From positions 1 through 35,157 of IMG/VR virus record IMGVR_UViG_3300042402_005929: a DNA stretch of 35,157 bases; one strand, 5' to 3'. This stretch comes from a virus. The notes beneath the pieces are model-generated. The model was not told the DNA's origin. It worked only from the letters and a program-made list of their open reading frames with translations, and did no database searches. Of this stretch, positions 1-35,157 are shown piece after piece. The translations under genes were made by a program, and so were the position numbers. Each line of letters begins with the position of its first letter. Positions within the stretch are counted from its first letter, which is position 1.

Positions 1-2
1 TC

Positions 3-1517
3 ACTCATGCCAACGGCCAGACCTGGATGGAATTTGGCAAGTCTGGCACTGTGGATGTGTATTCAACCAATTCTATCAATCTAAGAAGTGAAGGAGTATT
101 GAACTTTCATGCCGACAAAGGCATCAACATGTTCAGCGGCGGAACCATTAGAATCAAAAGTGCCAAAGCAACATTGATTGATAGCGGAGAAAATCTGTTG
201 TTGAACAGTGAAAAAACTACACTGGTGTCATCTAAACAGTTTTTGGGCCTGCGCAGTGATGGCACACTGGCCCTGCAAGGAAAATCTGCTTCAATGAAAA
301 GTGGCTCTCAAATGACTTTTCAAGCAAGTTTGATTAACCTCAACGGAGGTCAAGCAGCTTCAGTGCCACAAGCACCTTCGATACCCAATACCAAATTGCC
401 AGACACTGAATTTGTAACTACTCGCGGCTGGACATCATTCCCAGGCAAATTAGAAACCATAGTGACTCGCGCACCCACTCACGAACCATTTGTGGGTCAC
501 GGCCAAGGTGCCAATGTCAGTGTGAACTTGAATCCCGTCACAATTGAAATACCAGATTCACAAAGTGCTGCTGGACAAATTTACACTCAAGTCGAACAAC
601 GATCAATAACAGATCCGGTGACTTTATCACAGGTTGCTGCAGAACCTCTGGCTGTTGCACCAGCAGGACCGCTGTCACAGTCACAGGTCACTGTGATGAC
701 TGCACAAATGGCAGCTGAATATTCCGGCAGATATGGAGCCTACGACAATAATGGCAATTTAAATCCAGGGTGGGAACTAGACGAAAGCAATCTTCCAGTT
801 TATCTAGGAGTTGAGCTAGGTAGTCCCACACGAGGTGTGGGCACTTATGGACAAAGTGTTGCGTCTCTGGTGGCCAGCGGTCTGGTTAATCCTGCTGCAT
901 TGAATTTGATAGCCACTGGTGTGCCCCCGGCCACTGTGCTAAAGTCTTCTGCAACCTGGACTGGACAGTTTGGAACCAACTCAGTCAACGATTACCTCAG
1001 CAATAAAACTCTACAGAATGTGGTGCAGGTGGGATTGCTAATTGCTGCATACACGGGCCTGGTTGATCGCGGGGTGCTAAAAGGAAACGAACCCCCAAGA
1101 TACACAGCCACATTTGTGCAGCCAGCAACCACTTACGGGGTAGACTCAGTGACTCAATGGGTAGATGGTTTTGCTGACAGTGCACAAGTTGATGAATTGT
1201 CTACTGCTGCCCGACAGGGTCAATATGCCATTGACTTTGAAGATTTCTACGGAGAAGACTTGAATCTTTTAGACACTGTGCCCACTGGACCTTTTGAAGC
1301 ACAACGGGACACCATTGATCAAGCAGTGGCCGATATCATTGGCAATCCTAAAGTGCCCGTGCCACAATACACTGACATTCCTGCAGCGGTAACCGAAGAA
1401 GCAAATACCACATCAGTGCTACAACCCGACGGCACTATTGTTCGGGTTCCTGTGACTGTTGTAAACACAGATGAAAATGGTATTTTCCGTTTCGCACCTG
1501 GATCTCAATCAAGTTAA
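3..1517 (+). CDS. gp5-like baseplate hub/spike protein, C-terminal part (5' end outside window)
   Basis: The reading frame is open to the left edge of the window (in-frame codons before the first ATG at 27 read THANGQTW), so the true start lies upstream and only the C-terminal part is seen. Counting from the ATG at 27, about residues 1-110 are a run of short strand-turn repeats rich in G, S, N and K, such as INLRSEGVLNF, GINMFSGGTIRI and LALQGKSASMKS. This is the pattern of the trimeric beta-helix that forms the membrane-piercing spike of T4 gp5 and of VgrG proteins. The roughly 370 residues that follow are not beta-helix; I do not recognise a catalytic domain in them. A lysozyme or OB domain, if present, would lie upstream. 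The next genes are gp25-like and gp6-like, which fits a baseplate cluster. The hub/spike call is well supported; the function of the C-terminal extension is unknown. Confidence 0.75.
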   Translation, partial: THANGQTWMEFGKSGTVDVYSTNSINLRSEGVLNFHADKGINMFSGGTIRIKSAKATLIDSGENLLLNSEKTTLVSSKQFLGLRSDGTLALQGKSASMKSGSQMTFQASLINLNGGQAASVPQAPSIPNTKLPDTEFVTTRGWTSFPGKLETIVTRAPTHEPFVGHGQGANVSVNLNPVTIEIPDSQSAAGQIYTQVEQRSITDPVTLSQVAAEPLAVAPAGPLSQSQVTVMTAQMAAEYSGRYGAYDNNGNLNPGWELDESNLPVYLGVELGSPTRGVGTYGQSVASLVASGLVNPAALNLIATGVPPATVLKSSATWTGQFGTNSVNDYLSNKTLQNVVQVGLLIAAYTGLVDRGVLKGNEPPRYTATFVQPATTYGVDSVTQWVDGFADSAQVDELSTAARQGQYAIDFEDFYGEDLNLLDTVPTGPFEAQRDTIDQAVADIIGNPKVPVPQYTDIPAAVTEEANTTSVLQPDGTIVRVPVTVVNTDENGIFRFAPGSQSS

Positions 1518-1525
1518 ATACAGTC

Positions 1526-1900
1526 ATGCCTGCATTCATTGGATTTAATACACAAGGTCAATTCAAAAAGTTTACATTGACCGATTCAGCATTGATCAAA
1601 CGTGATTTCTTAAATGCTATCAACATACGTCAAGGTCAGATACCGGGCCGCCCTCAAGTTGGCACTATCATCTGGGACAACTTGTTTGAAAATCAGTCCG
1701 AAGAAACTGATCAAGCCATGATCAACGAACTGCAGAGACTGGCTGGCGGCGATCCTCGCATACAGATTTCCAACATTGAAATTTTTCCGCAACAAAACGG
1801 AATTCTACTGCAGGTAGAACTGATATTGGTGCCCAGCACAGAACCTCAACGCCTGGCAATATTCTTCGATCAAAACACACGAACCGCTAGCTACGTTTAA
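1526..1900 (+). CDS. gp25-like baseplate wedge protein
   Basis: This 124-aa protein matches the size of T4 gp25 (132 aa) and the GPW/gp25 family, a small lysozyme-like-fold wedge component also found in contractile injection systems. Visible family features are the central GQIPGRPQVGTIIWD segment (about residues 37-51), corresponding to the family's 'P..P.fGt.i' signature, then a helix leading to DPRIQISNIEI and a C-terminal strand pair ending in FFDQNTRTASYV. The start lies 8 nt after the stop of the gp5-like gene. I see no strong Shine-Dalgarno sequence, only a TAAATA box that overlaps the upstream stop codon. Its place between gp5-like and gp6-like genes supports a role in the baseplate wedge, where gp25 interacts with gp6 and the sheath-initiating parts. 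Confidence 0.85.
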   Translation: MPAFIGFNTQGQFKKFTLTDSALIKRDFLNAINIRQGQIPGRPQVGTIIWDNLFENQSEETDQAMINELQRLAGGDPRIQISNIEIFPQQNGILLQVELILVPSTEPQRLAIFFDQNTRTASYV

Positions 1901-1920
1901 CTACGCCGTTTTTAGTTTCC

Positions 1921-1928
1921 ATAAATAA
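1921..1928 (+). promoter_or_regulatory. Possible late-promoter box (ATAAATAA)
   Basis: The 45-nt gap between the gp25-like and gp6-like genes contains ATAAATAA, resembling the T4 late promoter core TATAAATA that is read by the phage gp55 sigma factor. It sits about 18 nt before the gp6-like ATG at 1946, leaving room for only a very short leader. The same TAAATA core recurs before three other structural genes. The match is short and AT-rich, so this is tentative. Confidence 0.3.
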
Positions 1929-1945
1929 AACAATAATGGACTACT

Positions 1946-4900
1946 ATGGCTAAGACTACTAGACAAACCGCTATATTTGGGGTCGAGGACTGGAAAAGAA
2001 TCTATCAGACCTATCGCGAAGCAGACTTTCAAAGCTACGATTTTGAAACTCTGAGAAAAAGTTTTGTTGACTACCTTCGTCTTTACTATCCCGAAACATT
2101 CAATGACTACATTGAAAGTTCAGAATTCATTGCTTTGCTGGACATTATTGCGTTTATGGGCCAAAGTTTGGCTTTCCGCAACGACTTAAACGCCAGAGAA
2201 AACTATCTTGACACTGCTGAACGCAGAGACAGCGTTGTGCGCTTGGCCAACTTGGTCAGCTATACACCCAAGCGTAACACTTCAGCATCGGGCTATCTCA
2301 AGATTTTTTCTGTAACAACAACAGAAAATGTCATAGATGTCAACGGTATTGATCTAGCCAACGTTACCATTAACTGGGCAGACCCCACAAACTTCAACTG
2401 GCAAGAGCAGTTTGCAGCAGTGATCAATGCCAGCTTGGTCAGCAGTCAGCGCATTGGGCGCCCTGTGAACAGAACAACTATTTTGGGTGTTGATACAGCA
2501 GAATACACCGTGAATCTAGTTCCAGGATTTTTGCCAGTGATTCCTTACACTGCCACAGTGGACGGTATCAGCATGCCGTTTGAAGCTGTCAACGCATCCA
2601 CCATCAACAGAGACTATGTATATGAGCCTAGTCCTCAGCCCGATGGCGAATTCAATATTTTATTTCGCAACGACAGTCTGGGATTCAACTCTGCCAACAC
2701 AGGATATTTCTTTTTATTCAAACAAGGTGTGTTGCAGAGTCAGGACTTTAATCTTGCTGACCGAGTGAGCAATCGATCAGTGCCCATCAATATTGAAGGC
2801 TGCAACAACGACGACCATTGGCTGTATCAGCTTGATGATGTAGGCAACGTGGCCAGCGAATGGCAATTTGTAGAAAGCGTGTATGCAGCAGCAGCTGAAC
2901 AAACCGAGCCTGGCGTTCGCAGACTGTTTTCTATCACCAGCAGAACCAATGATCAGATCACATTGAATTTTGGTGATGGTGTATTCAGTGCCATCCCGGT
3001 GGGCACGTTCCGCACTTATGTGCGTGCTTCCAACGGATTGCAATACATCATTAATCCTGAAGAAATGCAAAGCGTCGTGATTCCCATCAGCTACATCAGC
3101 AGAACAGGACAGCTAGAAACTATTACATTTACTTGTGGAATCACAACACCTGTTTCAAATGCACAACCTCGTGAAACCATTGACGAAATCAAGCAACGTG
3201 CACCGGCTCGTTACTACACGCAAAACCGCATGGTCAACGGCGAAGACTACAACAATTTTCCATTTACTGCCTACAACTCCATTCTCAAGAGCAAGGCATT
3301 GAATCGTGCGTCGATTGGCACCAGTAGATATCTTGAGCTGATCGATGGCACAGGGAAATATGCATCAACCAATGTGTTTGGCAGCGATGGTGCACTGTAT
3401 GAAAACTATGGATCTCCCAGCTTTCAATTTACCTATGCCAGCAACAACGAAGTAGCCAACATCATTGCCAACCAAATTCAGCCATTGTTGCGCAACAGTT
3501 TGATGCAGCAGTTTTATTATGCTGAATTTCCCAGACCCAGTCTGATCCCGGTGAGTGTGAGTTGGAATCAAAGCACCAGTATTTCCAATACCACAACTGG
3601 ATACTTTAAAAACTCTCTTGGAAATCCAGTGGCCGTTGGAACCGGTAGCAGCAATACAAAATATATCACTGTTGAAAGTCTTGTGAAATTTGTTCCTCCG
3701 GCAGGTTTTTACTTTGATTCCAACAACAGACTCAAAGCAGGAGTGCCCACTCGCGCTGATGAAAAACTGGTTATCTGGGCCAGCCCTACCAGCATTTATC
3801 TAGACGGCACCAATGAAGGTCTAGGTAATTTTGCCAATGGACTAGGGCCAGTGGTATTGAACAATTTTGTGCCCACCGGGGCAATTGCTGCCGAAGTAAT
3901 TCCAATTTTTGTAACAGATTTGCCGTTGTCTTTTGAAACACAAATGTCTGATCAAATTTTGTTGAATAGAAATTTTGGTATTGGATATGACAGTCAAGGC
4001 AACGTCACAGGCACTGCTGGTTCTTGGTATCTGATAACATCAACCAACCTGGCCCAAGATCAAGCATTTAGTTTAGCTGATGCCGGAAATACTTCTGGTG
4101 CCAATCTTGACGCCAGCTGGTTGGTTCAGTTTGTGACTGACGGTAGCACTTACACAGTGACTTCGCGAGCACTTGAATATGTGTTTGCTTCGCTGTTGCA
4201 AACAAGATTTTTCTACTACGGAGATCAACAGATCTATGACAGTCGCACTGGCACAGTGATTCAAGACTTTATCAACGTTCTTAAAACAAACAGCAGACCT
4301 GACAGTGCATTGCCCTTGGCCGAAGACGCTGTGTTAAACATTGTTGCTCAACCAGTGCTCAGTGATGGTTATGTTGACGACTTCCAAGTGTTGGTAAGTT
4401 TCAAAGACTCTGACGCCGACGGTGTTCCCGACAATCCTGATTTCTTCAACGACATTGTTGCACCTGCTGTGGATCCAACCGCCAAATTGGTATTCTTAGA
4501 AAAGACAGTTGACTTTGACAATCTTGAAAGATATTTGTTGGTTGTCAGTGGTCGAGTAAATTCTGAATACACCAATCTAACTGCCATCGAGTTAGTCAAG
4601 GAACAGTATGTCAACGGGCAAATTTTTTATGCCACGCAAAGCCAACTGTTTTATCAACTGGCAGTAAGTCCTGCCACTGGATTGAGAACGCTGACTGATG
4701 TCAGCAACAGTTGGTTAGCACGAACTGGCCGTCAAAATTTATATTTTCAATATAGACATAACAGCCCATTGACTTCAAGAATTGATCCAGGGACAACCAA
4801 CATCATTGATATCTACGTGGTAACCGCACAGTATTACACAGCGTATCAGAATTATATTCAAGATGTCACTGGCACTGTGCCTGAGCCAACACCTCCAACC

Positions 4901-5371
4901 ATAAACGAGTTGACCACTACATATCAAGGTTTGCAAGATTATAAAATGATTTCTGACTCGGTGATTTTGAATTCTGTAGAGTTCAAGCCGCTGTTTGGCA
5001 ACAAAGCCGACGATACACTGAGAGCCACAATCAAAGTGATCAAAGCATTCAACAGCACAGCCAGTGTGAGTGAAATTAAAAATCTTGTGGTCACTTACAT
5101 GAATGAATATTTCAGCATTGACAAGTGGGACTTTGGTGATACTTTCTATTTTTCAGAACTGGCCTCTTACCTACATGATCAAATGGGAGGAGTCATCAGC
5201 TCGGTGGTGCTGGTGCCATTGGACCCACAAAAGAGTTTTGGCGACTTGTATGAAATAAGATCAGCACCTAGCCAAATTTTTGTAAATGCAGCGACAGTAA
5301 ATAACATTGAAGTGATTGAAGCCTTGACAAGCACCAATATTCGAACAGCCCCAGGCAGTGGAGTAATTTAA
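1946..5371 (+). CDS. gp6-like baseplate wedge protein, enlarged
   Basis: This 1141-aa protein carries the N-terminal block typical of gp6 in T4-like aquatic phages (about residues 28-120): LRKSFVDYLRLYYPETFNDY, then ALLDIIAFMGQSLAFRNDLN and AERRDSVVRLANLVSYTPKR. A second conserved block around residues 421-445 reads APARYYTQNRMVNGEDYNNF, matching the core shared by gp6 and the baseplate J/gp47 family. Gp6 dimers form the inner ring of the baseplate wedge and help trigger sheath contraction. T4 gp6 is 660 aa, so this version is nearly twice as long; extra material lies between residues about 450 and 1000 and contains an Asp-rich DSDADGVPDNPDFFND stretch that could bind calcium. The ATG at 1946 is chosen because the earlier ATG at 1935 meets a stop after five codons. 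The 3' end is 1 nt from the next start. Confidence 0.88.
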   Translation: MAKTTRQTAIFGVEDWKRIYQTYREADFQSYDFETLRKSFVDYLRLYYPETFNDYIESSEFIALLDIIAFMGQSLAFRNDLNARENYLDTAERRDSVVRLANLVSYTPKRNTSASGYLKIFSVTTTENVIDVNGIDLANVTINWADPTNFNWQEQFAAVINASLVSSQRIGRPVNRTTILGVDTAEYTVNLVPGFLPVIPYTATVDGISMPFEAVNASTINRDYVYEPSPQPDGEFNILFRNDSLGFNSANTGYFFLFKQGVLQSQDFNLADRVSNRSVPINIEGCNNDDHWLYQLDDVGNVASEWQFVESVYAAAAEQTEPGVRRLFSITSRTNDQITLNFGDGVFSAIPVGTFRTYVRASNGLQYIINPEEMQSVVIPISYISRTGQLETITFTCGITTPVSNAQPRETIDEIKQRAPARYYTQNRMVNGEDYNNFPFTAYNSILKSKALNRASIGTSRYLELIDGTGKYASTNVFGSDGALYENYGSPSFQFTYASNNEVANIIANQIQPLLRNSLMQQFYYAEFPRPSLIPVSVSWNQSTSISNTTTGYFKNSLGNPVAVGTGSSNTKYITVESLVKFVPPAGFYFDSNNRLKAGVPTRADEKLVIWASPTSIYLDGTNEGLGNFANGLGPVVLNNFVPTGAIAAEVIPIFVTDLPLSFETQMSDQILLNRNFGIGYDSQGNVTGTAGSWYLITSTNLAQDQAFSLADAGNTSGANLDASWLVQFVTDGSTYTVTSRALEYVFASLLQTRFFYYGDQQIYDSRTGTVIQDFINVLKTNSRPDSALPLAEDAVLNIVAQPVLSDGYVDDFQVLVSFKDSDADGVPDNPDFFNDIVAPAVDPTAKLVFLEKTVDFDNLERYLLVVSGRVNSEYTNLTAIELVKEQYVNGQIFYATQSQLFYQLAVSPATGLRTLTDVSNSWLARTGRQNLYFQYRHNSPLTSRIDPGTTNIIDIYVVTAQYYTAYQNYIQDVTGTVPEPTPPTINELTTTYQGLQDYKMISDSVILNSVEFKPLFGNKADDTLRATIKVIKAFNSTASVSEIKNLVVTYMNEYFSIDKWDFGDTFYFSELASYLHDQMGGVISSVVLVPLDPQKSFGDLYEIRSAPSQIFVNAATVNNIEVIEALTSTNIRTAPGSGVI

Positions 5372-5372
5372 T

Positions 5373-8300
5373 ATGGCGAGAGTTAGAACAGTAGAATTTT
5401 TACCTGAGATTTTTCAAACTTCTACAAACAAACAGTTTCTTTCAGCTACGCTGGATCAACTAGTTCAAGAGCCTGCCTTCACAACCATTCAAGGCTTTGT
5501 GGGACGTAGAGTAGGTCCTGGTGTAAATCCCAACGACGAATACATCAAAGAAACCACCAACGTCAGAACAAATTATCAACTTGAACCGGGTGTGATATTG
5601 AAAAAATATGACACCAATCAAGTTCAAGACGCCATCACATATCCAGGTATAACCGATGCTGTGGGACTAGCAGGAGGGTACACCAACAACTCAGATCGTT
5701 TGTATACCAGCGATTACTACACCTGGGATCCGTTTATTGACCTAGACAAATTTGCAAACTTCAGTCAATACTACTGGTTACCTGCTGGGCCTGATTCTGT
5801 TAATGTGTTTTCAGGGGACATTCCGCTGACTGACACATTCACTGTGACACGAGAAAACGGAGTCTATACTTTCAGCGAACAAACAGGCAATAACCCTGTG
5901 ATTCGTTTGGTTCGCGGAGGAACCTATAAGTTTGACGTTGCACAAAACGCCAAAGAAACAGTGAATTTTCGTGTCAGCAGCAAAGGTATCAGTGCATTTG
6001 TAATTGATTATCAAGACAATCCCAATTTAAAACTGGTGCGAGGAAATACCTATGTGTTCACACTGGTTAGAAATGAATACAAGTTCTTTATCAAGACAGA
6101 ACCAACACTGGGAACTACCAATCAATACACTGACGGTGTAACCAACAATGGTGCCGTGACTGGAAAAATCACTTTTACTGTGCCACAAGACGCTCCGGAT
6201 GTGCTGTATTACTGCAACGATCTGCAGAGAAACATGGTAGGCAACATAGAAATTGTGGATGCTGTGCCGGGCACTGGGCCAAGATTTTGGATACAGGTTG
6301 ATCCCGGTGTTGACGGGAAGTTGATTGCCACACCAAACATCAGCAGTCGAGATGTATTGGGAGTGGTCAACAACGGTGAAGACCTTGGCACAGTGACCTT
6401 CAATGTTCCTTTGACCACAGCACAGGATTTTTACTATAATCTTGCCCCTATAACGTTTGCCAGTGGCAAAGTAGATTTAATATGTAATTTACAGTTTGAT
6501 CAACTAAACAATGTTTTTGTAGATGAATTTTTCAAACAGTTTCCATCGGGCATTGATGGAATAACAAATCTAAATGGTCGAACTTTGGTATTCACTGAAA
6601 CCAACACCGACCCCGAGGGTGGTGGCTGGGAAGCCACTACACAATATGATCCATTAATTCGAACCGCTCCGCCTTCAGTACCGGTAATTGGTGGCCCGGG
6701 ATCGTATGATAGTATACTATTTGATCAAACCACTTCAATAACCGATGTTAGCGTCCAGCGCAGTGTATGGCAAGTGCAGTATGTTAATACCGAAGGCGGG
6801 GGTCAGTATATACAGTTAACAAGTGTCTATAACATAGAAAATTTGCAAAAATTCAACATACAGTTTGGCACAACTTATTCCAGCACTCAGTGGTTCAAGA
6901 ATTCAAGTTCTGAGTTTGAACAGATTCCGTTGCTGTCTGCTGTCAAATCTGTGTTATATTATCAAGACGGAACTGATCCTGAAATTTTTGGTCGAATCGA
7001 ACTGGTCGATCAAACAAATCAAGGACAGCTCAACGTCAATGAGATCATTGACAAAAAGAACTATATTAGCCCCAACGGTGTGACATTCACCAATGGATTA
7101 AAAGTAACATTTGTAGGCGATATTATTCCTGAAACCTACGCCAACAACAGTTACTACATCGAAGGCGTCGGCACTGCAATCAAATTGCTGCCAGTGAGCG
7201 AGTTTGTTACGCCAGAAACATACACACAAAGTGCCACAGTTCCATACGATAGCACACCTTATGATGTAGGAAACTTTGATGCAAGTTTAAATCAACCACT
7301 GGTTCCTGATTATTTGACTATAAACAGAGCAAGTCTAGACTCCAATGCCTGGTCTAGATCAAATCGTTGGTTTCACATTGACGTTATCAATGCCAGCGCA
7401 GATTACAACAACACTGTGGCGGTGTTAGACAACAATTTTCGAGCCAAGCGACCCATCATTGAATTCAGAGCCAACACACATCTTTACAATTTTGGAACCC
7501 AGGGTAAAGCACCAGTTGATATCATCGATTTCAATGCCACAGACGCATTGAGCACTATCAATGGCACCATTGGTTACAGTGTGGATGGATACTCTTTTAT
7601 CAACGGCAGTCGAGTGATCTTCGCCGCCGACGTTGATCCTAACGTTAGAAACAAAATTTATCAGGTTGAATTCATTGTTCCTGACACGGTGTCACCCTTG
7701 ATAGCACAACCAATCATTAATCTGGTTCCAGCCAGCGACGCTACAGTTTTGTTCAATCAAACAGTGGTATGTTTGTCGGGTGCGCTTCAACAAGGCAAAT
7801 CTTTTTACTTTGATGGAGTAACATGGTTTGCTGGACAACAAAAAACACAAACTAATCAAGCACCGTTGTTTGATGTGTATGATACCGCTGGCATAAGCCT
7901 TAGCGACAGACTTAAATATCCATCCACAAACTTTGCGGGTAGTAAATTGTTTTCTTATGCAGTGGGAACAGGCACAGATGACACTGTGTTGAGATTTCCG
8001 TTGAAGTATCTTAGCCTTAGCAATGTGGGCGATATTGTATTTGAAAACAATTTGTATACTGATTCTTTTGTGTATACCAAAGACAGCGTATCTACCACTG
8101 AAATGATCAGCACTGGCTATGTTCGTCAATATCGCACACGAACAGATTTTATCAAAGAAATTGGTTGGCAACCTGCTGCTGACAAGAGCGTAGTGAGACA
8201 ACAATTTAGTTTTGTGTATGATGGATCGCCATTGGTATTGGATGTTCCTGTTGATACCACATCTGTGTTTCCTGCGGTTCAACTATACATATCTGGAATT

Positions 8301-11300
8301 TTTATCGATCCAACCGATTACACACTAGCAGTTTCTGGAGATACCACAACAATTACATTGAACAACATCAATCGCATTGCGGGTATTGGGTCAGTGATCG
8401 AAGTCGACGCACTCAGCAGCAAAGTCAGCAAGTTTGGTTTTTATCAAGTTCCGGATAACCTTGAAAACAATCCGTTGAATGGAAACAGTCAAACATTCAC
8501 GCTGGGAACCATAAGATCTCATTATCAATCCATTGGTCAAAATCTTAAAAATCTTGTTGGGCCAATCAACGGTGCCAACAACATCAGAGACCTTGGCAAT
8601 GTAATTCCTTACGGACAAAATATTCTCCAACAGAGTTCGCCGATGACTCTGGCTGGTTATTTCATGCGCAGCAACGAATACAATATATTCAATGCTCTAT
8701 CATACAACAGTCGCGAATATGAAAAATTCAAAGCACAATTGTTGGACACAGTAACTCGTAACGACTATACAAATTACACGATTCCCGACATGTTGACCGC
8801 AGCTATCAACGATATCAATTCGGGAAAAACTGAAGCATCGCCATTTTATTGGTCAGACATGTTGCCTGCCAGCTCGATATTCAGTCAGCGAACAAGCAAA
8901 ATAACACCAATCAGCACCAATGTGTTTGATCTGTCTACTACCTATACTTTTACCAGTTCAAACTATCAAGGCCTGCTGGTATATCTCAACAACGTGTTGT
9001 TGATGATCAACAAAGATTACACTGTATCTTCGGACGGTCCACGACTTACCATCACTGTTCCTCTGGCTGTGGGCGACACTGTGATCATCAGAGAGTATGC
9101 TACAACATACGGTAACTATGTCCCAAATACTCCAACCAAGCTTGGACTGTATCCTGCATTTAGACCTCGAATCTATGTGGACACCAACTATGTGACACCT
9201 CAGCTGATGATTGAGGGTCACGACGGTAGCCTTACCACTGCATTTGGCGACTTTCGCGACGAGTTGTTGTTGGAATTTGAAACAAGAATTTTCAACAACT
9301 TAAAAATCAAAAGCATTATTCCGTTGACAGCACAAGATGTAATTCCAGGACAGTTTAGAACCACTGATTATACACTGTCCGAAATCAATCAAATTTTGAG
9401 TGCTGACTTCTTGAGTTGGATTGGTTGGAACAAACTCAATTATCAAGAACAAGATTACAATGCCAACAATCAATTTACATGGAACTACATTTCGTCTGGC
9501 AACAAGATAACTGGCCCCAACGAAAGTGCCATGCCTGTGGGCGCCTGGCGCGGCCTGTATCGCTGGTTCTATGATACCACCAGTCCCAATACCACCCCCT
9601 GGGAAATGTTGGGCTTCAGCATAGAGCCATCGTGGTGGCAAGACGTTTACGGCGCTGCACCATATACCAGCGACAACTTGGTGTTATGGGACGATCTTGC
9701 TGCTGGTAAAGTAGCAGACCCTGCAGGCGAATATTATCTTCCGCAGTATGCTCGTCCCAAGTTAACTGAGATTATTCCCAATGGCACCGAAGGAGAATTG
9801 CTGAGCCCATTCAATTGTGTGGTTGGTTTCTACGATGCCAGTCAGTTTCAAAAGAGTTGGGTGTTTGGAGACTGCGGTCCAGTGGAATACTCTTGGACTA
9901 GAAGTTCCAGCTATCCTTTTGCTGTAATGCGTTTGCTGGCACTGACACGACCAGCAGAATTCTTCTCGTTGTTTGCTGATCGAGATCTTTACAAATTTGA
10001 CACAGACTACGACCAGTATCTTTACAACGGTCGCTATCGTCTGGACGCCAATGGTATCCAAGTCTACGGCAACGGCACCAGCAAAGCCAGCTTCATTGAC
10101 TGGATCATTGATTACAATCAACAGGCCGGTATCAACAGCAGCGACCGTCTCGCAAAAGATTTACAAAGTCTAGATGTTAGACTTTGCTACAGAGTTGGTG
10201 CGTTCACAGACAAGCAATATCTTAAAATTTACACAGAAAAGTCCAGCCCCAACAGCTTGAATTCTAGTTTGTTGCTGCCCGACGAAAGCTACAATTTATT
10301 GTTGTATAAAAACCAACCATTTGAACAAATTAACTATACCTCGGTAATTGTTCAAGTAGTCGAGGGTGGATATACAGTGTATGGATACAGTATAACAAAT
10401 CCATATTTTGAAATTCTAACCAGCAAACCTTACGGAACTACCAAAACTATTTTTGCCGGCGGCGAAAGCATATCTGTTCCCAATCAATACACTGACCAAG
10501 TTGTAAAAATTCCCTATGGATATGTATTCACCAACAAGAGCGTGGTGCTTGACTTTTTACTGAGTTACGGAGCATTGCTGTCCAGCCGCGGACTGTTGTT
10601 CACTGACAGACAAAATGGTTATGATCTAAACTGGGATCAAATGGCCCAGGAGTTTTTATACTATGCCAATCAGAATTGGGAACCAGGTTCGATAATAAAC
10701 TTGAACCCGTCGGCGTTCAGTATCACTGCATTTCGAGATCAAGCCATCATAGACAGTATTGTGGCGCAGACCCCGGAAAACAATATCCTTGATCAAAATA
10801 GAACTACTGTGTCTGTGCGAGACCTGGTCGTTGATCGATTTGAGAATATTTTTAAAATCTCTTCTTTAACCGAACAAACCATCAGCTATCTCAATCTCAA
10901 GTTCACCTCTTACGAAAGCTTGGTTGTATTAGACAACGTCAGTGTGTTCAACGACTTGATTTACGACCCAGTAACAGGTGCAAGACAGAGTAGAGTCAAT
11001 GTTACCGCGGTGATAAATTCTGACTGGAACGGACAGTTAGATGCACAAGGATTCATCTACAACAATGATGCAACAGTTGAAAACTGGAGCTCAAATAAAA
11101 AATATGCCAAGGGCGAAATTGTTATCTACAAAAACAACTATTGGTCTGCACAAACCATTGTTCAGCCCAAGATTGAATTTGATTATGGAGATTGGGTCAA
11201 AAGCGACTATACAAAGATTCAACGGGGCCTGCTGCAAAACTTGCCTAATTTCAGCAACCAGCTGGCCAACAGTTATAGCATAAACGATGCAAACCTTGAA

Positions 11301-14300
11301 ACAGATCAAGATTTAGTAGCCTATGGACTGATCGGATTCAGACCAAGACAATACATGTCTGCATTAAATCTCAATGACATTAGTCAGGTCAATGTATATC
11401 AACAGTTCCTCAAGGACAAAGGAACCATCAGATCGGTTCAATTAATCGGCAATGCCAAAACCAACAAAGAAGTTGCCGAATACGATCTCTACGAAAATTG
11501 GGCTATTCTTCAGGGCACCTATGGCGCAAATGCCAACAAGAGTTTTGTTGAACTAAGACTCAACGAAGCTGATTTGAACGCAGATCCTGCCACAGTGCAA
11601 ATTGTAAATGTAGGTGAAGTCAGTGAAGCCGATCAACAGATTTTATACACCAACTTTTGGCGTCAAAGCTACAAAATTACCAGTCCCGATGTGTTCCCAA
11701 CAACCACAACATCAATTCAAGATGCTGCGTTGCCCACTGCTGGTTATGTGAGTCTGGACGACGTTGACATCACTGTGTTTTCGTTGGATGCCAGACTTGG
11801 ACTTGCACCCGGTGTGTTGGACACCATTGGTATTGGAACAACCATTTGGTCAGCCAAAGTCAATGCCTACGACTGGGGTGTATTTCGTTGTCAGGGTGTG
11901 CCTGGCAATGTGCAACTAATAACTACCAATCTAAACAGCACCAGTGTGGTGCAATTCAGTCAGAAACACGGCCTGGTCACAGGCAACGTTATCATAATTA
12001 GAAACTTCAATGACGCAGTTGATGGAGTGTATAGAATATTGGCAACTCCAACGGCCAACACAGCAGTAATTCAATTGTCAGTGACCAGAGACATTGTTGG
12101 ACAAGGAGTAGCAGTGGTGCTACGCACCATGCGAGTATCGCAGGCCAGCGATGTAATCAATCTCAGTTATGCCAACGAATTAACAGCAGGTGCTCGAGCC
12201 TGGGTTGACAACAATGGTGCAGGACTGTGGACTGTTTTAGAAAAACAAACACCGTTTACACAAATACAGTCAAAAAATATTCCGCAAGGAACTCCCGTAT
12301 ATCAAAGCCAACTTGGCTACAGTGTTGCTCAGGGCACCAATAATATTATTGCTGTTGCAGGCGCACCTGGATACAGAATTTCTGACAATGCTCCAGCCAT
12401 CGGTGCTGTATATTCATATATCAAAGATGTTGAAAATCAATACGCCGAAAACGCTTTCTTGAATTTGGGAACCACAGGAACGTTGGGATATGGCAATGCT
12501 GTGGACATAGGCAATCAAAGTTGGATTGCTGCAGGTGCCAGCGCATCAAATTCCAACATGGGATATGCTGCTGCAATATTCAGAGCCGAAGACAGTAATG
12601 CATTTGAACAACGTCAATTGCTGGTGGCACCCGACCAAGATTTTGGAACTGGTGAATTTGGATACTCTGTGTCTGTCAGCAAAGACGAACGTTGGATGTT
12701 TGTTGGAGCTCCTGGAAATAACAAAGTTTATGCTTTTGCACGACAAGATGTAGAGCTTCAACAAATTCGTTATACCACAGACGGCATAAACAAAATTTAT
12801 CCCTATAATCAATCTATAGAAATTGATCCAGCACAGCCTGAGCAACTCAGTGTGGTCTACAACAACAAATTGTTGAGCTATCCCACAGATTACACTGTTA
12901 ATGCAACCAGTGTGATATTGGTAAACTTGCCCCCAGAAGGACAGTCAATATTCATACAGAGAAAGCAGGCTCAACTGCTAGATTCTACAACATTCTATGA
13001 AGTTGTTCAAAACAGCACATCGGGGTCTGGTGTAGGGGCTAAGTTTACAGTAACCAACACCCGTGGTCAATATTTTGCTTCAGTGACAACTGCTGGCACA
13101 GGTTATGCAATCGGTAACACTGTTACCATCAACGGCAACTTGTTGGCCAACGACAATTCTTTACCAACCAGTCCCACTGCGCCGGCCAACAACTTGGTTA
13201 TCACAATCACAGATATCGACGGCTCGGGCGGAATTGAAGATTTTACCATCAGCGGAAGTGGTATTTCCAACAACTACATATTCCCGGTTGATCCTTATCT
13301 TTACACTGTTGAAAACATTTGGAATATTTCTGTTTCTGTGGATGGCATTCTGCAACGACCATTTATTGATTACGACTTTCAAAACGACAGTGCTTTTGCC
13401 AACGACATTGTGTTTAACACCATACCAGCAGCTGGTGCAAGCATTGTTGTCAGCGCCAAAACACAATTCGAATACATTGATACATTGGAAGTTGCTGCAC
13501 CCGGAGGAAGATTTGGTTCCAGCATTGCACAAACAGACAATGCTCGAATGATTGTAATTGGTGCCAAGCTTGCTGACTCTGGCACGGGCAGCTACAGCGG
13601 AATGACCTATGCGTTTGATCGAGGCGTGATCAAATATATCATCAGTAGCACCTCACAGAACACATTTACGTTACCAGTTGGATTTGCCGAACCTGTTGCA
13701 GTGACTGTAAACGGTCAATATCTCACAAACTCAGCTGAATTTATTAACGGTCAATTCAGCGTGTCTGGGTCGGTTGTGACTGTTGATGTTTCATTGAATA
13801 TCGGCGACGTTGTAGAAATTGAAAACAACATTTTCACATTGACTCAATCAATAGCAGCTCAAAATCCATTTGATCAAGCAGAATTTGGTGCTACACTGGA
13901 TATCTGTCCAACCAATTGCAGTTTGTATATTGGTTCTCCCAACGACGGATCAGTTCAGACACAGGCTGGTTCAGTTCAGCGCATGATAAACCAGTCAAGA
14001 TTGTTTGGCGTGATCACGTCTCTCAATGCAAACCCTGTTATCACAGCTGGAGACAACATTCGAATCAACAATCAGTTGGTGGCTGTTCCGGCAGTTCCCA
14101 ACAACACTGTGCAGGGACTGAGCAGTGCTATCAATCAATCAGGAATACCCAATGTTGTTTCTTCTGTGGTCAATGGGCTCTTGACAGTTAATATTATTGA
14201 CCTTGCGGCTGCCACTGAGTTTGATAAACTGTCAGTTCTGCCTGGCACAGTGGGATCTGCGTTTGAAGATCTAGGGTTTGATGTGTATGCCTATGCTCAG

Positions 14301-17300
14301 ACCATCACAAGTCCATACCTAACAGAGGGTGCCAAGTTTGGATCTTCTTTGTCAGTATCGTCGGACTCTACAACATTGATTGTTGGTGCACCTGGGGCTG
14401 ATCTTGTTGAACCCACAATAATCGACACCGGCACCACATATTTTGATGATCGAAGCACAACCTTTTCAAACATTGAAAATAATTCGGGTGTGGTATACTC
14501 ATATGACTTCCTACCCAGCGCAGAATCTTCTGTCAGCAATCCAGGCAAGTTTGTGTTTGGTCAACAAATCTATGACAACAGTGTTGCACCACTGGATCAA
14601 TGGGGCAGTTCTGTTAGCTATGTGAGTGGTAGACTGTTGGTTGGATCACCGGGCAGTGACCTTGGCGACAGTGCAGTAAACTTTGGCCGTGTGGCGGTGT
14701 TTGAAAATACAACAAATAGACCAGCTTGGTATCCCATACATGTGCAAGTTCCGGTTGCTGATTCAAGACTGTTTAACAGTGTGTTCATGTATAACCAGCT
14801 ACAGTCTAGCAAAACATACTTCTTTGACTTTATAAACCCCTTGCAGGGCAAAATTTTAGGATCAGCTCGACAAAACATTGATTTTATTGGATCCGACGAT
14901 CCAGCAAGATACAATGCTGGACCAATCAACAACAAAGGAAACTTCTGGGCCAATGACAGAGTTGGTGAAATCTGGTGGGATATCAGCAGTGTGCGTTTTA
15001 TTGATCCATTGCAAAATGATATAACATACATCAGTCGACGATGGGCACAAACTTTCCCTGGAAGTCGCGTAGACATTTATCAGTGGACAGAAAGCTCGGT
15101 CCCCCCGGCACAATACACCGGACCTGGCACTCCCAAAGACACTGTCAGCTACACAGTGAGAGCAGTGCTGAATCAACAAGGCGTTTTTGAAACCAGGTAT
15201 TACTACTGGATAACCGGAATTGATACCATCAACACTGATGCTGGAAAAACTCTCAGCACAGTTGGAATTGCAAGATACATTGAAAACCCCAGAAGCTCAG
15301 GTATTCCTTACATTGCTCCTATTGATGCCAGCACTGTTGCAATCTACAACGGTTTAGAATATCTAAGTGCATCGGACACTGTGATTCATATCGGCTACGA
15401 CCGAGAATTCAACGATGACAACATTCACACCGAATATGAATTGATCGCTCAAGACAAGCCTGACAGTTTCTTGAGTGCAAATTTGTACCGCAAGCTACAA
15501 GACAGTTTCTGCGGAGTAAACACCACAGGTGCTGCTGTTCCTGATGTGTCATTGAGTATTGCTGAACGCTATGGTGTGCAGTATCGTCCTCGACAGAGCA
15601 TGTTCGTCGACAGATTTATTGCGTTGGAAAATTATCTAACCTACGCTAATTCTATTTTGTTGACATTGCCTATATCAGAGAGTCGCACATTTATCTTATT
15701 GAACAGTGCTGAGCCAGAACCCACTGCTGCCAGCGGCGAGTGGAATATGAGATTGGCAAATATACAAGAGCTTGGGTATCAAGATCTCAACGAAGTTCCT
15801 TTGGGATATCGATATTTGGTTGCTACCGACAGCACCAACGATGGTCTTTGGAGCATCTACCAAGTTCTACAGACAACCGAAGTTCTTGGTGGGCAAAGAT
15901 ACACACAGCTATCAAGAGTTCAAAACTATGACACTCGTAAGTATTGGAATTATGTCAATTGGTATGCGGTTGGATACAACAGCAGCATAGTTCCCTTGTT
16001 TGAAGTTTCTAACTATGCTGCATTGGCCACAGTGGAATTTTCAACCCCGGTGGGTGGCAGTGTCAAAGTCACTGCCAATGCTCAGGGCAAATTTGAAATA
16101 TATCAAAGAACTATTTTGGGTTGGGACAGAGTGGGACTAGAAGACGGAACTATTCAGTTCAAAGAAGAGTTGTGGGACTACAGTCTGGGAAGATTTGGAT
16201 TTGACGTTGAAGTATTTGATGCACAGTATTTTGATGCTGAGCCAGTGATTGAAACTAGAAAAATCGTTCAAGCCATCAACGAAGAACTGTTCATTGACGA
16301 TTTGGCAATTTACAGAAACCGTGCATTGATTTTGATGTTCAACTTTATTTTAAGCGAGCTTCAGGCACCAGAATGGTTGATGAAAACCAGCTTGATCGAT
16401 GTGAATCATAAAATTCGTGAACTGCTGCCATTCCAGATTTTCCGTCAGGATAATCAAGACTTTGTGTTGGATTATATTCAAGAAGTCAAACCTTATCACG
16501 TTCAAATTCGAGAATTTAATCTAGCATACAATGGTCAAGATCAATATGGTGGCGATTTGACCGACTTTGATTCTCCGACATATTACAATAGATTGCTGGA
16601 TATTCCTCAATATGTCAACCCTGTATTACTGCCATACGCAAAGAGCTCTGCTGTGGGCACAGGAACTCCTAATAGCATTGCTGACACACCTGCAGATGCA
16701 GAAATTTGGACCCAATGGCCTTGGAGCAACTGGTTTAACAATTATCTACTCAGCGTAGAAGAGGTCAGTATTATTGATGGTGGCGAGGGATACACAGAAC
16801 CACCGATTGTCACAGTTACCGGTGATGCCTTGGTTCCTGCTGTGTTAGCAGCAGTGATCAACAGTGCAGGAAAAGTAGTTGCTATTGATGTAATTGACCC
16901 AGGATCTGGTTATTCAACCACAGCAGTGATTACCATCGAACAAGGCAACGGTGTAGGGGCCAGAGCCTATGCAGTGATGGGCAATTCGCTGGTTCGATCA
17001 ATTCGAACCACAATCAAATACGACAGATTTGAATATAATTCAGATATTGTCGACTGGACTGCGGGAACTCAGTATACGCAAGGAACCCAGGTCAGATACA
17101 ACAACCGAGTGTGGAGTGCAGACAGCACTGTTCAGAGCACAGAGTTTGATCCTGAGCAATGGACATTGGTTCCTGCTTCTACACTCAGTGGTGTAAACAG
17201 AACCATGGGATTCTATACACCCACTGTGAATGAGCCAGGACTACAGTTGCCATTGTTGGTTGATGGTGTAGAGTATCCTGGAGTTCAGGTTGCTGGTGTA

Positions 17301-19571
17301 GGCTTCAACCAAGACACTGGTTTTGATGTTGGAAATTTTGATATCAATCCCTATGACAACATCAGCTTTGGACCCGAAGGACGCCCCACATACGATCCTG
17401 CCATCTTGGATGCAATCTACGAAAGCCCATATCTAGATCCTTTCTTGGGCACAAGACCTACTGATATTAATGTAGACGGTGGTGCATACATAGACACTTA
17501 TTCTAGTTTTGCACCTGAAGAATTGGTTCCTGGATCAGAATTTGATACTTTGGATTTTCGTGTATACACCCGCCCGGGGTCAGATTGGGCAATCAACGGG
17601 CACGGATTTAAGAGTTACAGTCTCGGCGTTGACATAGGAAGTTTGCCTTATGTCTATGACTTCTCAGTATGGTTTGATCAAGTGCCTTATTTGGTAACAG
17701 GTTTGTTGTCAAACCAAACCACTGGCATTGAGCTTGTCGAAGGAGTCAATTACACCACTGACTGGAACGCCAAAACGTTCACAATTACATCGGGCTGCAA
17801 TGTTGGCGACACAGTGATTGGCATTGCCTACGGGGTGGGTGGTGGTAATCAGTTGTATCGACAGAATTATGCCGGTAACCAAATTGTCAACAATCAGATC
17901 ACTGTGCCTGTGCTGTATGCACAGATACAAGAAGTTGATACATGGGTCAATGGTGTGCCTTACACTGGTGTAAGTTATGTTGCCAGTGGTAGCAACACAG
18001 TGGTATCATTCAATGATACATTTACTATCAACGACTATGTGGTTGTTTATGTGCTTGGACCAACCACAATTGATTCTACCCTGGTGAACTACAGCTGGAG
18101 CTCCCCGGTTACTCAAAATATCATTGGCGACGGATCTACCACGCTATTTGAACTCGACAACAGTCTTGAATACACAAATCCTGCCAACTTAATTGTGTTG
18201 GCCAATGGCCGACGTTTAAGAACTGCTGCAGGTGTTGAATACTATGCCGACGGCAGTTCAGCATATCTGCTGCCAGATCGCTTGGGATTCAGTCAAGCCC
18301 TGATTGCCGACAACGAAGTTCTTGTCTATATCAATGACATTCCTCAGATCTTGGGGGTTGATTTCACAGTGGAACCTTACACTGGAGATCATCGACATGT
18401 TGTGTTCGCTTCTATCCCAGCCGACGGCGAAAGAATTCTGATATCTGTGACCACTAATACACAAGCCAAAGTTACCGGAGGTCAATATCTGTTTATAGAT
18501 ACCAGTCAAGGATATGTACCAATTCTGGGAGATGTAATTCAAGTCATCACCTGGAATGATACTCGTCAGCAGAATATTCTTACCAGTGTGTATGTTGGCC
18601 CAGTTTCTTCGGGAACAGTGGTCAGTGAGGGATACGATGACACTGATTTTGATGCTGCTACAGTACCCAACACACCCGGAAGTTTTGATTATACTGTGGG
18701 AATAACAGTTGAAAACAACAATCTATTCTTGACTCGACCAACTTTTACCCCGGACAAATTATGGGTAACACTGAATGGTCAGCGTTTGTTCTACGGAGAG
18801 AATTTTACTATTGTCAACGACGAAATTATACTTTCCATAGGCACACTACAACCTAATGATGTTGTAATCATAACTGAGTTTACCAACAGTGTTGTTCCGG
18901 AAGCCATGGCGTTCCGTATTTTCCAAGACATGAGAGGAGTGCAGGCCACCTACAGAATTACAGAAAACTCTACTACTGTGTTGACACAACAACTTGACAG
19001 TTACGACGACGTGATTTATGTAACCGATGTTTCTAAATTAGACGAACCCGATATTAATAAAAATATTTGGGGAGTTCTGACTGTCAATGGTGAGAGAATC
19101 ATGTATCGTAACAGAGACATTGTCAATAACACAGTGAGCAGTCTACGCCGGGGAACAGCTGGCACAGCAGTTGCGGAGCACTCTCCAGGATCATATGTCT
19201 ATGCTCTGGGCCGCGGAGAAATTTTACCTGCTGAATTTCAAGACTATATCGACAGCAATTATTTCACCGCCAACGGAACAACCGTCAATTTTGAAGCTAC
19301 CAATATTGTGTTTGACGACAGCGACAGCGCATTGGAAACTGAAGCAGTTGAAGTATATGTGGGCGGAACCAGAGTCACAGAAGGCTACACATTGACCAGT
19401 AGTTCGCCAGTTACAGTGTTGTTTAATGTTGCACCAACTGCTGGACTGGGGATTACAATTTTGGTAAGACGTGGTGTTACTTGGTATGCTCCGGGCGCAG
19501 GAACACCCAGCGATGGTGTCGCGCTACAAGATACCGAAACTCAGGCTGCAAGGTTCTTGAGGGGTATGTAA
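5373..19571 (+). CDS. Giant multidomain baseplate/tail structural protein
   Basis: One uninterrupted frame of 4732 aa (14.2 kb) starts 1 nt after gp6-like with a GGAG ribosome site at 5360. It occupies the place gp7 (1032 aa) takes in T4, but I see no firm gp7 similarity. Segments in order: an N-terminal attachment-like block (FLPEIFQTSTNKQFLSATLD, about 9-28); two cupredoxin-like strands beginning RLVRGGTYKF and LVRGNTYVF (about 176-297) with a CxxxQxxM-type end at C281; a Trp-rich core near 1347-1427; W-containing Y-x-x-G motifs near 1911 and 3901 that resemble small carbohydrate-binding modules; seven FG-GAP-like blade motifs near 2312, 2372, 2424, 2711, 2837, 2988 and 3076, suggesting an integrin-type propeller; GxGY repeats near 2577, 3803 and 3844; and a C-terminal array (about 4090-4680) of 'vNGxxL..g.dYt...gd.V.i' beta-sandwich repeats. 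Likely a virion adhesin or baseplate arm. The coding call is certain; the role is inferred. Confidence 0.8.
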   Translation: MARVRTVEFLPEIFQTSTNKQFLSATLDQLVQEPAFTTIQGFVGRRVGPGVNPNDEYIKETTNVRTNYQLEPGVILKKYDTNQVQDAITYPGITDAVGLAGGYTNNSDRLYTSDYYTWDPFIDLDKFANFSQYYWLPAGPDSVNVFSGDIPLTDTFTVTRENGVYTFSEQTGNNPVIRLVRGGTYKFDVAQNAKETVNFRVSSKGISAFVIDYQDNPNLKLVRGNTYVFTLVRNEYKFFIKTEPTLGTTNQYTDGVTNNGAVTGKITFTVPQDAPDVLYYCNDLQRNMVGNIEIVDAVPGTGPRFWIQVDPGVDGKLIATPNISSRDVLGVVNNGEDLGTVTFNVPLTTAQDFYYNLAPITFASGKVDLICNLQFDQLNNVFVDEFFKQFPSGIDGITNLNGRTLVFTETNTDPEGGGWEATTQYDPLIRTAPPSVPVIGGPGSYDSILFDQTTSITDVSVQRSVWQVQYVNTEGGGQYIQLTSVYNIENLQKFNIQFGTTYSSTQWFKNSSSEFEQIPLLSAVKSVLYYQDGTDPEIFGRIELVDQTNQGQLNVNEIIDKKNYISPNGVTFTNGLKVTFVGDIIPETYANNSYYIEGVGTAIKLLPVSEFVTPETYTQSATVPYDSTPYDVGNFDASLNQPLVPDYLTINRASLDSNAWSRSNRWFHIDVINASADYNNTVAVLDNNFRAKRPIIEFRANTHLYNFGTQGKAPVDIIDFNATDALSTINGTIGYSVDGYSFINGSRVIFAADVDPNVRNKIYQVEFIVPDTVSPLIAQPIINLVPASDATVLFNQTVVCLSGALQQGKSFYFDGVTWFAGQQKTQTNQAPLFDVYDTAGISLSDRLKYPSTNFAGSKLFSYAVGTGTDDTVLRFPLKYLSLSNVGDIVFENNLYTDSFVYTKDSVSTTEMISTGYVRQYRTRTDFIKEIGWQPAADKSVVRQQFSFVYDGSPLVLDVPVDTTSVFPAVQLYISGIFIDPTDYTLAVSGDTTTITLNNINRIAGIGSVIEVDALSSKVSKFGFYQVPDNLENNPLNGNSQTFTLGTIRSHYQSIGQNLKNLVGPINGANNIRDLGNVIPYGQNILQQSSPMTLAGYFMRSNEYNIFNALSYNSREYEKFKAQLLDTVTRNDYTNYTIPDMLTAAINDINSGKTEASPFYWSDMLPASSIFSQRTSKITPISTNVFDLSTTYTFTSSNYQGLLVYLNNVLLMINKDYTVSSDGPRLTITVPLAVGDTVIIREYATTYGNYVPNTPTKLGLYPAFRPRIYVDTNYVTPQLMIEGHDGSLTTAFGDFRDELLLEFETRIFNNLKIKSIIPLTAQDVIPGQFRTTDYTLSEINQILSADFLSWIGWNKLNYQEQDYNANNQFTWNYISSGNKITGPNESAMPVGAWRGLYRWFYDTTSPNTTPWEMLGFSIEPSWWQDVYGAAPYTSDNLVLWDDLAAGKVADPAGEYYLPQYARPKLTEIIPNGTEGELLSPFNCVVGFYDASQFQKSWVFGDCGPVEYSWTRSSSYPFAVMRLLALTRPAEFFSLFADRDLYKFDTDYDQYLYNGRYRLDANGIQVYGNGTSKASFIDWIIDYNQQAGINSSDRLAKDLQSLDVRLCYRVGAFTDKQYLKIYTEKSSPNSLNSSLLLPDESYNLLLYKNQPFEQINYTSVIVQVVEGGYTVYGYSITNPYFEILTSKPYGTTKTIFAGGESISVPNQYTDQVVKIPYGYVFTNKSVVLDFLLSYGALLSSRGLLFTDRQNGYDLNWDQMAQEFLYYANQNWEPGSIINLNPSAFSITAFRDQAIIDSIVAQTPENNILDQNRTTVSVRDLVVDRFENIFKISSLTEQTISYLNLKFTSYESLVVLDNVSVFNDLIYDPVTGARQSRVNVTAVINSDWNGQLDAQGFIYNNDATVENWSSNKKYAKGEIVIYKNNYWSAQTIVQPKIEFDYGDWVKSDYTKIQRGLLQNLPNFSNQLANSYSINDANLETDQDLVAYGLIGFRPRQYMSALNLNDISQVNVYQQFLKDKGTIRSVQLIGNAKTNKEVAEYDLYENWAILQGTYGANANKSFVELRLNEADLNADPATVQIVNVGEVSEADQQILYTNFWRQSYKITSPDVFPTTTTSIQDAALPTAGYVSLDDVDITVFSLDARLGLAPGVLDTIGIGTTIWSAKVNAYDWGVFRCQGVPGNVQLITTNLNSTSVVQFSQKHGLVTGNVIIIRNFNDAVDGVYRILATPTANTAVIQLSVTRDIVGQGVAVVLRTMRVSQASDVINLSYANELTAGARAWVDNNGAGLWTVLEKQTPFTQIQSKNIPQGTPVYQSQLGYSVAQGTNNIIAVAGAPGYRISDNAPAIGAVYSYIKDVENQYAENAFLNLGTTGTLGYGNAVDIGNQSWIAAGASASNSNMGYAAAIFRAEDSNAFEQRQLLVAPDQDFGTGEFGYSVSVSKDERWMFVGAPGNNKVYAFARQDVELQQIRYTTDGINKIYPYNQSIEIDPAQPEQLSVVYNNKLLSYPTDYTVNATSVILVNLPPEGQSIFIQRKQAQLLDSTTFYEVVQNSTSGSGVGAKFTVTNTRGQYFASVTTAGTGYAIGNTVTINGNLLANDNSLPTSPTAPANNLVITITDIDGSGGIEDFTISGSGISNNYIFPVDPYLYTVENIWNISVSVDGILQRPFIDYDFQNDSAFANDIVFNTIPAAGASIVVSAKTQFEYIDTLEVAAPGGRFGSSIAQTDNARMIVIGAKLADSGTGSYSGMTYAFDRGVIKYIISSTSQNTFTLPVGFAEPVAVTVNGQYLTNSAEFINGQFSVSGSVVTVDVSLNIGDVVEIENNIFTLTQSIAAQNPFDQAEFGATLDICPTNCSLYIGSPNDGSVQTQAGSVQRMINQSRLFGVITSLNANPVITAGDNIRINNQLVAVPAVPNNTVQGLSSAINQSGIPNVVSSVVNGLLTVNIIDLAAATEFDKLSVLPGTVGSAFEDLGFDVYAYAQTITSPYLTEGAKFGSSLSVSSDSTTLIVGAPGADLVEPTIIDTGTTYFDDRSTTFSNIENNSGVVYSYDFLPSAESSVSNPGKFVFGQQIYDNSVAPLDQWGSSVSYVSGRLLVGSPGSDLGDSAVNFGRVAVFENTTNRPAWYPIHVQVPVADSRLFNSVFMYNQLQSSKTYFFDFINPLQGKILGSARQNIDFIGSDDPARYNAGPINNKGNFWANDRVGEIWWDISSVRFIDPLQNDITYISRRWAQTFPGSRVDIYQWTESSVPPAQYTGPGTPKDTVSYTVRAVLNQQGVFETRYYYWITGIDTINTDAGKTLSTVGIARYIENPRSSGIPYIAPIDASTVAIYNGLEYLSASDTVIHIGYDREFNDDNIHTEYELIAQDKPDSFLSANLYRKLQDSFCGVNTTGAAVPDVSLSIAERYGVQYRPRQSMFVDRFIALENYLTYANSILLTLPISESRTFILLNSAEPEPTAASGEWNMRLANIQELGYQDLNEVPLGYRYLVATDSTNDGLWSIYQVLQTTEVLGGQRYTQLSRVQNYDTRKYWNYVNWYAVGYNSSIVPLFEVSNYAALATVEFSTPVGGSVKVTANAQGKFEIYQRTILGWDRVGLEDGTIQFKEELWDYSLGRFGFDVEVFDAQYFDAEPVIETRKIVQAINEELFIDDLAIYRNRALILMFNFILSELQAPEWLMKTSLIDVNHKIRELLPFQIFRQDNQDFVLDYIQEVKPYHVQIREFNLAYNGQDQYGGDLTDFDSPTYYNRLLDIPQYVNPVLLPYAKSSAVGTGTPNSIADTPADAEIWTQWPWSNWFNNYLLSVEEVSIIDGGEGYTEPPIVTVTGDALVPAVLAAVINSAGKVVAIDVIDPGSGYSTTAVITIEQGNGVGARAYAVMGNSLVRSIRTTIKYDRFEYNSDIVDWTAGTQYTQGTQVRYNNRVWSADSTVQSTEFDPEQWTLVPASTLSGVNRTMGFYTPTVNEPGLQLPLLVDGVEYPGVQVAGVGFNQDTGFDVGNFDINPYDNISFGPEGRPTYDPAILDAIYESPYLDPFLGTRPTDINVDGGAYIDTYSSFAPEELVPGSEFDTLDFRVYTRPGSDWAINGHGFKSYSLGVDIGSLPYVYDFSVWFDQVPYLVTGLLSNQTTGIELVEGVNYTTDWNAKTFTITSGCNVGDTVIGIAYGVGGGNQLYRQNYAGNQIVNNQITVPVLYAQIQEVDTWVNGVPYTGVSYVASGSNTVVSFNDTFTINDYVVVYVLGPTTIDSTLVNYSWSSPVTQNIIGDGSTTLFELDNSLEYTNPANLIVLANGRRLRTAAGVEYYADGSSAYLLPDRLGFSQALIADNEVLVYINDIPQILGVDFTVEPYTGDHRHVVFASIPADGERILISVTTNTQAKVTGGQYLFIDTSQGYVPILGDVIQVITWNDTRQQNILTSVYVGPVSSGTVVSEGYDDTDFDAATVPNTPGSFDYTVGITVENNNLFLTRPTFTPDKLWVTLNGQRLFYGENFTIVNDEIILSIGTLQPNDVVIITEFTNSVVPEAMAFRIFQDMRGVQATYRITENSTTVLTQQLDSYDDVIYVTDVSKLDEPDINKNIWGVLTVNGERIMYRNRDIVNNTVSSLRRGTAGTAVAEHSPGSYVYALGRGEILPAEFQDYIDSNYFTANGTTVNFEATNIVFDDSDSALETEAVEVYVGGTRVTEGYTLTSSSPVTVLFNVAPTAGLGITILVRRGVTWYAPGAGTPSDGVALQDTETQAARFLRGM

Positions 19572-19588
19572 AACAAGGTAAATAAGTC

Positions 19589-19747
19589 ATGAATCAAACC
19601 AACGAGCAAAAGCCAACAACTCAAACACAAACGGGACAAACACAACAGCCCCGTCGCCCCAATGAAACGGGCAGTATCAGTGTTGAAGGATTTGTTCGAA
19701 TTTTTGACCCTAACACCAAAGAGAAATTTGTGGAGAAACGAGCATGA
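19589..19747 (+). CDS. 52-aa small protein sharing a motif with the next gene
   Basis: A short frame starts at ATG 19589 and ends in TGA at 19747, overlapping the next start as ATGA. Residues 1-27 are low-complexity and rich in T, Q, N and P (TTQTQTGQTQQPRRP). Residues 32-50 read VEGFVRIFDPNTKEKFVEK, clearly similar to residues 9-27 of the next protein (IEGFVKIHDPNSGEILVDK): 11 of 18 aligned positions from EGFV onward are identical by my count. An AAGG sequence lies about 10 nt upstream. The similarity and the ATGA coupling suggest a real small protein, either a duplicated N-terminal capsid/baseplate-binding peptide with a disordered linker or the relic of a duplication. No function can be assigned. 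Confidence 0.6.
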   Translation: MNQTNEQKPTTQTQTGQTQQPRRPNETGSISVEGFVRIFDPNTKEKFVEKRA

Positions 19748-20349
19748 TCCAGCCGGGACTGGCCAAAATTGAAGGATTTGTAAAAATACATGATCCCAAC
19801 AGCGGCGAAATTTTAGTTGATAAGAAAAACGCCATTCACTACGAGAATATTTCCATAGCCATGGCACAAACTCTCAGCAACAGAGATTTGGGTTGGATCT
19901 ATCTCATGGCATTTGGCAACGGTGGAAGCTCGGTGGATCCCACTGGTGTTATTACGTATTTGCCCCCAAATACCACCGGGCAAAATGCAGACTTATACAA
20001 CGAAACATATGCCAAAGTAGTTGACGACAACAGTTCGGCCAACACTGATGCCAACAACAACAAAATGACAGTGTTGCACACCACTGGCAAAGTATATACG
20101 GATATTCTTGTCACTTGTTTGTTGGATTATGGCGAACCTCCAGGACAACAAGCGTTTGACAATTCTACCAATTTTAACGGAGAGTATGTGTTCGATGAAC
20201 TGGGATTAAAGTGCTGGAATGGCAGCGCCACTGATCTTCGTTTGATTACTCACGTTATTTTTCACCCGGTGCAAAAAAGTTTGAATCGTCAAATTCAAAT
20301 TGATTACACACTGAGAATTCAAACTCTGACTAATTTGAGTCAGGCATAA
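19744..20349 (+). CDS. Conserved phage virion protein (putative baseplate component)
   Basis: This 201-aa protein begins with a GGAG ribosome site at 19732, 8 nt before the ATG, and overlaps the 52-aa gene by 4 nt. The N-terminus has IEGFVKIHDPNSGEILVDKK followed by NAIHYENISIAMAQTLSNR, then LMAFGNGGSSVDPTGVITYL and TTGQNADLYNETYAKVVDD. I recognise this overall pattern as a conserved, poorly characterised protein found next to tail genes in aquatic T4-like phages, but it has no named function that I can defend. There is no signal peptide or membrane segment. The beta-rich character (VIFHPVQKSLNRQIQIDYTL at the end) and position between the giant protein and a fibre-like gene suggest a structural or adaptor role in the baseplate. 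Confidence 0.7.
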   Translation: MIQPGLAKIEGFVKIHDPNSGEILVDKKNAIHYENISIAMAQTLSNRDLGWIYLMAFGNGGSSVDPTGVITYLPPNTTGQNADLYNETYAKVVDDNSSANTDANNNKMTVLHTTGKVYTDILVTCLLDYGEPPGQQAFDNSTNFNGEYVFDELGLKCWNGSATDLRLITHVIFHPVQKSLNRQIQIDYTLRIQTLTNLSQA

Positions 20350-20365
20350 TATGAATAGATTAACG

Positions 20366-20376
20366 GTAAATAAATA
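20366..20376 (+). promoter_or_regulatory. Possible late-promoter box (overlapping TAAATA repeats)
   Basis: The 51-nt gap between the 201-aa gene and the tail-fibre-like gene contains GTAAATAAATA, two overlapping TAAATA cores, about 25 nt before the ATG at 20401. A good ribosome site (GGAG, 20389-20392) follows, so a transcript beginning just downstream of the box could carry it. It resembles the T4-type late promoter core. This is the best placed of the four TAAATA candidates, but still tentative. Confidence 0.35.
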
Positions 20377-20400
20377 AAGTTAGGACACGGAGCAACCCAA

Positions 20401-21690
20401 ATGGCATATACAATTAACCTTACAGATGGATCAATTTTTGCTACTATTGCAGATGGTACCATTAACACCTCGAGCTCAATGACGCTGGTTGGTAAAAACT
20501 ACGCTGGTTATGGTGAATTTCTCGACGAGAACTTTATTCACCTGTTGGAAAATAGTTCCAACACCACTGCGCCAGGTGCACCATTGACTGGACAGATTTG
20601 GTGGGATTCAGGCGCCGGTATTCTCAATGTCTACAACGGCACAGCATGGAAGCGAATTGGTGGAGCCACAGCCAGTGCGTCAGCACCCAGTGGTGCGACC
20701 AGCGAAATTGGAGACCTTTGGTATGACACTACTAACGCACAGTTAAAAGTATACACAGGTTCTGCTTGGTTATTGGTGGGTCCTGCATTTACTTCTGGCA
20801 CAGGAACAACTGGCGCCATTGTTGACACTATCGTCGACAACACAGCGGTCAGTCACGTTGTGATCAAATTCTTTGTGGAAGACAGTATTGTTGCTATCAT
20901 GAGCAAGGACGCAACTTTCACACCACAGAGTTCCATCAGTGGATTCACAACAGTTCGTCCAGGTATGACCATGGCCACATCAGTTGGCGGCCAGACGCCT
21001 CTTTTCCAGGGTACTGCAACCGACAGTCAATTGTTGGATGGTATCGACAGCACTGGCTTTATTCAACGAAACGTTAACCAGACCACTTCAGGCACCCTGG
21101 GAGTTCTCAATGATTCAGGCCTAACTGTTGGTGTTGATCAAGATGCTAGACTCAGTGTCAGCGGTGCTGGTGTAGTTACATTGGCCAATCAAACCAGCGG
21201 ACAGAATATGACTTTTTCAGTTAATGTTGGTGGTGTCCCAACCACAGCGTTGACAATTTTTGGGGCCAACGGCACAGTGGCTGGTAACCAAGTCAATGCC
21301 AACTACGCTGACGTTGCAGAACGTTTTGCAGCTGACGAAATGTTAGAACCTGGCACAGTAGTAGAACTTGGTGGTTCAGAAGAAATTACCAAAGTAACCG
21401 GCGATCTTAGCGATAATGTGTTTGGTGTGATAAGTACAAGAGCAGCCTATCTAATGAACAGCAATGCTGGCAATGACAAAACACATCCACCGGTTGCAAT
21501 GACTGGGCGTGTTCCTGTCAAAGTAGTTGGCACAGTAAACAAAGGCGATCGCCTTGTTTCTGCAGGTAACGGACTTGCAAGAGCTGCTCAGACAGGCGAA
21601 GCAACTGCCTTCAACGTAATTGGCCGTAGTTTGGAATCCAAACAAAATCAAGAACAAGGGTTGGTAGAAGCCATTGTAACAATCAAGTAA
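20401..21690 (+). CDS. Tail-fibre-like protein with a possible C-terminal autoproteolytic/chaperone-type domain
   Basis: This 429-aa protein has a GGAG ribosome site at 20389. Two tandem copies of a fibre repeat are visible: GQIWWDSGAGILNVYNGTAW (64-83) and GDLWYDTTNAQLKVYTGSAW (104-123), of the type 'G.lWyD...n.LkvYtGtaW' common in tails of aquatic phages. The middle (about 200-295) is S/T/G-rich beta structure ending in a short repeat around SQLLDGIDSTGFIQRNVNQT. From about residue 300 the ANYADVAERFAADEMLEPGT segment and the following V-rich strands resemble the intramolecular-chaperone domain called Peptidase_G2 on phage fibres, which trims itself after trimer folding; I see this as a resemblance only and cannot point to the catalytic residues. 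Likely a receptor-binding or short side fibre. Confidence 0.7.
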   Translation: MAYTINLTDGSIFATIADGTINTSSSMTLVGKNYAGYGEFLDENFIHLLENSSNTTAPGAPLTGQIWWDSGAGILNVYNGTAWKRIGGATASASAPSGATSEIGDLWYDTTNAQLKVYTGSAWLLVGPAFTSGTGTTGAIVDTIVDNTAVSHVVIKFFVEDSIVAIMSKDATFTPQSSISGFTTVRPGMTMATSVGGQTPLFQGTATDSQLLDGIDSTGFIQRNVNQTTSGTLGVLNDSGLTVGVDQDARLSVSGAGVVTLANQTSGQNMTFSVNVGGVPTTALTIFGANGTVAGNQVNANYADVAERFAADEMLEPGTVVELGGSEEITKVTGDLSDNVFGVISTRAAYLMNSNAGNDKTHPPVAMTGRVPVKVVGTVNKGDRLVSAGNGLARAAQTGEATAFNVIGRSLESKQNQEQGLVEAIVTIK

Positions 21691-21703
21691 TCGGGATAAA
21701 AAA

Positions 21704-22678
21704 ATGACATATACAGTAGGCGGATTAATTGAAGCAACAGACTACAACGGTTTTGCTGCTAATACGGCCAGCGGCAACGTAAACGCTATATGGGGTGCAG
21801 GAGCAGGAAACTACGGATATGGACAGTCTACCACACTGTCTACTGTGTCAGTGGGAGGAACCGTTACAGCAACATCATGGGCAGATTTAGTTAATAGAAT
21901 TGCAACGATCGGTAGTCATACTGGTGTAACTATTACCAGCAGAACTGCTCCCGTGGCAGGCAATACCATTACAATTTTGAACGCTGTAGCCACTGATTTG
22001 TCAAATCTATTTACAAATAGAGCCAATGCCAGTATATCGGGGGCTACAATTTCTCCAGCAACTGGTACATTTAATCAAGCAACTAATACACCAAACTCTG
22101 CTTGGACTATTACTACCACACATACTATCAATTTTGCCAATGCTGCTGCTGCACGTTACTTCTTCAACTCCGGTGGATTGATCAAATGGCAGACATCCAA
22201 GACATCCACAGGCACAGAAGCTGATACAGAATGGAATGACTTGGCCGGCACATTAAACGGTATAATTTATCTCAGTGGTGCCAACACAGCACACAGTATT
22301 GCAGGAGTGTCGTATACCGGCACTACTAAGTCGGGCGGAACCGGCACACCCACCACGCTGGCCACCACTACTGGATTTTACAATTTAACCACAACTGCAA
22401 CCACATTATTTCAGCAAGCAGCAGACAGCTCACCTTACACTGGTGACTTTATCAGATTAACTGCTGCTGTCAACAGCAATACTACACCCACAATATTAAC
22501 ATATACCACAACATGGGTCAACGCCAGTTCTGCTACACCAGGTTCTACTGAAATTATCACAGGCGGAGGGGTTGGAGTCGGTCCGACCACAACTGTTAAC
22601 TATGTTGCTCCCGAAACAACATTTTTGTCTAATACTTGGGGCGCTGTTACTATATCCGCAACAACATCACTGACTTAA
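21704..22678 (+). CDS. Putative tail/virion structural protein
   Basis: This 324-aa protein starts 13 nt after the fibre-like gene, with GGGA at 21693-21696 as ribosome site. It is extremely rich in T, S, A, G and N, with no Cys and no membrane segment. The N-terminus (VGGLIEATDYNGFAANTASG then IWGAGAGNYGYGQ) and the motif AARYFFNSGGLIKWQTSK (150-167) recur in structural proteins of aquatic phages as I remember them, but the family has no established function. It is the last gene before the transcription terminator and thus closes the structural block. It could be a fibre, a fibre tip or a decoration protein. Confidence 0.65.
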   Translation: MTYTVGGLIEATDYNGFAANTASGNVNAIWGAGAGNYGYGQSTTLSTVSVGGTVTATSWADLVNRIATIGSHTGVTITSRTAPVAGNTITILNAVATDLSNLFTNRANASISGATISPATGTFNQATNTPNSAWTITTTHTINFANAAAARYFFNSGGLIKWQTSKTSTGTEADTEWNDLAGTLNGIIYLSGANTAHSIAGVSYTGTTKSGGTGTPTTLATTTGFYNLTTTATTLFQQAADSSPYTGDFIRLTAAVNSNTTPTILTYTTTWVNASSATPGSTEIITGGGVGVGPTTTVNYVAPETTFLSNTWGAVTISATTSLT

Positions 22679-22696
22679 TTGGTCATAGCTTTACCA

Positions 22697-22722
22697 AAAG
22701 GGCCCAAGGGCCCTTTACTTTT
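22697..22722 (+). terminator. Rho-independent terminator after the structural block
   Basis: A perfect 9-bp inverted repeat, AAAGGGCCC (22697-22705) and GGGCCCTTT (22708-22716), is separated by AA, so the top pair must open to give a CAAG loop. It is followed by ACTTTTAT. The GC-rich stem and short T tract lie 18 nt after the stop of the 324-aa gene and before a new gene cluster. The T tract is modest, so termination may be partial. Confidence 0.8.
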
Positions 22723-22742
22723 ATCCATAATTAGTTTATACT
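22714..22742 (+). promoter_or_regulatory. Possible sigma70-type promoter for the modification operon
   Basis: TATACT (22737-22742) is close to a -10 hexamer, with TTTACT (22714-22719) 17 nt upstream as a weak -35. The -35 overlaps the descending arm of the terminator. The expected start would fall near 22749, exactly at the ATG of the next gene, implying a leaderless or near-leaderless message. The promoter call rests on a single good hexamer. Confidence 0.35.
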
Positions 22743-22748
22743 ACTTCA

Positions 22749-23054
22749 ATGAATACTGAAAACGTTATTGCTCATGCACGAGCGCGGTTTGATCATGAGG
22801 CTGCACGACGAGTGCTGAGAGAAAAATATCAAGCCAAAATGATTTTTGCCTATCGCGGAGGGATGTGGGCAGCAGGCCCTGAACTTCAAACTATCTTGTC
22901 GACTTGCCCAGACGCAGAAGCGGTGATCTTGGATCTTTATCAAAATCCAGTTCGAGTTGACGTCAAGGAACTACTTGTTATGAGTCAGCAACGCTGGCAA
23001 GAACAAATGAATGCATGGTTGGTAGAGCACGAACAAAACAGTCAAAAAAGATGA
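22749..23054 (+). CDS. Conserved small phage protein, function unknown
   Basis: A 101-aa protein opening the second gene block. The sequence is helical and charged at both ends (ENVIAHARARFDHEAARRVL and ELLVMSQQRWQEQMNAWLVE) around a short beta segment, MIFAYRGGMWAAGPEL. I have the impression of similar proteins in aquatic T4-like phages but know no function. There is no signal peptide, no Cys pair likely to bind metal and no DNA-binding motif. No Shine-Dalgarno sequence precedes the ATG (TACTTCAATG), consistent with the near-leaderless transcript suggested by the -10 box just upstream. It ends in an ATGA overlap with the next gene. Confidence 0.65.
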   Translation: MNTENVIAHARARFDHEAARRVLREKYQAKMIFAYRGGMWAAGPELQTILSTCPDAEAVILDLYQNPVRVDVKELLVMSQQRWQEQMNAWLVEHEQNSQKR

Positions 23055-23857
23055 CCACCGGCGCACTTATATTTGCTTTCAACAACGAAAAAACCAATTA
23101 CGTTGCCATGGCTCAATGGAGTGCCAAGCGAATTCATCACTGGCTCGACATTCCAGTTTCGATTGTTACAGATTCAACAGATCCTCAACTACAGCAACAA
23201 TTTGACCAAGTCATCAACACAGCACCCGAAACTGGAGGCCGGAGATACTTTGAAGATTATGCAGACACTGTGTCTTGGCACAATGCCGGAAGAACTGATG
23301 CTTATAGGCTGAGTCCGTATGATCGAACTCTGGTGCTGGATTCCGATTACGTTGTGTGCGGCCAGCAGTTACGACAATTGTTAGAGGCACCACAGGATTT
23401 TTTAGCGCATCGCACTGCATTTGATATCACTCGTCCCGATGAATCGTTTTTGAACACATTTGGTCGCAATCAATTTCCCATGTGGTGGGCCACGGTTATG
23501 TGTTTTAGAAAGACAAATACCACACAATATATCTTTGATACAATGACCATGGTCAAACAAAACTGGTCGCACTATCGAGCACTGTATGGCATCGGCGAGC
23601 ACAATTATCGCAACGATTATGCACTGAGTATTGCCCTGGGACTGGTATCTGGACACACACTCAACGTTGATTCAATTCCCTGGGCATTGGCCAGTGTGGT
23701 ACCTTCGTCAGAATTATCTGTGATCAATCACGATCCTGAAGTATGGGACATCAAGTTCAAAGACATTGGTAACAAGACAAAATCCATTGGATTGTTTGGA
23801 CAAGACTTCCATGCCATGGGTAAACATCATTTGGAGAAAGTAATTGAAGCCTGTTGA
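23051..23857 (+). CDS. GT-A-like glycosyltransferase-related protein
   Basis: This 268-aa protein starts at ATG 23051, chosen over an in-frame ATG at 23015 because it gives a 4-nt ATGA overlap with the previous stop and begins directly at the first strand (GALIFAFNN). The layout is that of a nucleotide-diphospho-sugar transferase fold: first strand with an N-rich loop, then VSIVTDSTD, then LVLDSDYVV with a DxD motif at D97-S98-D99, which would bind metal and the sugar nucleotide. A late histidine in GQDFHAMGKHHL (H254) is placed like the metal-binding His of GT8-type enzymes. It probably transfers a sugar, but donor and acceptor are unknown. It is followed by a distant paralogue. Confidence 0.65.
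   Translation: MTTGALIFAFNNEKTNYVAMAQWSAKRIHHWLDIPVSIVTDSTDPQLQQQFDQVINTAPETGGRRYFEDYADTVSWHNAGRTDAYRLSPYDRTLVLDSDYVVCGQQLRQLLEAPQDFLAHRTAFDITRPDESFLNTFGRNQFPMWWATVMCFRKTNTTQYIFDTMTMVKQNWSHYRALYGIGEHNYRNDYALSIALGLVSGHTLNVDSIPWALASVVPSSELSVINHDPEVWDIKFKDIGNKTKSIGLFGQDFHAMGKHHLEKVIEAC
23833..23846 (+). promoter_or_regulatory. Ribosome site and TTG start for the second GT-A-like gene
   Basis: GGAG at 23833-23836 lies 7 nt before a TTG at 23844. There is no ATG or GTG in the same frame nearby that keeps the first strand (YIIPAFN), so the ribosome site decides for TTG. It lies inside the 3' end of the previous gene. Confidence 0.6.
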
Positions 23858-24620
23858 GGAACGCGGTTACATTATTCCTGCATTCAACACAGGCACAGTG
23901 GACTATGTTGACTGTGCTAGAACACTGGCTAAGACTCTGTTACAGCATCATCCTGCGGCACGTATTTGTTTGTTGACCAATGCAACTGACGCCACGGACG
24001 AATCATTGTTTGCTCATGTTCGAGTAGTAGAAGATATTGACAAAGCCAATCCCTTTGCTAACGACTGGCTGGTATTTCATCAAACACCTTTTAGGCAAAC
24101 CATCAAACTAGAAGCCGACATGATGGTGGCATCGGCAGTGGATCATTGGTGGACCATGTTTGAAAATCGAGATGTTGTGATAAGTCAAGGTTGCAGAACG
24201 TTTTATGATCAAACAGCAACCAGTAGGAGGTATCGTCAGATATTTGATGTCAACAATCTACCTGATGTTTACAATGCCATCACTTACTGGCGCTTGAGCA
24301 AAACTGCGCAGGATTTCTTTGCCATGGTTAGATCTATATTTGAACACTGGCCCGAATATAAAACACTGTTGAAGTTTCCCGAAGATGTGCCATCCACAGA
24401 TGTAGTGTATGCCATGGCAGCACAGATCATGGGACCAGAACAAGTCACACTGCCCCCGGGATGTGGTCCACAGATTGTCCACATGAAGCCAGGTATCAAT
24501 CCTTACACAGCTCGACGCTGGACAGATGAGCTGGTTTGGGAATTCAATCCTTTGAGGATTCAAACTGTGGCTCAATGGGGATTTGTGCACTTGAATGTCA
24601 AGGATTGGCACCATGAATGA
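23844..24620 (+). CDS. GT-A-like glycosyltransferase-related protein (second copy), TTG start
   Basis: This 258-aa protein overlaps the previous gene by 14 nt and uses TTG with GGAG seven bases upstream. Its plan repeats the preceding protein: first strand YIIPAFNTGTVDYVDCARTL, second strand ARICLLTNATDATDE, and a central strand TIKLEADMMV where the DxD position reads E90-A91-D92. The acidic pair ExD could still bind metal but is unlike the DSD of its neighbour. Later segments include DVVISQGCRTFYD and ITYWRLSKTAQDFF, with the conserved-looking PGCGPQIVHMKP near the end supplying a late His. It probably uses a different donor or acceptor from its neighbour. Function is inferred from fold pattern only. 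Confidence 0.6.
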   Translation: MKPVEERGYIIPAFNTGTVDYVDCARTLAKTLLQHHPAARICLLTNATDATDESLFAHVRVVEDIDKANPFANDWLVFHQTPFRQTIKLEADMMVASAVDHWWTMFENRDVVISQGCRTFYDQTATSRRYRQIFDVNNLPDVYNAITYWRLSKTAQDFFAMVRSIFEHWPEYKTLLKFPEDVPSTDVVYAMAAQIMGPEQVTLPPGCGPQIVHMKPGINPYTARRWTDELVWEFNPLRIQTVAQWGFVHLNVKDWHHE

Positions 24621-24960
24621 TACTACCGAAAACTTCTGGCAAGTTTGGAACAACTTGGAACCTTGGCAACCTCCGCAGGTGTTTTGGAGACTGTATTATG
24701 ATGACACAGGCTTTCCGTTGTTTTACACCCAAGAGGAAAAACCAGGTAACTACATTGATGTAACACCGGAACAATATCAACGGGCCAGTATGCGTGTGCG
24801 AGTTCGCAATGGGCAGTTGGTAGAACTTGCCACAAATCCTGTTAAAAAATTACAGCCCAGCACCACAGGAACATCATGCCATCCCGGTGATGTCAGCGTT
24901 GTTGTTTCTGTAGACGACAAGCACCAATGTTGGAGAACAAAAACAAATGAAACAAATTGA
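24613..24960 (+). CDS. Unidentified small protein
   Basis: A 115-aa protein. The ATG at 24613 is preferred to the in-frame ATG at 24595 because AGGA (24601-24604) lies 8 nt before it and because the overlap with the previous stop is then 8 nt, in line with neighbours. The sequence begins with aromatic residues (FWQVWNNLEPWQPPQVFWRL), continues YYDDTGFPLFYTQEEKPGNY, and ends with a short Cys-containing segment CHPGDVSVVVSVDDKHQCW. Nothing points to catalysis. Since it is embedded between glycosyltransferase-like genes it may be an accessory factor of the same pathway. I do not recognise a family name. Confidence 0.6.
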   Translation: MNDTTENFWQVWNNLEPWQPPQVFWRLYYDDTGFPLFYTQEEKPGNYIDVTPEQYQRASMRVRVRNGQLVELATNPVKKLQPSTTGTSCHPGDVSVVVSVDDKHQCWRTKTNETN

Positions 24961-25873
24961 CGTAGCAGATCTAGACTGCATTTATCTAACTTATGACGAA
25001 CCACAACGTGAAGAATTTTGGGTCAAAATTAAGAATATGGTGCCTTGGGCACGACGGGTGGATGGTGTTAAAGGCAGCGATGCTGCTCACAAAGCGGCGG
25101 CCGAGGCCAGTAGCACTGATAGATTCATTCTCATCGACGGCGACAATCTCCCCGATCCGAGCTTTTTTAATCAAACGCTTGTTCTTCCTGATCAAGAATA
25201 TGAGAACGCTGTGTTCCGCTGGCGAGCACGTAACCATGTCAATGGACTGATGTATGGCAACGGCGGCCTGAGTTCTTGGACCAAGAGTTTTGTTGCTGCC
25301 ATGCAGACCCACGAAGCATCAGACGGACGAACTGAAACGCAAGTGGAGTTTTGCTTTGATCCCTTGTATTGGGCCATGCATGATTGTTTTTCTACTACAT
25401 ATCCCAATGGCAGTGCGTTTCATGCCTGGCGTGCAGGATTTCGTGAGGGTGTTAAGATGTGTCTAGATCGGGGAAGAAAACCATCGATCAGTGAATTCCA
25501 AAATCGTGTGCACAGCAAAAACCTAGACAACCTGACCATCTGGCACAATGTTGGTGCAGATGTTGAGTATGGGGAATGGGCCATTGCTGGATCTCGCATG
25601 GGCACATATATGACCATGCTTACGCAGTGGGACCACACGCAGGTGCAAAACTTTGATGCGCTAGCAGAATTGTTTAAGACCATAGAGAATGATCAACCGA
25701 GACTAGTTGCTAATAGGCTTGCCACTGAGCTCAATTCTCAACTTGACCTGCCGATGATTATTTTGGAAAATGAACAATCGACATTTTTCAAACGACACTA
25801 CAGATCTAACTGGCACAATCGTGGTGTCATGGTCAGAGAAATTGATGTAATTAGACAACAAGAAGGCTGGTAA
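24947..25873 (+). CDS. GT-A-like glycosyltransferase
   Basis: This 308-aa protein starts at ATG 24947 with GGAG at 24932-24935 and overlaps the previous gene by 14 nt. The first strand LDCIYLTYDEP, the segment RRVDGVKGSDAAHKAAAEAS and the strand FILIDGDNLPD follow the GT2 plan: an acceptor-side 'G...A.n.a' helix, then a DxD motif at D64-G65-D66. Beyond it, NAVFRWRARNHVNGLMYGNG and LSSWTKSFV resemble the acceptor side of family 2-like enzymes in phages. The C-terminal third (from about 230) is helical and may be a separate partner-binding part. The 3' terminus (IRQQEGW) lies within the first copy of a 22-bp direct repeat. Donor and acceptor are unknown. Confidence 0.65.
   Translation: MKQIDVADLDCIYLTYDEPQREEFWVKIKNMVPWARRVDGVKGSDAAHKAAAEASSTDRFILIDGDNLPDPSFFNQTLVLPDQEYENAVFRWRARNHVNGLMYGNGGLSSWTKSFVAAMQTHEASDGRTETQVEFCFDPLYWAMHDCFSTTYPNGSAFHAWRAGFREGVKMCLDRGRKPSISEFQNRVHSKNLDNLTIWHNVGADVEYGEWAIAGSRMGTYMTMLTQWDHTQVQNFDALAELFKTIENDQPRLVANRLATELNSQLDLPMIILENEQSTFFKRHYRSNWHNRGVMVREIDVIRQQEGW
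25852..25873 (+). repeat. 22-bp direct repeat, copy 1
   Basis: The last seven codons and stop of the GT-A-like gene form one copy of a 22-bp sequence repeated at 26520-26541 with 20 of 22 bases identical, including a 15-bp perfect core CAAGAAGGCTGGTAA. The core also contains the AAGG ribosome site of the following gene. Together the copies bracket the sulfotransferase-like gene. Confidence 0.8.
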
Positions 25874-25874
25874 C

Positions 25875-26501
25875 ATGATACCCATGATAGATCCAAACAA
25901 AGTAGGTACCTTGATTCTGGGGTATTACCGCAACGGAACACACTTCCTTAAAGATGTTATAATAGATCAAAATCCATTGATTCGACAATATGATGAAGTT
26001 TGTAATGACAACACAATAGCTGAACTTGAAAAATTAACTGTGCTTTCTGGATACAAAGTTTGCATCCTTAACAATACTGTACCCAAGTTTTTTTTAGCAG
26101 GGCGTAGAGATCTACTAGAAAAATGGCATGTGATAAATCTAACAAGAAATGACAAGATACATCATTTCATAAGTCATTGGTTCTGGCAACAAAATACCGT
26201 GCAAGAAAGATTTCAAGATTCTGGGCAATTTCGGCACCATGGCACAGATCACCGTAGTTATAAAAATTTCGTGAGTCAGGGCCGGAACACATGTAACACA
26301 GAATCGATTATTGTTTGGTTGCAAGAACAACTGATAAATCATCATTTGCCCGGTGATGTCACGGTAGACTACAGTGAATTACCAAATTATGCCACAGACA
26401 ATATACAATGGCAACCAAACAAGTACGATACAATAGCTCTTGAAGATCTGTTTGACAATCACAAAGAAATACAACAGCTACTAGGTAATTTTACCATATG
26501 A
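25875..26501 (+). CDS. Divergent sulfotransferase-like protein
   Basis: This 208-aa protein has AAGG in the direct repeat 8 nt before its ATG. The N-terminal strand-loop LILGYYRNGTHFLKDVI (13-29) matches the 5'-phosphosulfate loop of PAPS-dependent sulfotransferases ('l.gypRSGTtfL'), with N20 in place of the usual S. A second block, HVINLTRNDKIHHFISHWFW (85-104), resembles the 3'-phosphate motif 'vi.ivRnP.d...Sy..', with R91 and S100 as candidate ligands, spaced one residue wider than usual. The rest is not recognisable. The gene is visibly more AT-rich than the genes before it. The call is moderate: a P-loop fold is likely, the sulfotransferase activity and acceptor are inferred. Confidence 0.55.
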   Translation: MIPMIDPNKVGTLILGYYRNGTHFLKDVIIDQNPLIRQYDEVCNDNTIAELEKLTVLSGYKVCILNNTVPKFFLAGRRDLLEKWHVINLTRNDKIHHFISHWFWQQNTVQERFQDSGQFRHHGTDHRSYKNFVSQGRNTCNTESIIVWLQEQLINHHLPGDVTVDYSELPNYATDNIQWQPNKYDTIALEDLFDNHKEIQQLLGNFTI

Positions 26502-26519
26502 ACAAAGGCGACGAATCAG

Positions 26520-26541
26520 TAGACGGCAAGAAGGCTGGTAA
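26520..26541 (+). repeat. 22-bp direct repeat, copy 2
   Basis: This copy lies in the 39-nt gap before the SGNH-like gene and ends on the A of its ATG. In one frame it still reads RRISRRQEGW followed by TAA, matching the IRQQEGW terminus of the GT-A-like protein, so it looks like a relic of that gene's 3' end. It supplies GAAGG, the ribosome site of the SGNH-like gene, at 6 nt spacing. Confidence 0.75.
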
Positions 26542-27038
26542 TGAATAAAATGTATATAGACGGATGTAGTCTTGTTTATGGAGACGGACTTCCTAGAGAT
26601 AAGTGCCTGGGGCAATTGTTTCAAACACACGGTGGTTACAATGTAACTGACCTGAGTAGATCAGGTAAAAGTAATCTTGCGATAGCACTGGATGCTTATC
26701 AAAACTATCAACAGCATGAAATTTTTATTTTAGGATTCACATTTTCATCAAGATTTTACTTAAAATACAATAATCAAAATTTAGATTTTTTTGCTGGATC
26801 AAAAAATAATAGTTTTAGTATTGATGATGGAGCACTGGATCAAGCACATGTCAACGTTTACAAATATTTTTATACAGTGTTTGGTCATCCGTTTTGTGAT
26901 GATCTCAGTGATATGGTAGTCGACGGTATTCTGAGTTTTTTAAAATCACAAAATAAGAAAGTGATTGCGTTTAGTTGGGAAAAAGAAATACTAAGTCAAA
27001 CATATTTTACCCATATATACCGCCTGATCGTAGATTAA
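26541..27038 (+). CDS. SGNH-hydrolase-like protein, frame-disrupted (N-terminal part)
   Basis: The visible frame gives 165 aa. The N-terminus MYIDGCSLVYGDGLPRDKCL matches block I of SGNH hydrolases (GCS in place of GDS, nucleophile S10), followed by YNVTDLSRSGKSNLAIALDA, where G and SN correspond to the glycine/asparagine part of blocks II-III. The strand EIFILGFTFSSRFYLKY and KVIAFSWEKE fit the core. The last residues (EILSQTYFTHIYRLIVD) do not fit the family, while the -1 frame over the same bases continues with a typical SGNH ending (see the next feature). So this frame is missing the block V catalytic Asp/His. Base composition is AT-rich like the previous gene. If whole, it could remove O-acyl groups from glycans. 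Confidence 0.55.
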   Translation: MNKMYIDGCSLVYGDGLPRDKCLGQLFQTHGGYNVTDLSRSGKSNLAIALDAYQNYQQHEIFILGFTFSSRFYLKYNNQNLDFFAGSKNNSFSIDDGALDQAHVNVYKYFYTVFGHPFCDDLSDMVVDGILSFLKSQNKKVIAFSWEKEILSQTYFTHIYRLIVD

Positions 27039-27112
27039 ATGACGGTCATCTGAATCAGAACGGAATGATGGATCTTTATAACTATCTACAAAATATAAAT
27101 GGCAGAGAGTAA
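26975..27112 (+). pseudogene. Out-of-frame C-terminal block of the SGNH-like gene
   Basis: In the frame one base back from the SGNH-like frame, codons from 26975 to the TAA at 27110-27112 read ..KSNIFYPYIPPDRRLN then DGHLNQNGMMDLYNYLQNIN. D-G-H-L-N is the expected SGNH block V with catalytic Asp and His. The switch would take place near the A5 run at 26980-26984 (GGGAAAAAG). A six-A version would join the two halves without loss. The restored gene would overlap the next start (27099) by 14 nt, the same overlap as at three other junctions of this operon. Confidence 0.6.
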
Positions 27113-28490
27113 AAGTCAATTTCAAAATTCAGCTGAGCAAATGAAATCTCAACTGGGCCCTGCATTGTGTTTAGCCAAATGGCAGCAGGTTAGTTTACAC
27201 CTAACAACTGGGCATACCAACAGTTGTTATCATCCCCCATTGCATCAAATTGATGCTAGTTTATTGGCCAATGACCCCGGCGCTCTTCACAATACCCCAC
27301 ATAAAAAACAGCAACGTGTGATGATGCTGCGCAATGAGCGTCCTTCAGAATGCCAATACTGCTGGAACATGGAAGACCTTGGCAAGATGAGTGATCGCCA
27401 TTATAGATCAGGCGAACCCTGGGCAGCAGAACACTTTGAGGAGATTGCGAGTGGAAAATCAGAGAATCCCGTCCCAAGTTATGTGGAAGTCAACTTTAAT
27501 CACGCTTGCAACCTCCGCTGTAGTTATTGCAGCCCTCAGTTTAGCAGTAGTTGGGCTGACGAAATTGCTAGGCACGGAGCATATCCTACCAATCGTCCTC
27601 ACAATGATCCTGTTCATTTTCAGGGCAGTAGAAGACCCATTCCCGCACGTGAGGCGAATCCTTACGTTGATGCTTTTTGGCAGTGGTGGCCCACGCTTTA
27701 CCCACAGCTACGTCATTTTAGAATGACCGGGGGCGAGCCCTTAATGGATCGCAACACACATCGAGTGCTTGATTATGTGATTGAAAACCCCAGTCCGCAT
27801 CTACATTTGAATGTGACCAGTAATTTTTCAGTGGACGAACGGCTTTGGCAAAATTATTTAGACAAAGTCAAACGTATCTGCGACGGACGCATTGAACATT
27901 TCATGCAGTATGTGAGTCTAGACGGGTGGGGATCACAAGCAGAATACATGCGACACGGGCTGGATTTCGATCTGTTGTGGGACAGAGTCAATCAATTCTT
28001 AACTGAAATTCCAGGATATTCCAGTATCACATTTATTGTGACCATGAACAACCTCAGCGTCACTACCCTGGGTTCTTTGTTTTCAGGCATACTGGGACTG
28101 CGCAGACTGTATAGCAAAACATATCAACGAGTTTGGTTTGACACACCTGTGCTGCGACAACCCGAGTGGCAAAGTCTGCAGATCTTGCCCGAGAGCTATG
28201 TTGATCAACTGGAAACAGTGTGGGCCTGGATGCTGAATCCCTGCAGACACGATCCCAATCCCGATCCCATGCATGTGTTCAAGGATTATGAAATTGCCAG
28301 GCTGGATCGCGACATTGCCTGGATGCGTGAAGGGCAGAGCATGGATCCGCAGTTGTTGGCACAACACCGAGCAGACTTTTACAGATTCTTTTCAGAACAC
28401 GATCGCCGCAGAGGCACAGATTTTAATCTAGTATTTCCGGAAATGACTGCATTCTGGAAACAGTGCGAGTATCATGCCAAGCACAGTTAA
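27099..28490 (+). CDS. Radical SAM enzyme 1 (N-terminal twitch region)
   Basis: This 463-aa protein holds the radical SAM triad C137-x3-C141-x2-C144 (HACNLRCSYC) for the SAM-cleaving 4Fe-4S cluster and the MTGGEPLMD motif that contacts SAM. Upstream are four cysteines, C24, C43, C85 and C88 (LCLAKW, SCYHPP, CQYCWNME). Their spacing fits an auxiliary cluster of the SPASM/twitch type, but placed before the radical SAM core, as in a family of N-terminal-twitch radical SAM proteins known from aquatic phages. The acceptor is unknown; related SPASM/twitch enzymes modify peptides, proteins or sugars. The start overlaps the restored SGNH frame by 14 nt. It belongs with enzyme 2 to subgroup A (shared 'C.AKW...SC.HPP.H' N-terminus). 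Confidence 0.85.
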   Translation: MAESKSQFQNSAEQMKSQLGPALCLAKWQQVSLHLTTGHTNSCYHPPLHQIDASLLANDPGALHNTPHKKQQRVMMLRNERPSECQYCWNMEDLGKMSDRHYRSGEPWAAEHFEEIASGKSENPVPSYVEVNFNHACNLRCSYCSPQFSSSWADEIARHGAYPTNRPHNDPVHFQGSRRPIPAREANPYVDAFWQWWPTLYPQLRHFRMTGGEPLMDRNTHRVLDYVIENPSPHLHLNVTSNFSVDERLWQNYLDKVKRICDGRIEHFMQYVSLDGWGSQAEYMRHGLDFDLLWDRVNQFLTEIPGYSSITFIVTMNNLSVTTLGSLFSGILGLRRLYSKTYQRVWFDTPVLRQPEWQSLQILPESYVDQLETVWAWMLNPCRHDPNPDPMHVFKDYEIARLDRDIAWMREGQSMDPQLLAQHRADFYRFFSEHDRRRGTDFNLVFPEMTAFWKQCEYHAKHS

Positions 28491-29541
28491 ACTCATACTT
28501 GATACATTCAGCGAAGTCTATCCCATGCTGAGATCCCGTGCTCATGACGAGTTTTGGGATTTGAGTCAGCACGACACTGTGCCAGGTGCTGTGTATGTGA
28601 TAGGACGACAACAGTATATAGACAATTGTGACCGTGTGAGGGACATGGCTGAATCTGGAATTGTGCAGGTAGTAATGAGCAACCCGCACGAAGGATCTGC
28701 CACATTGGTTGGGCAATTAACACACCTAGGTCTAATAGATCTGGCCCAGCAACACAAAATATTAGTGATTGGTGGAGGAGACATGCCTCCGGAATGGCCT
28801 TGTTTGCAATACGACAAGTTTCTGCCAGAAATATTGGACTACGAAGAAAATCTACAGGCACAGACGCAAGCAGATCAAATATACACCAAACAACATAAAC
28901 CATATAAATTTCTTTTTTTGAACGGGCGTCGACGACGACACCGAAGAGATTTAATCGATAAGTTGAGAGATATATTGGACTCATCTCTATGGACCAATTT
29001 AGATGCAGGCCCTGGGCTGTCACGCACGTTGCCGCCTGAATATGAAGTGCCGCGCTATCAAGATACTAGCAATCCTGTGTCGGATCACAGATATGTTAAA
29101 TTTGATTTGTTTAAAAATGAGTGGGGAGAAATATATCTATATCCCAAGCCGTATATTGATACCTATTTTAGTCTGATAACTGAAACAGTGTTTGAAATTC
29201 CTTATAGTTTTAGAACAGAAAAAATATGGAAACCCATTGTGATGGGGCATCCCTGGATAGCAGTGGCCAATCGTGGCTTTTATCGAGACATGCACAATCT
29301 GGGATTTCAAACATTTGCACATGTCATTGACGAATCGTTTGATTTGATAGACAACAATCAAGATCGTCTGGATCGTATTGCTGAGGTTGTGCGTGACTTG
29401 TGTCAACAAGATCTTGCGGCTTTCTTGAAAGAGTGCTACAATGTAAGTAAATACAATCAACAACATCACAGGGAAATGGCAGTTCGAGTTCGCCAGGAAT
29501 TCCCCCAGCGTTTTTTCCAGTTTATCAATGAACGATCTTGA
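28474..29541 (+). CDS. Glycosyltransferase-like protein between two radical SAM genes
   Basis: This 355-aa protein overlaps radical SAM 1 by 17 nt and radical SAM 2 by 14 nt. The N-terminal half has Rossmann-like strands (AVYVIGRQQYID, GIVQVVMSNPH, KILVIGGGDMPPEW). A central KFLFLNGRRRRHRRDLIDKL (145-164) is a family hallmark in phages. The C-terminal half has YFSLITETVFEIPYSF then RTEKIWKPIVMGHPWIAVA (247-265), matching the 'E.tE.....(f)itEK..kpi..G.PfI' donor-binding pattern of GT-B enzymes such as GT10 fucosyltransferases and exostosin-like proteins. It is therefore a probable sugar transferase; exact family and sugar are not known. Its position inside the radical SAM array suggests that a glycan is involved in the same pathway. 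Confidence 0.65.
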   Translation: MPSTVKLILDTFSEVYPMLRSRAHDEFWDLSQHDTVPGAVYVIGRQQYIDNCDRVRDMAESGIVQVVMSNPHEGSATLVGQLTHLGLIDLAQQHKILVIGGGDMPPEWPCLQYDKFLPEILDYEENLQAQTQADQIYTKQHKPYKFLFLNGRRRRHRRDLIDKLRDILDSSLWTNLDAGPGLSRTLPPEYEVPRYQDTSNPVSDHRYVKFDLFKNEWGEIYLYPKPYIDTYFSLITETVFEIPYSFRTEKIWKPIVMGHPWIAVANRGFYRDMHNLGFQTFAHVIDESFDLIDNNQDRLDRIAEVVRDLCQQDLAAFLKECYNVSKYNQQHHREMAVRVRQEFPQRFFQFINERS

Positions 29542-30856
29542 ATATCGCCAAGAAGTCTTGGACAAGTTAAGTGCTAGTTTTTGTGCAGCCAAATGGTATA
29601 ATGCTACCATTTGGTTAGGCTCAGGCATGACTACCAGCTGCCATCACCCGCCGGCCCATTTGGTGGATGTCGATCAAGTTCGCAGTAACCCCAAGCTGCT
29701 GCACAACACTGATCAAAAGAAAGACGATCGTCGAAAGATGTTGGCAGGCGAGCGCCCTGCGGGTTGTGAGTATTGTTGGAAGATTGAAGACATGGGCCGC
29801 GACGCTGTGAGCGATCGTGTTTACAAAAGCAAAATATATCCCATAGAGGCCTTGCATGCTGCTAGAAATACACCACCGGATCAAGACGTCAACCTCCATA
29901 CACTTGAAATTGCTTTTGACCGCACTTGTCAGTTTGCTTGCAGTTATTGCAACCCAGCGTTTAGTTCAACATGGGTGCGAGATATTCGACGCAACGGAGC
30001 CTATACAGGGCTTGTCAGCGACGGCCGCAATCATTTTACCCATGCTCATGATAGTGCGCAACTTTGGGACTATGGACAGCCTAACCCATACATTGATGCT
30101 TTTTTTGCTTGGTGGGAGACGGATCTACATCGCACACTACAGGAGCTCAGAATCACGGGAGGAGAGCCCTTCATGTCCGGGCACACCTGGAGACTCATTG
30201 ACTGGTTCCGGGACAATCGCGGCCGTAGCAAGACTCGTTTGGCCATCAATTCAAATCTTGGTCCCGAAATAGATATCAAACGTTTGCTAACCAGCACACA
30301 GGACTTGGATATTGAGATTTACACCAGCCAGGAAGCTGTGGGCATACAGGCCGAATATATCAGAGATGGCTTGGACTATGGCCGTTGGAAAACCAATGTA
30401 TTGACCTTGTTGAATGCTGGCATCACTGTGCATGTAATGTGCACCATAAACGCATTGTGTCTGGAAAGTTTGAGCGATCACCTAGACTACTTGATGCTGC
30501 TGAAACATCGCTATGGACGAGACAAGTTGAATTTCACGCTGAACATTTTGAGATTCCCCAGCTTTCAATCAGCGCTGGTGCTGCCAGAAAATCTTAGAAA
30601 ACACTTTCAGAAAGATCTACAGCAGTGGCTCAATCAAAATGGCCACAGTGATCGGCTGCACGAACACGAAGTAAATCACACACAGAGATTGATTGATTAT
30701 CTGGATGTTGTCAAAACTCCTCACTCGGACGCATTTGACATGCCCAAACTACACAACGACTTTGGTGAATTTTATCGTCAATTTGATCAGCGCAGAAAAA
30801 AAGATTTTGTGAAAACATTTCCGATTATTGGAAAATGGTACGAGAATTTACAATGA
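29528..30856 (+). CDS. Radical SAM enzyme 2 (N-terminal twitch region)
   Basis: This 442-aa paralogue of enzyme 1 shows the radical SAM triad C134-x3-C138-x2-C141 (TCQFACSYC), RITGGEPFMSG for SAM binding, and the N-terminal cysteines C19, C38, C80 and C83 (FCAAKW, SCHHPPAH, CEYCWKIED). The sequence shared with enzyme 1 includes 'LLHNT..KK..R..ML..ERP..C.YCW', ANPYVDAFWQWW versus NPYIDAFFAWW, and a final FP..... block, so the two probably arose by duplication and then separated by a glycosyltransferase gene. The overlaps at both ends (14 nt and 4 nt ATGA) indicate coupled translation. No clear ribosome site precedes the ATG. Confidence 0.85.
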   Translation: MNDLEYRQEVLDKLSASFCAAKWYNATIWLGSGMTTSCHHPPAHLVDVDQVRSNPKLLHNTDQKKDDRRKMLAGERPAGCEYCWKIEDMGRDAVSDRVYKSKIYPIEALHAARNTPPDQDVNLHTLEIAFDRTCQFACSYCNPAFSSTWVRDIRRNGAYTGLVSDGRNHFTHAHDSAQLWDYGQPNPYIDAFFAWWETDLHRTLQELRITGGEPFMSGHTWRLIDWFRDNRGRSKTRLAINSNLGPEIDIKRLLTSTQDLDIEIYTSQEAVGIQAEYIRDGLDYGRWKTNVLTLLNAGITVHVMCTINALCLESLSDHLDYLMLLKHRYGRDKLNFTLNILRFPSFQSALVLPENLRKHFQKDLQQWLNQNGHSDRLHEHEVNHTQRLIDYLDVVKTPHSDAFDMPKLHNDFGEFYRQFDQRRKKDFVKTFPIIGKWYENLQ

Positions 30857-32532
30857 CCCCGGAACAACAAAGAAAAACGCTGAATATAAAATACCGCATA
30901 GTGGGTGAAATTGATTTGAGCCACTGGTATCATCACAATTATGAGCAAGCCTGCGAATGGCTGCAACAACAACTACGCAACCTGCGCCGGGACCATTACG
31001 ACACTGATCAACGCATTGTGTTGACCTACACATCCGATCAATATGTAAGTAGCGGGCCAGGACTGATATTAAAGAATCTACAAATTGCATTAAATGAAGT
31101 AGACATTACCAGTTGTTTTATAGTTCTGTTGACCACTAACCCAGATATACATGCCAATGTCGCTGAACTGCAGAATCTAAATTCTGACAGCAATCAAATC
31201 GAATTTGTGATATGTGAAGGAGAATTTCAACGCCAACAATTGGAAAAATATCCGCACAGCAGAAAAGAAGACTATCAATATGGTTCAGTGAATCCTATTA
31301 AAATCAATGTGCATGATTTAACTGATCGTGAAAAGTTCTTGCTCACTGACTCCCGAACATTCTGCATGTATCCTTGGATACACATACATGCTTATCCCAC
31401 TGGTGAAGCTTATCCCTGCTGCTACGCTGAAATGAAACCTGGTATTGTGGGCAATTGTCGCACACAAACATTACAAGAAATATGGTATGACGAGCCCATG
31501 CAACGCCTGCGCGACGACATGTTAAACGAGCGTGAACACCCTGCCTGCACACGTTGTTACGAGCAAGAAGCCGCGGGGTTCTTCAGCGGTCGTCGCAGTG
31601 CCAACAAACATCACGGACACCACATAAAGAAGCTGGAGTCAAATCCTTTTGAAATGACTTATTGGGATATTCGTTTCAGTAATCTCTGTAACTTAAAATG
31701 TCGTAGCTGCGGGCATATCTTTAGTAGTCAGTGGTATCAGGATCAAGCAAAGCTAGCAGGCCCTGAATGGAAACTCAACAACTCGGTGCTGAACTATGCA
31801 GGCCGCGACGAGCAAGACATGTGGCAGCAACTAGAGCTGCACTTGGATTATGTAGAACAAATATACTTTGCTGGCGGCGAGCCTCTGCTGATGGAAGAAC
31901 ACTACAATATCCTGGAAGAACTACTTCGACGCGGTAGAACTGATGTTAAACTGATATACAACACAAACTTCACGCACACAGATCTAAAGGGTCGCAGTGT
32001 GTTTGAATATTGGAAGCAGTTTCAATCGGTGGCTGTGGGTGCCAGTTTGGATGCCCAAGGTGCAATGGCAGAATATATTAGAAAAGGCACAGTTTGGCAT
32101 GACGTCATAAAGAACCGTCATGACATGATTCGTGTCTGCCCGCAGGTGGATTTTTACATCAGTCCCACGCTGAGTATAATGAATGCCTGGCACCTACCAG
32201 ATTTTCATCGAGAATGGGTGGCACACGGACTGATTCGCGCACAGGATTTGAATGTAAACATACTACAAGATCCTGCGCACTATAGAATAGACATTGCCCC
32301 GCAGGAATACAAACAACAACTGGAAGACAAATACCGACGGCATCTGAGTTGGCTCAGCGATAGAGATCCCTTGCAACGTGCCACACAGGGTTTTGAGTCA
32401 GCTGTAACTTTTATGAACGCCCGGGACAACAGTCATTTAATTCCACAATTCTGGGCTCGGACTCAGCAGTTGGATGCCATTAGAAATGAAAATGTGTTGG
32501 ATGTAATTCCAGAATTGGCAGCACTGAAATGA
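30853..32532 (+). CDS. Radical SAM enzyme 3 with a long N-terminal extension
   Basis: The start at ATG 30853 (559 aa) is chosen over an in-frame ATG at 30835 because it gives an ATGA overlap with enzyme 2. About 165 residues precede the twitch part and contain QRIVLTYTSDQYV, GLILKNLQIALNEVDITSCF and IVLLTTNPDIHANV, an alpha/beta-like segment I cannot name. Then come C171, C189-C190, C232 and C235 (FCMYPWIHIHAYPTGEAYPC, CTRCYEQE) and the radical SAM triad C279-x3-C283-x2-C286 (NLCNLKCRSC) with FAGGEPLLME. The 'FC.yPW.....pG...PCC' start marks subgroup B, shared with enzymes 4 and 5. The extension may bind a substrate peptide or partner. The 3' end overlaps enzyme 4 by 4 nt. Confidence 0.85.
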   Translation: MTPEQQRKTLNIKYRIVGEIDLSHWYHHNYEQACEWLQQQLRNLRRDHYDTDQRIVLTYTSDQYVSSGPGLILKNLQIALNEVDITSCFIVLLTTNPDIHANVAELQNLNSDSNQIEFVICEGEFQRQQLEKYPHSRKEDYQYGSVNPIKINVHDLTDREKFLLTDSRTFCMYPWIHIHAYPTGEAYPCCYAEMKPGIVGNCRTQTLQEIWYDEPMQRLRDDMLNEREHPACTRCYEQEAAGFFSGRRSANKHHGHHIKKLESNPFEMTYWDIRFSNLCNLKCRSCGHIFSSQWYQDQAKLAGPEWKLNNSVLNYAGRDEQDMWQQLELHLDYVEQIYFAGGEPLLMEEHYNILEELLRRGRTDVKLIYNTNFTHTDLKGRSVFEYWKQFQSVAVGASLDAQGAMAEYIRKGTVWHDVIKNRHDMIRVCPQVDFYISPTLSIMNAWHLPDFHREWVAHGLIRAQDLNVNILQDPAHYRIDIAPQEYKQQLEDKYRRHLSWLSDRDPLQRATQGFESAVTFMNARDNSHLIPQFWARTQQLDAIRNENVLDVIPELAALK

Positions 32533-33743
32533 ACTTACCACACGATCAATTCTGTGTGCTACCCTGGATCAGTTTGGAAGCAAGCCCCATTGGCACTGTG
32601 CGCCCTTGCTGTCTGGCCGATAACGAGTTAGTAGATGACGCAGGTGAAAAATTTAGTTTGCTTACAGCCGACTTTGCTAACATACAAAACAGTCAGAACA
32701 TGAAATCCTTGCGCGAAGATTTTCTTGCTGGTCGACGGCCGCAAACTTGCCGCAAGTGCTGGGATGAAGAACGTGCCGGGCGCACCAGCAAGCGTATGCA
32801 CACCCTGGATCGACTCAAACACATTTTAGGTGATCAAGAGTGGACCACAGATGCCAAGCCCTTGATATTCTTGGATCTTAAACTGGGCAATATTTGCAAT
32901 CTCAAATGTCGAATTTGTGGATCATGGAGTTCAAGTCAATTTGCCACCGAAGAAATAAATGATGCACCACCTGAAGAAAAGAAATCGACCTATGCCTATC
33001 AGATGTTGCGAGCTGGTGCGTGGCCTCGTGAGAACACACAGTTTTGGCAGCAGATTGATCAGTGCCTAACTGATATACGTTACATCGAATTCACTGGTGG
33101 CGAGCCATTCATGATTCAGGAACACTTTGCCATGTTGCAGGGCATTGTGGATCGTGGTATTGCACACCAAGTGGAAATACATTACAATACCAATGGCACA
33201 CAATATCCTGAGGGTGCTGAAGAAATTTGGAAGCATTTTAAAACTGTGGAAATTGCCATCAGCATTGATGATCTCGACAAGCGATTTGAATATCAGAGAT
33301 CAAACGCTGTGTGGACTGAAATTTTGCACAATCTCAATCGTTTTCGAGAACTGCGCCAGCGCCAACCTAATATTCAGTTACAGTGTTGCAGCACTGTGAA
33401 CGTTTTCAACGTGCGCTATATTGATCAACTGGCACGTTGGATAGATCGACAAGGGTTTGATTTTGTGTATTGGAACATGATGCACGATGCTTGGTATTTT
33501 TCAATTGCTTGCTTGCCTGAACATGTCAAAACTGAAGTAATTGTGCATCTAGAGTCAGCCACAGTCCCATCGCAATGGCGTGACGAGTTTGATCGTATTT
33601 GCGATTTCATGCGTCGAGGTGCCAGCACTGATGGATCTATGACTGCTACAAAAATACAAGAATTGGATCGCAAACGCCGACAAAATTTTGCAAAAGTTTG
33701 TCCCGAAATGGCCAGACTATTGAACTATGATTATAAAGCCTGA
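32529..33743 (+). CDS. Radical SAM enzyme 4 (N-terminal twitch region)
   Basis: This 404-aa enzyme belongs to subgroup B. The N-terminal cluster residues are C9, C27-C28, C74 and C77 (FCVLPWISLEASPIG, RPCCLAD, CRKCWDEE) and the radical SAM triad is C123-x3-C127-x2-C130 (NICNLKCRIC), followed by FTGGEPFM. The strand EIHYNTNGTQYP and then VEIAISIDDLD fit the following parallel strands of the half-barrel. Coupling to enzyme 3 is by ATGA; the 3' end overlaps enzyme 5 by 17 nt. The substrate is unknown. No insertions or breaks are visible and all key residues are present. Confidence 0.85.
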   Translation: MNLPHDQFCVLPWISLEASPIGTVRPCCLADNELVDDAGEKFSLLTADFANIQNSQNMKSLREDFLAGRRPQTCRKCWDEERAGRTSKRMHTLDRLKHILGDQEWTTDAKPLIFLDLKLGNICNLKCRICGSWSSSQFATEEINDAPPEEKKSTYAYQMLRAGAWPRENTQFWQQIDQCLTDIRYIEFTGGEPFMIQEHFAMLQGIVDRGIAHQVEIHYNTNGTQYPEGAEEIWKHFKTVEIAISIDDLDKRFEYQRSNAVWTEILHNLNRFRELRQRQPNIQLQCCSTVNVFNVRYIDQLARWIDRQGFDFVYWNMMHDAWYFSIACLPEHVKTEVIVHLESATVPSQWRDEFDRICDFMRRGASTDGSMTATKIQELDRKRRQNFAKVCPEMARLLNYDYKA

Positions 33744-35025
33744 TACCATGTGTCTTGCACCTTGGGTGCACACATATTTAAGTCCGCAAACAGAACGACG
33801 CTTGTGCTGTGCCAGTCGTGAGCCTGCTCAGAACTTTGAGCAGTATATTGACACAGCCGCAGGCACTGGACGTTATATTCCTATCACTCTAGAACAGCAT
33901 TGGAATTCAGAGCACATGCGATCAGTGCGCCGTAGAATGATGGCTGGAGAAACCCTACCTGAATGTGAAGTATGCAATGACAAACTCCTTAACACTGCGG
34001 TCTACAGGACCTACTTCGATCATTTATTTCAGCACAAACTCGCCGACATATACGCTAACACAAGCCCAGATGGCTCAACGACTATGGTTCCTGTTTCTTG
34101 GGATTATAGGTTTTCAAACCTATGCAACTTTAAGTGCAGAACCTGTGGAGATATGCTTTCAAGCGCCTGGGAAACTGAAGAAAAAATTCACAACATGGTT
34201 GATTGGACAAATCCAAAAAATAACTGGATGCGATCAGATATACGTGCCAAAATCAAACACTTTCAAGAGAATCAAGTTGAAGCCGAATTTGCTGCCGCCG
34301 TGGAGCGACACACAGTGGAAGAAGTCTATTGGGTTGGAGGAGAGCCGCTAATGTATGAGCAGCATTGGCGCTACATGCAAAGAATCGTGGAGCTCGGAGA
34401 TGGACCTAAGTTATATGCTAGATACAATACTAATCTTAGCCGCGTGGATTATCGTGGCTGTAATTTATATGATGATATCCTTTCGAATGTTAGGGACTGG
34501 CAAATCTGCGCCAGCCTCGACGGAACAGGACAAATCGGAGAATACATCCGCACAGGTTTGGAATTCTCCACCTTTTTAAATAATTTTGAACAAGGGGTCA
34601 ACCGGGCCAGGCATCCGAGACAAATGCGTCTTGATTTTACCCTCACTCTGCCTGGAATGTTTGAAACTGGTGCGATGGAAAGATTATCACAGAAGTATGG
34701 AGTACAATTGTTAGCCAAGGTTATTTTCTCTTTCTCTCCAGACATTGTGATGAGCCCGCTGTGCTTGCCCCGTGTGTTGCTAGATCCCTGGCTAGACGAA
34801 TTGATTGATCAATCCACCTCTGATGCCATGCGCGATGTGCTGACGCAGTTAAAGACACGCCCCACGTTTGAGGAACAATGGCCAGACACACACAAGTCTG
34901 CATTGATCCGGGGAAAACAACGAATTCTAAAACTAGAACAGATTAGAACACAGACTATTACAATGACAGATATTCTAGCACAAAGATCTGATGTGCTGAA
35001 ATGGTGGAACGAAATTGAAGCTTGA
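33727..35025 (+). CDS. Radical SAM enzyme 5 (N-terminal twitch region)
   Basis: This 432-aa enzyme is the third of subgroup B. Cysteines C9, C27-C28, C80 and C83 (MCLAPWVHTYLSP, RLCCASRE, CEVCND) provide the N-terminal cluster and C133-x3-C137-x2-C140 (NLCNFKCRTC) the radical SAM cluster; WVGGEPLMYE gives the SAM motif. ICASLDGTGQIGEYIRTG matches the loop seen in the other members (SLDGWGSQAEYMRHG in enzyme 1, ASLDAQGAMAEYIRKG in enzyme 3), a conserved active-site face of the whole group. The C-terminal 100 residues are helical (LDEL..., ILKLEQIRTQTITMTDILAQ). The gene overlaps enzyme 4 by 17 nt and the next gene by 11 nt. Confidence 0.85.
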   Translation: MIIKPDTMCLAPWVHTYLSPQTERRLCCASREPAQNFEQYIDTAAGTGRYIPITLEQHWNSEHMRSVRRRMMAGETLPECEVCNDKLLNTAVYRTYFDHLFQHKLADIYANTSPDGSTTMVPVSWDYRFSNLCNFKCRTCGDMLSSAWETEEKIHNMVDWTNPKNNWMRSDIRAKIKHFQENQVEAEFAAAVERHTVEEVYWVGGEPLMYEQHWRYMQRIVELGDGPKLYARYNTNLSRVDYRGCNLYDDILSNVRDWQICASLDGTGQIGEYIRTGLEFSTFLNNFEQGVNRARHPRQMRLDFTLTLPGMFETGAMERLSQKYGVQLLAKVIFSFSPDIVMSPLCLPRVLLDPWLDELIDQSTSDAMRDVLTQLKTRPTFEEQWPDTHKSALIRGKQRILKLEQIRTQTITMTDILAQRSDVLKWWNEIEA

Positions 35026-35157
35026 TGAAATCAAAATCACCCTGCGTGGCGAACACAGTGAACTGGCAGTTTACATTGATGTTGATGACAATAGCCTAGG
35101 TAGAAAATGGCTTGCTGCACTGAATCATTTGTTGCAAAATCAATATCATTTGGAAAA
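35015..35157 (+). CDS. Start of a further operon gene (3' end outside window), TTG start
   Basis: A frame open to the right edge begins at TTG 35015 and reads KLDEIKITLRGEHSELAVYI, then DVDDNSLGRKWLAALNHLLQ and QYHLEK. An in-frame stop at 34997-34999 with no ATG or GTG after it makes TTG the only ordinary start, with GTGGA about 6 nt upstream. The competing ATG at 35025 runs into a stop after 24 codons and gives a poor protein. I have seen similar openings ('W..aL..ll...yhLEK') in uncharacterised aquatic phage proteins located near radical SAM genes, but know no function. Overlap with enzyme 5 is 11 nt, in keeping with the operon. Confidence 0.55.
   Translation, partial: MKLDEIKITLRGEHSELAVYIDVDDNSLGRKWLAALNHLLQNQYHLE

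Follow-up and report, generated by a model that had tools for sequence, protein, structure and literature searches.

Results

A Radical SAM Array Follows the Tail Genes

IMGVR_UViG_3300042402_005929 is a 35,157-nt IMG/VR virus fragment, analysed here over its full length (the ~35-kb window), and its source is a lake-dwelling giant phage. The left part of the window encodes baseplate proteins, a 4732-aa giant ORF and tail-fibre-like proteins; among them, the wedge protein is 34% identical over 99% coverage to its counterpart in the jumbo phage Atu_ph07 and matches phrog_10646 at 4e-288. After the tail-fibre genes come two small ORFs (o22 and o24) together with GT23, GT24 and GT25, then two variable-slot genes, and then the array R1-U2-R3-R4-R5-R6 (Table 1). 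The contig stops 132 bases past the end of R6, so the downstream part of the cassette is visible in relatives only.

Table 1. Genes of the cassette and their positions in the window
Gene	Position	Strand	Description
o22	22749..23054	+	Small conserved protein after the tail-fibre genes; 110 loci
GT23	23015..23857	+	Conserved 280 aa; putative glycosyltransferase (DSD motif); conserved synteny
GT24	23844..24620	+	Conserved 258 aa; putative GT8-like, weak glycogenin match
o24	24595..24960	+	Small conserved protein between GT24 and GT25; 126 loci
GT25	24947..25873	+	Conserved 308 aa; weakly supported GT-A glycosyltransferase candidate (DGDN motif); keeps its place upstream of the array
S26	25875..26501	+	208 aa, variable slot upstream of R1
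H26	26541..27038	+	165 aa, variable slot; SGNH-hydrolase-like start by eye (sequence motif only)
R1	27099..28490	+	463 aa N-terminal-twitch radical SAM; NF033640 314.7 bits
U2	28474..29541	+	355 aa GT-B-fold glycosyltransferase-like; C-terminal half resembles alpha-1,3-fucosyltransferase
R3	29528..30856	+	442 aa N-terminal-twitch radical SAM; NF033640 280.9 bits
R4	30835..32532	+	565 aa N-terminal-twitch radical SAM; NF033640 390.9 bits at residues 173-563
R5	32529..33743	+	404 aa N-terminal-twitch radical SAM; NF033640 340.2 bits
R6	33727..35025	+	432 aa N-terminal-twitch radical SAM; NF033640 274.2 bits

o22 has no match in Pfam or PHROG, and o24 none in Pfam, PHROG or isolate phages. No PDB or Pfam relative was found for GT23; the GT24 profile matches glycogenin chains in the PDB weakly (E 0.02 over positions 6-99), and GT25 reaches only E 0.12 with Pfam Glyco_tranf_2_3, with no PDB relative and an empty isolate-phage search. 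In the variable slot, S26 is the best match for only 5 ORFs of the fetched set, and H26 belongs to a 14-member family that occupies the same slot.

All five R proteins score 274.2-390.9 bits with NF033640 (NCBIfam N_Twi_rSAM, twitch domain-containing radical SAM protein), whose curated whole-protein cut-off is 170 bits, in agreement with the original assignment to the N-terminal-twitch family. Each carries CX3CX2C and GGEP in the core and a C...C...CxxC group N-terminal to it, and our reading of the motifs confirmed those first reported for the five proteins. The second cysteine position of this group is CC in R4, R5 and R6 and a single C in R1 and R3; whether C27 or C28 is the counterpart of the single R1/R3 cysteine depends on the alignment. 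R4 has in addition a variable 172-aa N-terminal extension that is missing in many orthologs. R5 exceeds the cut-off of Pfam Radical_SAM (38.6 bits). MoaA, viperin, QueE and AhbD were rejected as single-family annotations, with scores far under their cut-offs; the best equivalog scores were 34.7 for viperin (cut-off 180), 31.6 for MoaA (284), 29.8 for StsB (625) and 16 for AhbD (500). None of the five came near the cut-off of a RiPP-maturase model.

Along R1-U2-R3-R4-R5-R6, consecutive ORFs overlap by 17, 14, 22, 4 and 17 bases, an arrangement that would fit translational coupling of neighbours. The five genes had been described as a tandem set; all five are present, and a sixth gene, U2, interrupts the array. 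The overlaps leave no space in the core for a RiPP precursor gene beside the radical SAM genes, and none is found there; the small substrate peptide that had been anticipated was likewise not found, as no such ORF fits in the overlapping core. The small ORFs o22 and o24 are located upstream and match no family, and a precursor encoded farther away is conceivable.

The Five Genes Form Fixed, Distinct Groups among Relatives

Protein searches of IMG/VR returned 108 loci with R5 as query and 425 with R1, of which 80 were kept for each. Gene order in these relatives is nearly invariant and reads o22-GT23-GT24-o24-GT25-(variable)-R1-U2-R3-R4-R5-(variable)-R6-X345-carbamoyltransferase, usually followed by an amidinotransferase and two U2-like genes on the opposite strand. 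Across the 109 related loci that cover GT25 to X345 (spanning loci), all five R genes are present in 108 and U2 in 106, and the exact order R1-R3-R4-R5-R6 is kept in 105; since R1 and R5 were the queries by which the loci were retrieved, and near-duplicates are included, these figures hold for loci that already have a member, and the frequency of jumbo phages without the set is not to be read from the sample. A carbamoyltransferase lies at most 2 genes from the 345-aa protein in 91 of the 109.

In a tree of 107 proteins every R group forms one supported clade (support of 100 for R1, 99 for R3 and 98 for R6). Chance does not account for the array; the neighbourhood survey, with its fixed order in 105/109 loci and its distinct clades, bears out the expectation of a conserved rather than random association. 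The combined cysteine/GGEP motif is complete in 792/795 orthologs and intact in >98% of copies, including 155/155 R1 orthologs, and the median dN/dS of the five genes is 0.06-0.10, indicating purifying selection. Together, intact motifs and low dN/dS agree with the earlier view that no gene is decayed. The five members in the window share only 18-31% pairwise identity. Eighteen positions, all seven cysteines included, are invariant in all R groups, and a further 33 are fixed within each group yet differ between groups; many of these invariant or group-specific positions lie on or adjoin the core strands of the R5 model. Such a pattern points to five functions that are old and distinct.

The two variable slots, upstream of R1 and between R5 and R6, hold many unrelated genes, among them a GDP-fucose-synthase-like epimerase, an AMP ligase, flavoproteins and further radical SAM genes; in some, FAD enzymes weakly resemble the protein-modifying QhpG and LodB. 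In 14 long relatives of 214-364 kb, furthermore, the family search gives 8-19 matches apiece, and among the matches listed 6-18 per genome are over the cut-off. By eye, the extra copies outside the cassette adjoin terminase-, UvsX- and single-strand-binding-like genes, not sugar genes.

A Predicted N-Terminal Twitch Domain and a Radical SAM Core

Pfam SPASM (PF13186) matches the N-terminal part of R4 (46.2 bits; 5.5e-12 at residues 177-242) and R5 (24.6 bits), both over the cut-off; R6 scores 15.3 against a cut-off of 21.5, and R1 and R3 have no SPASM match. The whole profile matches the BtrN twitch at E 3e-4, and with the isolated N-terminal domain BtrN is again the top PDB match, at only E 0.33. 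The cysteine spacing is 18/47/3 in R5 and 18/45/3 in BtrN, where residues 169, 187, 232 and 235, read from the alignment, are presumably the BtrN cluster ligands. The SPASM matches in R4 and R5 and the BtrN profile match support the N-terminal region as a predicted twitch domain, and a second cluster in the R proteins would follow from the SPASM hits and the BtrN-like spacing, that is, from sequence.

Structural matches to the core of the R5 AlphaFold2 model (pLDDT 90.6), at about residues 110-365, include viperin, BlsE, DesII and anSME, with Z 12-13 and rmsd 3.4-4.3 across 190-220 residues; SkfB, a sactipeptide maturase, ChlB and MoaA are further neighbours. Because SkfB, anSME, the sactipeptide maturase and ChlB, which the core also resembles, act on peptides, the fold does not decide the substrate. 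The N-terminal domain is nearly missing from the list of fold neighbours because the core fills it. At full length, neighbours are found among uncultured Caudovirales proteins, with TM about 0.75-0.86 in the best rows.

Putative Transferases: U2 and the Downstream Partners

No convincing Pfam or PDB sequence match, the GT10 family included, was found for U2. In its AlphaFold2 model (pLDDT 85.6), the best Foldseek match is an alpha1,3-fucosyltransferase (E 1.6e-3), and by VIA the fucosyltransferase (Z 12.5) is tied with T4 DNA beta-glucosyltransferase (Z 12.8) and other GT-B enzymes. X345, the conserved 345-aa protein directly after R6 in relatives, has no PDB, Pfam or isolate-phage match. The carbamoyltransferase, past the window end in relatives, is of NodU/CmcH type (PF02543 2.8e-38 and PF16861 2.5e-48 in relative L012, over cut-off), with exactly one copy in each of the 14 long relatives. 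The amidinotransferase, found in 40 of the 48 loci with enough downstream sequence, matches AGAT, StrB1 and SxtG at 1e-12 to 2e-18 (2.3e-18 to AGAT and 1.1e-13 to StrB1), and its CTxDxRRRG segment, in the C-terminal Cys region, aligns. The freshwater cassette has no universally present gene for nucleotide-sugar synthesis.

Similar gene sets occur elsewhere. Four contigs binned with marine bacteria, which look like mis-binned phage, carry tail-fibre genes, GT23-, GT24- and GT25-like genes and an R set that is about 48% identical at R4 and, where complete, ordered R1-R3-R4-R6-R5; the only one that runs far enough continues with a carbamoyltransferase, a DegT aminotransferase, an epimerase and PIG-L. 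In a fifth contig, similar tail and transferase genes precede a run of about 14 radical SAM genes, which a carbamoyltransferase and an epimerase follow. Across six bacterial genomes, a GT2 or epimerase gene is present no more than 10 kb from 8 of 18 N_Twi clusters, where 1.6 would be expected (P about 1e-4); the other 10 clusters have no such gene nearby. Of the 8 cellular carbamoyltransferases found, 4 have an N_Twi match at a distance of about 7 kb or less. In Halobacteriovorax, one carbamoyltransferase directly precedes an N_Twi gene, with ABC-2 type export genes nearby. One bacterial bin has about 80 N_Twi_rSAM matches.

Discussion

Carbohydrate tailoring is the reading that best explains the partner genes. 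Since the same five genes recur in the same order in >100 related fragments beside sugar-handling genes, the enzymes probably serve to build, or to decorate, a sugar coat of an unusual kind. That R1, R3, R4, R5 and R6 are separate enzymes, each with its own function, in one phage carbohydrate-tailoring pathway is a proposal on which, in our judgement, belief and doubt are evenly balanced. The resemblance of the R5 core to BlsE and DesII, besides viperin and anSME, speaks for a sugar substrate; GT23, GT24 and GT25, unconfirmed as glycosyltransferases, and the extra family copies, not beside sugar genes, speak against it, as do the 10 cellular clusters away from GT2 and epimerase genes and the want of a universal gene for nucleotide-sugar synthesis.

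Beyond the observed families, motifs, order, conservation, purifying selection and gene neighbourhood, we infer sugar substrates, individual reactions, an order of steps and a destination for the product. Each R enzyme would bind AdoMet on its CX3CX2C cluster and make a 5'-deoxyadenosyl radical, which would take a hydrogen from that enzyme's own substrate, most likely a nucleotide- or glycan-linked sugar. The putative N-terminal [4Fe-4S] cluster (C...C...CxxC) could serve in electron transfer or substrate oxidation, like the twitch cluster of BtrN and anSME. U2 would then act in sugar transfer, the carbamoyltransferase in carbamoylation of a hydroxyl, and the amidinotransferase in placing a guanidino group onto an amine. 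The product may be a decoration on tail parts of the virion or on the host surface, because the genes directly follow those for the baseplate and tail fibres. The five fixed clades, the GT-B-fold U2 and the carbamoyl- and amidinotransferases favour the original prediction of a pathway of several steps that includes sugar-transfer genes; that the steps follow one another is our proposal. More tentatively, a widespread jumbo-phage lineage could carry a conserved radical-SAM pathway, with five such enzymes and carbamoyl-, amidino- and glycosyltransferases, that builds an unknown hypermodified sugar for virions or the infected cell surface; N_Twi_rSAM would in that case be a carbohydrate-tailoring family shared with bacterial surface-polysaccharide loci.

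Peptides or proteins are the substrates of most SPASM/twitch enzymes studied so far, and for this reason, and because the genes adjoin tail genes, a serious rival is that the five enzymes modify phage proteins or a peptide (tail-fibre or baseplate cross-links, epimerisations or oxidations), with the glycosyltransferase then glycosylating the same proteins. The position of the cassette after tail-fibre genes and giant structural ORFs, the fold neighbours SkfB, anSME and ChlB, and the QhpG- and LodB-like enzymes of the variable slots would all suit it, yet the genes that recur beside the family encode carbamoyl-, amidino- and sugar enzymes, and no RiPP-maturase model comes near its cut-off. A peptide-maturation operon in particular is less likely because the core has neither a precursor gene nor room for one. 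On balance we consider modification of proteins or a peptide somewhat unlikely.

The scatter of other family members through the genomes and the unrelated contents of the variable slots could instead suggest independent accessory genes of unrelated functions, kept by the tail genes because the region accepts insertions. This is hard to reconcile with five fixed clades in one order in 105/109 loci and with marine relatives that, at about 48% identity in R4, keep the set with only R5 and R6 swapped, and we hold it to be improbable. We give still less credence to a cassette that modifies DNA or a nucleotide, for instance by forming a carbamoylated or glycosylated hypermodified base that protects against host nucleases. 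T4 DNA beta-glucosyltransferase is among the neighbours of U2, tied with the fucosyltransferase, and the nucleotide-acting viperin and MoaA are near the R5 core; however, the genes lie in a tail module, not with replication genes, and some cellular relatives are in a surface-polysaccharide context, which makes this explanation very improbable.

We know of no reaction for any N_Twi_rSAM protein. The linkage to carbamoyltransferases and polysaccharide genes offers a concrete, testable substrate class for the family. If carbohydrate tailoring is correct, phages would run multi-step radical chemistry on sugars, which would matter for receptor binding, for superinfection exclusion and for escape from host recognition; the family would also be a source of new sugar-modifying enzymes.

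Relation to Known Systems

Aminoglycoside-type tailoring sets combine a StrB1-like amidinotransferase, a TobZ/NodU-like carbamoyltransferase and a radical SAM enzyme. The combination of enzyme types is comparable to that seen here, as an analogy; the present cassette shows neither an aminocyclitol synthase nor a known aminoglycoside gene. BtrN, the butirosin 2-deoxy-scyllo-inosamine dehydrogenase, shares with the R proteins a twitch domain of similar cysteine spacing; its twitch is C-terminal, whereas that of the R proteins is N-terminal, and sequence similarity is weak. Vibrio phage K566/K567 (255 kb) resembles the window in having four N_Twi-type genes (two of them above the cut-off) that are intermixed with GT-like genes in K566, but the cluster differs in its low identity (about 22%), its order and its position, which is not beside tail fibres.

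The enzyme family and the presence of radical SAM genes in phage host-recognition islands are already known. In pelagimyophages, host recognition clusters hold radical SAM cassettes beside tail fibres and glycosyltransferases, the transferases being suggested to alter the host surface, and no such genes are reported for the freshwater pelagimyophages of that study (PMC7029224). The likeness lies in a large myovirus with radical SAM genes inserted close to its tail-fibre and glycosyltransferase genes; those cassettes are variable additions, whereas here a fixed quintet stands with a GT-B protein and carbamoyl- and amidinotransferases, a combination for which we found no description in the open-access literature searched. 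In the Baltic Sea, 261 instances of 'ahbD' were counted in viruses, with inferences of function called speculative (PMC9301287); as N_Twi proteins score far under the AhbD cut-off, some of these 261 may be N_Twi_rSAM. With NF033640 itself the five R proteins share an N-terminal four-cysteine twitch and a C-terminal radical SAM core; the name of the model states no reaction, and the syntenic set of five fixed paralogs is the new element here.

Radical SAM genes beyond the window

Four marine contigs that carry the same cassette (L197-L200) bear bin labels of marine bacteria, namely Pelagibacter, Betaproteobacteria, Verrucomicrobia and Rickettsiales, and look like phage contigs placed into the wrong bins. 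A single 47-kb marine contig, comprising the loci L238, L215 and L239 and labeled Rickettsiales, is likewise phage-like in character; its tail-fibre and transferase genes are followed by ~14 radical SAM genes, as well as by genes for UDP-glucose dehydrogenase, carbamoyltransferase and epimerase.

Several long relatives (L217, L218, L229 and L232) contain extra N-terminal-twitch radical SAM genes, some of them paired, that repeatedly adjoin terminase-like and UvsX-like genes (neighbours identified by eye). The 2.9-Mb genome of an Elusimicrobia bin (G023; loci L202 and L214) has ~80 N_Twi_rSAM matches, many of which are tandem ORFs of 600-1200 aa each. In L202, the single example inspected from this bin, TPR repeats lie N-terminal to the twitch and core.

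Repeat protein, giant ORF and variable cargo

The giant ORF of the window has matches to FG-GAP and CBM_5_12. The repeat protein of the related locus L012, whose size differs from relative to relative, gave no convincing match to Pfam.

Features of the window and related loci
Feature	Coordinates	Location
Single 4732-aa ORF	window 5373-19571	baseplate/tail region
736-aa protein, ~60-aa repeats (DYSWVPDPGDPPYIYVFGNQW...)	L012:19000-21207	
AMP ligase, benzoate-CoA-ligase-like	L083:15141-19100	variable slot
Two flavoproteins, weak likeness to CmlS and QhpG	L083:15141-19100	variable slot
Secreted protein, TctC-type solute-binding-like (by eye)	L125:6288-7208 and 16 other loci	variable region

ORF lengths suggest that the variable slots of the related loci L084 and L085 have the same content as that of L083. 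In 17 phage loci, the variable region encodes the secreted protein, whose likeness to TctC-type solute-binding proteins was judged by eye.
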